This document shows positions 1 through 64,000 of a stretch of 64,000 nucleotides of DNA, in pieces. Source of the stretch: Flectonema sp. DT1601. Taxonomy: Eukaryota; Euglenozoa; Diplonemea; Diplonemida; Diplonemidae. The stretch covers positions 1-64,000 of the forward strand of contig OZ025825.1 in the NCBI GenBank assembly GCA_964019425.1, in the 5' to 3' direction. The notes beneath the pieces are model-generated. The model was not told the origin of the DNA, ran no database searches, and worked only from the letters and a program-made list of their open reading frames with translations. Made by a program: the position numbers and the translations under genes. Position 1 is the stretch's first letter; the number at the start of each line of letters is the position of its first letter.

Positions 1-285
1 TTTATATTCTGAGCACCAACGCTCTTCTTATTTTTTAACAAGACAAAGATACGCGTGCAACTGTCAGGAGTCCGTTAGAGGACCTCCACGGATCGGCAGC
101 TCCTGACACTGTGCTTGCAAAGCGAGAGATCAACGTAAAGACGGTGGCCAAAGACCACTGGGTCACCTGCGAGCCGAAAGGGCCCTACGGTTGTCCTCAT
201 AGAACTAGGAGATAAGGAGAAAGAATGGAGAAGATGTATACTAAAAGATAATAGTATTGACTTGTTTAACTACAGCTGAGTGCTG
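1..285 (-). other. LINE A 3' UTR with conserved hairpins
   Basis: The 3' UTR of A is nearly identical to that of B. It contains the invariant hairpin at 144-158 (GTGGTC-TTT-GGCCAC in element sense), an adjacent stem GGGCC/GGCTC, a long stem TGTCAGGAG/CTCCTGACA, and a terminal GAGC/GCTC hairpin at the window edge. There is no long poly(A) tail. Such structures serve as RT recognition sites in many LINEs; that role here is inference. Confidence 0.7.
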
Positions 286-3200
286 TCAGGTTTGAACCCA
301 TTGCTCCATGTTCCATATGAATCCGGCAAGGGCATGCAAGTTACGTGTAGCAAACATGAACGGAAGACTCAAGGCAGTCTTCGAGATTCTTGCTTCCTCA
401 ATAATTTCACCAATAGTTCCTTTTCGAATGTACATCAGCGCCGCAGCAGTGCATTCCAGTATCAGATGACGTGGTGAAGACTCCGTTCTTTGACAAAAGA
501 GACACATCCGAGGAACTTCTTTAATTCTAAGTAAGTGATGAGATCCAGTCCTGAATCTAGCTATTCTAATTTCTGATGACCTCAGCATGTTGGGGGGGTA
601 ACGAGCAGCCTTGTAACCCCCAGTGGCTTCCAGGTATTGTCTCAGCATGACACGCTTGACAGGGGGCCTCGCAGTCTCAGCACCTTCAAGCATCCTGCCA
701 AATAGCTTCCTACCGGTTTCGCGTGCAACCCTCGACTTGTGTGCAAAGAAGTCCATTTTTGAATTAACTGGCTTCCCATCCAAATCTTTAGAAGCTGCCT
801 TAGCCAGTTTATCAGCCTTGTCGTGAGGATCAATCCCTACATGCGATGGGATGAATTGAAGATGGACAAAGGTCCCCAATTGTTTGATTTTGTTCAGTAT
901 CGACAGCGAATTCACCTTCCTCTGAGCCACAATACCTCCCTTCAGTTCATCTAAATTCGACTTCGAGTCACTAAATATCCTTGTGATCCCGCAGGTAGAT
1001 CCAAACGGCGAGTTTATCTTGCCAATTTCATAAACCAATAATTTCAGAGCTATCTGTTCAGACTTGTAACTACTTTCAGTGGCCACAAGTCTGGATGCCC
1101 TGGTACACTCTACCGGTAAGACCTGCACGGCCGCTGCACCAGCAGTGTAGTTCTTAGGGTCATGAGATCCATCTGTATATATCGTGGAGTCAGAGGGTCT
1201 GAGTTCCCTGCAGTATTCATCAAACTTTAGTTTATCAGCTGCAGCATCGACAGTTTTGGAGTGTCCGTAGCCACACGATATCGAGAGGTTCGGTACATCT
1301 GCCCACGGTTCAATACTGTCGGGTTGTACTATATCTTGAATTGAGATCTGTCGATCCTCAGGCGGTAGTTTTAAACTCCATAGACCACTAGCAATTGAAC
1401 GAGTTGAGGGGACCCACTTCAGAGATCTGTACCTGAAGAGGGCAGTCCTTGCTTGTTTTTCGATCAGTAGGCGCATTGGCAGCATATCCGCTTCCCACAA
1501 CAGCGGCAAGGAGCGTGTAAAGTCACTGCAACCCGTGATCCTCCTCGCGACTTTCCTAAGACTGAGATCGATTGGCCCAAGTTGTTCATCAGTTAGGAAT
1601 GGGCCGAAGCTTTCCAGACCGTAGGACACCCTTGAGAGGATGTAGAGGTTTTTTACCATCTGTAATGACTTAAAATCGAGGTTATAAGGTTCGAGCTTCC
1701 TCAGTAGAGCCAGTCCCTTCCTAGATTCGTTCAGTATTTTATCAACTTGCGTATCGTACTTGAGATCATCATCGATGTGGACTCCAAGGTACTTTACGCT
1801 GTCCACCATCGGCAAGAGAACCGATGTTAGTAATCTTACCCGAGTCCGTTGCGGGCCAGCGAGTATGACCCTCATTAAATCATCAGTGCTAAGGACTTCA
1901 GTGTCATCGATCTTTAGAATTGTTTCACCACTTCTTAATATTGGCCTCTTAGAGTCATTTGGTTGCAACATCTTCCTCAAATCATCCCTGTTCACCAGAT
2001 AGAAATTGTCTTTCACCGTCCTGGGGAAGCCCAGTCTCCAGTACACATTCTTCGGACATCCCACCGGCATCCCGCACGTTTTTGAAACAGACAAGGCCAT
2101 GTCGTTGTCCCTACACCAAGTATCAACGAGTCCCAGTATCCATTGAGCCTTCTTATTCGTACTTGATAGGTCCCTATCCGATATGACACAAGCAGTGTCA
2201 TCGGCATAAAGAGCCGAGATAGAACCAGTTTTCTCCAAAGTCTTTGCGAGGTCATCCACATAGATCAGGTAAAGAAGCGGACCCACGATTGAACCTTGAG
2301 GAACACCCATTGAGACCGTCTTGTATGAACTAAAGTTTCCGTTAGCTTCCACCCTTGTGCGTCTTCCTGAAAGGAAGTTGGCTATCCACCCAATGAACGG
2401 GGAGGGAATGCCCATAGCTTTCATTTTTGCAAGGAGTTTGGTGTGATTTATTCTGTCAAAAGCTTCCGTGAAATCGAATGACAGTAATATAGAACTCTTC
2501 TGGGTTGCATCGGCCTCATGTAGTGCATTCACAAGTAGGGAAATCTGTTCACATGTGTTCCTTCCTCTTCTAAAGCCAGCTTGGATCGAAGACAGAACTT
2601 TGTTCTGGGTGAGCCAAAACATCAATCTGTCATAAATAATTCGTTCTAGAACCTTACCAACTACTGAAGTCAGCGTAATTGGTCTATAGCTTGCCACCTT
2701 TTCTTTTGGTTTGCCAAGTTTGTGAACAGGCTTGATCAAGCCTTCCTTCCAGATCTTCGGCACTTCGGTCGACAACCAGGAGTCGTTAACTAGAGACAGA
2801 AGGTGCACCTTGCCCAGCGGGGATAAATTCTTAATCATCGTTCCATGAATCCCATCCGGACCAGGAGCCTTGCCTGACTTAACTTTTTTCAGTGCAAACT
2901 CTAGTTCAGACATTACTACAGGCCTACACACATCTTTGTAGTCGCTGGGTTTAACAGACGGTGATTTCAACTTCGGTCTATTTGAGGTCTTGACATATTG
3001 GTCTAGGAACTTTTCGGGCAGCTGTTTCTCATCGAACTCAGTAATACAAATATCCTGCCCCCTATCAGCTTCAAGGTCTTTAATTTTCTTGAATGCAAAG
3101 GCGAAGCCTTCACCCTTTGAGAGCCTTTCGGAAATAAACTTGCCTTTGGCTTGCTTGGTCTCAGGGGCAGAGGCATTCCACAATCTCCTCCTCTTCCCTT

Positions 3201-4116
3201 TTATCCTCAGTCTCCTTCTGATGTTGTTCCTTGCAGACGCCAGCAGGATGTGGTTAAACGTCCGAGCTCTAGTCCCAACGTCACCGGAAGAACTCGCCTT
3301 GCTCAGTCTGTAATCAAGATTATGACGAAATGAATACCAACTTGCTGTATTGAAGTCCCACACTGACTTTTTTGAAGCGTGGTTGTCGGACGGTTCAAGT
3401 GATGTGAATGTATCAAAGGTAGCGTACAGCGGTGAATGATCAGATCCATGCTTAACACCATCATCAATTAGTTCGAACTGCAGGAGTTGTAATTCTTCGT
3501 GATGGAGAATGACATCAGGTGTAGTTCCATGTCTTGGTAAGGAAGCTAAACCAGGAGTATTCGCAATCAGAAGGTCTTCCTTATCAGTCCAGTTGAGGAG
3601 ATCACATCCCTTGATATCAGTTTTCTTTGACCAATACCTGTGATGTGCATTGAAGTCACCAGCTATGATTGATTTCTTGCCCTGATCAAGGGAGTACCGA
3701 TCGAAGTCGATCCTTGAACTTGGCGGAGAGTAAATATTTATAACATTGACATCATCATTAATACAGATACCCAAAGATTCAACAACACCTCTCATCGAAG
3801 GGACGTAAGTCTTAATACAGGTGTGAGAAAGGCCTCTTTTGACTAGTGTGATGAGACCACCACCCCTACCAGGTCTATCTCTTCTGTAACAAATATAATT
3901 CCAATGAGATAGAGGTTTACTACATGAAGTCTCTTGAAGACATAAGACATCTGGAGAGAATTTACCCAATATGTGACAAAGAAACTCTTCCTTATTTGAA
4001 ATTGTCCTACAGTTCCAACTGATAACATCCAATTTAGAAGAAGGGCCCGGATTAGTTTCAACATCACCAGCAGAGATGAGGAGGTCTCTTTTGGTTTCGA
4101 CAACGTGTCTTTCTAG
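286..4116 (-). CDS. LINE A ORF2 polyprotein: 2A - AP endonuclease - reverse transcriptase - RNase H - CCHC
   Basis: In-frame continuation of ORF1 past its UGA. About 25 codons include the 2A sequence (core at 4042-4068, GDVETNPGP); skipping there would release a 1252-aa protein starting with Pro. Endonuclease motifs: SWNCR, LQETS, AGDFNAHH, GSDHSPL. RT motifs: YRPITL, QAGFRRGRNT, SFDFTEAFDRI, GVPQGSIVGP and catalytic YADD. RNase H: TDGS, SEQ, SDSKS and DKADKLA supply the acidic residues. A C-terminal finger reads CLFCQRTESSPRHLILEC. No ATG occurs in frame before the endonuclease Asn, so an ordinary AUG start for a functional enzyme is excluded. A roughly 90-residue insertion sits between YADD and the VKYLGV motif. 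The frame is intact throughout. Confidence 0.9.
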   Translation of the reverse strand, partial: LERHVVETKRDLLISAGDVETNPGPSSKLDVISWNCRTISNKEEFLCHILGKFSPDVLCLQETSCSKPLSHWNYICYRRDRPGRGGGLITLVKRGLSHTCIKTYVPSMRGVVESLGICINDDVNVINIYSPPSSRIDFDRYSLDQGKKSIIAGDFNAHHRYWSKKTDIKGCDLLNWTDKEDLLIANTPGLASLPRHGTTPDVILHHEELQLLQFELIDDGVKHGSDHSPLYATFDTFTSLEPSDNHASKKSVWDFNTASWYSFRHNLDYRLSKASSSGDVGTRARTFNHILLASARNNIRRRLRIKGKRRRLWNASAPETKQAKGKFISERLSKGEGFAFAFKKIKDLEADRGQDICITEFDEKQLPEKFLDQYVKTSNRPKLKSPSVKPSDYKDVCRPVVMSELEFALKKVKSGKAPGPDGIHGTMIKNLSPLGKVHLLSLVNDSWLSTEVPKIWKEGLIKPVHKLGKPKEKVASYRPITLTSVVGKVLERIIYDRLMFWLTQNKVLSSIQAGFRRGRNTCEQISLLVNALHEADATQKSSILLSFDFTEAFDRINHTKLLAKMKAMGIPSPFIGWIANFLSGRRTRVEANGNFSSYKTVSMGVPQGSIVGPLLYLIYVDDLAKTLEKTGSISALYADDTACVISDRDLSSTNKKAQWILGLVDTWCRDNDMALSVSKTCGMPVGCPKNVYWRLGFPRTVKDNFYLVNRDDLRKMLQPNDSKRPILRSGETILKIDDTEVLSTDDLMRVILAGPQRTRVRLLTSVLLPMVDSVKYLGVHIDDDLKYDTQVDKILNESRKGLALLRKLEPYNLDFKSLQMVKNLYILSRVSYGLESFGPFLTDEQLGPIDLSLRKVARRITGCSDFTRSLPLLWEADMLPMRLLIEKQARTALFRYRSLKWVPSTRSIASGLWSLKLPPEDRQISIQDIVQPDSIEPWADVPNLSISCGYGHSKTVDAAADKLKFDEYCRELRPSDSTIYTDGSHDPKNYTAGAAAVQVLPVECTRASRLVATESSYKSEQIALKLLVYEIGKINSPFGSTCGITRIFSDSKSNLDELKGGIVAQRKVNSLSILNKIKQLGTFVHLQFIPSHVGIDPHDKADKLAKAASKDLDGKPVNSKMDFFAHKSRVARETGRKLFGRMLEGAETARPPVKRVMLRQYLEATGGYKAARYPPNMLRSSEIRIARFRTGSHHLLRIKEVPRMCLFCQRTESSPRHLILECTAAALMYIRKGTIGEIIEEARISKTALSLPFMFATRNLHALAGFIWNMEQWVQT
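4042..4068 (-). other. 2A ribosome-skipping peptide, element A
   Basis: Encodes GDVETNPGP, an exact match to the DxExNPGP 2A consensus, preceded by the hydrophobic run DLLISA as in viral and LINE 2A peptides. Skipping would occur between the last Gly and Pro. It lies 17 codons after the ORF1 UGA and 3 codons before the start of endonuclease homology. Confidence 0.9.
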
Positions 4117-5643
4117 TCAGTTCATCTCATCCTCGTCACACCAATCGATGTTTGACATGCCTGATAAGTTACCATTCGGGTCACCTTCGAAGCTGTCAAG
4201 TTGCATCATTATCTGCTCATCCACAGACATTCCAGCTGTAGGGACGGGTGCTTTCTGAGCGTTCTGGTTGGCAAATGTTGGGAAGAAAGTTGGTCCATTA
4301 GCTTTGACCGTTTTGGCTTTGGTTTTCTTCGTCAGGCATCTGATGACCAAGTATTTATCATCACCCATCGCAACGTATGTAGGCGGTTTATAAACTGAGT
4401 GTACGATGAGCATCCTGCTGTTCCCTTTAACAAACGAGCTAACAGTAGTGTGCTTCCAGTCCAATTGCAATATATCAGAGATCTGATCCCTCGAGTATTT
4501 AAGAAGTCCTCTGGCTTCAACTTGATATCTTTCCCCTGCTGGAAGGGGTGGTTGCACCTTGTTGCCGAGTCTGAATCGAATTTCACTCTGAGCAGAAGGG
4601 TGAGCCCTGAGTCCAAAACACGTTTTAAATCTAGCAAGGTAAAAGTCACCGCAGCCTTTTGCTGACTGGGCGGTGTACTTTGCTTCCAAATAGTTGTTGG
4701 TTTTGAAATGAATCGATGGCCATTTTTCATCGCCATTTGACCATGAGGGTAGAGTGAAGAACAGAAATTCACTGGTTCCGTTTAGAGATAGTACCTTCTT
4801 CACCAAAGTTTGATTGAGCCTCAGACACATAGACGAGTGAGATTCCGCGGTTTTGAAGTTGAAAAGGTCCAAGGACTTTGAAATCCCCTCCAACTTTTCC
4901 TTTGATTTAGCGACCAGTTGATCCCTGGTACTTTTACTCCAGTCATTGATTACAATTACCGGGTTCGTTCTGTATTTCATGTCTTCGGACACTTCTTGTC
5001 TGTCAGCACGTTTGCCACATATGTGAGTGACGTAGCACGTTCTGAATCCCGCCGAGCCGTCTTTGTTGATCGCAGGGAGGGTTCTCTTTTCTGACGATGG
5101 GTCGATTGACCTTTTTGATAATGCTGCCCATGAGAACATGACGTTTTTGCTGGTAACTCGGTCTTTCAGTTTCATTTTTTCTGATTTGACCACTTCGTAT
5201 TGTTCCCTGTTGTTAACGAAAACGTATCCGTTTTCAGGGGTCACCTTGTAATCCACTGCGATGTCGAACTTGACTGTCTTACGTTCAAGAACTTCATCGA
5301 AGTAGAAGAACGACTCGTGCACCTTCCACGATGGCTGAGTCGGTTCTTTCGCTTCTTCGTTATGCTGCGGTTTGTTGGCTGGTTGCGGCGTCTGTTGTTG
5401 CTGCTGCTGCTGTTGCTTCGGCTGTTGTTGCTGTTGTTTCAGCTGTTGTTGCTGCTGTTTCGGTTGCTGCTTCTGAGGCGGCTGTTTCTTCTGTACAGAC
5501 TCGTTGTTCGCTCCAAATTTTAAAATTCTGGCCAGAAGGCCGCTGATCTTCTTCACCGCCAACTTCTCGCAGAACCCGTCGGCGGCAAACATCTCCAGGA
5601 GCTCCGTGGCTTCACTCATTAATTCAACAAATGAATTAGACAT
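4117..5643 (-). CDS. LINE A ORF1 protein (glutamine-rich, putative RNA-binding)
   Basis: ORF1 of element A, 508 aa from the first ATG at 5643; the frame is open slightly further upstream but only with GTG. It has a predicted helical N-terminus, a glutamine-rich low-complexity stretch at roughly residues 60-90 encoded by CAG/CAA repeats, then a folded-looking domain of about 350 residues and an acidic C-terminus ending in DEDEMN. No CCHC knuckle is visible, and I recognise no named domain. By position it is the LINE ORF1 protein that packages the element RNA; this is inference. It terminates at TGA (4117-4119) followed by CTA G, a known leaky stop context, and the frame continues without another stop through 2A into ORF2. 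Confidence 0.85.
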   Translation of the reverse strand: MSNSFVELMSEATELLEMFAADGFCEKLAVKKISGLLARILKFGANNESVQKKQPPQKQQPKQQQQQLKQQQQQPKQQQQQQQQTPQPANKPQHNEEAKEPTQPSWKVHESFFYFDEVLERKTVKFDIAVDYKVTPENGYVFVNNREQYEVVKSEKMKLKDRVTSKNVMFSWAALSKRSIDPSSEKRTLPAINKDGSAGFRTCYVTHICGKRADRQEVSEDMKYRTNPVIVINDWSKSTRDQLVAKSKEKLEGISKSLDLFNFKTAESHSSMCLRLNQTLVKKVLSLNGTSEFLFFTLPSWSNGDEKWPSIHFKTNNYLEAKYTAQSAKGCGDFYLARFKTCFGLRAHPSAQSEIRFRLGNKVQPPLPAGERYQVEARGLLKYSRDQISDILQLDWKHTTVSSFVKGNSRMLIVHSVYKPPTYVAMGDDKYLVIRCLTKKTKAKTVKANGPTFFPTFANQNAQKAPVPTAGMSVDEQIMMQLDSFEGDPNGNLSGMSNIDWCDEDEMN

Positions 5644-5690
5644 CTTGCTGTTCTTCTGATGGGTGGAAACCCGCACAAAATTGAAGTCTC

Positions 5691-5760
5691 ACCCGTAAGG
5701 TTCGAAATCAATAAAGTACAGAAACTGTAGCTTTAGAATCGTTGGTAAAAATAAAAAATC
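5691..5760. other. Junction between inverted LINEs A and B
   Basis: About 70 bp of AT-rich sequence between the putative 5' end of A and the 5'-truncation point of B. It matches neither element as far as I can see. It may be original target DNA or the extreme 5' UTR of A. No obvious target-site duplication is seen. Confidence 0.4.
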
Positions 5761-6219
5761 TTCAGACTCGGCAACAAGGTGCAACCACCCCTTCCAGCAG
5801 GGGAAAGATATCAAGTTGAAGCCAGAGGACTTCTTAAATACTCGAGGGATCAGATCTCTGATATATTGCAATTGGACTGGAAGCACACTACTGTTAGCTC
5901 GTTTGTTAAAGGGAACAGCAGGATGCTCATCGTACACTCAGTTTATAAACCGCCTACCTACGTTGCGATGGGTGATGATAAATACTTGGTCATCAGATGC
6001 CTGACGAAGAAAACCAAAGCCAAAACGGTCAAAGCTAATGGACCAACTTTCTTCCCAACATTTGCCAACCAGAACGCTCAGAAAGCACCCGTCCCTACAG
6101 CTGGAATGTCTGTGGATGAGCAGATAATGATGCAACTTGACAGCTTCGAAGGTGACCCGAATGGTAACTTATCAGGCATGTCAAACATCGATTGGTGTGA
6201 CGAGGATGAGATGAACTGA
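5761..6219 (+). pseudogene. LINE B ORF1, 3' portion only (5'-truncated)
   Basis: The last 152 codons of ORF1, corresponding to the C-terminal third of the ORF1 of A and identical to it in protein sequence. It lacks the start, the N-terminal helical part and the glutamine-rich stretch, so it cannot make a complete ORF1 protein. It ends at TGA (6217-6219) followed by CTA G, with the frame remaining open into 2A and ORF2, exactly as in A. Confidence 0.85.
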
Positions 6220-9200
6220 CTAGAAAGACACGTTGTCGAAACCAAAAGAGACCTCCTCATCTCTGCTGGTGATGTTGAAATTAATCCGGGCCCTTCTTCT
6301 AAATTGGATATTATCAGTTGGAATTGTAGGACAATTTCAAATAAGGAAGAGTTTCTTTGTCACATATTGGGTAAATTCTCTCCAGATGTCTTATGTCTTC
6401 AAGAGACTTCATGTAGTAAACCTCTATCTCACTGGAATTATATTTGTTACAGAAGAGATAGACCTGGTAGGGGTGGTGGTCTCATCACACTAGTCAAAAG
6501 AGGCCTTTCTCACACCTGTATTAAGACTTACGTCCCTTCGATGAGAGGTGTTGTTGAATCATTGGGTATTTGTATTAATGATGATGTCAATGTTATAAAT
6601 ATTTACTCTCCGCCAAGTTCAAGGATCGACTTCGATCGGTACTCCCTTGATCAGGGCAAGAAATCAATCATAGCTGGTGACTTCAATGCACATCACAGGT
6701 ATTGGTCAAAGAAAACTGATATCAAGGGATGTGATCTCCTCAACTGGACTGATAAGGAAGACCTTCTGATTGCGAATACTCCTGGTTTAGCTTCCTTACC
6801 AAGACATGGAACTACACCTGATGTCATTCTCCATCACGAAGAATTACAACTCCTGCAGTTCGAACTAATTGATGATGGTGTTAAGCATGGATCTGATCAT
6901 TCACCGCTGTACGCTACCTTTGATACATTCACATCACTTGAACCGTCCGACAACCACGCTTCAAAAAAGTCAGTGTGGGACTTCAATACAGCAAGTTGGT
7001 ATTCATTTCGTCATAATCTTGATTACAGACTGAGCAAGGCGAGTTCTTCCGGTGACGTTGGGACTAGAGCTCGGACGTTTAACCACATCCTGCTGGCGTC
7101 TGCAAGGAACAACATCAGAAGGAGACTGAGGATAAAAGGGAAGAGGAGGAGATTATGGAATGCCTCTGCCCCGGAGACCAAGCAAGCCAAAGGCAAGTTT
7201 ATTTCCGAAAGGCTCTCAAAGGGTGAAGGCTTCGCCTTTGCATTCAAGAAAATTAAAGACCTTGAAGCTGATAGGGGGCAGGATATTTGTATTACTGAGT
7301 TCGATGAGAAACAGCTGCCCGAAAAGTTTCTAGACCAATATGTCAAGACTTCAAATAGACCGAAGTTGAAATCACCGTCTGTTAAACCCAGCGACTACAA
7401 AGATGTGTGTAGGCCTGTAGTAATGTCTGAACTGGAATTTGCACTGAAAAAAGTTAAGTCAGGCAAGGCTCCTGGTCCGGATGGGATTCATGGAACGATG
7501 ATTAAGAATTTATCCCCGCTGGGCAAGGTACACCTTCTGTCTCTAGTTAACGACTCCTGGTTGTCGACCGAAGTGCCGAAGATCTGGAAGGAAGGCTTGA
7601 TCAAGCCTGTTCACAAACTTGGCAAACCAAAAGAAAAGGTGGCAAGCTATAGACCAATTACGCTGACTTCAGTAGTTGGTAAGGTTCTAGAACGAATTAT
7701 TTATGACAGATTGATGTTTTGGCTCACCCAGAACAAAGTACTGTCTTCGATCCAAGCTGGCTTTAGAAGAGGAAGGAACACATGTGAACAGATTTCCCTA
7801 CTTGTGAATGCACTACATGAGGCCGATGCAACCCAGAAGAGTTCTATATTACTGTCATTCGATTTCACGGAAGCTTTTGACAGAATAAATCACACCAAAC
7901 TCCTTGCAAAAATGAAAGCTATGGGCATTCCCTCCCCGTTCATTGGGTGGATAGCCAACTTCCTTTCAGGAAGACGCACAAGGGTGGAAGCTAACGGAAA
8001 CTTTAGTTCATACAAGACGGTCTCAATGGGTGTTCCTCAAGGTTCAATCGTGGGTCCGCTTCTTTACCTGATCTATGTGGATGACCTCGCAAAGACTTTG
8101 GAGAAAACTGGTTCTATCTCGGCTCTTTATGCTGATGACACTGCCTGTGTCATATCGGATAGGGACCTATCAAGTACGAATAAGAAGGCTCAATGGATAC
8201 TGGGACTCGTTGATACTTGGTGTAGGGACAACGACATGGCCTTGTCTGTTTCAAAAACGTGCGGGATGCCGGTGGGATGTCCGAAGAATGTGTACTGGAG
8301 ACTGGGCTTCCCCAGGACGGTGAAAGACAATTTCTATCTGGTGAACAGGGATGATTTGAGGAAGATGTTGCAACCAAATGACTCTAAGAGGCCTATATTA
8401 AGAAGTGGTGAAACAATTCTAAAGATCGATGACACTGAAGTCCTTAGCACTGATGATTTAATGAGGGTCATACTCGCTGGCCCGCAACGGACTCGGGTAA
8501 GATTACTAACATCGGTTCTCTTGCCCATGGTGGACAGCGTAAAGTACCTTGGAGTCCACATCGATGATGATCTCAAGTACGATACACAAGTTGATAAAAT
8601 ACTGAACGAATCTAGGAAGGGACTGGCTCTACTGAGGAAGCTCGAACCTTATAACCTCGATTTCAAGTCATTACAGATGGTAAAAAACCTCTACATCCTC
8701 TCAAGGGTGTCCTACGGTCTGGAAAGCTTCGGCCCATTCCTAACTGATGAACAACTTGGGCCAATCGATCTCAGTCTTAGGAAAGTCGCGAGGAGGATCA
8801 CGGGTTGCAGTGACTTTACACGCTCCTTGCCGCTGTTGTGGGAAGCGGATATGCTGCCAATGCGCCTTCTGATCGAAAAACAAGCAAGGACTGCCCTCTT
8901 CAGGTACAGATCTCTGAAGTGGGTCCCCTCAACTCGTTCAATTGCTAGTGGTCTATGGAGTTTAAAACTACCGCCTGAGGATCGACAGATCTCAATTCAA
9001 GATATAGTACAACCCGACAGTATTGAACCGTGGGCAGATGTACCGAACCTCTCGATATCGTGTGGCTACGGACACTCCAAAACTGTCGATGCTGCAGCTG
9101 ATAAACTAAAGTTTGATGAATACTGCAGGGAACTCAGACCCTCTGACTCCACGATATATACTGATGGATCTCATGACCCTAAGAACTACACCGCTGGTGC

Positions 9201-10050
9201 AGCGGCCGTGCAGGTCTTACCGGTAGAGTGTACCAGGGCATCCAGACTTGTGGCCACCGAAAGTAGTTACAAGTCTGAACAGATAGCTCTGAAATTATTG
9301 GTTTATGAAATTGGCAAGATAAACTCGCCGTTTGGATCTACCTGCGGGATCACAAGGATATTTAGTGACTCGAAGTCGAATTTAGATGAACTGAAGGGAG
9401 GTATTGTGGCTCAGAGGAAGGTGAATTCGCTGTCGATACTGAACAAAATCAAACAATTGGGGACCTTTGTCCATCTTCAATTCATCCCATCGCATGTAGG
9501 GATTGATCCTCACGACAAGGCTGATAAACTGGCTAAGGCAGCTTCTAAAGATTTGGATGGGAAGCCAGTTAATTCAAAAATGGACTTCTTTGCACACAAG
9601 TCGAGGGTTGCACGCGAAACCGGTAGGAAGCTATTTGGCAGGATGCTTGAAGGTGCTGAGACTGCGAGGCCCCCTGTCAAGCGTGTCATGCTGAGACAAT
9701 ACCTGGAAGCCACTGGGGGTTACAAGGCTGCTCGTTACCCCCCCAACATGCTGAGGTCATCAGAAATTAGAATAGCTAGATTCAGGACTGGATCTCATCA
9801 CTTACTTAGAATTAAAGAAGTTCCTCGGATGTGTCTCTTTTGTCAAAGAACGGAGTCTTCACCACGTCATCTGATACTGGAATGCACTGCTGCGGCGCTG
9901 ATGTACATTCGAAAAGGAACTATTGGTGAAATTATTGAGGAAGCAAGAATCTCGAAGACTGCCTTGAGTCTTCCGTTCATGTTTGCTACACGTAACTTGC
10001 ATGCCCTTGCCGGATTCATATGGAACATGGAGCAATGGGTTCAAACCTGA
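6220..10050 (+). CDS. LINE B ORF2 polyprotein: 2A - endonuclease - RT - RNase H - CCHC
   Basis: Same domain order as A ORF2 and identical to it in protein sequence except one Val/Ile difference just before the endonuclease Asn and one Thr/Ile difference in the 2A (GDVEINPGP at 6268-6294). The first codon usable as an apparent start near the endonuclease is TTG (6304), not ATG; the first in-frame ATG lies well inside the endonuclease domain. Catalytic residues of endonuclease (N, E, D/N, SDH), RT (YADD) and RNase H are present. Because ORF1 is truncated, how this copy would be translated is unclear. Confidence 0.9.
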   Translation, partial: LERHVVETKRDLLISAGDVEINPGPSSKLDIISWNCRTISNKEEFLCHILGKFSPDVLCLQETSCSKPLSHWNYICYRRDRPGRGGGLITLVKRGLSHTCIKTYVPSMRGVVESLGICINDDVNVINIYSPPSSRIDFDRYSLDQGKKSIIAGDFNAHHRYWSKKTDIKGCDLLNWTDKEDLLIANTPGLASLPRHGTTPDVILHHEELQLLQFELIDDGVKHGSDHSPLYATFDTFTSLEPSDNHASKKSVWDFNTASWYSFRHNLDYRLSKASSSGDVGTRARTFNHILLASARNNIRRRLRIKGKRRRLWNASAPETKQAKGKFISERLSKGEGFAFAFKKIKDLEADRGQDICITEFDEKQLPEKFLDQYVKTSNRPKLKSPSVKPSDYKDVCRPVVMSELEFALKKVKSGKAPGPDGIHGTMIKNLSPLGKVHLLSLVNDSWLSTEVPKIWKEGLIKPVHKLGKPKEKVASYRPITLTSVVGKVLERIIYDRLMFWLTQNKVLSSIQAGFRRGRNTCEQISLLVNALHEADATQKSSILLSFDFTEAFDRINHTKLLAKMKAMGIPSPFIGWIANFLSGRRTRVEANGNFSSYKTVSMGVPQGSIVGPLLYLIYVDDLAKTLEKTGSISALYADDTACVISDRDLSSTNKKAQWILGLVDTWCRDNDMALSVSKTCGMPVGCPKNVYWRLGFPRTVKDNFYLVNRDDLRKMLQPNDSKRPILRSGETILKIDDTEVLSTDDLMRVILAGPQRTRVRLLTSVLLPMVDSVKYLGVHIDDDLKYDTQVDKILNESRKGLALLRKLEPYNLDFKSLQMVKNLYILSRVSYGLESFGPFLTDEQLGPIDLSLRKVARRITGCSDFTRSLPLLWEADMLPMRLLIEKQARTALFRYRSLKWVPSTRSIASGLWSLKLPPEDRQISIQDIVQPDSIEPWADVPNLSISCGYGHSKTVDAAADKLKFDEYCRELRPSDSTIYTDGSHDPKNYTAGAAAVQVLPVECTRASRLVATESSYKSEQIALKLLVYEIGKINSPFGSTCGITRIFSDSKSNLDELKGGIVAQRKVNSLSILNKIKQLGTFVHLQFIPSHVGIDPHDKADKLAKAASKDLDGKPVNSKMDFFAHKSRVARETGRKLFGRMLEGAETARPPVKRVMLRQYLEATGGYKAARYPPNMLRSSEIRIARFRTGSHHLLRIKEVPRMCLFCQRTESSPRHLILECTAAALMYIRKGTIGEIIEEARISKTALSLPFMFATRNLHALAGFIWNMEQWVQT
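6268..6294 (+). other. 2A ribosome-skipping peptide, element B
   Basis: Encodes GDVEINPGP after DLLISA. It differs from the A copy by one C/T change that swaps Thr for Ile at the variable position of DxExNPGP, which the consensus tolerates. Confidence 0.88.
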
Positions 10051-10335
10051 CAGCACTCAGCTGTAGTTAAACAAGTCAATACTATTATCTTTTAGTATAC
10101 ATCTTCTCCATTCTTTCTCCTTATCTCCTAGTTCTATGAGGACAACCGTAGGGCCCTTTCGGCTCGCAGGTGACCCAGTGGTCTTTGGCCACCGTCTTTA
10201 CGTTGATCTCTCGCTTTGCAAGCACAGTGTCAGGAGCTGCCGATCCGTGGAGGTCCTCTAACGGACTCCTGACAGTTGCACGCGTATCTTTGTCTTGTTA
10301 AAAAATAAGAAGAGCGTTGGTGCTCAGAATATAAA
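10051..10335 (+). other. LINE B 3' UTR with four hairpins
   Basis: Downstream of the ORF2 stop. Visible stems: HP1 GGGCC/GGCTC (10151-10165), HP2 GTGGTC-TTT-GGCCAC (10178-10192), HP3 TGTCAGGAG/CTCCTGACA (10228-10274) enclosing a GTCC/GGAC stem, and terminal HP4 GAGC-GTTGGT-GCTC (10312-10325). The copy ends AGAATATAAA without a long poly(A). Corresponding stems in C carry paired changes. Confidence 0.75.
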
Positions 10336-10590
10336 AAAAGCAAAATGAAAGAGAGACAAGAAAGATGTGACAAAATAAAAATAAAAATCTTCTTTGGAAT
10401 TTTTTTTTTTTTTTTTTTTTCCTTACTACCTGAAACTGTCTCTTCTTTTTCTACAGCAACTGGCTGACGCAAAACACGCGTACATTTAATGTGGGTCCAG
10501 GGCAATTGCCCACCTCATAAGAGGCCCATTGTTCTTCCTTTCTTTCTCCCCAAGTTAGTAAGGCAGGTGTAAAATAAAATAACAAAAAGA
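10336..10590. other. Spacer between LINE B and LINE remnant G
   Basis: AT-rich sequence with a T run of about 22 at 10400-10422 and a 12-bp palindrome GGGCAATTGCCC near 10500. I see no gene. If A and B form one inverted duplication extending past the element, this sequence should recur, inverted, left of the window. Confidence 0.5.
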
Positions 10591-11695
10591 AATTTATTTA
10601 TGGGGAGGAATTGTCAATCGTAAGATATGACTTATACTTATCACATATGTAAATATGTGGAGAAGGTAAGAACAATAACGAAAAACTTCATGTCGAAGTT
10701 GCAGCTCGTCGCAATTTGAATTGACATAGCTGTAGCTGCTATGTGCTTTTTGGGGATGGCCTGAAAGGTGCGGACTTTCATCTAAGATCTCAAAAACTCT
10801 CGATCTGTGTCCAATCTATATCGGCCCATCAATCAATCAACAATCAGACCATCCCCATGGTGTAGGTGCTACTTTGGTTAATTTGGAAGCTTGAGAAATC
10901 AAGTCAGTTGTGAGTTTTGAATCACAGTATTGAAAAGTGTGGGTTGAAGGATAACGTTTTCTTCATTTTCTTCCTTTGTTTCCTGACTCAAATTTTTTTT
11001 TTTCTTTTCTTTTTCTGGAAAAACATATCTTCTTGCAGATGACATAAAAAGAAAGACATTCTCTAGTCCTTGTACAGTGGAAAGACAATCCTTTAACTCT
11101 TCTTGTGTTAGAGAGTCTTTCTGGAGATACATCCTCCTCTCTTTTCTGTACTTTGAGCATTTTGCTAACAGGTGCTCTACAGAGTCTTTTTCTCTGCACC
11201 TAGGACATTTCCCTTGTGTTTGTTTACAGTCGCCAATTCTGAGTTGTGAAATCAGGATTTCTTCCGCTCTTTCAGTTTCAGATGGGAAAGGACGGGGGTC
11301 AAATTTTTCTTTTATTCTGTGTTTTAGTTTAGCTACATGGGTGCTGTAGTCTATGGGAACTTTTTTTTGTTTTAAAAGGGTTTCTTCATCTTTTTTTAAT
11401 GAAATGTTTTGGGCTAGTTTGTCTGCTTCTTCGTTTCCGACAATACCACAGTGAGAAAAGACATGCTGGAAAATAAACTTTGTTTTGAATTTATTGTTGA
11501 AAAATTCAATAAACTGCCAGATGCGGCTTCCTAGTCTCGTTTTCTGTTTTGTTCCCCCTTTTTCCAGTTCCATCAAGGCACTGGAGGAGTCTGACACAAA
11601 TAAAACTGACGCATTTTCCGGCGGTTTAAATTCCTTAAAAAGTAAAACAAAAGCGTTTTTGATCGCCATCATTTCAGCCCTAAAAGAGGTTTTTT
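10590..11695 (-). mobile_element. LINE remnant G (RNase H and CCHC end plus 3' UTR)
   Basis: 3' end of a LINE of a different family on the minus strand, cut off on its 5' side where element C begins. Coding part 10899-11695, then a 3' UTR of about 300 bp with an 8-bp stem GGGGATGG/CCATCCCC (about 10753-10857) and a 7-bp stem ACATAGC/GCTATGT near 10722-10742. No upstream RT is found on the far side of C, so G was probably 5'-truncated when inserted or was cut by the C insertion. Confidence 0.75.
10899..11695 (-). pseudogene. LINE G RNase H - CCHC fragment
   Basis: Reads TSFRAEMMAIKNAF (RNase H second motif, Glu), then LFVSDSSSALMEL (third motif, Asp) and FSHCGIVGNEEADKLAQ (fourth motif, Asp), followed by a finger CPRCREKDSVEHLLAKC and a lysine-rich C-terminus. 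The first RNase H motif (TDGS type) and all of the RT are absent, so this is the 3' end of a longer ORF. The sequence is distinct from the RNase H of A, C and E. The frame is open to its stop at 10899. Confidence 0.8.
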
Positions 11696-11751
11696 TATTT
11701 ATTTATTTATTTAGTCACATCCCCCCTGTCTTTCTACTTTGTTTTTATTCT

Positions 11752-11996
11752 TTCTGAGCATACTCGCTCTTCTTATTTTTTAACTAAGTAAATAAGCAAC
11801 AACGAGTGCAACTGTTGTGAGTCCGTTGGAGGACTTCCCCGGATAGGAAGCTCACGACACTGTAAGTACAAAGCGAATGATCAATACGGAGACGGTGGCC
11901 AAAGACCACTGGGTTACCTGCGAGCTATGAAGCTCTACGGATGTCCTCAGAGAGTTATTAGGAGATGAATTAGGAGTGATGTATGAGTATGATATA
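11752..11996 (-). other. LINE C 3' UTR with conserved hairpins
   Basis: HP2 at 11895-11909 is identical to that of A/B. The neighbouring HP1 (11922-11935) is GAGCT/AGCTC rather than GGGCC/GGCTC, and HP3 is TGTCGTGAG/CTCACAACA rather than TGTCAGGAG/CTCCTGACA, so paired positions have changed together. The terminal hairpin is GAGC-GAGTAT-GCTC. HP1-HP2 spacing is 12 nt, as in B. Confidence 0.7.
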
Positions 11997-14900
11997 CTAA
12001 AAAGATAGTAACTTCTGATAACAGCTTGTTGCCGTCCATTGTTCTAAATGCCATATGAAGCCAGCGAGGGAATGTAAGTTCCTCGTAGCGAACATAAATA
12101 GCAGGCTGTGTTCCTTCTTTGAAATCTTCGCTTCTTCCATGACAGATCCAATTGTTCCATTTCTGATGCGTACCAGAGCAGAGTTCATGCAGTTAAACAT
12201 CAAGTGTCTAGGTGATGAGTCCGTCCGTTTACAAAAAGGGCACTTCAGTTGTACGCCTTTGTCTCTCAGCAAGGGGTGTGAACCCGTTCTGAATTGTGCA
12301 ATTCTTACTTCCGAAGCCCTCAGCATGTCTTTCGGATATCTAGCAGTTCTCAATCCTCCGGTCGCCTCCAGATACTGTCTGAGCATCACCCGTTTCATTG
12401 GAGGCTTTGCCTTCTCGGAGGCTTCCATCATCTTTCCTATCAACTTCCTGTGAGACTCCCTCGCTACCCTTGATTTGTGGGCGAAGAAATCCATGGTCGT
12501 TGAGACCGGTTTACTTTCGGCATCCTTCGAGACTTCTTTGGCCAGCTTATCAGCCTTATCGTGTGGTTCAATCCCCACATGGGCCGGGATAAACTGGAGA
12601 TGCACCTGTGTCTTCAGATCCCTAATGCTTTCCAGTATTAACAGAGAGTTCAACTTCCTCTGGGCAACAATCCCTCCATTGAGTTCCTCCAGGTTGGATT
12701 TCGAGTCACTGAAGATTCTGGTAATACCTGACCTGGGACCCAAGATCGAGTCAGCTTTGCCAATTTCTCTCATCAGCAGTTTGAGTGTTACTTGTTCAGC
12801 CTTGTAGCTGCTTTCAGTAGCTACAAGTCTTGACGACATCGTTCTCTCAGTTGGTGAGACCTGTACTGCTGCCGCACCCGCAGTGTAGTTAGCAGGATCA
12901 TGTGAGCCGTCCACATATATAGCCGAGTTGCAAGGGACTAGGTCCCTGCAGTATTCCTCAAATTTGTTCCTATCCACATCTGCATCACCGGTCTTGTTAT
13001 GACCATACCCACAGGATATCTCTAGATTTGGTACATCCGCCCAAGGTTCGATGCTGTCAGGTTGAACTATTCCTTGGAGGGCGATGTTACAATCTTCCTG
13101 CGGCAACTTAGAACTCCAGAATCCTTTCGCTATTCGGTTCGTCGAACGTACCCACTTCAGCGATCGATACCTAAACAGAGCAGTTCTGGCCTGTTTTTCT
13201 ATTATCAACTTCATCGGGAGCATGTTCGCCTCCAAGAGCAGTGGGAGAGACCTGGTGTAGATGCTGCAACCCGTTATCCTTCTCGCAATCTTCTTCAGAT
13301 TCAAGTCCACAAGATCAATCTGACCCTCAGATAGGAAAGGACCGAAGCTCTCCAGCCCATATGACAGCCTTGAAAGTATGTACAGGTTCTTGACCATGCA
13401 CAGCGTCTTAAAATCAAAATCATACTGTTCTAGTTTCCCCAGGAGTGCAAGACCCTTCCTGGTCTCATCCAGCATCTTTCCGACCTGTGTTCCATAAGAT
13501 AAATCACCATCAATGTGCACCCCCAGGTATTTAACGCTGTCTACCATCGGCATCAGTACTGCGGTTAACAACTTTACTCTCAGCTTACTTGATCCATCAG
13601 GGAAAATTGCAAGCAGGTCCTTCGTATTAGCAACTTCGGTATCATCCACCTTGAGAATGGTTTCTCCACTACCCAGAATTGGCCTTCCAAACTCGTTCGG
13701 TCTGATCATCTTAGCCAGATCTCCCCTGCTTACAACGTAATAATTATCCTTTGCAGTCCTGGGGAAGCCCAGTCTCCAGTAGATATCCTTTGGGCAGCGC
13801 ACAGGCATACCACATGTCTTAGAGACGGACAGTGCCATATCATTGGTTTTGCACCAGCTATCCACAAGTCCAAGGATCCATTGCGCTTTCTTATTGGTTA
13901 AATTAACGTCCTTATCAGAGACTACACAAGCGGTGTCATCTGCATAAAGAGCCGAAACTGAGCCAGTCTTTTCCAACAACTTCGCCAGGTCATCAACATA
14001 AATCAGGTATAGCAGCGGACCGATAATCGAACCTTGGGGAACCCCCCTCGTTACCGTTCTGTAGGAGCTAAGGTTGCCATTCGCACTCACCCTTGCCTGC
14101 CTGCCCTTCAGGAAGTCAACTACCCATGCAATGAACGGGGAGGGAATACTCATGTTCTTCATCTTCTTGATCAGTTTCTCATGATTAATTCTATCAAATG
14201 CTTCCGTGAAGTCGAACGACAGCAGAACAGAGCTCTTGTTCTTTTCACTGGCCTCATGAAGAGCGTTGACTAACATTGAAATCTGCTCACACGTATTCCT
14301 TCCTCTTCTAAAACCCGCCTGGATAGACGACAGGGCATTGTTCTGGGTAAGCCAATACATCAACCTATCATAAATCACTCTTTCAAGTACTTTACCCACC
14401 ACCGAGGTCAACGTGATCGGTCTGAAACTTGCGATCTTATCTTTTGGCTTACCTGGTTTGTAAACTGGCTTGATAAGACCCTCCTTCCAGATCCTCGGTA
14501 CCTTTGACGTTAGCCACGATTCATTGAATAACGCCAGGAGGAAATCCATCCCTATCACCGATAAATTCTTCAACATTATCCCATGGATTCCATCTGGACC
14601 TGGTGCTTTCCCGGGCCTTACCTTCTTGATGGCTCGCTTCAGTTCAGTCATTGTTAGATTCCCTCCGATTTTGGCGAAGTCGCTGCTCTTCGTATTCGGA
14701 GGTCCTAGTTTACGTTTTGTCGGGGTCTTGACAAATTGTTCCAAGAACTTCGCAGGTAGTTGGTTCTCGTCAAACTCCGGAATGTGAATTTCACGTCCTT
14801 CATCCGTCTCAAGGTCCTTTATCTTTTTGAACGCATATGCAAAGCCTTCACCTTTTGCTAGCCGTTCAGCGATAAATTTTCCCTTCGCACGCTTGGTATC

Positions 14901-15884
14901 TGGGGTGGAAGCGTTCCACATTCTTCTTCTCTTCCCTTTGATCCGAAGCCTTCTCCTAACGTACCTCTTCGCTACTCCAAGAACGATTCTGTTGAACGTT
15001 ACTGCTCTTCTCCCAACGCTCGCAGAGTTGTTTACCTTTCCAAACCTGTAGTCTAGTTCATGTTCATATGAGTACCAATCAGCTGTATTGAAGTCCCAGA
15101 CCGATCTCTTCGTCGCGTGGTTGCCCGAAGGCTCAAGGGGTGAGAGCGTATCGAAGGTAGCAGAGAGTGGTGTATGATCCGAACCGTGCTCAATTCCTTC
15201 ACCTACCAGCTCAAAGTTAAGCAGTTGAATCTCCTCGTGGTGCAGGATCAGATCGGGCGAGGTCCCATGTCTCGGCAGTGTCGCTAGACCTGGCGGGTTC
15301 GCAATCAGGAGGTCCTCTTGCCCTGTCCAGTTGAGAAGGTCACAGCCTTTTACGTCGGTTTTCTTGGACCAGTACCTATGGTGTGCGTTGAAGTCACCAG
15401 CGAGAATGAACTTGCCAACACGTTTCAGGGAGAATAGTTCAAAATTAATCCTCGAGCTCGGTGGGGAGTAGATGTTGAGAATACTTACGTCTTCGTTAAT
15501 TCTGACACCCATCGACTCGACGGTTCCTCTCATCGACGGTATGGAGATATCAAAGCAATCATGTTGAATTCCTCGTTTTATTAAAGTGATCAGGCCACCT
15601 CCCCTTCCTGGCCTATCCCTCCTGTAGCAAACGTAGTTCCAATGAAACAATGCCATCCTGCAAGAAGTCTCCTGAAGGCAAAGTACGTCGGGGTCAAGCT
15701 TACTCAGGATGTGTCCAATGAACTCCATTTTGTTCGAGATGGTGCGACAATTCCAACTGATTACATTTAGTTTGCAAGAGGGACCATCCTTTCTCCTATT
15801 CGGCCCTGGGTTTCGTTCAACGTCCCCTGCTATCAGCAAGAGACGTCTTCGAGTCTCAGCCCAGTTCCTTCCATCTACGTGCCG
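11997..15884 (-). CDS. LINE C ORF2 polyprotein: 2A - endonuclease - RT - RNase H - CCHC
   Basis: In-frame continuation of ORF1 past TGA. It has 28 codons to the end of 2A (GDVERNPGP, 15801-15827), then 1268 aa if skipping occurs. Endonuclease: SWNCR, LQETS, AGDFNAHH, GSDHTPL. RT: QAGFRRGRNT, SFDFTEAFDRI, GVPQGSIIGP, YADD. RNase H: VDGS, AEQ, SDSKS, DKADKLA. Finger: CPFCKRTDSSPRHLMFNC. The first in-frame ATG falls after the endonuclease SWNCRTISNK motif, so it cannot start a functional enzyme. The RT insertion between YADD and VKYLGV is present. Closely related to A/B ORF2, more distant from E. Confidence 0.92.
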   Translation of the reverse strand, partial: RHVDGRNWAETRRRLLLIAGDVERNPGPNRRKDGPSCKLNVISWNCRTISNKMEFIGHILSKLDPDVLCLQETSCRMALFHWNYVCYRRDRPGRGGGLITLIKRGIQHDCFDISIPSMRGTVESMGVRINEDVSILNIYSPPSSRINFELFSLKRVGKFILAGDFNAHHRYWSKKTDVKGCDLLNWTGQEDLLIANPPGLATLPRHGTSPDLILHHEEIQLLNFELVGEGIEHGSDHTPLSATFDTLSPLEPSGNHATKRSVWDFNTADWYSYEHELDYRFGKVNNSASVGRRAVTFNRIVLGVAKRYVRRRLRIKGKRRRMWNASTPDTKRAKGKFIAERLAKGEGFAYAFKKIKDLETDEGREIHIPEFDENQLPAKFLEQFVKTPTKRKLGPPNTKSSDFAKIGGNLTMTELKRAIKKVRPGKAPGPDGIHGIMLKNLSVIGMDFLLALFNESWLTSKVPRIWKEGLIKPVYKPGKPKDKIASFRPITLTSVVGKVLERVIYDRLMYWLTQNNALSSIQAGFRRGRNTCEQISMLVNALHEASEKNKSSVLLSFDFTEAFDRINHEKLIKKMKNMSIPSPFIAWVVDFLKGRQARVSANGNLSSYRTVTRGVPQGSIIGPLLYLIYVDDLAKLLEKTGSVSALYADDTACVVSDKDVNLTNKKAQWILGLVDSWCKTNDMALSVSKTCGMPVRCPKDIYWRLGFPRTAKDNYYVVSRGDLAKMIRPNEFGRPILGSGETILKVDDTEVANTKDLLAIFPDGSSKLRVKLLTAVLMPMVDSVKYLGVHIDGDLSYGTQVGKMLDETRKGLALLGKLEQYDFDFKTLCMVKNLYILSRLSYGLESFGPFLSEGQIDLVDLNLKKIARRITGCSIYTRSLPLLLEANMLPMKLIIEKQARTALFRYRSLKWVRSTNRIAKGFWSSKLPQEDCNIALQGIVQPDSIEPWADVPNLEISCGYGHNKTGDADVDRNKFEEYCRDLVPCNSAIYVDGSHDPANYTAGAAAVQVSPTERTMSSRLVATESSYKAEQVTLKLLMREIGKADSILGPRSGITRIFSDSKSNLEELNGGIVAQRKLNSLLILESIRDLKTQVHLQFIPAHVGIEPHDKADKLAKEVSKDAESKPVSTTMDFFAHKSRVARESHRKLIGKMMEASEKAKPPMKRVMLRQYLEATGGLRTARYPKDMLRASEVRIAQFRTGSHPLLRDKGVQLKCPFCKRTDSSPRHLMFNCMNSALVRIRNGTIGSVMEEAKISKKEHSLLFMFATRNLHSLAGFIWHLEQWTATSCYQKLLSF
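15801..15827 (-). other. 2A ribosome-skipping peptide, element C
   Basis: GDVERNPGP preceded by RRLLLIA. It matches the 2A consensus with the usual upstream hydrophobic stretch. Located 28 codons (to its end) after the ORF1 UGA. Confidence 0.9.
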
Positions 15885-18800
15885 TCATTTACCTTCCAAG
15901 AATCTCGTCATCAGCATCTCTAAACGATCCATCCTTCGTTCCATCGTATCCTGTTCAGCTGTCGACTTCTTCACAGTTTTCTTTGTCACAACCTGCTCTA
16001 CAGGACCTACTTCCTTCAAGGCTCCTTTCCTCTCCTCAATCTTCACACCCGCTTCCCGCCAGAGTCTCTTCCCCTTCCCCTTACCATGAAAGGATAAGAA
16101 TTCTGCTCGCAAGTAGCAACGATTAGAGGCCTCCCCCTCTGTTGGATCACGTCTCTTCTCCGGCGGAGTAAGGCCTTTTTCCGGTGTGCTCTCCGCAGTT
16201 GACGTTGGCTGAGTTTTCTCCTTCACACCCACCTCTCTGGCAGCTTGGCGCTTCTTACGATCTTGTCTTTGAACTACCTCAACCGTACATGCCCTACCGT
16301 CGATTAATACCGTGTCGTCATCCGGCACTTCAGCACGCACCCTCATCCATCTGTATCCAGTCCTTACTCCATCCACGGTTGCTCTCACATGCCACCCATC
16401 CTTCGCCAGCAGCGCTACCGCTTCACGGGGAAGTACATCTAACGGAATTCCCGAGATTTCTAATTCAGGGAGCTTTGCAGGGATTCCCAGTTTTTCCCTG
16501 GTTACATCTTCCAGCTCCGGTGAAACTCTGATACCAAAACCTTTAGGGTTTTCGACTAATCCCAACGATTCCAAGGAATCAGAGTGTTCAACTGCCTCCT
16601 TCAAAGAGCACTCGTCCTGAAGCCAAATAACTGTATCCTTCGGAGCCTCCCCTTCGTCTTGGATCCACAAGAACCTCCCATCTTTGCCGGAAGTTCTTAG
16701 CAGTTCCACCGCCCCGGATTTCCTCAGTCGGATGACAGCCGACACCGTACTCTTCGTTACCCTGAAGTTGTACGCTTCCATGAAGCCGGGTGTGTCCTTC
16801 ATTTCTTTTGTGATGAGGTGCTCAGGCTTACTCGCTAACTCAAGCCACTTATCATCCTTCCACCTTCTTTTAGGAGCGGTCACTATTGCCTTCACCGATT
16901 TAATACCCCGCTTACCCTTTGGTAGAGCAGCCTCACCCAGGTCATGAATGAAGATGCGATGTACCTTGTTTCCATCCTTGCTCGATAATAGCACGTGTTC
17001 CCTTCTTCCTTGTCCATTCACTTGGTCCAGCGTTACCACGCTGCACGTTTTCCATGCAGGAACCTCCGGCTTCATCCCCAGAAGATCTCTTGCCTCCGAA
17101 GGCGTCGCAAGGGCTACTCCTTGATTCCCTTTCGATACCTCCTCAAACTTCGTGACCGGAATGTTCCAATCAGCTTCTCTCAGGCTCCAGGAGTTCAACA
17201 CTTCCCTCTCCTTCTTGTTGGTTTTCTCCCAGAGACGTCTGGCTTTTTCAACAGCTTTCATCGACTGCGTCGCTTTCTTTTCCAGTGATTCCCACTCGGA
17301 TGTGCAGTTCCTCTGTACAGCTGATCTAACCTTTGACTCATCAGTGGTGAGGCCGTAGGAGCGAGAGTAGGTCAGACCGTTCACTAAGTTGGCAATTCCC
17401 AGTGGTGGTTGGCTCGGGGCTACTACGACCTCATTCACTTCTTCGCTTCTCTGCGCTCTCGATGAGGCCAACTCCTGTCTCAGTTCTTTCAGCTGAGTCT
17501 GTAGTTCCATGAGCAACTTCCTCAGCTCACCCTTCTCTTCTCTCTCTTTCTGGAGCTCCAGTCGGAGTTGTTCAATTCCCTGTTGTTGCGGAAGTACCGG
17601 CGGGTACGGTTGCCTTTGATGCATCGGTGCATAAGGCTGGTGCTGCATGTAGTAAACCGGAGGTTGGCTAACTGCATGCGTTTGCTGACGGAGGCTGCTT
17701 TGTTGGAGTTGGAGCTTCTGTTGCTGTTGTCGCAGTTTTCCTTCTTGAAGTTCCAGATCTAGCTTTGACTTCTGGTCTTCTTGTTGCTGTTGTTCGAACT
17801 CCTTTCCAAGCTCCCGTTGAAGTTGGAGCAGTTCCTTCCTCCCTTGTTCCTTCTCCTTTTCTTGTTGTTGTTGGAGTTGATGGCTACGCAGCTTCTGTTG
17901 TTCGAACTCCATGTCTAGCTTGTTCCTGAGACACTGGAGTTCCTTCCTACCCTTCTCCATCTCGTCCTCCTGCTGGCGTTGTAGTTGGAGTCGTTGATGC
18001 TCAAGGTCATCTTCCTGCTTTTTGATTTCTTCCCGTCTCTGTTGTTGTTGCTGCTGGTCCAGTTTGCCCTTTTCCAACTCCACATTCAGTTGATGTTGAA
18101 GCAGCTGCTGTTTTTCCTCCAGGCTAACCTGTTGCAGTTGCAGATTCTGTTGAATCCTGGACTGTTCTTGTTGTTGTTGGCGTTGGTCTTCTTCGAGTTG
18201 GCATCTTCTTCTTCGGAGAGACTCATCCTCGACAGCCTTCTCCTTGCTGTGCTGCTGTTCGAGCTGCTGTTGTTGGATCAGGATTTGTTCCTGCTTCTGT
18301 TGTAGGTCTGCTTTATATTGTAGCAGTTCTTGTTGTTGTTGGTTTAACAACTCTTGGCTATGTTGTTGGTTTTGATGTTGTTGTTGGACTTGATGCTCAA
18401 GTTGTTGTTGCTGTTGTATATGCTTATCCTGCTGTTGTTGGACTTGTTGATCAAGTTGCTGTTGCTGCTGCTGTTGAATTTCCTGCTGCTTTTTGACTTG
18501 ATGGCTAAGTTGCTGTTCTTGCTGTTGTTGCTTCAGACAGAGTTCATCTTCGTACTGAGTAAGAGCCTTCTGTTGTTGATGCAGATGTTCCTGGTTTTGT
18601 TGCTGTTGATGGTCCAGTTGTTTCTGGTTGACAAGTTGCTGCTGTTGATGGTTAGTCAGTACTTCCTCAAGCTGTTGTTGCTTTTGGAATAATTCTTCCT
18701 GTTTCTTCTGGAAGTTAACTTCTAGCTCACTCTGTTGTTTGCAGAGGAGCTCTTGTTGTTGCAGCAGTTCGTTCTTCTCTTCTTCCTGCTCTGCCTGTTT

Positions 18801-19049
18801 TTTCTTGAGGACCTTCTCGTCCTTCTTCCTGTCTTCGTCCCGATCCAGCCTTCTTAGGCCATCCCGTGCGAGTCTCTCCCTCAACTCGTCTCGTTCCTTC
18901 GTATCTACGCTCGTCTTCCTGTCTTTCTTACCGTTCCCGTTCTCTGTGTGTGCTTTCTGGTTCCTTTCCTTCCGTGAGAGTATTTCTCCTCCCATCTGGT
19001 TGCAAAATTTAGTCGGTCTCTGCCGTCCGAGACCGCCGCGTGGAGGCAT
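15885..19049 (-). CDS. LINE C ORF1 protein, glutamine-rich coiled coil with tandem W-containing modules
   Basis: 1054 aa from the ATG at 19049 (MPPRGG). The frame continues upstream, but that part runs antisense into the tRNA gene. Residues of about 90-500 form a very glutamine-rich, Leu/Glu/Lys-containing coiled coil with many CAA/CAG codons. The C-terminal half holds two similar modules, near residues 770-815 and 885-920, both with the pattern GR/GYR..W......P.DTV, suggesting an internal duplication. It is probably the RNA-packaging partner of ORF2. It ends EGK then TGA followed by CGG C, with no further stop before ORF2. No homology to A ORF1 is obvious outside the Q-rich style. Confidence 0.85.
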   Translation of the reverse strand: MPPRGGLGRQRPTKFCNQMGGEILSRKERNQKAHTENGNGKKDRKTSVDTKERDELRERLARDGLRRLDRDEDRKKDEKVLKKKQAEQEEEKNELLQQQELLCKQQSELEVNFQKKQEELFQKQQQLEEVLTNHQQQQLVNQKQLDHQQQQNQEHLHQQQKALTQYEDELCLKQQQQEQQLSHQVKKQQEIQQQQQQQLDQQVQQQQDKHIQQQQQLEHQVQQQHQNQQHSQELLNQQQQELLQYKADLQQKQEQILIQQQQLEQQHSKEKAVEDESLRRRRCQLEEDQRQQQQEQSRIQQNLQLQQVSLEEKQQLLQHQLNVELEKGKLDQQQQQQRREEIKKQEDDLEHQRLQLQRQQEDEMEKGRKELQCLRNKLDMEFEQQKLRSHQLQQQQEKEKEQGRKELLQLQRELGKEFEQQQQEDQKSKLDLELQEGKLRQQQQKLQLQQSSLRQQTHAVSQPPVYYMQHQPYAPMHQRQPYPPVLPQQQGIEQLRLELQKEREEKGELRKLLMELQTQLKELRQELASSRAQRSEEVNEVVVAPSQPPLGIANLVNGLTYSRSYGLTTDESKVRSAVQRNCTSEWESLEKKATQSMKAVEKARRLWEKTNKKEREVLNSWSLREADWNIPVTKFEEVSKGNQGVALATPSEARDLLGMKPEVPAWKTCSVVTLDQVNGQGRREHVLLSSKDGNKVHRIFIHDLGEAALPKGKRGIKSVKAIVTAPKRRWKDDKWLELASKPEHLITKEMKDTPGFMEAYNFRVTKSTVSAVIRLRKSGAVELLRTSGKDGRFLWIQDEGEAPKDTVIWLQDECSLKEAVEHSDSLESLGLVENPKGFGIRVSPELEDVTREKLGIPAKLPELEISGIPLDVLPREAVALLAKDGWHVRATVDGVRTGYRWMRVRAEVPDDDTVLIDGRACTVEVVQRQDRKKRQAAREVGVKEKTQPTSTAESTPEKGLTPPEKRRDPTEGEASNRCYLRAEFLSFHGKGKGKRLWREAGVKIEERKGALKEVGPVEQVVTKKTVKKSTAEQDTMERRMDRLEMLMTRFLEGK

Positions 19050-19106
19050 TTTGTGTGGCCCCTTTATAAATAAAAAGAGGTGCAGAATTTTTTTTTTTTT
19101 AATATA

Positions 19107-19180
19107 GTTCCCATGGTCTAGTTGGTTATGACGTCGCCTTAACACGGCGAAGGTCTCCGGTTCGAGCCCGGATGGGAATA
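19107..19180 (+). tRNA. tRNA-Val(AAC), copy 1
   Basis: 74-nt cloverleaf: acceptor GTTCCCA/TGGGAAT (G1-T72 wobble), T8, A14, G18G19, D stem GTC/GAC, anticodon stem TCGCC/GGCGA with loop TTAACAC giving anticodon AAC at 19141-19143, T stem TCCGG/CCGGA with loop TTCGAGC, discriminator A. A box TGGTCTAGTTGG and B box GGTTCGAGCCC are good, and a T run downstream can end Pol III transcription. No intron. Two more copies are identical, including several flanking bases. The 5' end of LINE C lies about 10 bp upstream. Confidence 0.9.
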
Positions 19181-20099
19181 TATTTTCATCGGGTAGTTTT
19201 TCAAGCCTCTTCTGACTGTCATCTTACCTGATCCTTTTGGTTTTCATTTCTTGCTGAGTGACATGGCTATGTGCTGCCCAAATCTTTTGTGGTACATTTC
19301 TAAATAAGCCCACACTTATAATGCTTTGGGGTTTTCTATTTTCTTTCGTGGAGTATGGTGGTCGTATTATAAAGAAAGATGTATATGAGGATGTGCAGAA
19401 ACCCCCCAATTTTTACCAGGCTATCCCGTGGGCACCTAACACCCGAAAATAGTATCCAAAAAACTCAAATCCGGTACCGGGGCACCCTTTTACTGCCCAC
19501 CAGTTTAAAATTTTTTTGACTGTTTCTAGTAACATTTGCCTTGTAAGCTGTGTAGCACTAGTAGAAATTATTTGAAATTTTGCTTTTCTTGAAGGCCCAG
19601 ATTTCCTGCGATTTAGAAGCGAGTGTGATATTGCCAGTTGTGAGCATGCTGCTCACAACTGCTCACAATAAGTACTGGAGTTTCTCTAGCTGCTTGAGGG
19701 CGCTAGACACCTAGTTAATAATAACTCCTCTAAAAGACACTATCTCATACACACAGTGCTGGAGTTGAGTTTCAGCAGTTTCGGCGCTGTATGAATGTGT
19801 GCAACTACTGTCTCATAGGCAACAATCTCTGAAAGAAGCTTGCCTGCCCGGCATCTTCAGTATTCGCCACATGTACCTGTGATCAACATCATCGTAACTT
19901 CCTTCTGGTGCTCACAAAGTCCGAAGCTAGAAGCGAACAACAATGAGAGGAATTATTGAAATAGATTCTCACATTGGAGATAAGAGACATGTCAGGTGTA
20001 GGAACACGAGGTTAGTGCTATCGAGCACCTGCAAACAACTTGGTGGCAAGAAGGAAGAAGAAAAGAAACTAATAAATAAATAAAAATTTGAGAGAAAGT
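19181..20099. other. Non-coding stretch between tRNA-Val 1 and LINE fragments
   Basis: About 900 bp with no credible ORF. It contains a perfect 11-bp inverted repeat with a 3-nt loop at 19636-19660, followed by a partial repeat of its arm. The right part may include the degenerate 3' end of element F, but I cannot show homology. Confidence 0.45.
19636..19660. repeat. Perfect 11-bp inverted repeat (hairpin)
   Basis: AGTTGTGAGCA - TGC - TGCTCACAACT, immediately followed by a further GCTCACAA. It could be an RNA hairpin, a palindromic protein site or a remnant of a transposon end. No function can be assigned. Confidence 0.6.
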
Positions 20100-20345
20100 C
20101 AAACATCTTCTCCTATTCGCCTTAAATTTCTCGGGGCAGGCCTTCGGTTAGATGCTCGACTCTTTGTTTTCCTTATCGATGGTAGGAATGGTAACCGAAT
20201 TAGCTTCATGTAAGGACGCGTGACCATTTATTTTTCCGTTGCCGCTCTTCTGACGTAGCCTACCCATACACATTTTCCCGTAGACTTTAACCAAATGTAA
20301 GTGAAAAAGAAAGGCAAACATTGAAGTGAAAACAATCAACGAACA
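20100..20345 (+). repeat. E-type LINE 3'-UTR fragment
   Basis: Matches the E 3' UTR (about 26762-27062) with substitutions and several small deletions. One deletion of about 30 nt removes exactly the GTGGTC-TTT-GACCAC hairpin. The terminal hairpin is also missing. This is an old solitary fragment lying inside the remains of F. Confidence 0.7.
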
Positions 20346-20530
20346 AAGAAGACGGTTGCGCCACCTGGTCCGCTACTTCATTGTACCGCACGTTTCTGTG
20401 TGCCGGTACATACTGCATGTTGACTTGGATTCCCTTCTTCTCCAGTTTCATTGCCAATTTCCAGATATCTTTGAGGACCTTCGTTTATATGGCCTTGTTC
20501 TAATGCCTGTATGGCCTGTTGACTGAGTCA
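20346..20530 (-). pseudogene. RNase H fragment, probably the 3' part of LINE F
   Basis: Minus-strand reading gives DSQQAIQALEQGHIN and, after a one-base frame change, KVLKDIWKLAMKLEKKGIQV, then QYVPAHRNVRYNEVADQVA, which is the third and fourth RNase H motifs (cf. WVPxHxGVxGNExAD). Orientation and order place it downstream of the F RT thumb at 21539-22216, interrupted by D. It is bounded on its 3' side by the E-type fragment. The degraded state fits F being the oldest element here. Confidence 0.6.
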
Positions 20531-20699
20531 ACAGGTGCGTCGTTGTTGTTGGAGATCCATGTTCATCCTCCGCCACCTGAAATAAGAGGAACCAGGTATC
20601 CAGTAGACGTCTTGTTTGTCTTGAATGAAAATAAAAGTAATAAAAAACTACTTATTTACTACAGACTTACTCCAGAATAAATGAAAAACTTTTCATTAG
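20531..20699. other. Degenerate spacer, probably LINE F
   Basis: AT-rich sequence between the RNase H fragment and D. Probably the decayed start of the F RNase H domain; no clear motif can be read. Confidence 0.35.
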
Positions 20700-21165
20700 A
20701 CGGACGGACTCATCACCTAGACACTTGATGTTTAACTGCATGGACTCTGCTCTGGTACGCATCAGAAATGGAACAATTGGATCTGTCATGGAAGAAGCGA
20801 AGATTTCAAAGAAGGAACACAGCCTGCTATTTATGTTAGCTACGAGGAACTTACATTCCCTCGCTGGCTTCATATGGCATTTAGAACAATGGACGGCAAC
20901 AAGCTGTTATCAGAAGTTACTATCTTTTTAGTATATCATACTCATCATACATCACTCCTAATTCATCTCCTAATAACTCTCTGAGGACATCCGTAGAGCT
21001 TCATAGCTCGCAGGTAACCCAGTGGTCTTTGGCCACCGTCTCCGTATTGATCATTCGCTTTGTACTTACAGTGTCGTGAGCTTCCTATCCCGGACTCACA
21101 ACAGTTGCACTCGTTGTTGCTTATTTACTTAGAAAAAAAATAAGAAGAGCGAGTATGCTCAGATT
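20700..21165 (+). mobile_element. LINE D: short 5'-truncated C-type 3' end
   Basis: About 465 bp matching the last part of C ORF2 and its 3' UTR, in the plus orientation. The encoded tail (to the stop at about 20931) is almost identical to the C-terminus of C, with Asn/Asp and Phe/Leu differences. HP2 is present at 21022-21036. About 15 nt are missing inside HP3 relative to C, and it ends at the terminal GAGC/GCTC hairpin. It is followed by a T run rather than poly(A). It sits within F sequence. Confidence 0.85.
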
Positions 21166-21538
21166 TTTTTTTTTGAGTGCACCACGACCCGTGAGTCTGT
21201 GATGCTGTTTGCGCTGTTAGGCGCGGCTGTTCTTTTTCTTTCTTTTTTTCTTACTTTCTTTGTTTTGGGGGTTGGGGGTGGGAATCCCGCAGGCTTCGTA
21301 TCTCTTTTCTTTGTTTTGATAACTTAAAACTAATACTACATAATTAATTGTCCACTTGGACGACTTCAGATGTGTTGCAATGATGCCTTCAATGTTGAAA
21401 TTCGAAATGTCGATGTTTTAATAATACTACCGTCCTAATAGTTGTGCCAGTCTGTCTAAGGTTGTGACAAAACCAGTCATCTGCTGTTGATTCGCAGGTA
21501 AGTAGCAGTCCTCCAGTTGGCATGCTTCCTCTCCCTTG
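21166..21538 (-). other. LINE F non-coding or decayed segment
   Basis: Between D and the F RT thumb. No intact frame. Likely F coding sequence between RT and RNase H that has decayed, with a T-rich segment at about 21230-21260. No other feature seen. Confidence 0.4.
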
Positions 21539-22225
21539 TCATTCATCATGTGACTGATGTATTTTTCCCTCAAGGTTTCTATACACCAATGTTCGCATAT
21601 AAATAATACATGATCTGGTGAGTCTAACCAACAAGCCTAGACCCTTGGAAGCAGCTGTCATCATCTTTTGAATTTGCGACTTAAAGGTTAACTTCTCGTC
21701 ATAATGTACACCCAGGTACCGCACGGTATTCGTCTTGTGAACTTTTCGTCCAACCGCATAGGCAAATCTGTGTAATCCGGGCCCCACTCTTTCCAGCATC
21801 TTATCTATTTCTGCCTTGTTGTGGACTTTCTTCAGTTGTGAGAAGCTGGCGCTCATCTTCATTGTTTTCAGTACCGCCGGTTTGTTCGGTAGCTTGACTT
21901 TGATCTTATGTTTTGGAACGACATACAGGTGAGTGATGGCGAATTCTTCTTTTGAAATTACAGTTGTTGAGTTATCATCCTTCACAAGGTTACTCATTTG
22001 TTCTGCCGTGGCCACCACATATTTAAATGTGTGTTCTTCAGAGTATACCACTACTGGGGACTTGTCATGAGTTCCACTTGGCCTCACGTGAATGTATTCC
22101 GTCTTGCCAGGGTTCTTATTGATTTTGATGTGTGAGTCAAGTGCCCACCTTTCAAATATTTTGACTGCGTTATTAACCTTGTTTTCTAAACAGCTGACAG
22201 TATTGAGAAGATACATCTAATATCC
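21539..22225 (-). pseudogene. LINE F ORF2, RT C-terminal (thumb) part
   Basis: 225-codon open frame (21539-22216) beginning immediately after the position where the F RT stops at FADD in the right-hand segment. Motifs: AVKIFERWALDSHIKINKNP with KTEY (palm end), a long insertion, VRYLGVHYDEKL (the YLG motif) and SKGLGLLVRL. The FADD-to-Trp spacing is normal for an RT when the two segments are joined across E, showing they are parts of one element. It lacks the catalytic FADD and all upstream parts. Confidence 0.8.
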
Positions 22226-22389
22226 TGGTGACTATATCATGACTCTGGGTTATAAAGAAAAGGGCTTCTAATGGCAGAAGGGCCAAATTCCCCTTTCTAT
22301 CAACATAGGGAAATAGTCTGCTTGGATGTGTACTACATGAGCAGTTTGGAATTGAGGTTCAGTGTGGCCATAACAACTTCCTACTCCAC

Positions 22390-22661
22390 ACATCAACCAG
22401 AATGCGATAGTAATGTATCCGGTTATGAATAAGTTCTTCTTGATGTCCGAGAATGATAAGATGATTCACTATTGGGCTGATGGTAAAGATGCGTACCTTG
22501 TAATCAACATGGAAACTAAAAGAGAAAAGCCGGTCAAATTGGGGCCGACCTTCAACCCGGGCAAGGGTCCAGTTATATCTGGTGATCTGAAGCGACACTG
22601 TGCTGAAGAACCAACCGATACTACTGAAACGACTGATGTGGAAATGGATAATTCAAACTGA
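22390..22661 (+). pseudogene. LINE E ORF1, C-terminal remnant
   Basis: Last 80-90 codons of ORF1. Residues around KDAYLVI and GPTFNP align with DDKYLVI and GPTFFP of A ORF1, and the tail is acidic and ends MDNSN, like DEDEMN of A. The 5' part is missing through truncation. It ends at TGA (22659-22661) followed by CTT G, and the frame is open into ORF2. Confidence 0.75.
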
Positions 22662-25600
22662 CTTGACAAACGAACACCGTCAACTTCAAATTCTAAAAAT
22701 GACTCACATCATAGTAAAGTTCTGGTGAAGCCGACTACTGTAACAGCACCGACTATCTCTCAAACTGAAAAAGAACTGACCCGAAGTTTATTACTGCTGG
22801 CAGGCGACGTTGAACGCAACCCTGGACCTGAAAATTCGTTACTCTCGGTGTTGAGCTGGAACTGTAGATCGATAAGTCAGAAGGGGTCTTATATTCAAAG
22901 ACTCCTTTCTCACTACTCGCCGGATGTACTGTGCTTACAGGAAACCTGGTCGAAGGAACACATTTCGCACCCTGGCTATTATACATATAGGAAGGACAGA
23001 AATACAAAAGGTGGTGGCATTATAATAATGGCAAAGAGATGCTTCTCACAAGGAATCAGTGATGAAGAATTATTTTCGAGAACAAGCAGTATCGAAGCTA
23101 TGATGCTGAATGTTGGTGGTGTCAATGTTATTAACGTTTACGCTCCCCCTGGGTGTATCATTAGAGAAGATGATCTTCCGATCACAACGAAGTCTATTAT
23201 TGCGGGCGACTTCAACGCACACAACCTCGTCTGGTCTACCAGGACAACCAAATCTGGTAAAGAATTATTTAATTGGGCGGATCGCAATGACGTTCTCGTA
23301 GCAAACAGACCTGGTCAAATAACTCGGCCCAAACACGACATTCCTGGTGGTGGTACCTCACCTGACGTTATATTCTTTAAAGGATCAATTGTATTAGAAG
23401 AATTTTCAATCATAAATGAAGACAGTAAACATAACTCGGATCATCGACCTCTACTCGCTATCTTCGACACAATGGCTCACCTCTCTCAAGCAACAGTTGG
23501 AGCAAGGAAACGAACTGTCTGGGATTTCAAATCTACAAACTGGAGTGCTTTCAGACAGCAACTTGATAGAAGAATTGATAGGGCTAAGTTCTCGGATGAT
23601 GCCACTGGTAATGTTGGATTATTAAATAACATAATACATGAAGTAGCTGCGAGGAACGTGCGGAGGAGAATCTTATTTAAGGGCAAGCGCCGACGTAAGT
23701 GGAAGATCTCTTCACCGGAATCTCTAAAATCAAAAGGCAGTCACCTGAAAGACCAACTGAAGAAGGGGAACAACTTTAACTTCGCCTTCAAGAAGATTAA
23801 AGAACTCCAACAGGACGCTGGTAAGGACATCAGCGTATCAAATATATCTGAGAACGATTTACCTGCAGCATTTCTGGACCTCTTTGTGGCCGATGGGGAT
23901 GCTGCTAAACTCGAAGCCCCTTCATTGAAGAAAGAAGACTTGGAATTGGACATCTGTTGTGACTTCACAGATACCGAGATATCAGCAGCAATTAAAAACC
24001 TGAAGCCTCGCAAAGCAGCAGGCCCTGACGGTATTCACAACGAAATGCTTAAGAACTTATCTCAGAAGGCAGTTGACTGTTTATTAAAGGTGATCAATTC
24101 TTCGTGGAGATCCTCCAATGTTCCATATCTTTGGAAACAGGGGTTAATCAAACCGATGTTCAAGTCGGGCAAACCGCGGAACGATATTAAAAGCTACAGA
24201 CCAATCACACTCACTTCGGTTGTTGGCAAACTGGCTGAGAGGTTGGTGTACGACAGGCTCATGCATTGGCTTACCGAAAACTCAGCACTCAGTCCGATTC
24301 AAGCTGGCTTCAGACGGGGCAGAAATACCTGCGAACAAATCACAATTCTGGTGGACGCCATGGTAAACAACCACACGAAGGGGAGGAGGTCAGTCTTCTT
24401 GTCATTCGATTTCACAGCAGCCTTCGATAGGATTAACCATCGAATTTTACTTTCAAAACTACAAAGAATGGGCATCCCAACCTTCATCGTTCGATGGATA
24501 ACGGACTTTCTAACCAATAGGAAGGTCAGAGTTGATGCAAATGGACATTTCAGTAAGTTTCGTACGCTGTCAAAAGGAGTGCCTCAAGGATCAATCTTAG
24601 GCCCACTACTCTATTTAATATATGTTGACGATCTGTGTAAGATTCTCTCACAAGAGAAGGAAACGACTTTGACCGCACTGTATGCAGACGACACCGCTTG
24701 TGCAGTATTTGGCTCGACCATGGACGAAGCAATCTCAAACGCTCAACGAATACTTGACATCGTTGACAAGTGGTGCCGTGATAATGACATGGCACTTTCA
24801 GTCTCCAAGACTTGCGCTCTGAAAATGGATATTCAATCGAAAGAAGTAACCCTGACTGATACTAGCGACCGCGAACTCTTATTCTCAAAATCACTGGAAG
24901 TACGTTCGTTAGATATTGACTATTTTGATCTAGACAGCGTGATCAACACGACGACGACAAGGCCCACTTTACTGAGTGGTGAAACGATCCTCGAAGTAGA
25001 GGGGAAACCCATTAGGACTCAACAAGAATTAGAAGATTTACTGATGTTGAACATCCACGACGAGATGAATGTCAAAGCGAAAATTAAAATTGCCTTCCTA
25101 CTGCCGATCACGGACTCAGTGAAATATCTGGGTGTTTACATTGATAACAGGCTCAGGTTTGATAAACAGTTAGAGAAAATACACGACGAACTGAAGAAAG
25201 GGATCTCCCTTCTGCAGTGCCTCCAGCCATATGAATTGGACTACAAGACCCTAAAGATGGTTAAAAACTTGTACGTAACAGCGAGGATTTCCTATGCACT
25301 GGACAGCTTTGGTTGGTTGCTCAACCAGCATAAAACGGACGCTATCGACTTCGAGATGAGAAAAATAGCGAGACTCGTAACAGGATGCAGCAGATGTACT
25401 CCGAGGGAGTTGCTCCTTTGGGAAGCCGACATCTTACCGTTTAAAAGACAAATCGAAAAGCAGACTAAAATTGCCTATTTCAGGTACAAAGTCATGACCT
25501 GGGTGCCGGACACCAACTCACTCGCATCGCCTCGAAGCTTCTGGGGTGGCCTCATTCCCCGTTCTGAAGGTCAACTAGAAAGTGTGGGGATCGTTCAACC

Positions 25601-26642
25601 TGACTCTATCAAACCTTGGATTGCTTCGGACAATGTTCAAATCAGCAACAGCTGCGGTTTTACAAAATCCCCTGATCCCGCAGTGGACAGGGAGAAATTC
25701 CTTACCTACAACGCGACACTTCCTCCGGTGGACATGGTGATCAACTGTGACGGTTCATACTCTTCGAATGCGTCAGGCGCGGCTCTCATTGCTAGGTCAC
25801 GAGACGGAAAGAAACGTGCTCATGCGACCAGATTAGTGCGTGCGGATTGCAGCTACAGAACTGAGCAACATGCCTTGAAAAATGCGGCAAACTACTTAAA
25901 CTGGAAGGTACAGAAAGACGGGCTAACTAAGTCAGTCAGAATCTATACCGACTCAAAATCATTGTTGGACGAGTTGAAGGGTGGCAGGTGTAAACAGAGA
26001 AACACCAGATCCCTCGGCATCCTCGAGAACCTACGGAACTGCGGTATGAAAGTACATCTTCAATTCATCCCTTCTCACATGGGGATAGAAGCACACGACG
26101 AAGTTGATGAACTTGCTAAGAAATCGGCTCACAACAGATACCTCCCTCAAATCCCAATCCGAGGATCCTTCTTCTATCACAAATCCCGAGTGAGGAGGGG
26201 GATCACGAAGGACATTTGGAACAGAATTGGTTACACTTGCTATAAAAACACCGTCAAAGGTGCCGCGATAAAATATCCTCCCGACATGAAAAGGAGCGAT
26301 GAAATCAGAATTGCGAATTTCAGAACGGGGTGTCATCCACTGATGCAAAACTGGCGGAAAGCCATCAAATGTCCATTCTGCCATAGCGCTCCATCCAACC
26401 AACTCCACCTACTCGTAGGCTGTCCATCACAGAAACTCGATGCAGCCAGATATGAAATCCTTGGCTTTTCTACATTGACAGGCAAATGGGACCGATCAAG
26501 TGATCTAATCCTCATCAACGGCATTCCTGCCAGTCTTGGCTCAATCTTTGCCACCAGCTGGCTTCCTTCAGTAGCGATGTTGATCAGGTGGATGGAACAA
26601 GCATCCAACCTGAGACTTTGGAATTGTGTAGGTGACACGTAG
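22662..26642 (+). CDS. LINE E ORF2 polyprotein: 2A - endonuclease - RT - RNase H - CCHC
   Basis: Continues the ORF1 frame through 56 codons ending in 2A (22803-22829); skipping would yield 1271 aa. Endonuclease: SWNCR, LQETW, AGDFNAHN, NSDHRPL. RT: YRPITL, QAGFRRGRNT, SFDFTAAFDRI, GVPQGSILGP, YADD. RNase H: CDGS, TEQ, TDSKS, DEVDELA. Finger: CPFCHSAPSNQLHLLVGC. There is no in-frame ATG between the ORF1 stop and the endonuclease Asn; the leftmost start-like codon near 22725 is GTG. It shares the YADD-VKYLGV insertion with A and C and is the most divergent of the three families. No disruption. Confidence 0.92.
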   Translation, partial: LDKRTPSTSNSKNDSHHSKVLVKPTTVTAPTISQTEKELTRSLLLLAGDVERNPGPENSLLSVLSWNCRSISQKGSYIQRLLSHYSPDVLCLQETWSKEHISHPGYYTYRKDRNTKGGGIIIMAKRCFSQGISDEELFSRTSSIEAMMLNVGGVNVINVYAPPGCIIREDDLPITTKSIIAGDFNAHNLVWSTRTTKSGKELFNWADRNDVLVANRPGQITRPKHDIPGGGTSPDVIFFKGSIVLEEFSIINEDSKHNSDHRPLLAIFDTMAHLSQATVGARKRTVWDFKSTNWSAFRQQLDRRIDRAKFSDDATGNVGLLNNIIHEVAARNVRRRILFKGKRRRKWKISSPESLKSKGSHLKDQLKKGNNFNFAFKKIKELQQDAGKDISVSNISENDLPAAFLDLFVADGDAAKLEAPSLKKEDLELDICCDFTDTEISAAIKNLKPRKAAGPDGIHNEMLKNLSQKAVDCLLKVINSSWRSSNVPYLWKQGLIKPMFKSGKPRNDIKSYRPITLTSVVGKLAERLVYDRLMHWLTENSALSPIQAGFRRGRNTCEQITILVDAMVNNHTKGRRSVFLSFDFTAAFDRINHRILLSKLQRMGIPTFIVRWITDFLTNRKVRVDANGHFSKFRTLSKGVPQGSILGPLLYLIYVDDLCKILSQEKETTLTALYADDTACAVFGSTMDEAISNAQRILDIVDKWCRDNDMALSVSKTCALKMDIQSKEVTLTDTSDRELLFSKSLEVRSLDIDYFDLDSVINTTTTRPTLLSGETILEVEGKPIRTQQELEDLLMLNIHDEMNVKAKIKIAFLLPITDSVKYLGVYIDNRLRFDKQLEKIHDELKKGISLLQCLQPYELDYKTLKMVKNLYVTARISYALDSFGWLLNQHKTDAIDFEMRKIARLVTGCSRCTPRELLLWEADILPFKRQIEKQTKIAYFRYKVMTWVPDTNSLASPRSFWGGLIPRSEGQLESVGIVQPDSIKPWIASDNVQISNSCGFTKSPDPAVDREKFLTYNATLPPVDMVINCDGSYSSNASGAALIARSRDGKKRAHATRLVRADCSYRTEQHALKNAANYLNWKVQKDGLTKSVRIYTDSKSLLDELKGGRCKQRNTRSLGILENLRNCGMKVHLQFIPSHMGIEAHDEVDELAKKSAHNRYLPQIPIRGSFFYHKSRVRRGITKDIWNRIGYTCYKNTVKGAAIKYPPDMKRSDEIRIANFRTGCHPLMQNWRKAIKCPFCHSAPSNQLHLLVGCPSQKLDAARYEILGFSTLTGKWDRSSDLILINGIPASLGSIFATSWLPSVAMLIRWMEQASNLRLWNCVGDT
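22803..22829 (+). other. 2A ribosome-skipping peptide, element E
   Basis: GDVERNPGP preceded by SLLLLA. Same core as element C although the flanking protein sequence and the distance from the ORF1 UGA (56 codons) differ, so the motif is under selection. Confidence 0.9.
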
Positions 26643-27119
26643 TCGCCATTTAAGTGTTTTATCAATATTTAGTATTTTCATCATTATCAATCATCTCCTG
26701 GTTGGGTAACTGCACATCACCTTCGGTGTTGTCGCAGTGTCTCATCCAACACTCCTGTCTCCTTCTTCTCCTATTCTCCTTATAAATTTCTCTTGAGGGC
26801 AGGCCTTCGGGCTGTTCAAGTGGTCTTTGACCACCGCTCTAGTTATATGCTCGATTCTTTGTTTTCCTTATCGATGGTAGGAATGGTAACCGAATTAGCT
26901 TCATGTGTCCAATTTCAAGGACGCGTGACCACTTATTTTCTTCCGTTGCCGCTCTTCTTACGTCCTCAGGCGGAGCCTACCTATGTTTCCCGTGTTTTCC
27001 AATTTGTCAGACTTAAATCAAAAGAAAGTATAAAAGAAAGACAAAACAAAGAAGTGAAAAGAACAAAAACAAAGAGTTTGGTAGCACAAACGAGTGTAAC
27101 CAAAAAAAAAAAAAAAAAA
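26643..27119 (+). other. LINE E 3' UTR with conserved hairpins and A tail
   Basis: Contains a CACC-TTC-GGTG hairpin, HP1 GGCC-TTCG-GGCT (26802-26813, UUCG tetraloop), HP2 GTGGTC-TTT-GACCAC (26820-26834) and terminal hairpin GTTTG-GTAGCA-CAAAC (27076-27091), then GAGTGTAACC and an A tract. HP2 matches A/B/C except that its G-U pair is here A-U. Confidence 0.7.
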
Positions 27120-27135
27120 GAAAAAGAAATATATA

Positions 27136-27209
27136 GTTCCCATGGTCTAGTTGGTTATGACGTCGCCTTAACACGGCGAAGGTCTCCGGTTCGAGCCCGG
27201 ATGGGAATA
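27136..27209 (+). tRNA. tRNA-Val(AAC), copy 2, at the 3' end of LINE E
   Basis: Identical to the copies at 19107 and 31092 across all 74 nt, with ATATA before and TATTTT after. It starts about 17 bp beyond the A tract of E and lies inside the E insertion in F. It is therefore probably carried in with E (3' transduction) or acquired with it. Pol III boxes and terminator are intact. Confidence 0.88.
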
Positions 27210-27241
27210 TATTTTTCGTTGGTAAAGATATGCGCGGTTAT

Positions 27242-29148
27242 TACTATCCACCATCATCTGCAAAGACAGTCGGTTCGTACATCTCTAGTTTGTCTATCAA
27301 ATCATTTATGAAGATAGAGAATAACTGGGGTCCCAGCACGCTTCCTTGTGGCACTCCTACTCGAATGTTCCGGAATGCTCCCTTCACTCCATTCACCCTT
27401 GTTGAAATCTTCCTGCTAGTCAAGTAGTTTTGAACCCACCGTAGATATTTCGTTGGTAGTCCTATTTTGGACATCTTATTTAGAAGAGTTACCGGTTGAA
27501 CTGCATCGAAGGCTTTTTGTAGGTCGAAGGTGATTAATATCGCTTCTTCTCCCATTGCCTTGGCACTTTTGAGTTTGTCTGTAACTATACAGAGATTTTC
27601 TATGGAATCCCGTCCTCGTTTGTAGGCTGCTTGCCTCGGATTCATTCTGTCTTTCAACAGGTGGTGCATCCGTTCTACGACCATTCCTTCAAAGAGTTTC
27701 GAGACGGTCGAGGTTAGTGCTATCGGTCTGTACGATAAGACTTGTTTCTTGTCTTTATCAGGTTTCAGTATGGGTATTACCATTCCACTTTTCCAGCACC
27801 TGGGTACTGCTGATCGTTGCCATGAGAGGTTGAATAGTCTTAGTAGTTGCTCGAGGAAAGCTTTTGGAAGTTGTTTTAACATCGAGTTCCAGATGTGGTC
27901 AGGTCCAGGTGCCTTCTTCTCTTTTGTTTTTGAAATTTGTCGTTCCAGTTCAGGCATTCCAAATTCCACCGAGTTGTCATCAGGTATTCCTTGTAAGGTT
28001 GGTTCACCGTCTTCGAATTTGAATTGGTCTGCGTATGTTTTGGTGAAGACATCTGCCATCTCCCGCGGGTCGGTTAATTCCTTCTCACCGTCGACAATCT
28101 TAGTAATTGAATGGTCCATCATTCTACCTTCCAGTTGTTTAACTTTTCTAAAGGCCCATCGGTAGTCCATTCCAGTCATGTCGCACTCAATGATCTTCTG
28201 TTTGATCATGTTGATACCTCTTTCAATTGCTTCTGAGTCTGTCTTATCAGGGTCAGTCTCTGCCATTAAATCTTCCAATTCTGAATCCCTCACAGCGAAG
28301 GTACTACTTGACTTCTTGTTGTAGCCTGGGATGGCCCTTCTCGCTGCTCTCAGAATCTCGTTGTTGATCCTATTAGCAAGTTTCTGCACATTCTTAATTC
28401 TTTCTAATTTGGGCGCTGCCCTTTCCAACAATATTTTATAATAATTCCAATCGGCACAATGCCACTTCCATTTCCATGTTCCAGAACTCTCTTTTGAATA
28501 TTCATCTGTTTTGATATCTTCGATTGTCAGTTTGAGTGGCAGGTGATCGCTGCCCCATCCCTTCATGAGTTCGATTTGTGCATCCAAAGAAATATCTAAT
28601 GCAATTACATCCGGAGAAGCTGAGCTTTGTGGTCTTGTGTGTTGTTGAGGTTTGTTTAGAATTTTAATTGTTGCTTCTAGTGACCAATCGTAGAAGCTGT
28701 TACCAGTGGTGTTCGTATTACCATTTGACCAAGTTGAATGGTGTCCATTAATGTCACCCGCAATCAATGTGCCGGGCTCTGATATAAACTTCCAGGTTGT
28801 TGCCTTGATTTCAGGCGGGTGGTAAACATTGTGAATTGTCAATGGCGGATTAGATTGAAGTACTACTGTTAATATCTCAGTTTGGTCATGTGAGATGTCG
28901 GGGTGTTTTAATATTATCTTATTTAAATCATTTCTGACCAGAGTGACGAGTCCTCGATGACCTGACTTGATGGTGCTGTCTCGCCTGTGGATTGCATACC
29001 CTTCAATAGCGAAGTGTTTTTCTTTAGATAACCACGTTTCCTGCAGTAGTACTACATCAGGCTTTTCTTCTTTCAGTGCCCAGTTCAATCGAAAGTAATT
29101 TTCTGGTTTCAGAACTGAGCGAATGTTATTTGACCAAATCACAATCAT
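27242..29148 (-). pseudogene. LINE F ORF2, endonuclease and RT to motif FADD
   Basis: Begins with an ATG overlapping the ORF1 stop (ATGA). Endonuclease: VIWSNNIRS, LLQETW, AGDINGHH, GSDHLPL. RT: YRPIALTSTVSKLFE, QAAYKRGRDS, TFDLQKAFDAV, GVPQGSVLGPQLFS and FADD, where the frame stops because E is inserted. No 2A is present. The missing downstream part is the segment at 21539-22225. Confidence 0.85.
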
Positions 29149-31005
29149 GATTGGCCAGTGTTGTTCCTGTTGGTCGCACTTGTAGTAATCTTGTTCATAC
29201 CAAGATTGTTCTCAATCCTCTTGACAGCTTCTATCAACGAAGTGATGGCTGTCGCCATGTTGTTGTTGGCTGCTTCGTTCTTTTTCGTAGTTTGCACCAG
29301 GGTTTCTACAATCCCGGTTATCTGTGCCATGCCTTCATCAAGTCGAACTTGCATGTCCTTCACTTCTTTCTGAAGACGTTCGATAGTCTCGTTCGTTTTC
29401 TCTCTCAGGCTGTTGATGTTGTTTTCCACAACCTGAACTTCGGCCGTTGGTTTCTTCGTTGTCGGGAGTGACCTCTTGACCGCGGCTGCGTACGATGTTC
29501 TAGCCTCGCGGTACTTAACTACAACAGGTTTCGCTGTTTCCTTCGCCTTCACTTCTGTTTCTAACTTTTCAATGAGGATGACAATATCACCACACTGTAC
29601 AAACCTTGATTCTGGTTTCTTGTCCAGTGCGATGATAAAGTCACCTCTATCCATCCTTATAAACTTCGACTTCAGTCCTATCTCCAATAGGATATTCCGA
29701 AGTCTGTTTCCCCAGCTGTAAGGTGCTCCACTGAGACGGTGGAGCCCTTCGCCAAACACTGTGGATGCATATTTACCAGCACCCTTTCTGACTTTATCAA
29801 CATCCTTTTGATAAACCACCCTCAATCCAATCTTGCCATGTATGATGGTGAGTCTGGCAGAGGTCATGTTGGGCTTTAAGTATGCCAACCGCCTCTTCGT
29901 TCGTTGTCTTGCGGTCCAGCCACACTGTAGTGTACTGAGTGGGTGTCTGTCCCGCCACTGATTTAATCCGGAAATAAACATTTCCTATACCGGAGTTTCT
30001 TAATAATGCAACAGCTGCATCCACGTCGTTTGGGAGAACAGTGAGTTCTACGTAGTCTTTGCCAACGTATCTGTAGGAGCGTTGATCGACTCTTCCGTGT
30101 TGTGCCACAACAGCTTTGACAATTGCTGTTACAGCTGCCGGGTTTTGGACCTGCGACTTGGTCAACTCTTTAGTTGTTATCCACGCAATTAATTCGTGGG
30201 TCACCGGTGCGTTGATCTTCTTAGCTATTGTTAGAGTTGGGCGGTGGATCGTGCCAGACAAAGCAACGAACCACCAGCTTCTTATTCTTAATTGTCCATC
30301 AAACTGGACCGGCGTTTGTATCTGACTGCAGTCAGTTGCGTGTTGTAGGGCACGTTTTGGAGGTGGTCGTGTGAACACCATCGTCAGTTGCTTCGTTTTG
30401 CTGGCCTTTTCGAAGTAGTCTTCGTCCAGGCTTCTTGCTTGTTGAGATAATGCAAGTATAATGCCGTTGGTCTTGCTGTTGAGGGTCTCAGTTGGCTGGA
30501 GTATTTTGCATTTAAAATGCTCCTTGTTGAGTTTCGGTGGTGGTCCATTCAAGATCACCGTTGATCTTCTTTGTGCCTCTTTGATTTGAGGGCTTGATTG
30601 GGGTGCCTCATTTGACGGAGGGCTTTGTTTCGTTTTTAAAACACTTCCTTGTGCCTCTATGTTTTGAGGGCTTATTTGAATTGCCTCTTTGTTTTGAGGG
30701 CTTGTCTTTGTTTGAGTTGCCCCCTTGTTTTGAGGGCTTGCTTGAAATGCTGCGGGAGGTCCTACTGCGGTCACCTCTACTGCTATTCCTTCCGGTACTT
30801 CTGGAGAGTCCATCTCCATTTCTTCCTCTGATACTTCTGGTGATTCTCCCATCACCACGTCCTCGTCTTCTTGCTGTTTTTGGGTCTCTTCTTCCCTGAT
30901 CTCATTTCTGGCTTGTTCCCTCATCTTCTTCGCCTCTTTCCTTTCTCTTTCTCTCCTTTCTGCAGCCCTTCTATCTTGCGGACGCATTGCTTTCTTTCCA
31001 GCCAT
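29145..31005 (-). pseudogene. LINE F ORF1 protein, interrupted by one frameshift
   Basis: Starts at the ATG at 31005 (MAGKKAM). A lysine/arginine/glutamate-rich basic N-terminus is followed by repeated SPQNKEA-type units (about residues 110-165), a central domain, then a second frame with coiled-coil segments (INSLREKTNETIERLQKE) up to the TGA at 29145. The two frames overlap between 29797 and 29981, and sensible protein sequence switches near 29870, consistent with a one-base change. A programmed +1 shift is possible but I see no classic site. Role: LINE ORF1 RNA-binding protein, by position. Confidence 0.7.
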
Positions 31006-31020
31006 TTTAATTTTTTTTGC

Positions 31021-31080
31021 GACCACCTTAAAGAGTCTGGAAGCACAGACGAGTGTAACCAAAAGAAGAAAAAAGGTTTT
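31021..31080 (+). repeat. E-type LINE 3' terminus (solo tail)
   Basis: Contains GTCTG-GAAGCA-CAGAC (31035-31050) followed by GAGTGTAACC and an A-rich stretch, matching the end of E. One base pair of the stem has changed on both sides (T-A to C-G). It sits just upstream of tRNA-Val 3, like the tail of E upstream of copy 2. Confidence 0.65.
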
Positions 31081-31091
31081 TTCTGAATATA

Positions 31092-31165
31092 GTTCCCATG
31101 GTCTAGTTGGTTATGACGTCGCCTTAACACGGCGAAGGTCTCCGGTTCGAGCCCGGATGGGAATA
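31092..31165 (+). tRNA. tRNA-Val(AAC), copy 3
   Basis: Same 74-nt sequence as copies 1 and 2, with intact A and B boxes and a TATTTTT terminator. Flanking sequence beyond about 5-8 bp differs from the other copies. LINE material (E-type tail, then the 5' end of F) lies immediately upstream; unique host DNA follows. This copy may be the original chromosomal gene, which is inference. Confidence 0.9.
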
Positions 31166-31585
31166 TATTTTTGTGCTCGGTGCATTATTTATGTGACTGA
31201 TGTAAAAAGGTTATTAATGGCGTACTCAAAAGGGCACCGTAGTATCCTCTTTCCAGTTGGTTCTCTTCGATGAGCTTTCGTATCCTCCAACTAGCATACA
31301 CACAACCATTTTTTCAACTTGTGAACAGTTTAATTATCGGATATGTATAAATTCATCATCACAAGAACCGCTGCTGATTTCTTCCATGCACTTTCATGAC
31401 ATCGTGCTTTTATCTTTTGAACTGAATTGAAATAAATTAATGAAATATACAATTATGTGATGTATCTCCAAATTGTCTCCAAATGGGATGGGGAGGGAAG
31501 GGTTCAGTTATTTGTTACCGTACGAATTTTCGGTTCCTGTGACTTACCTAGGTGGCTGGAATCTCAGTGATCAACAAGGAAAGTC
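31166..31585. other. Intergenic, tRNA-Val 3 to dymeclin 3' end
   Basis: 420 bp with no ORF or repeat that I recognise. It marks the switch from the LINE nest to the host gene block and should contain the dymeclin 3' UTR. Confidence 0.5.
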
Positions 31586-33526
31586 TCATACCATTTCATG
31601 GGAACCCTCACAGAAAGGTTCTTCAATTGAATCCTGACTACCAAAACCTCCTGTTTGCAGAAGCTCTAGACGGGACTCATCCCAAGTGATTCCAACCAAA
31701 GAATAGTAATTCACAGCTAATGCCCAAGAGTATGGAACGAAAAAGGTCTGGTCAGAGCTGTATTCAAAGATGTATTGATCATCAGGAGTCGGTGTTGAGT
31801 CATCCCAACCTTCACAAGCTGCAAGAAGTTTCTTTGTTATGTCACCAACTGACTGACAACCTTCATCAGCATGTGAGTCAATATAGTTTGAGAAATATTC
31901 TAAGCATCTTTCAATGCCAGAATGCTGCATTTCAAAGCCATATTGGGAGGAGTCAAAGTTGACCATCGCTTCTTCCCAAAGCTGCTTGTGGTGCAGCAGC
32001 TCATACACAATTTGAATGTTACTTTCCACATTGTTCATTAGTGAACAGAAAATGCAATGCAAACTATTTTTTAACAATTCTGCATATGTTTGGTTAACCT
32101 TGGACTTCTTTGCTAAAAAGATTGTAAGCTGAATAAGACGTTGAGCTGTGTACTCATGCATGCTTGTAAGCATGCTTCCCATGTTGCTAATAACAGAAAG
32201 TGAGAGTCTGGTAATGTACATATCTTTTGCGTTTGCTACATTATATTTTATTACTCGAACAAGAAGGATGACAATCAGGGAACCAACACTAATATTTGAT
32301 AAAATGCGATCTGTGTACCAGGGGACAGTAGGGAGAATCACATCGTGACAGGCATGAAAAGATGCGTACTGACTGAGTATTAGTAAAACAGTTAGAAGAA
32401 CCGACAATGAAGAAGGGATCTCCCATAAACCATCAAGGTCATACAGTTGTTCCATGATTGGGATTAGCAACCTTGATAAATCAGGTAACCCAATCAGGTG
32501 TTCTCGCATGTGTGGGTTTTCTGTCAACATAGTGAACAGTAACAGAACACTATCGGGGTTGTGCAACGCTTTCGGTCTACTCAGCGCATCGCAGAGCACT
32601 GATATGGCACATTGCGAAGTTTCGATCTCGTCCCTAACAACACTTATTATTCGAGATTTCGGATCATTACGGTGGACTAAAATAGACAATAACAGTGCTG
32701 AACGTCTCCCGAGGTGGCAAGTGAGTTCAGAGGGAGTAACAGCGTATCCGGAGATATCGCTTTGGGAGCCAACAATGAAGGTACTGGCGTAGCGTATCCA
32801 AGATCGAACACGTTCTTTAGTTGGAATAATTGCTGGTAGCATTAAATTTGACTGACTGGATGATCGGCGGAGGGAAACACTTGAATAGTCAGCTTTGCTT
32901 ATGAAAGACAACAATGTTGACACCAGCGGCTCAGCATCCTTATGGTGTACCAAGTAAGCAGCGAAGAAGTGTGGCTCCTGCATGTCTACTGCGAAATACA
33001 ATGGATAAGAATACAACACCGTTAGACATGAGACTGCTAGTGATCTGCTACTCACACTGTCAGGGTCAATATTAATAAGTGGATGATCTGTAATAAATGT
33101 CAATAATGTATCCGTCAGAAGCTCATTCCACTTTGGAAGCCCCATAAAAAGCGCCTCTGCCGCTTCCATTTCTCCATTCACCGTATCGTAGGCAACTTTT
33201 ATCAATTGTTGCAGAAGATATAAATTATTACCCAGCTGCCTGTACGGAACATGTTCAGGTAAGTTGGCTGCCCACTGGATAATCAACCCGCACTGGTGTT
33301 TCACAATATTTCCCAACCTCTCAGTTTTTGTAGAATGCATCGTAATGTCTCTCCCGATTTGCTCAATTCTTTTATACAGTTCATTATCATTCAGCACAGC
33401 TGGATACCAGTCAGGTAGTTGTTGTAGTAAGTCCCATCTAATGTCGGAATTAACAACACCTTCGTCACACAAGGACCGGAGGAACTCATTGTTGTCGATG
33501 CTGAGAGTAGATGCTTGCCCGCCCAT
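31586..33526 (-). CDS. DYM: Dymeclin, Golgi-associated protein
   Basis: 646 aa in one exon, close to the 669 of human dymeclin. It starts MGGQAS, a possible N-myristoylation site (Gly2), as in animal dymeclin. The diagnostic C-terminal half is well conserved: WYTDRILSNISVGSLIVIL with VIKYN, SNMGSMLTSMHEYTAQRL, and FFVPYSWALA near the C-terminus, matching WYSERLLTEISLGSL and FFIPYVWSL of vertebrates. Dymeclin is a helical-repeat protein that cycles on and off the Golgi and supports its organisation; it is a homologue of HID1. It ends in TGA. The gene is intronless, with the next gene on the same strand 0.54 kb upstream. HID1 is the alternative, but the C-terminal motifs favour dymeclin. Confidence 0.85.
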   Translation of the reverse strand: MGGQASTLSIDNNEFLRSLCDEGVVNSDIRWDLLQQLPDWYPAVLNDNELYKRIEQIGRDITMHSTKTERLGNIVKHQCGLIIQWAANLPEHVPYRQLGNNLYLLQQLIKVAYDTVNGEMEAAEALFMGLPKWNELLTDTLLTFITDHPLINIDPDSVSSRSLAVSCLTVLYSYPLYFAVDMQEPHFFAAYLVHHKDAEPLVSTLLSFISKADYSSVSLRRSSSQSNLMLPAIIPTKERVRSWIRYASTFIVGSQSDISGYAVTPSELTCHLGRRSALLLSILVHRNDPKSRIISVVRDEIETSQCAISVLCDALSRPKALHNPDSVLLLFTMLTENPHMREHLIGLPDLSRLLIPIMEQLYDLDGLWEIPSSLSVLLTVLLILSQYASFHACHDVILPTVPWYTDRILSNISVGSLIVILLVRVIKYNVANAKDMYITRLSLSVISNMGSMLTSMHEYTAQRLIQLTIFLAKKSKVNQTYAELLKNSLHCIFCSLMNNVESNIQIVYELLHHKQLWEEAMVNFDSSQYGFEMQHSGIERCLEYFSNYIDSHADEGCQSVGDITKKLLAACEGWDDSTPTPDDQYIFEYSSDQTFFVPYSWALAVNYYSLVGITWDESRLELLQTGGFGSQDSIEEPFCEGSHEMV

Positions 33527-34064
33527 GTCTTCTGTTGAATTAAAACGGTTTTTAATATTTTATTTCATAATTATTAATCTCATTAGTGTCTACAAAGTTA
33601 GCCATTGAAGTTAATTAAATGAGAATCGTAAAGCAGAGACCACAAGTCAAGCTAGAAGGTAGAGACGATTACAAAAAAAACGATGCGCAAATTTAATGAA
33701 TAAACAGTGGCGGCTGTCGACAAAGGGAAAATTATGAAGGTAACCCAATTAAAATTCAGAACAGAAGAAAAAAACACCAGTTCAGCATCGAAAGGGAGTG
33801 AAAGTCCCAGAATTGTTTTGCTAAAAATTAAAATAACATTAAACTTCTACTTGTAAGCAGCTCCAGGAAAAAGTAAATTCGCCCTAAAAAAGATTTGGGC
33901 AAAGTGGATAACAGGTACAAAAATAAATAAATCAGTTTTCTATTCGAAAACTATATGGGGTTAGTGGGGCAACTGACAAAAACATTAAATAAAACTTTCA
34001 TATCCTTAACGTGTTTAAGATCCGAAGTGTTCGCATTTCGAGAAATATTTTCTTTTTTCTTAAT

Positions 34065-37000
34065 TCAGACGAGTTCAACAACTTCAACGGTTTTAGTGAC
34101 ACGGCGGCTTTTTGTTCGTCGATTCTTGGTGCGAGGTTGCTGCAATTGCTGTTTCTCTACCGACTTCGACCGCAGCAGCTTCTTCAACAGAGTTGCTTCT
34201 TGTTGAACAAACTTTTTAGCCTCATGGTACCTAGAAAGATATTTATCAGACTTGCTATTATAAGACGGGTGCTGACATTGTGTTCTGAGATCAAAAGGCC
34301 TCTTATGTTGGCTGACGTTCTGATCATCAGATTGTTGTCGTGGGGAGTCCTTCGACTCAATTCGAAGTGTGTCAGTAAAAGCTTCTCTGGGAGGCTCTCT
34401 CTTTGACACTGGAGTTGAGACACAAGTATGCTCCGACGAGTGACATGCTTTACAATTGCGGTTGCGGATTTGTTTTCGCATGTTGTGAAGCTCAAAGAGG
34501 TACTTGTCTCGTTCTATTTTATATCTATCAGACTGTTCTTGATTACTAATTCGATTGCTGTTAAGAGTTCGTAATTTATGTACTTCTGTTTCTCTCTTTG
34601 AACGTAGTTCAGAGTCAGCTTCAATAACTTCCTTACAAACTGCTCGAAGACGATCTTCGTATCGCAGGCAAACTTCCTTTTCACGTTCCGCGATTGTCAT
34701 AACTCCTGTTGTGATTCCTTTACAACGCTCAACTTCGGCCTTCAATTCCTGAAGCATTCCTCCCAAACGATCCTTTTCTGATGCGTGCTTTTCTAGTAGT
34801 TTTTCTTCTTCTCTTTTCATCATTGCACATTTAACTTCGTTCCACTTGGAGCTGTCTCTTTCTAATTCGTGTTTTATCTCTGCAACGCTTAAGCTGTTGT
34901 AGGCTTCTCTGAGCATTTCATGCATGGAGTCGAGTCGCACTCTTAAGTTAGCATTCTCCTTGTCCATCGTATCTGTGGTTTCACGAAGTTCAATCAAACG
35001 GCGCTCCATTCGAGAGAGTCCTTGTCCGTTTTCCTTTCTGGCTTTTGATTGTTTTAGAATGTTGTCTTCTTCATTTTTAATCTCACCTTTTAGTTTTAAT
35101 AACTCCTGTCTTGTTCGGTGTAGTTCCGCTGTACTATTAGATGATGCAGCCAGGGCTTTTTCAGAAATAGATTGCATGTCAATTGCTTTAGCACAGCGTT
35201 CATTGGCAATAAGTAAAGCCTGTCCTCTTGTGAATAGTTCTTCGGTGAGTATTTGTGGCTCTTCATTTAAACGCTGGATTTCCATTCTTGCTGCGTTGTT
35301 CTGTGACGTTGCTCGCTGTAGTTTTAGCGTCAGATCTTCTACTTGAGAAGCCGAGTCCGTTGCTTGTTGTTTGCAGAGGCGAAGTTCGTCGAGTAATTCT
35401 AACTGAGAACCAGGTTCTGTTTCAAGTGAATCGCCGTCATCTTTTATTCTAAGTGGCAGTACTCGAAGCAGTTCAGTAGTTTCCTCTTTGGTTTCTTGCA
35501 GGTCGTTAACTTGATCATGAAGTGCTGTTATCCTATTCAAAAACTTAGCTTCAATTAATTTCTTCAAATCTTGCTTTTCCTTAGCGTGGGATCTTTGTGT
35601 TTCTGAAAGTTCTCGACGTCGGCTTCTTTCACAATTTACAGCGAGAACTAAAGTTTTTTCCTCAGCAGAAGTAAGATCAAAAACGGCTCCAAACTTGCTG
35701 GAATTTGCCATCCAGTAAGAATCATCTGGAGTGTCTCCGTGTAATTGGAATTTACGAATCAACTTCGCTTTGATTGAATTTGCTACTGGTGAATCCAGCA
35801 GCCACTCTGGCAGTAGTCGCATCTCAGAATGATTCAATTCTGGTTCTTCCACTGGTCGGTAAACAATCTCTTTCTCTTTTACAACTTCTTCCTGACTTCC
35901 AGAATTGCTATTCCTCCTTCGTAGTGTCTCTGTTTGGATTACTTTCATAACCAGATCAGCTTCGGTGGTTGTCAGCTCAGCCTTTTGTAGTACTTCTTCA
36001 TCTACAGCCATCCAGCAGTCATCCTTTGCTTGAAACTCAAAAGGATCATCAAGCGCTTCATCAGAAATAGTACCTCCAGTAATGTTCGATTCGCATAGTT
36101 TTCGCTTCAAACTGGTGCTAATAATATTTGACTGCTGAAGCCAAAATGGAAGCCTACCGAATTCGGCTACAGTGCAGTGAACTGGCAGGTAGCCGCGGTG
36201 AGCTCGTTCTGTGTCAATACCAACTTTCAAGGTTAATAAAGCATCTTGTGAGAATGCTGACAAGTCGGGATGGTTTTCCAATTCCTCAGACGATAATTCG
36301 AGTAATGCTACTTCTCCACTGCCAAGTTCGCTTCCCTCCTGGTTCAGTACTCGTTGCAATGAACTGTTTAGGTGGCGTTTTAGACATAATTCTACAATCC
36401 ATCTTGGAAGTAACATCTTGTGAATCGGAGGATGCCCTCTCCGAGACCTTTCGGTGTCGACGACTTCTTTGATTTTACCAGCGACTTCATAAGGGAACTT
36501 GTCGTCAACTTCGTTGGACGGAAGTTCTAACAGAACCGTCTCTCCTTCAGATCCTAATATTTTTTGAATTGTTTGACGATGTTCAATATTCAGTCCCATA
36601 CTTGCAATCCATTTAGGAAGACGGTTAGAAGGAGACATCGACATCATCCTCTTTAGTCTCGGTGATCCGATAAGTAATTCTCTTCCTGATCTCAGTCTTG
36701 CTGAAGACGCTTTTTGCTGCTCTCTTTCTTTTCCAATCTCACGAACAACGATCTCCTTGTCGTTGTCTGAAATAGTTAGATTGCTGTCATTTAGGTCTTG
36801 CATTGTTACAGAAAGCCAGTTTAGTACATTTACCTTTCCATTGAGTTCACACTTACAACTGTCTTTTATGTGTATATTAAGTTGCAACCAAAATGGAAGT
36901 TTAGATAATCGAGAATCAGTGCAATGGATTGGAAGGTAGCCACGACGGACTCTTTCATTGTCGACATGAGTTTTGAGGATTGCGAGAGGACCAGGAGGAA

Positions 37001-40000
37001 AGTCGAGTGCCTTTTGCAAGTCTTCGTGAGAAGCGTCGAGTATTTCGATAGTGCCATCGTTGGCGAGGATTCGTAACCGATTTTGATAAACATCAGAGAG
37101 TTGAATATCAGTAATCCAGGGAGGTATTGTTGGTATTCTCATTGATTGCATCCTCTTCACTCTCTTTTCCTGAAAGAGTGCAGTCAGAGGAGCTGATTGC
37201 CTTCTATTTTTGATCTCCTCCTCTTTCCGTTCCGAAATAACGAAGAGTATCATTTTCTTATCCTCCTCAGAGATTCCTGAGAATACCTCCTCGTTGTCGA
37301 TGGTCACGGATGTCCAGTAGTCGTTTTTATCAGAAAAATTAAAGTCAACTCCCTCAAACGAAGGAGCGCTAGTATTAAGTGTTGTCTTGACTGAATCAGT
37401 AAGGTCAGACAGCTGCATCCAAAAAGGTAATTTCGAATGTGAAGTGTTCGCGCAGTGAATTGGAGAAAAGCCTCGACGGGTCCGCTCAGAATCGATCTCC
37501 GCTTTAAGTGAGCGTAGCGACGATTCAGATGCGTTGTCTAATTTTGACTCTAATTCCTCACTTGTCAGGTCTAATAAAGCCACATCGCCGTCATCGGAAA
37601 CTATTTCCATTAATCGAACATTAACTAAAGGACTTAGTCTGATATCTGATACCCACATTGGAAGTTTCTGTGATGTTGAAGTCACGGACTTCATTCTCTT
37701 TACGCGAGACTCAGCGCTTAATCTGGCTTGCTTCTCACCTTCAATCTGGACTTCGAGATTCTTCATGTCAAAGAGGAAAACACTTTTTCGTGACTCGTGC
37801 TCCTTCCGCTCTCTTTTGAGCTCCTCATTGGCACGTTCCAATTGGTGTTTCTTTTCGGTTAGTTCGAGGAGGCGAGTTTCTTCGAGTTTTCGTTTTTCTT
37901 CCTCTTCTCGCTTGCGTCTGCTAGTTGCAAGTTCAAGAACTTCGCTGCATGTTAGTCGTTGAGATCGATCGAGACGAGTTCGACTTTGAGAGGCAGCCTC
38001 CAAACAACTGATTGCCGTGGGGTCTTCTTCGACTTGTGAAGTAATCGACTTGTCAGACATAACTAATCGAGCGATGACCCATCCCACGGCTGATTTTACT
38101 TCTTTCTGGTCAGCTTCTCTACCTCCCACTCTCGCTACCATATCTATTACACAATCAAGGCCATCGTACCTCTTTACGGAGGCAGCAATTTCCGCATTTT
38201 GACATAAATTTCCAACTGCCAACATAGCCCACTGCATGGCGACGTCTTTGTCATACATCGGAAGTATCGAATGAAGTAGTAAGGGAATAGCATTCGACTG
38301 ATCCAACTTGACTCGATGGCTGTCTTCATAGCGGCTGACTTGGGCCATAATTTTACAACAGTCAGTTACTTGTTGAAGATGTTGTTTAGTGCAGCAATTC
38401 ATAACTGACATAATAAGTGAAAGTCCGTCATTGCTTACTAATTGTGTTTGTGAATCTTGATTCCCTTGAATAATATTTATTAAAATAGCGAGCAGCTTAC
38501 CCCGTTCTGATATTTGTTTTGAATTGTTCTCTGCGGTGGCAAGCAATACTTTAATACCGGAATTCTTAACAATTTGCTTTTTTCCATATTCTGTGCCGGA
38601 TATTTCCAATAGAGCATTGTTAACAAATTGAATAGCTGTAACATTAGTAGACTGTTTGTGTAATATACTGAGAAGTGTGCGGATTGATTTTGATACTTTC
38701 TCAGAAGGGTTGATCAAAGTTCCGTATCGTTCCTCGCTGTGTAGTGTAAGACGCTTCAAAGCCCAAATAGCCATATCTTGCTCATCAGTTGCCTGGTGCA
38801 ATACTCTCACAGCGTTGAGTAAGGCGCCCCCACACCCGCTTTCTGAGAGTTTGACAGCACCCTGCTGACAGCTTGCCATTTTCCCAAGTATAGAACAACA
38901 CAATTGAATGATACAATGGTGCTCTGATCCAGATGGCTGGTTTGCTGGAAGGGTGTAGTGCTTCTCCATGATGAAGAGGATTGGCTTCCAACACTTCTGC
39001 TGGTAAATCGGATGACTGTGAGTTATTGTTTTGTTCTTCGGAGATGCTAACGACGCACTGCAAACGTTTCCGTAAATTACGAGAATCCGTTTTACAATAT
39101 CAGGAGCACTGATTATAGTAATTGGAGGGTTGGGCACATCACTAAAAGTTTGTTCTCCTCGACGTTCTGCTTCCTGACCATTCTTAATAAGTCTGCTGCT
39201 TATTGAGTTTAAAGAAGGAAGAAGTTCTTGAGCAGTTACAGCTGTGTGAGGAAGTGATTCTCTTCTTGAGGACAGTCTCCTCCCATCTGATGGTCTCCTT
39301 ACGCCGCTGTTCCTTCTGATGAAGCTTCCCCCATCAGTTGTTGTTGTTATTGTGATAATAACTTCTAACAAATTACGGAGGTGCGACAATTCACCCATTT
39401 TTGTAAGTCTGACGGCAGCGTATCCCAGTGAACGAATTCCCTCAGTAGACGTTAAGATTCGAGTAGCGTTGTCATTCTCAATTAGTACCTGAGCGCAGAA
39501 CACCGCGGATTCAATTAATTGGATGAGCTTTCGGCTGCCTGGCGCGCTATTCGCAACGGATGTCACAGCCGGTGAAGACGAAGCGAGATTAGAAAACGAA
39601 AGAGACTGAAACTTACTTTGCATCTCCTTGAAGTCGAAATTATTAGCTCCCGACATTGGAGATAAAAGTAAAGGAGACATCAGATTGAAAGGATCTTCCG
39701 TATCATCCACAGAAGGTCTTCCGTAAATATTTAGTGGTGTTTCCTGATCTGGTGACATCGGCAAGTCATCAGGTGCAGCCGCAATAGTATTAAATGATTT
39801 GACAAGTAACAAGGGAAGGATCTCACTGTTCATTACGTGATCGATGTCGTCATCACATCCCAAACAAATATTAGCAGCCGCTGACATTGCGAACAACATC
39901 GTTGCTAAGTTTGTGACAGACGGACGTTGCTCCACAGCCTCAAATAATAAAATGCTAATCGCATCGCTACTTCTTTCCGCATCTGTTTTACATATTTCAA

Positions 40001-40715
40001 CTAACTTGTCATTCGATAAAGAAAGCTTGTGAATGACACTTGCGATCGGCTCCATAATTTGATCTTTTTTAGGATCGTCTTTGGCAACACCTCTCAGGTT
40101 TTGAAGAATAGTTCTCAAGCTGTCTATCAGTTCAGGTGTGTTGAATGTGATGTCTGGTTGTGTTAATCTGTTTAACACTTTACCAGCGACATCGAACACA
40201 GCTTGATTACTGGTCATATTTTCAATGCAATAAAGTGCGACTTTTATTCCTCCACGAGAGCCTGCATACTGAGCGTCATCTCTGTTGGAGTAAATAAAAT
40301 CCCTGAGATGACACATCCCAGCAGAAACCACCGCCTCATCGTTCATATTAGCCACCAGATGTCGTAGTAGATATTGAATGTCTCGGACGTTTTTATTTTT
40401 GACTTCGTTAGAAAGCACTCTTAATGCGACAGCTTTTTTTACAGCAGCTCTAAACTTGTGTCTCGCTTGCGGCGATTCCGGTAATACGTCTTCTTCAGAA
40501 TCATCGTCTCGATGCTCAATACTGAATCTCTTATCTCCTTGTCTCTCTCTCGCATTTATTCCCAAACTGCTGCTTTCCCTTCTCGTGAGCTGCAGTGTTT
40601 CTAACATGCTAAGTTCTAACCCTAAGTCTTTATCAATGTCATCATCATCACCTGCAGTCTTTCCCCAGAAAGTTGATGCAAACGGGGCGACATCATCATC
40701 GGATTCATCCGACAT
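34065..40715 (-). CDS. Giant armadillo-repeat / coiled-coil protein with a novel repeated LPxW-PIHC module
   Basis: 2216 aa, one exon, ATG start. An acidic Ser-rich N-terminus is followed by armadillo/HEAT-like helices (about residues 50-880: paired-helix segments such as AISILLFEAVEQRPSVTNLA). A charged coiled coil (930-1010) precedes four tandem units of about 70-180 residues beginning near 1017, 1197, 1367 and 1437. Each unit has LPxWI at its start, then LLxLxSxE, ERxRRG, P(I/V)H and often LPFWLQ; KRMxS linkers precede the first three. A further LPEWL lies near 1633. A long coiled coil spans about 1705-2070, then a KACHSSEHTC motif and a basic tail. I do not recognise the family. The layout suggests a cytoskeletal or scaffolding role, which is only inference. 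Confidence 0.85.
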   Translation of the reverse strand: MSDESDDDVAPFASTFWGKTAGDDDDIDKDLGLELSMLETLQLTRRESSSLGINARERQGDKRFSIEHRDDDSEEDVLPESPQARHKFRAAVKKAVALRVLSNEVKNKNVRDIQYLLRHLVANMNDEAVVSAGMCHLRDFIYSNRDDAQYAGSRGGIKVALYCIENMTSNQAVFDVAGKVLNRLTQPDITFNTPELIDSLRTILQNLRGVAKDDPKKDQIMEPIASVIHKLSLSNDKLVEICKTDAERSSDAISILLFEAVEQRPSVTNLATMLFAMSAAANICLGCDDDIDHVMNSEILPLLLVKSFNTIAAAPDDLPMSPDQETPLNIYGRPSVDDTEDPFNLMSPLLLSPMSGANNFDFKEMQSKFQSLSFSNLASSSPAVTSVANSAPGSRKLIQLIESAVFCAQVLIENDNATRILTSTEGIRSLGYAAVRLTKMGELSHLRNLLEVIITITTTTDGGSFIRRNSGVRRPSDGRRLSSRRESLPHTAVTAQELLPSLNSISSRLIKNGQEAERRGEQTFSDVPNPPITIISAPDIVKRILVIYGNVCSASLASPKNKTITHSHPIYQQKCWKPILFIMEKHYTLPANQPSGSEHHCIIQLCCSILGKMASCQQGAVKLSESGCGGALLNAVRVLHQATDEQDMAIWALKRLTLHSEERYGTLINPSEKVSKSIRTLLSILHKQSTNVTAIQFVNNALLEISGTEYGKKQIVKNSGIKVLLATAENNSKQISERGKLLAILINIIQGNQDSQTQLVSNDGLSLIMSVMNCCTKQHLQQVTDCCKIMAQVSRYEDSHRVKLDQSNAIPLLLHSILPMYDKDVAMQWAMLAVGNLCQNAEIAASVKRYDGLDCVIDMVARVGGREADQKEVKSAVGWVIARLVMSDKSITSQVEEDPTAISCLEAASQSRTRLDRSQRLTCSEVLELATSRRKREEEEKRKLEETRLLELTEKKHQLERANEELKRERKEHESRKSVFLFDMKNLEVQIEGEKQARLSAESRVKRMKSVTSTSQKLPMWVSDIRLSPLVNVRLMEIVSDDGDVALLDLTSEELESKLDNASESSLRSLKAEIDSERTRRGFSPIHCANTSHSKLPFWMQLSDLTDSVKTTLNTSAPSFEGVDFNFSDKNDYWTSVTIDNEEVFSGISEEDKKMILFVISERKEEEIKNRRQSAPLTALFQEKRVKRMQSMRIPTIPPWITDIQLSDVYQNRLRILANDGTIEILDASHEDLQKALDFPPGPLAILKTHVDNERVRRGYLPIHCTDSRLSKLPFWLQLNIHIKDSCKCELNGKVNVLNWLSVTMQDLNDSNLTISDNDKEIVVREIGKEREQQKASSARLRSGRELLIGSPRLKRMMSMSPSNRLPKWIASMGLNIEHRQTIQKILGSEGETVLLELPSNEVDDKFPYEVAGKIKEVVDTERSRRGHPPIHKMLLPRWIVELCLKRHLNSSLQRVLNQEGSELGSGEVALLELSSEELENHPDLSAFSQDALLTLKVGIDTERAHRGYLPVHCTVAEFGRLPFWLQQSNIISTSLKRKLCESNITGGTISDEALDDPFEFQAKDDCWMAVDEEVLQKAELTTTEADLVMKVIQTETLRRRNSNSGSQEEVVKEKEIVYRPVEEPELNHSEMRLLPEWLLDSPVANSIKAKLIRKFQLHGDTPDDSYWMANSSKFGAVFDLTSAEEKTLVLAVNCERSRRRELSETQRSHAKEKQDLKKLIEAKFLNRITALHDQVNDLQETKEETTELLRVLPLRIKDDGDSLETEPGSQLELLDELRLCKQQATDSASQVEDLTLKLQRATSQNNAARMEIQRLNEEPQILTEELFTRGQALLIANERCAKAIDMQSISEKALAASSNSTAELHRTRQELLKLKGEIKNEEDNILKQSKARKENGQGLSRMERRLIELRETTDTMDKENANLRVRLDSMHEMLREAYNSLSVAEIKHELERDSSKWNEVKCAMMKREEEKLLEKHASEKDRLGGMLQELKAEVERCKGITTGVMTIAEREKEVCLRYEDRLRAVCKEVIEADSELRSKRETEVHKLRTLNSNRISNQEQSDRYKIERDKYLFELHNMRKQIRNRNCKACHSSEHTCVSTPVSKREPPREAFTDTLRIESKDSPRQQSDDQNVSQHKRPFDLRTQCQHPSYNSKSDKYLSRYHEAKKFVQQEATLLKKLLRSKSVEKQQLQQPRTKNRRTKSRRVTKTVEVVELV

Positions 40716-43700
40716 GCGAATTCAGTCGTCTGAACAGAAATAAAAGGAAGTAATAAACAAACACTTAAGAAGTTGGGTAACACTGTGAGTCACGCATCTA
40801 TCTCAAACATTCCCAGATCCGAACATCTTTTTGACAATCTGAAATACGAATAAGTAACACTCACAACACCAACCACAAGCATGCGGCGTCTACATATTGA
40901 CGCACGTTTTCGATTCTTTAATAAGTTTATGGTTCCTTTTTTTTTTTTTCACATTTTTTTCTTCTGTTTTCAAGTGTGTTCCATTATGCGACGTCATAGT
41001 CGCATAAGAACATACTCGCAGTGACAAATGGTCGCACAGAATTAGAACGCAATAAATAAAAAATAAAAAATAATAAAAAAAGATGATGACATTGGCTGCA
41101 AAATAATTCGAAGAACTTCCGAGCTCAAGAAAGTCCAACGTGCAAACAGTTGGCCAAACTTCTGTAGTTCCGAATTCGTAAGAAGCATCTTGTGGATCTT
41201 CGATAAACTTACCAAAAAAAAAAAAAATAGAAAATAGTCGGAAATCACATAAAAAAGAAAACTTTTGTTGCAAAAGTGTGAAACATTGCTGCTGGGAATT
41301 CCAACGACGTGTTTTCTTCACTTCAAATAATAAAAACATCGCCAAGGTTAAAAGAATGTTGACGATGTCACAAAAGCAAAGCGAGTTTCAGAAACTGGGG
41401 CCTGCCTACAGCATACCTCCGGTAGTACTCTGCAAGGACGTACTCGCTTTCAGATATTAGACATTTCACAGGCGCGGATGACTTAGCAAGCTGTGCCTAA
41501 TTGTTTCTTATCCCATCCCAATAGCATGTGACACGTCTCCAATAGCACTCACCCCTCAGGACACATTGTACAACAAAGTGGTCCAACACAACAGCAATGA
41601 GAACTGTTGGTGAACTTAATTGCCTGCCGCATGACATGACTGAGAGATGCAAATAAATAAACAAAAGATTCTCTTCTCCTTATCAAACCAATTAGACCGC
41701 AGCACGAACGTTGCAAAAACAAAATAATTCGCAACAAGGGGACAGGGTTTTGAATTGTTAAAACAAATCGCAAGATGCGGTAAGTCTCTACCGCGTTTAG
41801 GTGCCTACAGGTCTTCTGACTCGGTGAAAAGAGCAGGCTAGTACACAGCTAAACAGCTGTGCACCCCATTTCCAACCGACCCTGTACAGACTCAAGTGTC
41901 GGTTATGTTGAAAATGTGAAGCAGATTGAACAAAAAAATAAAATGCTCAGCAGAGAGGAAGAAACCAGCTGTTTCCAGCAGGTTCAAACACAAAGAATAA
42001 AAAGAAAGCAATACTACAGACTCTACTAATGCTGCAGTATCTCTCGTGGGCTATGCTTGAAAAATAAAACTGGGGTCTCGGGAAGGCAGGAAGATCAGAG
42101 ACATCAACTCTCTCGGTGGGTCTTCTTCACTTCGGAATTTCTGTTCTTCTTGAGCTTCTTTTGTTTTCTCTCTAAATTGTTTCCTTTATTCTAGTTATTA
42201 CGGAACGAGAAACTGTCAACAGCCAGGTAACAGATTACATCATGCGACCCCAAAACCAGAACAGCAAAGTCTAATCCGCCCCAGCTGTTGACTTTATCAA
42301 TTTACATGTTGTCCAACAACAGGTGGGGATTGTTTCTTTTTTATTATTATTATTTCATTCCATCTGGTTTGCCACACACAAAAGACTTTGGGAGGGGGAA
42401 AAGTATCTACCCGACTGCAGACACTATTTTGATGTACGCTGCGGAGATTTGATTGCATGTCGTGGTGTCTGATTGTTATCATCGTTTTTACTTTTAAACG
42501 ATTTTATGAAAAAAATAAGAGACACAACCATTTTATCCACCACACGATAAACTACTCTAACACAACGTAATGTGCACAGCGAGCTGATCGTCAATACAGA
42601 GTTTTAGAACAGAAATATCACTTTTATTATCTTTTTACTTCAGTATTTCAGTACCGAACAAAGATAACCAGTTTTTTCTGGATTAAAATTAATACGGCGA
42701 TCCATTTTATTGAATCGTTTTTTCGGCAACTCAAAAAACACGTTCGTTTTTTCTCTTGTTTTTCATTCCTTTATTTTTTTTTTTTTTTTTCATTTCTTTC
42801 ACTGAATCTGCTGTAACTGAACAAAACTTACATAAAAATTTTTTTTTTGGAAATGGGCAAAATGCTCGCAAAAAGAAACAAAAAAAAAAAAAAAAAAAAA
42901 AACCCCAGTCGGGGATAAGCTTCCCAACGAATAGGGAAGTAGAGTACGCAGGAAAAGTAATAATATCATCGTGTCTACGACCTAAGGAGGGAAAAAAAAA
43001 AAAAAAAAAACCGAAATACGGTGCCGTAGGTGAACCAAGAGACTGTGCTGGTGGCTAATGACTTGACTCTCAGAAAGAAATGAAGAAACAACAAACAACA
43101 TTAACATAGCACCCTGATGTTAATTTGAAACTATTTCATTTTTTCAGTTTGCCATAACAGAAAAGTATTTCCCCCCCAATCAGGAACTCTATTTCTCAAG
43201 TCCCATTTACTGAAAGGGTAAAAAAAAAAGCGCTGAGGGCATTTATTGTTTATTGTATCACAGCAACATAATTTGACTTTTGTCAAATTAATGAGGGAAC
43301 AAATCAACTCCCATTTCTCTATAATATATATTTTTTTTTTTTGATACTTTTTCAAATGTTCTTTCCAACCTGGTGCTGACACCGTGCTTGGAATAAGAAG
43401 CAGTGGAGGGGAAACAGTACCGTTCGACCAACACAATATGTCAAAAATACATATTGGGCAATGTCTTGCTTGGAAAGGGCGAAGAATAAGGAACATACAA
43501 TAGTAACACATAAATGGGTGTATAACATTAAGACCAGAATAGGGGGCTGGGACGTGGTTTTGCTTTCTCAGCAAAAAGAGGGGAGGTAAAGAGAACTGTT
43601 TTTTGGTATTGTGGTTGAAAAAAAACATCGTCGGAGTGAGGATTACCTGGAGGATCGTTAGCTCAAACACATAATAGAGTTGCTAATTTGTGTGAAAGCG

Positions 43701-44547
43701 CAGGTAGTTCTTTGCAGAAACAATCCAACGCCTGGAATCACCGGTTAAATCAACAGAGTAGTTTAATTTCCCAATTTCAAAAAAAAAAATAAAAAAAAAT
43801 AAAAAAAAATCGATTCGCTCTCTAAGATGTTATCCACCTAAAATATCAGAACTTCTCAGTTAGCTCCTAGTAGTCAACCCTAAGGCGTATGATAAGAAGT
43901 TTAGTCAGCGGACATGAAAGTAAGGAAACCCACTCTAGAGTGGGTTGTGTTTGAAGTATTCTTCAGTCCTGCAGACTTTTCATGCACGTACAGGTCACAA
44001 GAGTCCTGAGAGAACTGAGGAGGAAATATTAGACTCAAAGACCAATTCTTAAACTAGAACACATTTACTCCACTACAATAAAAGTCTTTTCATAAACACT
44101 ACCACTTTGAACGAACAATCGCAATAATTTCTTTTTTCAGGGAAAGAGCAAAACAGAATAAGCGATGCTTCTATACTAAACCACAAATAGAAAAGTTGTC
44201 ACAGCTTGACGCAATTAAACCAAAACCTAAAAAAAGCATTCAATTGCCATTCCAAAGAAATAAATTAAGTTCGGGCACGTGCTACCCACCTAAGGCGTAA
44301 AGGTCAAAGTTAACGTGATTCACAAATCTGGTGGCAAGGTGATGTCAATTTGTGTGGATTGTATTCAATAAAGAAAACTCTTTTGAGTAGTTCCGACTGA
44401 GTCGGATGCGGAACTTATTTATTACAAGCTGTCGTATTAAACATCTAAAGTTGGATAATTTACAAACTTTCGTAAAGTAATAAAAGAAGTCATCTAACGA
44501 ATCAGAACCACTTCAAGGATAAGTAACTCACAATGTCATTATCCATC
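40716..44547. other. Intergenic, 3.8 kb, no gene seen
   Basis: AT-rich with long homopolymers: T run at about 42775-42791, A run at about 42882-42902, A run near 42990-43010 and (A9T) repeats near 43785-43810. Open frames here are short, low-complexity or run through A/T tracts. It should include the 5' region of the armadillo gene and the 3' UTR of the channel gene. Confidence 0.55.
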
Positions 44548-46773
44548 TCATGAGGGTAATGTATCCGTCCGCAAACTTGATAATGAAGCAGGTGGAGGTG
44601 GTGGAGGGACTGGAGGAATACTAATTGGCGGGATATTCGGAGACGGTGTCACTGATGGTGATCGCTGCTGTGCTTTCAAGAGAACCAATATCTGTCCGAG
44701 TGTCCTTTGCATTTCATCAATTTTCCTTTCCTGTCGATCTAGTCGAGTGTGAACGTGATTTTGATTCTTACCAACTTCATTTAGGTTATTCAATACGAGT
44801 TTTCGTTGTTTGTTCTCCTGCATTACATCCATTGCGGCTGCACGCCATCTCTCTCGACCACCTGCACGTCCCCGTTTACCAAATGGATATGCAGCGCTGC
44901 CAGTTGAAGCAGTCTCACTGCAACTGTCACTGTCGATGAGCGATGTCAGTGAACCTCCGTAATCATCAGCGCTGTCTACGTGACTTAATGGAGGGGACTT
45001 CAAGACCTCGGGGAGAGGTACACCACCAGATGGCCGATACCGCATTTTAAAACTCCGCCCAGTCACGCCACCATTCGCATGAGTAAACGGGGCCCGTGAT
45101 GCAGATTGCGATGGAGGATCACTCGCGGTGACAAGACTTTTAACAATATCAACCAAATGCTTTGTGGAGGCTGCTGTTCGTACAGCTGATCCATTACTTG
45201 CTTGTGATTGATAAGACATGTCTGACACAATACTCGCCTTGTCACTACTGGACGAACTCGGAGGTTGAGATTGTTTTGGAGAAAGGGATACCGCGTACCG
45301 CGATGGGGGGCTTTCTTGACTTGTTGGGCGGCCTCCAGAATCGCGAGTTTGAGTAACACGGCGGGTAGCTCCCAAGGCTGTTTTCTTATTCGCGCGAAGC
45401 TGAGCTGATAAATCCTCATCAGCAGGTCTCATCATATATTGAAGTACCGTATTCTGCGCTAAGATATCTGATGTGTCAGCCTGAAGGACATCAAGTACTG
45501 ATATGTCAGCCCATGAAGTACCTCCATCTTCTCCACTTCTAACTCTCTTTAGAGCTCTCACTGTATTAATTAGTCTCGAGTACGTTGAGTGAAGAACTCT
45601 AGTCTTTGTATCTGCTGTAAACCACGACATCACACTCTTGTGTTCTGGAACATTAGGACCAGCTTTAGAGAGGAGGTAATTGTAATGAATAGTTCGAGTG
45701 ATGATAGTAGCGGAGAGGTCTTTAATACGATGAGATGCCTGCACTTCACAGAGGAACATAATAATTTGTTTTTGAATGCGAGTGAGAGCGAGTTTGTGTT
45801 GTACAACAGAAACGAGTACAGCGGATGCGATGATACCAAAAATAGCAGAAACAACTCCGACAAGTTTTCCCAACCAAGACTTGGGAACTATGTCTCCGTA
45901 CCCTACTGTTGTAAAGGTAACAATTGTAAACCACATCGCATTGTCCATCCCCCAGTCGTCTTCAGAACGCTCAACAAACCAAGTCGCAGTCGATAGAATA
46001 CCAAATCCAATTAAAGCAGAAATAATCATCGTTACAATCGGATGCTTAAATAACAACATTTTATAAATAAACCAGGGACCGATATTCTCTCCTGCCAACG
46101 CTGCCACCAACGCACCTCCTGTACTCGACACGAAAGTGTAATGCGTTATAGTTCTTAGTCCTTCTAAACTACGCAACAACACAACAGCGTTTATCGCTCT
46201 GTACTTACCTTCAGAGAAGTCTGCTATAACTGGAGGTGCGTGAATTAATATCAACCCGCAGTGAGCGAGTGTCGTCATAAGTAAAGGAGAAGTTGAAAAA
46301 GTTGGATACATTTTTGAATACTCACAATGAGAAACAATCTTCTTCTCATACCAAGCGTAATAAAGTCTGATTGTTGTAAAGATATGAACAGCCGTCACAA
46401 CTGATAAACAAATGTCGAGTACTATCGATCTGAGTGTGAAGTTAATTACGGAAATAGCGATAGCCACAAGAGCGAGAGTCACCGCAATGATATTTGATTT
46501 CTTCTCTGCATTCGCCAGTCGGAATGATGCAGCAAGAATAGTCAGTGCTTTACTACCAGCAGTACCTTCTGCAAATTGCTCTTTCCAGGTTTCCCACCAA
46601 TCACGTAACCGATTTCGGTTCATTTTTACAAGAAACGGTGCTGGTGTTGGAGCTTTGCTTCCATCTGGAGTTTCTCCGTTTTCATGTCCCAGAGATATGC
46701 TATCTGACCCAGCACCGTCTGAACCACCTTCACCTTCACCTACAATAACATCTACGGAATTCATTTCCTGCAT
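44548..46773 (-). CDS. SK-type (calmodulin-gated) potassium channel
   Basis: 741 aa, one exon, ATG start, TGA stop. Six predicted membrane segments between about residues 95 and 325, a pore loop with the K+ selectivity filter TVGYGD near residue 292, and a Trp-bearing pore helix (AMWFTIVTFTT). Directly after S6 comes VQHKLALTRIQKQIIMFL then RIKDLSATIITRTIHYNYLL, which aligns with the calmodulin-binding domain of animal SK channels ([21 protein letters not shown]). This suggests gating by intracellular Ca2+ through calmodulin at the plasma membrane. The C-terminal 330 residues are Ser-rich and low-complexity, with a short coiled coil (LNNLNEVGKNQNHVHTRLD) and a proline-rich end. Confidence 0.85.
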   Translation of the reverse strand: MQEMNSVDVIVGEGEGGSDGAGSDSISLGHENGETPDGSKAPTPAPFLVKMNRNRLRDWWETWKEQFAEGTAGSKALTILAASFRLANAEKKSNIIAVTLALVAIAISVINFTLRSIVLDICLSVVTAVHIFTTIRLYYAWYEKKIVSHCEYSKMYPTFSTSPLLMTTLAHCGLILIHAPPVIADFSEGKYRAINAVVLLRSLEGLRTITHYTFVSSTGGALVAALAGENIGPWFIYKMLLFKHPIVTMIISALIGFGILSTATWFVERSEDDWGMDNAMWFTIVTFTTVGYGDIVPKSWLGKLVGVVSAIFGIIASAVLVSVVQHKLALTRIQKQIIMFLCEVQASHRIKDLSATIITRTIHYNYLLSKAGPNVPEHKSVMSWFTADTKTRVLHSTYSRLINTVRALKRVRSGEDGGTSWADISVLDVLQADTSDILAQNTVLQYMMRPADEDLSAQLRANKKTALGATRRVTQTRDSGGRPTSQESPPSRYAVSLSPKQSQPPSSSSSDKASIVSDMSYQSQASNGSAVRTAASTKHLVDIVKSLVTASDPPSQSASRAPFTHANGGVTGRSFKMRYRPSGGVPLPEVLKSPPLSHVDSADDYGGSLTSLIDSDSCSETASTGSAAYPFGKRGRAGGRERWRAAAMDVMQENKQRKLVLNNLNEVGKNQNHVHTRLDRQERKIDEMQRTLGQILVLLKAQQRSPSVTPSPNIPPISIPPVPPPPPPASLSSLRTDTLPS

Positions 46774-49400
46774 TTTAACTGATCGTCGACGGGGGTTTTT
46801 TCTTCGATTTTGTTACGTACGCTATGGTACCTATTGCGCCAGAACGATGTTACAAATCAATTCGATCATTTCATTTTGTTATTTCTGAGAGTGAAACGAG
46901 AAAAAAAAATCATGAAATTAATGAGCCGACACCTAAAAGAACTTCAATTTTGTGTTGCTATATAACCGACAGCTGTTCTTACAATTGACTTTATGACTGA
47001 AGAAAGAAGTATTTAAAAAAAATATTATGTTATTTCATAATTAACAACCATTAATAATAAACTTGCTGTGGTGAAGGGAGGGTTTTTTTTTTTTTTTTTT
47101 TTTTTTGGAAAAACGAAACGACTCGGATGATCTTTCAAAAGCTAATTAGAATTTACTTTCTCTTTTTTTTTTTTTTTTTTTTTGCAGAGAAGAAGACGCA
47201 ATTCACCTCCGACAACACACACGCAGGTTGGGAAATGATGAGCTAGCGATGAGGCCAATTGACATCACTAACCTTCACAGCTGTGACATTTGTCAAAAGA
47301 ACCAATAAAATCAGCAACACGACAGACAAGCATCTCGAGGTTTAAAAAAAAAAAAACGAAAAAAAAAAAAGAGAAATCTCTTCCTCTCTTTGGATAGTAA
47401 AAATAACTTGAGAATACTCACCAAAGTGGGGGGTCGTCAATCGACCACAGGTGGTGACATCCTGACGACAATGACAATAAAAGTAATCGAGTTACCAATC
47501 CAAAACTACGAGATTCGGGGAATGATTTAATAAAAGATACCTTAACTAAATAATATATCGTAGTGCTGACCAGTAGAATAGAATATCATAAAAAACTAAT
47601 ATAATTTTAGTAAACCTGTTGGAGGAGCAAAAAAAAAAAAAAAAAAAACACTATTTTCAAACCATAACGCCTTAAGCAAAAAACATGAAAGCTGACAGCA
47701 GATGGTACAGTGTTGTGTAGTATTAGTTGTGAACACGCGAAAGTTTGAAACACAAGAAAGCAAAAACGGCTGCAGATTAACTGAAAACGCATTGCTCAAG
47801 AAGAGCAAACCACAAGTCACACACATAAGAGACTCAACACAGAGTACTAGTCATCCGTATGATACCGTGAGATCAGGTGAGCAATCAACGGTAAGGGGAA
47901 CGAATAAAAGCACACGACACGACTAGGGCAACTCTTCATGTGTTGTTGCAGTCGATCAGTCGATGTGTGTTGTATGGCTCTCTTGTTTGAGTCTACAGGA
48001 GTCACAACTATTACCTTTCCCACACACACTATTCTATTATAAGGCAGACAATTATCGTACCAACGTAGACAACATTCCGTTGTTGACCATTTGACACTAC
48101 CAAAAAGAACTTACCAAAAGAGAGCAAAGAAGTGTTGGTTTTCGCTATCATTTCTGCTACGTAACTGGGGTAACCTTCCTTTTTTAAGCAACATGAGATT
48201 TTTAATTTCTTTTTAAGAAAAAAACAAATTAAAAAAAAAAACTCATGATCTGGAAAAGAAGTTTATTTTTCACTGATGAGGCTTCTTGTCTTGAGTCAAT
48301 CAGTACACCACCTTCTGAGTGTTTGGGTACGTAGCCCCCCCACCTAACGAATCACATAATCAACACAACAATTACTAAAAAGAATACTAATCATAACAAA
48401 CAATAAAAAAAAAAAAAGGGAAAAAAAAAAAATTATAAAAAAAAATAAACAAGGATGTAAACTCCAGCCACCGTAAAGGAACATGTGAGTATCAGTGAAA
48501 GAGGGTAGAATTTTAGAGTGGATTTCTGCGAAAATAGCGTACTTTCCACTTGTAATTACTCTCAGGTAGTTGTTGTGATCACATCCATGAATGAAAGGGA
48601 AAAAAGAGGCTTTTCAAACTCAAGTTAAAAATAAAAAAAAAATAAATAAAGGCATCCGTACCAATATGATTACTACCTTACAATTAACTACTTCAACTGT
48701 GCTGAGCAATTTTTTTTAAATAAGTTGTTGACCAGCTGGTTGATTTGAACATTTCCAGGGCTGGGGGGAAAAAAAAGTACGAAAGAAACATAATTATATG
48801 TGGGCAGTACGGCACCAGAATAATTTCAATCCTATACAAAACAACAACTGGTACGGTACACTTAATCAACAAGCCTGCTGCATTTTCCAGCATCAGGTTT
48901 TTTCTCACACAATCTCCACAGAATCGGAAAAGGTTTGTCCAACGCACAGCTGTGAGAACAATATTACTCACAACGTGCAAACGAAGAAATAATAATTTAA
49001 AAAAAAAAAAAAAAAAAGTAATAATAAATAATAATAAGAGGTGGAGGAGGAGGACGGAGAAAAAAAGGGAACATTTGATTGTCTTCCACACATTCGAAGA
49101 GTCGTTTCGAAGATTAGTTTGTAGGTCAGTCTTTTTGGGATACTTCTGAAATAGAACTTACTTAACATTCCAAAAACAAAATAACGACTGCTACTAACTG
49201 ATGACATCATTTTAATTATGAAATTAATTCTTTTTTTTTTTTTTCGTCGAAACAAAAAAAAAAAAAAAAAAAATGAAAACTCGTAATTAAATTACATTGA
49301 GGCGGGTAACTCTCGCAAAAAAAAAAAAAAAACGTTGAGAATTTCTCATTCTTATAGTTCAACGTTCCTCTTTATGAAACAAATAACTTTGTCATCATTA
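46774..49400. other. Intergenic, 2.6 kb, no gene seen
   Basis: Dominated by T and A runs (about 47086-47106, 47166-47183, 47631-47648, 48410-48436, 49003-49018, 49255-49273). No ORF with credible composition. Confidence 0.55.
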
Positions 49401-50954
49401 TTATCCCCTAAAGGTACCACTTGATTGTTTATTATTAATTGAAGGCAGATAACTTTCAGGATTCCGTGACCGTTGAACAGGAGCTGAAGTGGCAGGCGGA
49501 GCAGGTTGCATAGTTCCCGAAGCTGAAGCTCGATAATCCTTGATAAAAGGATGTTGGATTGCTTCTTCAGGTGTCAATCTATTCTCTGGTTGCCAAGCTA
49601 AACAGCATTTTATAAAATCAATAAACTGAGGATCAGAAGTTCGCAACGCATCTTTCAATCGCTTTTCATTCGGCCTTCGACGCCTACCACGACTATTAGG
49701 TACAATTCTAGCCTGTCCTGTATGATCAAAAAACTGCTTACGTCGAGGTGAGCTTTGAATCATTCTTGGAGGAGGCAGACCCAGAATTTCCATTATACAA
49801 AGCAGCTGATCTACCTCCGTCTCTCCAGGGAATAACGGATATCCAGTAGCTAACTCCGCGAGAGTACATCCAAAAGACCACATATCAATTGCCTTAGTGT
49901 ATGGTATTCCAAGGATTACTTCAGGGGCTCTATAAAACCGACTCTGCATGTATGTGTACAGTCGTTCTGTCTCAAAACAACTGCTACCAAAATCAATTAA
50001 TCTAATTGTTGCTCTATGTGCTTGCTTCAAAAGGATATTTTCTGGCTTCAAATCGCAATGAATAATATTCTGACGATAGAGATATGCGAGAGCCTTGAGG
50101 AGCTGAGCTGCGAATCTACGGACGAGATTCAGGTTAAGTGGTTGGAACTTATTAAGTTTTATAAATTCATAAATATTAATACTGTGAAGGTCAAATATCA
50201 TACAAATATGATCCCTAAACATAAAGTAGTCGTGTAGGCAGACTATGTTATTCTGTTGATTCTTATCGTGGTTGCGGAGGTGCTGCAAAAGACGAATCTC
50301 TATAAGCGCCTGTTTGTGAAACTTTCTCTTATTTCTAATTATTTTTATTGCGTACATTCTACCTGTTTTATGATCCAAACACTTCACCACCTGTCCAAAA
50401 GACCCTCGACCCAATCCGCTAATTATTTCGTAGCGGAAGAGAAGATGATCTCTCGGTACTATTTTATAGTCCCCCCTGTCGTCGTCAAATCCGTGATTGA
50501 TTCCTTCACGTGTCGGTGCGTAGAGTTTCGCAGGACACCCCGCATAGTAAATGTTTTTGTATTCAAGTATTTCAGACTTCTCGTACGGAGACAAGATTGC
50601 TTCGTATTTTGTGAGAGCAGCTGCGGTACTTATTGGAGCTGAAACCCCAACAGCGCTTTGATGAGATTTGCTTCCGTTCACAGCTGACGATACTGAGCTT
50701 GATGAAGTAGCAGCCAGCGTCTTGTTCTGAATTGGAGGTGCTATCTGTGAATGACTCTTCCCACTATTATTATTACCAACAACTGATATTCCAGCTAATG
50801 AAGTCGCTGTTGTCGGCTTCACAGCTCTACCAGTGTGATTGGAACCAGTCATCTCAAACTTCTTACGGACAGTCTCCGTCCCTTCTGAGACTCGACGGGG
50901 AGGTGGGCCATTTGGCTGATGCGGAATCAGCACCGACGGGATTCGCCGGTCCAT
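49401..50954 (-). CDS. Class II DYRK dual-specificity protein kinase (DYRK2/Pom1-like)
   Basis: 517 aa from the ATG at 50954; six further in-frame codons upstream follow a good splice-acceptor sequence (ttcttcag), so a 5'-UTR intron or leader acceptor may lie there. The Ser-rich N-terminus is followed by NAPA-like sequence (YKNIYYAGCPAKL) and a DYRK-homology box (GFDDDRGDYKIV). The kinase domain covers about residues 172-490: GRGSFGQV, AIKIIRNK, HCDLKPEN (Cys as usual for DYRKs), DFGSS, and the activation-loop YTYMQSRFYRAPE whose second Tyr is autophosphorylated in DYRKs. NAPA plus DH box indicates class II (DYRK2/3/4, Pom1, YAK-related). Likely role: Ser/Thr phosphorylation in cell cycle or polarity control. 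Confidence 0.88.
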   Translation of the reverse strand: MDRRIPSVLIPHQPNGPPPRRVSEGTETVRKKFEMTGSNHTGRAVKPTTATSLAGISVVGNNNSGKSHSQIAPPIQNKTLAATSSSSVSSAVNGSKSHQSAVGVSAPISTAAALTKYEAILSPYEKSEILEYKNIYYAGCPAKLYAPTREGINHGFDDDRGDYKIVPRDHLLFRYEIISGLGRGSFGQVVKCLDHKTGRMYAIKIIRNKRKFHKQALIEIRLLQHLRNHDKNQQNNIVCLHDYFMFRDHICMIFDLHSINIYEFIKLNKFQPLNLNLVRRFAAQLLKALAYLYRQNIIHCDLKPENILLKQAHRATIRLIDFGSSCFETERLYTYMQSRFYRAPEVILGIPYTKAIDMWSFGCTLAELATGYPLFPGETEVDQLLCIMEILGLPPPRMIQSSPRRKQFFDHTGQARIVPNSRGRRRRPNEKRLKDALRTSDPQFIDFIKCCLAWQPENRLTPEEAIQHPFIKDYRASASGTMQPAPPATSAPVQRSRNPESYLPSINNKQSSGTFRG

Positions 50955-51926
50955 AATTCCTGCGAATCCCACCTGAAGAAAAATTAAAAAGAGATAATTA
51001 AAAAAACTGAACCTTCCTGACTTCAGTTGTTATATCAAATTAACATCTGCCTCCAACATGACTGCGAAATGAAAAAAAACTAATGTCGCGAAACACTTCT
51101 TCAAATAGTTCAGAATAAGAATAATAAAAGAAGGGAAAAAAAAAATAGAAATTTCAAAACTTCGCTGTGGTGCTTTTCAAGTTCCGGAAATTCAAATTAT
51201 TTAAAAATAAAACAACAAAAAAATAAAAAAAAAAATAATAATAACGCAAAGCCTGGAAACAGCAAAACTATTAGAGGGAAGAATGACATTCACAAAATCA
51301 TTCCCTTCTTTACTTTTAACCTTTTCCGTCTGTAAAACACTAAGAAAAGATAGAACCTCCCATTCGCATTAAGCGAAAGGACTCGTCCTATCAATATTTT
51401 CCTCTGTGGGTGCTACCCACATTACTGATTACAGATTTTTCTCAAGACGCTTGACACAAACAGGAATCTGAACCCATCTGTACAGCAATTTCTTTTTTCT
51501 TTTCCATCTCTTTTTTTCCCCCCCCCCCACGACTTCAGTGATGCTTTTCAGGTCGAAAAAAGACACTTATGAGAGCAAAGGCCATGGTCAAAACGAAAGA
51601 AGCGGTTGAGCCATATTCCAAGTAATACCATAAAATAATATTGGAATACTACAAAGAGTAACAACACAACCTAAGGAATCAACATGGTGGGTAGTCACCA
51701 GGGGGATGGTGGTGTTTTAAGATTACTTAAATAGAACGGTTTGCCTATCTTTTAGAAACCTTAGTTTTTTTTTTTTTTTTTTTGGGGGAATTTCTGTTCG
51801 CAAAAAAAGTTGTATTCTCTTTTAAAATAGTAAAACGCAGCGAGGTGTCTGACCAACTCTTGTTTTGGAAAACACCAAAGTACGCCGCCAGACTGATGAA
51901 GAGTTGCGCGCATGACATGAGCTGTT
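50955..51926. other. Intergenic, about 1 kb
   Basis: Upstream of the kinase gene. AT-rich with A runs and a T/C tract at about 51508-51530. It probably holds the kinase promoter or a 5'-UTR intron. No ORF supported. Confidence 0.5.
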
Positions 51927-53009
51927 TCACTTATAACGAATTATGACGTCGCACAACGCTCTGAGACGTCTTCTCCTATCGGCATCACCTTCGGCTGCTT
52001 TCATAGCCTTTGCAGGCTCCTGTTTGGATTTATTAGTAAACAAATGTTAAGATGTTATTGTGATTAAATATAATTAGGTCTCACATACCTCGAGAAGGCA
52101 TATCCGCTTCTTGTCCTCCGAATCTGCGAAGAAATCCTTTCGATGTTGTTGAAAGAATTCGGTTTCAAAAAGCGTACTGAGGAGCCAGATGTACGTCTCA
52201 ACCATTTCGTCTCCAAGTCTGCTTCGGTACAACTCGAAGTGACGAAGTACGAGGGAGAGAAGTGATTTATCGAGGATGAGTCCGAGAATCTTATCCTCGT
52301 CAAGGCGTTCTATCTGAGCGAGGATAAGACGTAGGTAGGTAACGACAACTACCTCTTGAGACTCGCTATCATTTGAAGTGTTGACAGTCGCTGATTGTAA
52401 AACAGTTTCGATATGCGATAAGAACGCTGGCATGTCCAGCGTTTGAAGACTCTCAGTCGCTGTAAAAATACATCTTAGCAGTTCCCCTAACGAGTTCTCA
52501 AACATCTTCATTAAACTAGTCACATCAGTGTTCTCTGAGTCTCCTTGTTGACTGCGTTCATATGCAAAAGTTTTAAACTCAACCATCAGTCTCATTAATA
52601 AATTCGTTTTTGATTCTTCGATTATGTACCTGACGCATAGCTCATCACGTTCCCATACTGTTTATTGGAAAAGTTTACAACTTGTATGAGAGACACTAAA
52701 TAGAAGTATTTATAAACACATACCTGATCCTTCTCGTTTTACAACATCTTTACTCTCCATGGTAGCAACCTGACTCAAATGGGATATCAATTCAGTGACT
52801 TCCCTCCATTCGGCAGTAAGCACAGGGCTGTAAACCAATCTTCGGATTCTTTGGCGAAGATCCTGTTTGGTGTCTGATCTCGTCTGATGAATAATAACGA
52901 TAACGATAACATTAATACAAACCTGTGAGAGTCGTTTGTTCATCACATCGAGTGTGTCAGCGCAAGCATCTTGAGTTTGGTATTGATTTCCCTTTTCACC
53001 CCCCGACAT
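51927..53009 (-). CDS. Four-exon gene, unrecognised helical protein of 302 aa
   Basis: Exons 52923-53009, 52724-52883, 52089-52657 and 51927-52019 (minus strand), joined by GT-AG introns of 39, 66 and 69 nt. Summed exons total 909 nt, exactly 303 codons including the TGA, which supports the model. The 39-nt intron is a multiple of three and would add a hydrophobic VCINVIVIVIIHQ if retained, unlike its surroundings. Intron 3 has an ACTAAT branch-site-like motif near its acceptor. The protein is all-helical and acidic (WERDELCVRYIIEESK, LILDKSLLSLVLRHFELY, TYIWLLSTLFETEFF), resembling an armadillo/HEAT fold. I cannot name the family. The final exon (KAAEGDADRRRRLRAL) is the least certain. Confidence 0.7.
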
Positions 53010-55669
53010 TATTGAAATATGATCAGCAGCCCTGTTGATAAATAGAAATCATAAAAACAATAACAACAACACATTGCAAGTTGTAATCCATTCGATGCAT
53101 TGACTAACCTGTTAAAGAAGTAATCACAATAACCATCTTTCAGTCTGATAACTTTAACCTAAAGAGCAGAATGGTAATAGCGGGCGGTGGTAGAGGGAGG
53201 GAGGGAAAGTAATAAAACAGCTTTTCATCCAAGTTGACAGAGGTACGCAGATTGTCAATACACGTCCTCTGTTGATCTCGAAAAAAATGACGTTTTACAA
53301 AAAAAGAAGAAAATAATATAAAGTGGGAGAGCAAGATGCAACTCTAGGCCACACGAACTTTGGTCCTAACAGTGTAACAGCATCGATTGAAGGGAGGCTT
53401 GGATAATTATGCAAAGAGCTGCAATTTTCCGACGTTGGAGACATTCCCACTAACAATCAGCGTTAGTCCCCGTCTCGGAAAACTTTGATCCCACGCAGCT
53501 TATTAAGTATTCAGTTTTTCATTCTCAGGGGGCTGTCTGCGGTAATGAGCCTCAGCTTATTGTCCCTCGCAAACAGTTTTCACAACATTAGGGAAAGGGA
53601 GTGGGAGAAAAAACAAAATGAAAAAAAAAAAAAAAAGAACAGCCACAACAGCGACCTTGACAAACCAGCGTAAAGAATAAATTATGTTTTTTTGTTTGCT
53701 ATTCCGACCGCTGATGGACTTCTAGGAAATCAATCCGAGCGCTCAGAACTGTAAAAGCAGTCGCCGTGAATGTCGTTCCCAAATATTTTGGGTGGCTGCA
53801 ATGCACATTTTGATCGATCCAGGACGCGGAATATCCAAGCCGCCGGAGAAAAAAACAATCATCATGCACTTCTGGGGTGAGACTTGGACTTGGGAGGTAT
53901 GAAAGAAGTCAAATTCTTCCGTTTCGAAAGCAACACAACAAGAGACGGAACACAAACTATCCTTCTCATGAGGTTGCTGACGAACGTAATGAATTTGTTG
54001 ATTACTTTTTGTGTTCCTCAGCTTCTGACTCTTATTCCCGACTACGGAATACACAACACATCATTTAAATTAGTTTCATACAAAATGTAAGATCGATCGG
54101 AAATAACACAACCGATCATCAACAACACACAAACACACACGATGAAAGTACTACTTTGTAACGCGTTTAAAAAAAAAAAAAAGAAGAAAAGAGAACTTCA
54201 AGACGGTACAATAGAAAGAAAGCAAGCATCCCAACACCTCACATTACATCAACGTGAGTGAGATAACTTATAGTAAGAGTAATGAGCTCTCAATATGAAA
54301 AGTTTTTAAAAAAAAAAAAAGATTTTGAAACAGTGCGCTAAAAAGTAAATATAATAAAAAATTATAAATACTTTTGAGAAAAAATAAGGCGCCATGCGTG
54401 GTAGTTAACAACGACAACAACAAAACACTCGTCAGGTATTCTAATTGACTATCGACGTGTGTCACAAGAAATACTAATTTTAAAAAAATGAAGAAAATAT
54501 TAAAAGAAACCGCGGCTTGGAGCACATCCAAGAACTAACACAAAGTCCCTTAAAAAAAAGTTTCCGTTTTTTAGCTGAAGAGCGATGTAATAAAAAACAG
54601 TTATAAAAAAAAAAAAAAAAAAAAAAAAAACCACCTTGACTAACTCAGTGAAAAATTCATCCATGGTTTCCCCTTTGCAAGAATTAATCAAAAAATTTAA
54701 AAAAAAGAACGGCAGCAAAGACACCAGTAGACAAATAGAGACGTTTCATACAATTATTCTCTACGTGTTTTGTCTTTACCTTTAGCACCGTGGTGACAGC
54801 TGGGTTTTAACCAGTTTTAAGTAGAATAAATTATAAATTAAATAATAAAAGTGTAGCGATGCTCGAAGAAGGTCGTTGCTGAGGCTTTAATGATCAGCTG
54901 AATGGTAACTCTGTACCAACACTTCTTAAGAATAATAAAAAGTTATCAAATTTTTTTTTTAATGTAAATAATTCCTTGATGAGTTCTCACGGTAAACGCG
55001 AATACCAATTAAGGACTTGGAGAGCTCAAATAGTTGATTTGTGCTTCTCCCTATCATTGTTTGTTGTTAGTGTTCTGACGATGAAGTGAAGTCAGCAAAA
55101 CCAATTGTTTATTTGGTTAAAAAAAAACAATTGGCTTTTTTTTTTTGGTGTGCCAACGGCTTCATTAACACATAGGAAGAAAGCTTCCCCACCCACAATA
55201 GTTTCTTTTTTTCAAAGCGATTGTCGGAAAAAAAATTTCAAGCGAAAAGCGTAAATTTTCTAATTTCTTCAAGGAAAAAAAACTACTATGGTATTATCCA
55301 CACCTTTTTACCTTTCAGATAGATGATAGTCATACGACACCATAATAAATGGTTATTAAATATTAAATAGAGAAAAATCCTCTTTTTTTTTCCCCCTTTT
55401 TTTTTCGAATACTTTACTACTGCTGATGATTAAATTAGAATTTTTAAACATCATCTGGTAATCAATAGAGAGAGAGAGAGAGATGGAGAGATTGATTATG
55501 GTGCAGTTCAATATCACAACAAGAAATTGCAGTCATACCGGTGCATATTCCGTGTTATAACATTCAGGTATAGGTACCTGTTACTTCTCTCTTAGTGAGT
55601 TATGCAGCTGTTTTATGACACAGAAAAGATAACAGGAGATGGTATAAGAAAGGGGTAGTGATGGTCATC
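53010..55669. other. Intergenic, 2.7 kb, no gene seen
   Basis: Several homopolymers (A run at about 54606-54630 is the longest) and a GA repeat near 55467-55485. Short ORFs here have low-complexity or tract-derived sequence and no recognisable domain. Confidence 0.5.
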
Positions 55670-57487
55670 TTATGCGTCAACTTCAATAGAAGAAATCGAA
55701 TCGAGTAATGACGGCATTGAGTCTCCAGTCAAACCCATCGAGACAAGAGGTGGCATACACCCAAAGACACTTCTGTTAAAAGTAGTAAGCGCGTGATGAA
55801 AAACTGGACGGCATTTCTGTTGTTGATATTTCTTCGCGGCAGTACAGCGATCAGCTTTGAAACGTTCGACAAATGATTTCCTGTTGTGAATATGTCTCTT
55901 GAGTTCTTGACTAACAGCGTTCGCGTCCTTTCCAGAACCTCCGTACAAATGAACAGACATCAGATGTTTGTTCTTTTTTAAAGCTGACAAGATCTCCGCC
56001 ACTTGTGAATGATTCAACTGTAAGTTCATAAGAGATAATCTAACTAGAGAAGTATTCGATATAATCATACTACTCCAAGGTCCTGAATCAGAGATATTTT
56101 GAGAAAAGTCCAAGTGGCTCAGAGTACTCTTCTTGAGAGCAGCAGCTACAGCTGTCGCCCCCTTATTGGTAATTGAACACCTGTTTATATCAATACTTTC
56201 TAGTGTTCGGGTTACAAAAAGAGCTTTTGCTAACTCCACAGCGAATAAATCACCCAAAGCATTGGAGGAAATATCAATCCCAATCGTGTTCTTAAATCCA
56301 CCTAAACGAAGTGCCAAACACAAAACAGAACCCCCCTCATGAGTAATATTATTATTCTTGAGTCCTAAAGTTTTGATACTTTCTGTCGCATGGTTATTAT
56401 TAGCCAACAGAATAACACCTGAGTCACCAATCATGTTGTCATTCAAATTCAACGAGGTAATATACCTACAGTTGCTGTAATTTGTTAAATGCTGTACAGC
56501 GATGCCAGTCAGCTGCGTGCAACGCAGTTCAATTCCCTTCAGTTGAGGATTTTGTAGAAGTGCTGGTGCCAGATAAGCGACACCTCTGTCACCAATTGGA
56601 TTCCCTCGTAGCTGTAAGTCTGCAATATCACAGTTGTAATTTACTTTGTCTGAGAGTACTGTTGCTAGAGACTTCGCTCCATTTGGTGTAATGTGATTAT
56701 GTCTGAGGCCTAATACTGAAAGGTTGCAGAGTCCTGAACCTGACTCTTGAGACTTCTCAAAACAATTGACAAACGAACGGATTCCGTTATCAGTAATATC
56801 ACAATCATTTAAGAATAATTGTTCTAACTTCGTAGCCATCTTCAAACTCTTCGACAATGCAATGAGACCAGCATCACCAAGTTTATTCCCAGACAGCTTC
56901 AGTGATGTTATTTCAGTCATTGGAGACAACAACTGCATTGGTAACACTGCTTCGTTTTGATCACTCATATTGTTGTTATACAATTCAATACACTTTACTG
57001 TTTTCCCAGACTCCGCCAGTGCTAACAACAGCAGCGTCACGCACTGCGGTGTTAGCGAGCAGTGGTTTAAAAGAAGAGACTTCACATTGCCATGTACTTG
57101 TAAACTTTTAGATAAACTGACAACTTGCTGTCCATCAATGTTACAGTGAGCAGCTATAAAGGAAAGACCATCAAGATGCAAATGTGTATTCATATGAAAC
57201 CAGTTCTTATCTGTTCTCTTCTGGCAGTCAGGATCAGTACAGATGTGAGTGTATGGATGTTGTTTTACGAAAGCTTCTTTAGCTGCTTCGTCAGCAGTTT
57301 CCATCTCCTTGACTTTACAAGTTGAACCACCCATACAAAGAGTTCCATCCATCGGAATATCAAGTCTGGTTAGTATCGCTGGTAGTTGTGGGATTTGGAG
57401 CTTCCTGCAGCTGTCAACGTACGCATCCCGAGCTGCTTCACAGCGCATGCGCTCGATCTCAACGACATCCATATCGAGGTGTTCCAT
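55670..57487 (-). CDS. Ribonuclease-inhibitor-type leucine-rich-repeat protein
   Basis: 605 aa, one exon, ATG start, TAA stop. Residues of about 110-520 are LRRs of the RI class, about 28-29 residues each, with the pattern LxLxxNxIGDxGxxxLAxAL (e.g. LSGNKLGDAGLIALSKSL, LNDNMIGDSGVILLAN). There is no NACHT or kinase domain, so it is not a full NLR. N-terminal residues 1-110 contain several Cys (CMGGSTC, HICTDPDCQK) and no known domain. RI-LRR proteins act as protein-binding scaffolds, for example Ran-GAP or flagellar and signalling adaptors; which one cannot be told. Confidence 0.8.
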   Translation of the reverse strand: MEHLDMDVVEIERMRCEAARDAYVDSCRKLQIPQLPAILTRLDIPMDGTLCMGGSTCKVKEMETADEAAKEAFVKQHPYTHICTDPDCQKRTDKNWFHMNTHLHLDGLSFIAAHCNIDGQQVVSLSKSLQVHGNVKSLLLNHCSLTPQCVTLLLLALAESGKTVKCIELYNNNMSDQNEAVLPMQLLSPMTEITSLKLSGNKLGDAGLIALSKSLKMATKLEQLFLNDCDITDNGIRSFVNCFEKSQESGSGLCNLSVLGLRHNHITPNGAKSLATVLSDKVNYNCDIADLQLRGNPIGDRGVAYLAPALLQNPQLKGIELRCTQLTGIAVQHLTNYSNCRYITSLNLNDNMIGDSGVILLANNNHATESIKTLGLKNNNITHEGGSVLCLALRLGGFKNTIGIDISSNALGDLFAVELAKALFVTRTLESIDINRCSITNKGATAVAAALKKSTLSHLDFSQNISDSGPWSSMIISNTSLVRLSLMNLQLNHSQVAEILSALKKNKHLMSVHLYGGSGKDANAVSQELKRHIHNRKSFVERFKADRCTAAKKYQQQKCRPVFHHALTTFNRSVFGCMPPLVSMGLTGDSMPSLLDSISSIEVDA

Positions 57488-58221
57488 TTTAGAGTTGTCG
57501 TGTAGAGCCGACTTTGTTTTGAGGTGGAAATAGTTTAAGCACTAAGTTAGTTTAACAAATATAAATTGATTACTACCTCACCATGTGGAGTAGAATAAGA
57601 ACTAAACCAGACTGACTGTATGTGTTTCAATGTGACAGCAACATTGCATCGACAGGATATGTATAAACCACCTTGAGGGGGGAGAATAAAGATCACAACG
57701 TAACTCAGCCAACACATCAACTGATGCGACACTAAACCAGTCGAATGCAATTGAGGCCACGTTCTACCAATCGAAGACAACTATTTCTGCAAAGAGAAAG
57801 GAGTCCTCAGTAAGCCACATTATTACCAAAGAGAGTGTTGCCAAACATGGCATCTACTTGGTCGTTGTCTTCAGTCTTACAGCTCACCGACTACTACACC
57901 ACTAACGGATGATTAAATAGCTTTAACAAGCTGTCATACTACGACATCAGATCGTAAACAGGAACAGGGCTACTCTAATGATGTTTTAGATTAACTTCGC
58001 AACACAAGTCGACTGTGAGTAACTCACCTGAGTGACAGATAAAGATTGTACTGCTGTTTTATAATTCAAACAATCAAATGGTTACCTTCTTGACTGCCGA
58101 TGACGGAATTATTGTCTCGCTTCACAACTATCACAACCTGTGTTGTAATCGTTACTGAGCAGTCAGCTCAAAAAGTCAGGTCGGTCTCTTTGTAAATATC
58201 AGACAACAGACTGCATGTGAA
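57488..58221. other. Intergenic, 0.73 kb
   Basis: Between the LRR gene and SURF1. It should contain the LRR promoter and the SURF1 3' UTR. A 77-codon frame in it has no conserved feature. Confidence 0.5.
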
Positions 58222-59019
58222 TTACCACTTGAAGTCCGTCTCAGATTTTAATCCCCCGAGAGCTTGTTCACGAGCTTCCAGTCCTTTGCGAACAAGACGA
58301 CCTCCGTGACGGTGGAGGTTATAGCAGCCAATTACGAAGAAGCATGTCCAGGTAGCGAAATAAACAGCGTGTATTGTAGGAGATATGATGTGATCTACAT
58401 AAGACAAACGATGACGAGTGAGAGGAAGATCACCAGCAGACTTGTCAGTCACATCAATCCAATACGGAAGTGGTTTACGGGCGTTTTCATTAATGCCGTG
58501 TTTTTCATAAAACTCCATCCACATCATGGGCGCATGAGGAATCTTATACATGTGTTCATCAACCTTAATCTTCTGACCTGGAGTAGGTGGAGAACGCTTT
58601 CTAAAAACACCTTCAATTGTTGTGTTTGTTGGAGACTTCTTTAAATGCTCTAATAACTGTTCTCTATCGATGTTTGTTGGAACTTGTCCTCTGCATACCA
58701 TCAAGTGTTCATTATCTTTAGTTATGAAAGGAACAAACACCATGTATGAATCTGATGTCTCTATCTCTCCGTGCTCTGTTTGCGTAGCACGCCTGGGTCC
58801 CACCAGGATGGCACTTTCATTATAAAATGATCCACTTACCCTTACCGGACATATATCCCATGGTGCTTCTTTTGGTAATTTTAACATCGGTTCTCCGTTT
58901 AGAACTTCAACTCGGTTCTGCAGAAGATCTTTTTTCCAAAATAGTCTATGAAACTGCCAGGCACTCAGACCTCCAGTCATCCCCGTGAATGCGAGCAGCC
59001 CGTATAACTTAGTTGCCAT
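58222..59019 (-). CDS. SURF1: SURF1, cytochrome c oxidase assembly factor
   Basis: 265 aa from the ATG at 59019; 14 upstream in-frame codons lack an ATG. Family signature near the N-terminus: WQFHRLFWKKDLL (WQxxRxxWKxxL). Two membrane segments, about residues 6-20 and 215-235, flank an intermembrane-space domain with SGSFYNES, GPRRA, CRGQVPTNIDR, EGVFRK and PYWIDV, followed by LPLTRHRLSYVDHIISP, close to the family NNHLSYALTWF motif. SURF1 aids heme a / CuA centre assembly of complex IV in the mitochondrial inner membrane, so this organism has an aerobic mitochondrion. Intronless and the last host gene of the minus-strand block. Confidence 0.88.
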   Translation of the reverse strand: MATKLYGLLAFTGMTGGLSAWQFHRLFWKKDLLQNRVEVLNGEPMLKLPKEAPWDICPVRVSGSFYNESAILVGPRRATQTEHGEIETSDSYMVFVPFITKDNEHLMVCRGQVPTNIDREQLLEHLKKSPTNTTIEGVFRKRSPPTPGQKIKVDEHMYKIPHAPMMWMEFYEKHGINENARKPLPYWIDVTDKSAGDLPLTRHRLSYVDHIISPTIHAVYFATWTCFFVIGCYNLHRHGGRLVRKGLEAREQALGGLKSETDFKW

Positions 59020-62000
59020 GTGATTGAAGTAGCTGGTTGAGAGGAATTTTATGTTTTGCAATCATTTAAAGGAAGTCAAGTCAAGCATGGCTGTCAGAGA
59101 AGGAAATGATATAATTACTAACAGCATTACGATGTATTAGAGTTCAGAAATAATACAAAAGTAAGCTGTAACTCGATTTGCTTCTCACAAGTCCATAGTG
59201 AGACTGTACGGCATCCACCAAGTGATTCCAGACTCGCTATCCACAAGAGGCATTCAGCCGACATGCTAGGAACTGGGTAGGAGTTGAGGCAATGCTAATT
59301 TCTTCGAAAAAAAAGAATAAAAAAAAAAAAGAAGAAAAAAACGAAAAAGGGTAGAAAAAAAAAAAGAAAAAAAGTGGTGGTGGTAATAAGGTTTCCATGA
59401 TTTATCACAAATTGATAAAAATGATAATATCGGCCCAGTGTCAGTACTGCCATATTTTATGAGTTTAAAAAAAAAAAAAAAAAAACATCAAAATGACAAA
59501 AAAAGGAGTAATTTCATGCTTTACAATACCCCACAACAAATCATCCCACAAAGTTTGATGGGAAAATGTTAAGTGACTTATGATAGGTTCATGGCTATCG
59601 GGAACCTTCAGAACTGGGAATTAATACAACCGAAACATTGTGCTCAGTTGCCGAGTGATTGACAATTTCGCCATTTCTATGAACACATAAGTCATATTGT
59701 ATATAACAAATATTGTTCTTGCATAGCAGAATTAACAACAGGTGAAGAGGGTAAAGTTCCAAACAGAATCTCGTGTACACCCGCTTGTTGCTGGCGCTTA
59801 TTCTTTTCAATCTACGTTTTGTAGATTGCCATCTGTTGGTTACTTAGCGAACGTGAGAGGAATTGTTACCGGGTTGTGGTTGTGGATGAGAGTCTCCCTC
59901 TGTCAGCTATTAAATCCATTCGATGGCAGAGAAAAAAGTAATACTACGCACTAAGTGTACAGCGGCACAAAACTGAGAGACATGCAGATATCATCGCATA
60001 TGCAAAACAAAGAAGAGCGATTCCTCAAATTGCTACCAAGGAGAGAGGTACAAAAACACCACTGAGAGGTGTACCTTTTCTCTTCTTTCACGCTGTACGA
60101 GAAATAACTGCCGCATTAAATTTTAGGCGAAACTGTTTACACCCTTTTTTTTTTTTTTTTTTTTTTTTTGTTATAAAAAAGAAAACTGTAGAATTATAGA
60201 CGGTTTGAGGTTTTTTTGTTTTGTTGGAGAGAAAAATAAATATTTTGTTTTGCGGAGTCTCAAAGCCTCAGAAAGGAGGTTGAGGGATAGGAGACACTGC
60301 GTCTCGTATTGTTCTGAATAGGATAAAGACTTCCCTATTGTTAAATATAAATTCCTACGACAAAGTCTCTACGAAAATACCGTCTTTTTGGCACCTACTG
60401 AGGGATGGAGTTAAGGAGGTCAATATATGCTAGAAAAGGGAAACAAAAAAAAAAAAAAAAAGTATTTAGTTTTGGATTAAAAAAAAAAAAGGGGATTTAA
60501 AAAAAAAAAAAAAAGAAACTAATTAAAAAAAATCTTTATCTTGCCCTCTTCTGTCACCGTCAGAGTAGCTTCCCCTGACCCACCAATCGGGTCTCTAACA
60601 CTTGCTTGTATCGTTTTGTAATTATAAGAGAGAATCCAGACAGTCACCGCACACAAGCAAATAAACAAAGAAACTAATACATTAAGTGGGCCAGATAGAA
60701 CTCTCACCGCAGACACTTACTGGCATCAGTAATGAATATAAGCTACTGTTGCAATGCATCGGTCCAAGGCAAGGTGTAATTGCTCGCCTCAAGCTGTCAT
60801 AAAACATGTCTCCGCGCTACCGTAGAATGGTTCAGTAGTTTTTTTGTATAAAAATAAGGAAGGGCATGAGACACCTTTTTTAGGTAGAAAAACCGTTGCG
60901 CACTTATTTACGTAAACTGGTGACACATATTCTAAAAGGTACATACTTTCCTTTTATTTCATTTAATACAAAGAACACATTAGTCGGATGGGAGTCTTGT
61001 ACCTTCGCTTGAATCACGTTAGTTGACTGAGTTATAATACGAGTTTATTATAAGAAGACAGTGCACTAAAAACCAAAAATATAATAAAAAAAAAAAAAAA
61101 AAAAAAAAAAGTTATAATATAATTAGCTAAATAAAACTCAAGTTGCAATGGGTTAAAAGAAAAGGGCACTAAGAAGCGAAGTTTACTCACGGATTGGGTA
61201 GAAGGGTTGTGAGAAAGAAATTTTTTAAAAAAAAAAAAAAAAAATGGAGGGGAATGAAAAAAAAAGATAAATTGGTGGAAAACGGTGGCAGTCAAGATTA
61301 ACCGGAAAAAATATAATTAAAAAGCAATGAACGAGAACCAACAATTTTTTTTTTTTTTTTTTTTTTTCAAACACCGATAATAACCCAACTAATATTTGAG
61401 CTAGCTGGCTACTGACGAAGATATCTTACGTCAAAAGACACACGTTTAGTATGAGGTAAATACTTATTCATAATTTTTTATCGAAGTTAAAACCTCCGAA
61501 GAAGATCACGAGGTACCAGTCATGAGAATCATACAAACGAGAAGAGACGTGAATTGACCAGAAGTAACTACCCAAACCGCATGCACGAAGTAATATAATA
61601 AGGTGACTTTCTCGTTAATGAGACAAGGTAGCTCTTCTTTTGATGATTTAGATTATAAAAAGAAATAACTCAAAAGAGAGGAGTTAATTCAACAGTTGTA
61701 GTGTTTTTATGGATCTTTAGATTTGAAGGTCAAGCATTTCCCGTTTGACACAATAGTTTACATGAGGTTTTCATAACAAAGTTTAGCCGTGTACGGAGTC
61801 ACACTAGTTTGGCGATGACTTCCTTGATTTACTTTTCTTTTTTTTTTTTTTAAATTCTTTTTTTTTTTGTTCCGTTTTTTTTTATTTTTTTTTCTCACCC
61901 CATACCTTGATGGCGGTATATTTAGATATTTTTCTTCACAGCTTTTTATTTCTTCTTTCCTTTTCCTTTTCCTTTTCCTTTTTTTTTTTTTTTTTTCCAG

Positions 62001-62266
62001 AATTTTTTTATTTCTTTCTTTCGTTCCTTTTATTTTTTTTTTTTTTTGTACACTAAAACGAACATGAGATCTGAGCGTAACCGCTCTCAGACTCAAGTGC
62101 TCAAGTGCCGTTTGCATGCGTGAACCCCAGAGCCTGTGAAACACACTGAATTCGGTGAGCCGCAGCACAGCGTGAAAAAGAAAAAAAAAGTTAAAGCAAC
62201 AATAACAACAACAAAGGTAAAAAAAAGAAAGCATCAACCGAAAGAAAATCTGATATTATTTAACGA

Positions 62267-62309
<43 letters not shown>

Positions 62310-64000
62310 CTTCAAGTTAGTTGCAATTTTTGAATAACCAAACAGACTACTCTAATTGCACGTCTATTGTTAGTTTTATTATTATTTTTTTTTTTTTGCA
62401 ATGCTATGATACTGAACAAAAATGAATGGTACCTCGATTCTCAACAAAAATTACGGCATCTGCCTGACCAATTCTGCCAATAAAAATGATACTCAAAAAA
62501 AATCAAATTTGTGTTCGGGTCGTCGAATAAGACCTCACCAGTTATAATATAGACTATTTTCTCATTTCCTAGAGATGCCAACTCCGGAATACTTTCTTGA
62601 TTAATTGCATTTGCTCAGAAAGTCGACTATCCGGACCTCATTACAGGAGTTGTTAAAACAGCCTTCGTGAAATACCTTCTTCATCATGTAGTTCCTCAAT
62701 TTCAGGAAATCTTAATATTGATCTCTCAGTGTTGATGGCATCTCTCTCTCTGTACTCGGAGGTTCAGATTCAAGTACTTGAGCCATCAGCAATAACGGGG
62801 GTCTTCGTCCGGAGTAGAAATATGGAATCACATTGTGAAGGTTGATAAGCTGTACTTGTTGGAGTGTCTCCCTCAAGGTCTCTACTCACTCAGATGTTAG
62901 CCGTCAGCCAGTCTGCAGATCAGTTGCAAGTCACAACAATGAAAGAACCATAGCACGTCAGGATGACTCACCACCCTTCCTGAGAAGTCCAACACAGTTA
63001 TGATGCAGACAGTTCAGAATAAAGTAAATCACAAGATCAACCCCTCACTTTTTTTTCTTGTAAATCCCTGAAGAATAACTGCACATAGATTATGTAACTC
63101 CGACTTCAATGTTTGAGCGCAAGAGTGTCAAGTGATGCACTCTGCAGTTGCTGAAGGAGCTACACGTGCGAATCTAAAGGAAATAAAGAACCTTAAGGTG
63201 ACAGGCTGACTTATGAGGTGGCAGGTTGGTACCAAATTGCTGCAGTGACAGTCTTTTCTAAAATGCTAATAATCTTCGATTGGGGGGGGGTTTCCAGTTT
63301 TTATGATATTTGGCATCCCTGTTGGCCTTCGGGGCGATTCCGAAAAAAAATTAATAAATTCTGATCACGGGCTTTAAACTATTTTCAAAAAATAGATGCC
63401 TTGCCACATCCGAAATAATTTTTTTTTTTGATTACAGGCTGGCAGTTTTAAAAAATAATTTTTTTTTAAGAAAACGGGGGGGGATGATGCCCCCAAAAAA
63501 AAAAAGGGGGAAAAAAAAAAAAAAAAAATATTCTCCTTGATCAAAGTTAAATTACTTGCGGGGGTGACTGTCTAATAGCCGATCGTTGTTACTACTAGGC
63601 TACTGCCACTAATCTTGACTGCCTGAGGGTGAATGTGTATCGCTACTATTCCTACCGGAATACAAAATAATCCAGCAAAGAAAGAAAAACTCCTATGACA
63701 TAACGACAGCGACGTGTTAACATCGCTCTGAGTAATGATACGGTAATCATAGTGTTTGCGTAGAGGGTGCAAAGATTTCTCTGAAAGAATTTTTTTGAAA
63801 TGGAATGAAAATAATAAAATATTCTCTTTGCTGCAGACATCTCTTGCATGCCATCTTCCCCCCTCCCGAAACCCAAATGGCGGGAACATAACGAAACCGT
63901 GTCTTACACAAAGAGCGAACTAAAAAACATATTAAAAAAAAATATTTTGTGTCCAAATTCCATCACATAAAAAATATAACTAAAGAAAAGTAAATAAATT
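59020..64000. other. Distal 5 kb, no gene supported
   Basis: AT-rich DNA with the densest homopolymers in the window: T at about 60144-60169, A at about 61083-61110, T at about 61346-61366, a CCTTTT repeat at about 61950-61980, A at about 62265-62298 and G runs near 63281-63290 and 63475-63483. A 57-codon frame at about 62705-62880 (minus) has better composition than its surroundings but no start. Otherwise nothing is seen. Confidence 0.5.
61950..61996. repeat. CCTTTT hexanucleotide repeat and T run
   Basis: Four or five tandem CCTTTT units followed directly by a T run. A simple-sequence tract, likely polymorphic; no function inferred. Confidence 0.7.

Follow-up and report, generated by a model that had tools for sequence, protein, structure and literature searches.

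Background

Trypanosomes, the hosts of the L1Tc/ingi elements, are euglenozoans like the organism analysed here, and L1Tc consists of one long ORF. Animal LINEs of the APE type with a 2A peptide before the endonuclease have reportedly been described by Odon et al. in 2013. L1Tc carries an active 2A in addition to its AP endonuclease, reverse transcriptase (RT) and RNase H (PMC4748587), and the LINEs described below resemble L1Tc/ingi in having the endonuclease, the RT and a 2A motif, with RNase H falling below the Pfam cut-off here. They differ in that the excerpts of PMC4748587 mention no ORF1 set apart by UGA, whereas in our elements a stop codon has to be passed before the 2A.

Readthrough contexts of type II consist of UGA followed by CUA or CGG, and the excerpts of the source give UGA C for all eight of the sequences first examined (PMC11166343). 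The CP-RT of ilarviruses, which is of this type, resembles our junctions in having UGA with CUA or CGG and an in-frame extension without a conserved AUG. It differs in that many type II cases have a stem-loop about 6-12 nt downstream, which was not found here, and in that the same excerpts mention no 2A (PMC11166343). UGA CUA G has been given as a high-readthrough motif (PMC12233894). An in-frame stop also parts the structural and enzyme genes of Tca2 and of MuLV gag-pol (PMC2194720; PMC5009743). These gag-pol systems belong to an LTR retrotransposon and a retrovirus and have no 2A, whereas the elements here are LINEs in which a 2A would part the two products while they are being translated. 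Gag-Pol, in contrast, stays fused until proteolysis.

SART1, L1 and TART are likewise two-ORF LINEs with special ORF2 translation, by reinitiation in SART1, by a proposed unconventional reinitiation in L1 and by unknown means in TART; readthrough into a 2A is given for none of them in the excerpts of these sources (PMC5972666; PMC5009743). Providence virus combines readthrough and 2A in one genome, but in different ORFs (PMC6548363), and in cardioviruses StopGo adjoins a frameshift site, but there StopGo precedes the other event, which is a frameshift (PMC5009743). Readthrough at UGA with CUA or CGG, the 2A of L1Tc and gag-pol readthrough are each known separately. In the portions of the open-licence PMC literature that were available, we found no LINE described as reading through a stop into a 2A, and an earlier description may exist.

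The ORF1-ORF2 junction in two LINE copies

The window, by which we mean the whole stretch of 64,000 nt that was analysed (positions 1 to 64,000 of contig OZ025825.1 of Flectonema sp. DT1601), contains two head-to-head LINE copies, A and B, whose arms at 1-4575 and 5761-10335 mismatch at 25 of 4575 positions. Copy B, which is 5'-truncated, retains an ORF1 remnant as an open frame on the plus strand (5755..6216; the repeat arm shared with A begins at 5761). This is followed by the ORF1 stop, AAC UGA CUA G (6217..6219), by a linker and 2A, LERHVVETKRDLLISAGDVEINPGP (6220..6294), and by the ORF2 open frame (6220..10050), in which Pfam indicates APE, RT and an RNase H-like region after the 2A. The 10-mer AAC TGA CTA G occupies 6214-6223 in the context GAG ATG AAC TGA CTA G, and past the TGA the frame is open over 6220-10050 for 1276 codons plus a stop, with the NPGP ending at 6294. 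PF03372, PF14529 and PF00078 were above the Pfam cut-off in copy B, and PF00075 was below it (E=0.0032). Copy A has the same 10-mer on the minus strand. Its Q-rich ORF1 of type I (4120..5643, with the first Met in the open frame taken as start) is followed by the stop AAC UGA CUA G (4117..4119), the linker and 2A, ...DLLISAGDVETNPGP (4042..4116), and the ORF2 open frame (286..4116), with 2A, APE endonuclease, RT and RNase H-like region named after the Pfam run on copy B. The first-pass annotation had claimed that in both copies ORF1 stops at AAC TGA CTA G and that its frame remains open through the 2A into the endonuclease, and this was confirmed at these coordinates. Of the 1277 codons of ORF2 (terminal stop counted), 22 differ synonymously and 2 non-synonymously between A and B, so that ORF2 has been under strong selection at the protein level despite having no AUG at its start.

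UGA readthrough followed by StopGo at the 2A is quite probably the best explanation of such junctions. In these two-gene LINEs of the APE type, the majority of ribosomes would terminate at UGA and give the ORF1 protein, and a minority would decode UGA-C with an amino acid, in programmed readthrough resembling type II, and would proceed in frame through 25-56 residues ending in the 2A. StopGo at NPG/P would free ORF1-linker-2A, and the ORF2 protein (endonuclease, RT, RNase H-like) would begin at Pro. In this way readthrough would fix the ratio of ORF1 to ORF2 as recoding does in gag-pol, and the 2A would leave no ORF1-ORF2 fusion. From the sequence we infer that ribosomes read through the UGA, that StopGo is active and that readthrough governs the ratio. 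Studies quoted in the excerpts of PMC11166343 give about 1.5-2.9% readthrough for UGA-CUA alone and 17% for OPRL1, which has further elements; a level of this kind would presumably suit ORF2.

Stop context and reading frame across LINE families

The UGA-C/2A plan is shared by three LINE families of the window, A/B, C and D. In the genome (89.5 Mb, 92 contigs) seven groups were found, E, E2, F and G having been added by searches that scored 40 of 58, 98 of 402 and 92 of 388 candidates and possibly overlooked families more distant than A-G. In the shared plan ORF1 ends in UGA-C and the same frame is open into the 2A, GDVE(R/T/I)NPGP, then the endonuclease and RT, with RNase H weak. LINE C lies on the minus strand. 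Its ORF1 is of type II, with a Q-rich region and a conserved C-terminal part (15888..19049, first Met as start), and had no Pfam match; it is followed by the stop AAA UGA CGG C (15885..15887), the linker and 2A, RHVDGRNWAETRRRLLLIAGDVERNPGP (15801..15884), and an ORF2 open frame of 1295 aa (11997..15884). LINE D, on the plus strand, has the ORF1 stop AAC UGA CUU G (22659..22661), a long linker with weak constraint and 2A, ...LLLLAGDVERNPGP (22662..22829), and an ORF2 open frame of 1326 aa (22662..26642); on the ORF1 side the window copy is in frame for just 95 open codons. Endonuclease and RT were again above the Pfam cut-off and RNase H below it in C (E=0.00085), and Pfam reported no RNase H for the ORF2 of D. 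PF00075 is present in the relatives P0004, P0006 and P0008.

We counted as a junction each 2A motif with a stop at most 70 codons upstream; among the loci (L001-L080) and the window, no 2A lacked such a stop. All 63 distinct junctions of this set have TGA followed by C, in the contexts AAG TGA CTTG (21), AAC TGA CTAG (20), AAA TGA CGGC (14), AAC TGA CTTG (4) and AAG TGA CATG (4). The 2A reads GDVE(R/T/I)NPGP in 62 of the 63 and fits D(V/I)ExNPGP, the one exception having G in place of E. The loci L029 and L074, which are one place, gave no 2A match, and the genome matches at this place start no earlier than residue 35 of a 427-residue query or base 283 of a 601-base query. Genome-wide, we used five patterns in which the stop was left free (NNN) and the flanks, including the C, were fixed, with 2-3 mismatches permitted and 0 or 1 used. 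TGA-C was present in 116 of 116 matches (F/G 39/39, E/E2 30/30, C 17/17, A 7/7 and D 23/23), a count that applies to copies with these flanks, since fixed-flank patterns are blind to copies without them and divergent copies such as L079 escape. With all 116 pattern-matched junctions having TGA and C at +4, chance is not credible.

Within a family the invariance says little because the copies are young, and the weight rests on the agreement between families. From one family to another most of the linker cannot be aligned, while UGA-C is constant; linker lengths are 25, 26, 28, 36 and 56 codons, and the frame is kept in each. A junction frame that varied at random across the family had been named as grounds for giving up the initial reading; over the genomic copies, UGA-C and the frame are kept, and the reading was not refuted. 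The leaky context UGA-CUA proposed at the outset applies in part. The triplet 3' of UGA is CUA in A, F and G only, and it is CGG in C, CUU in D and E and CAU in E2. UGA-CUA and UGA-CGG are the type II contexts (excerpts of PMC11166343). UGA-CUU and UGA-CAU are less documented as readthrough contexts. Of the type II traits, CUA or CGG is thus found in A, F, G and C and not in D, E and E2, and an AUG-free extension under selection is found in C, E and A.

Start codons between UGA and the endonuclease

The first in-frame Met of the open frame of copy A is residue 108, past SWN at 33, which we take to be an endonuclease active-site motif, and LQET at 60. Six of the seven group representatives (A, C, D, E, F and G) likewise have their first in-frame Met past SWN. 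Among junction rows of the loci, duplicates counted, 77 of 82 have no in-frame Met from UGA to SWN; the other five are four E2 rows, with Met at codon 16 within the 2A, and L079 of D, with Met in the linker. The claim that no in-frame ATG occurs until inside the endonuclease consequently holds for A and most groups and fails for E2 and for the D copy L079.

Termination at UGA with a nearby restart in the ORF2 frame, by reinitiation or at a non-AUG codon, is an unlikely alternative. SART1 is known to use reinitiation, which has also been proposed for the L1 of mammals (PMC5972666, in excerpt), the AUG of E2 inside the 2A would serve it, and C, D, E, E2, F and G have several in-frame near-cognate codons. 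These lie at differing positions, however, and at no common site close to UGA; the frame of A contains no AUG upstream of residue 108, and its sole in-frame near-cognate before NPGP is AUC at codon 14. Neither does reinitiation need UGA-C. The neighbouring contrast LINE (27244..29984, minus strand), which is damaged (RT cut short, ORF1 frames broken) and in which motif scans found no 2A, offers a comparison. Its ORFs overlap in ATGA at 29148-29145, with ATG at 29148-29146 and TGA at 29147-29145, and its ORF2 (27244-29148) is in another frame. This is the arrangement expected for reinitiation and speaks in its favour.

An mRNA isoform, in which spliced-leader trans-splicing or cis-splicing supplied an ORF2 start or removed the UGA, is very unlikely. 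Spliced-leader trans-splicing is common to all Euglenozoa (PMC10161547, in excerpt), so a separate mRNA for ORF2 is conceivable. Inspection of the representative junctions by eye did not find a pyrimidine tract and AG at a common place before the linker, however, and 6 of the 7 group representatives would offer such an mRNA no in-frame AUG. If the UGA were spliced out, copies lacking it would be expected, but none of the 2A motifs in the loci is without a stop within 70 codons upstream.

Selection on the linker

Readthrough would have the linker translated as part of a longer protein. We compared the substitutions from UGA to NPGP, with one copy per family, to random placement of the same substitutions. 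The E/E2 linkers differ by 13 synonymous and 2 non-synonymous changes over 26 codons, against a null mean of 9.1 non-synonymous (P<1e-4), and the C/E linkers by 18 and 2 over 25 codons (P<1e-4), in an alignment that omitted the first three codons of C and the first of E. The first 12 aligned codons of C/E have 8 synonymous and 1 non-synonymous changes (P=0.0002) and the first 10 codons of E/E2 have 4 and 1 (P=0.028), and the selection in C/E/E2 extends to 1-4 codons from UGA. The last 23 codons of A/E have 11 synonymous and 8 non-synonymous changes (P<1e-4). In the other two frames of E/E2 and C/E, the differences are nearly all non-synonymous and stops are present. Selection was not significant in the F/G linker (4 synonymous, 6 non-synonymous; P=0.10) and was absent between two D copies, D and L079 (1 and 7; P=0.92). 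For comparison, the last 30 codons of ORF1 have 6 synonymous and 10 non-synonymous changes in E/E2 (P=0.066), a constraint below that of the linker, and 10 and 7 in F/G (P=0.0004).

Because the linker is under selection, translation appears to begin upstream of it in the C/E/E2/A group, with the test being silent for F, G and D. The closeness of this selection to UGA in C/E/E2 also argues against a restart downstream. It bears in the same way on the highly improbable reading that the frame and 2A are coincidence or decay, i.e. inherited relics without present function. The families share ancestry, and UGA-C could have been passed on unchanged; the linker test, moreover, does not contradict this in D, F and G. 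Protein-level selection on the linker contradicts it in the A, C and E families, and the 22 synonymous against 2 non-synonymous codons in the ORF2 of A and B and the frame kept despite differing linker lengths stand against it as well. The readthrough and StopGo inferred in the first-pass annotation find support in UGA-C at every junction, the frame, the few AUGs, the linker selection in C/E/E2/A and the contrast to the ATGA overlap, all of which are properties of sequence.

ORF1 types and ORF2 relationships

The ORF1 of A shares 32-33% identity with the compared ORF1 parts of D, F and G and has no significant BLAST match to those of C and E, which match each other. Matching the profile of ORF1 type I to that of type II gave a probability of 35% and E=4e-4 over 273 columns; since this weak match leaves remote homology possible, we do not call the two types unrelated. 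Against solved structures, the ORF1 profile of one type gave no hits and that of the other five weak ones, none credible, the best with E=0.04 (adhesin YadA). The ORF2 tree comes with program warnings that one outgroup branch is long and that three of the outgroup rows are uneven in composition. It places B, C and P0003 with the transcriptome relative P0004 (98/98), and D and P0007 with P0006 (99/100). P0003 is 95% identical to E, and P0007 is identical to F over 69 residues (100%) and 91% identical to G over 81.

Because the ORF1 and ORF2 relationships conflict, either ORF1 was swapped across the junction with UGA-C retained, or A is a recombinant. Both ORF1 types terminate in UGA-C despite these conflicting relationships, and in our view nothing indicates more strongly that the stop context has been kept for a reason. 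Whether the leaky UGA-C and the 2A form a portable two-step switch, in a euglenozoan LINE lineage where it serves two highly diverged ORF1 types, we regard as evenly balanced. If it is true, ORF1 could be exchanged across the junction without harm to ORF2, since the 2A would release anything upstream, and swaps of ORF1 between LINEs would be explained. It would also be the first transposable element shown to use readthrough for setting a protein ratio and StopGo for undoing the fusion, with two recoding events joined in one cassette within a cellular genome, and it would provide natural UGA-C/2A cassettes with differing contexts. The translation of ORF2 in LINEs is a long-standing question, and here an answer may be readable from several families.

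2A-bearing relatives

From protein searches, two of them with ORF2 (best 120 of 507 and best 120 of 460 matches), we scanned 139 proteins for an early NPGP. Six of the 139 listed proteins have it in their first 80 residues: P0005, P0004, P0048, P0053, P0062 and P0131. Named trypanosome elements were not among the matches listed (best 120 of 507; best 120 of 460). P0005 is family D of the same genome. P0004, from a EukProt transcriptome and 49% identical to B, has a Met upstream of GNVEVNPGP, a motif in which the usual D is absent. The remaining four are 24-28% identical over the aligned parts; P0053 starts with Leu, and P0048, P0062 and P0131, where the 2A (GDVERNPGP) precedes the endonuclease as it does here and in the animal 2A LINEs, differ from our LINEs in that a Met is predicted upstream of it. 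Since P0053 is the only one of the six not to begin with such a Met, the relatives might start ORF2 normally, and judged from the proteins an ordinary ORF2 start may be the rule among them. The Met of P0004, P0048, P0062 and P0131 also speaks for reinitiation. A predicted Met is no proof, however, because gene callers seek a start: P0005 has Met where the window copy of D has Val. The presence of 2A in relatives elsewhere means that it is older than the elements of this genome or was gained repeatedly.

RNA structure downstream of the stop

We folded 60, 100 and 150 nt 3' of ten representative stops. In nine of them z was between -1.5 and +2.1; C had 0.6 (60 nt), -3.4 (100 nt) and -2.3 (150 nt), with pairing that begins at the 17th base past the stop, which differs from the 6-12 nt given for type II (PMC11166343). 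Over these ten stops we rejected a conserved RNA structure on the 3' side, save possibly in C. A 3' RNA structure of Sindbis type was accordingly not found, C being a possible exception. Rfam at the gathering threshold gave no match in 1-31500 of the window; a Pr77 or HDV-like ribozyme is perhaps outside its library.

Stop codons of host genes

Use of UGA as a sense codon in the host, with ORF1 and ORF2 as one long frame, is extremely improbable. It would agree with the frame being open on either side of the UGA. Host genes end at UGA, however, and a reassignment would not require UGA-C. The Dymeclin gene at 31586-33559, whose best named relative is from Diplonema papillatum (37%) and which has a transcriptome relative at 81%, terminates at UGA in the same place where the 81% identical transcriptome protein ends. 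These relatives make the host a euglenozoan, probably close to the diplonemids, a placement that depends chiefly on this gene and with which the intronless tandem histone genes are in agreement. Constitutive decoding of UGA was rejected on these host gene ends.

The six long host genes in the window end in TGA-G, TGA-A, TGA-G, TAA-T, TAA-G and TAA-T, with TGA-C in none of the six. Among ORFs of at least 200 aa without a protein match to A, C or D in the loci and the window, 8 of 17 end in TGA and 0 of 17 in TGA-C, a small sample of host stops in which some ORFs are perhaps not genes and two sit in the contrast LINE. To judge from these gene ends, the host uses UGA as a genuine stop, and UGA-C is no habit of its genes. 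TGA-C also terminates the ORF2 of A and two other LINE-related frames.

Distant relatives and subfamily E2

Among the database proteins listed as relatives of the LINE ORF2, four distant ones from other sources (P0048, P0053, P0062 and P0131) have a 2A near the N-terminus, and a predicted Met precedes the 2A in three of them. In subfamily E2, an in-frame AUG is found within the 2A (LLLMAGDVE) at host-genome loci L021, L022, L023 and L076, and ORF2 could be started directly from this AUG.

Arrangement of the LINEs in the window

LINE A (- strand) and the 5'-truncated LINE B (+ strand) together form an inverted repeat of 4575 bases with 25 mismatches (window 1-10335), and the 5' end of LINE A sits between its arms. 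The repeat may have arisen by two head-to-head insertions or by an inversion. Three tRNA-Val(AAC) genes, all on the + strand, are located beside LINEs. The first (19107-19180) lies upstream of LINE C ORF1, about 60 bases from its first Met; the remaining pair (27136-27209 and 31092-31165) stand one at each end of the damaged LINE without 2A (27244..29984, - strand). These positions suggest LINE insertion adjoining tRNA genes.

Host repeats and gene arrays

Matches to the 18S end recur near the ends of host contigs C92, C79 and C39, with a spacing of about 6.88 kb on C92, which suggests rDNA arrays at these places. Loci L081-L090 hold histone genes (H3-like, as judged by eye) that are without introns, mostly tandem and unusual at the N-terminus.
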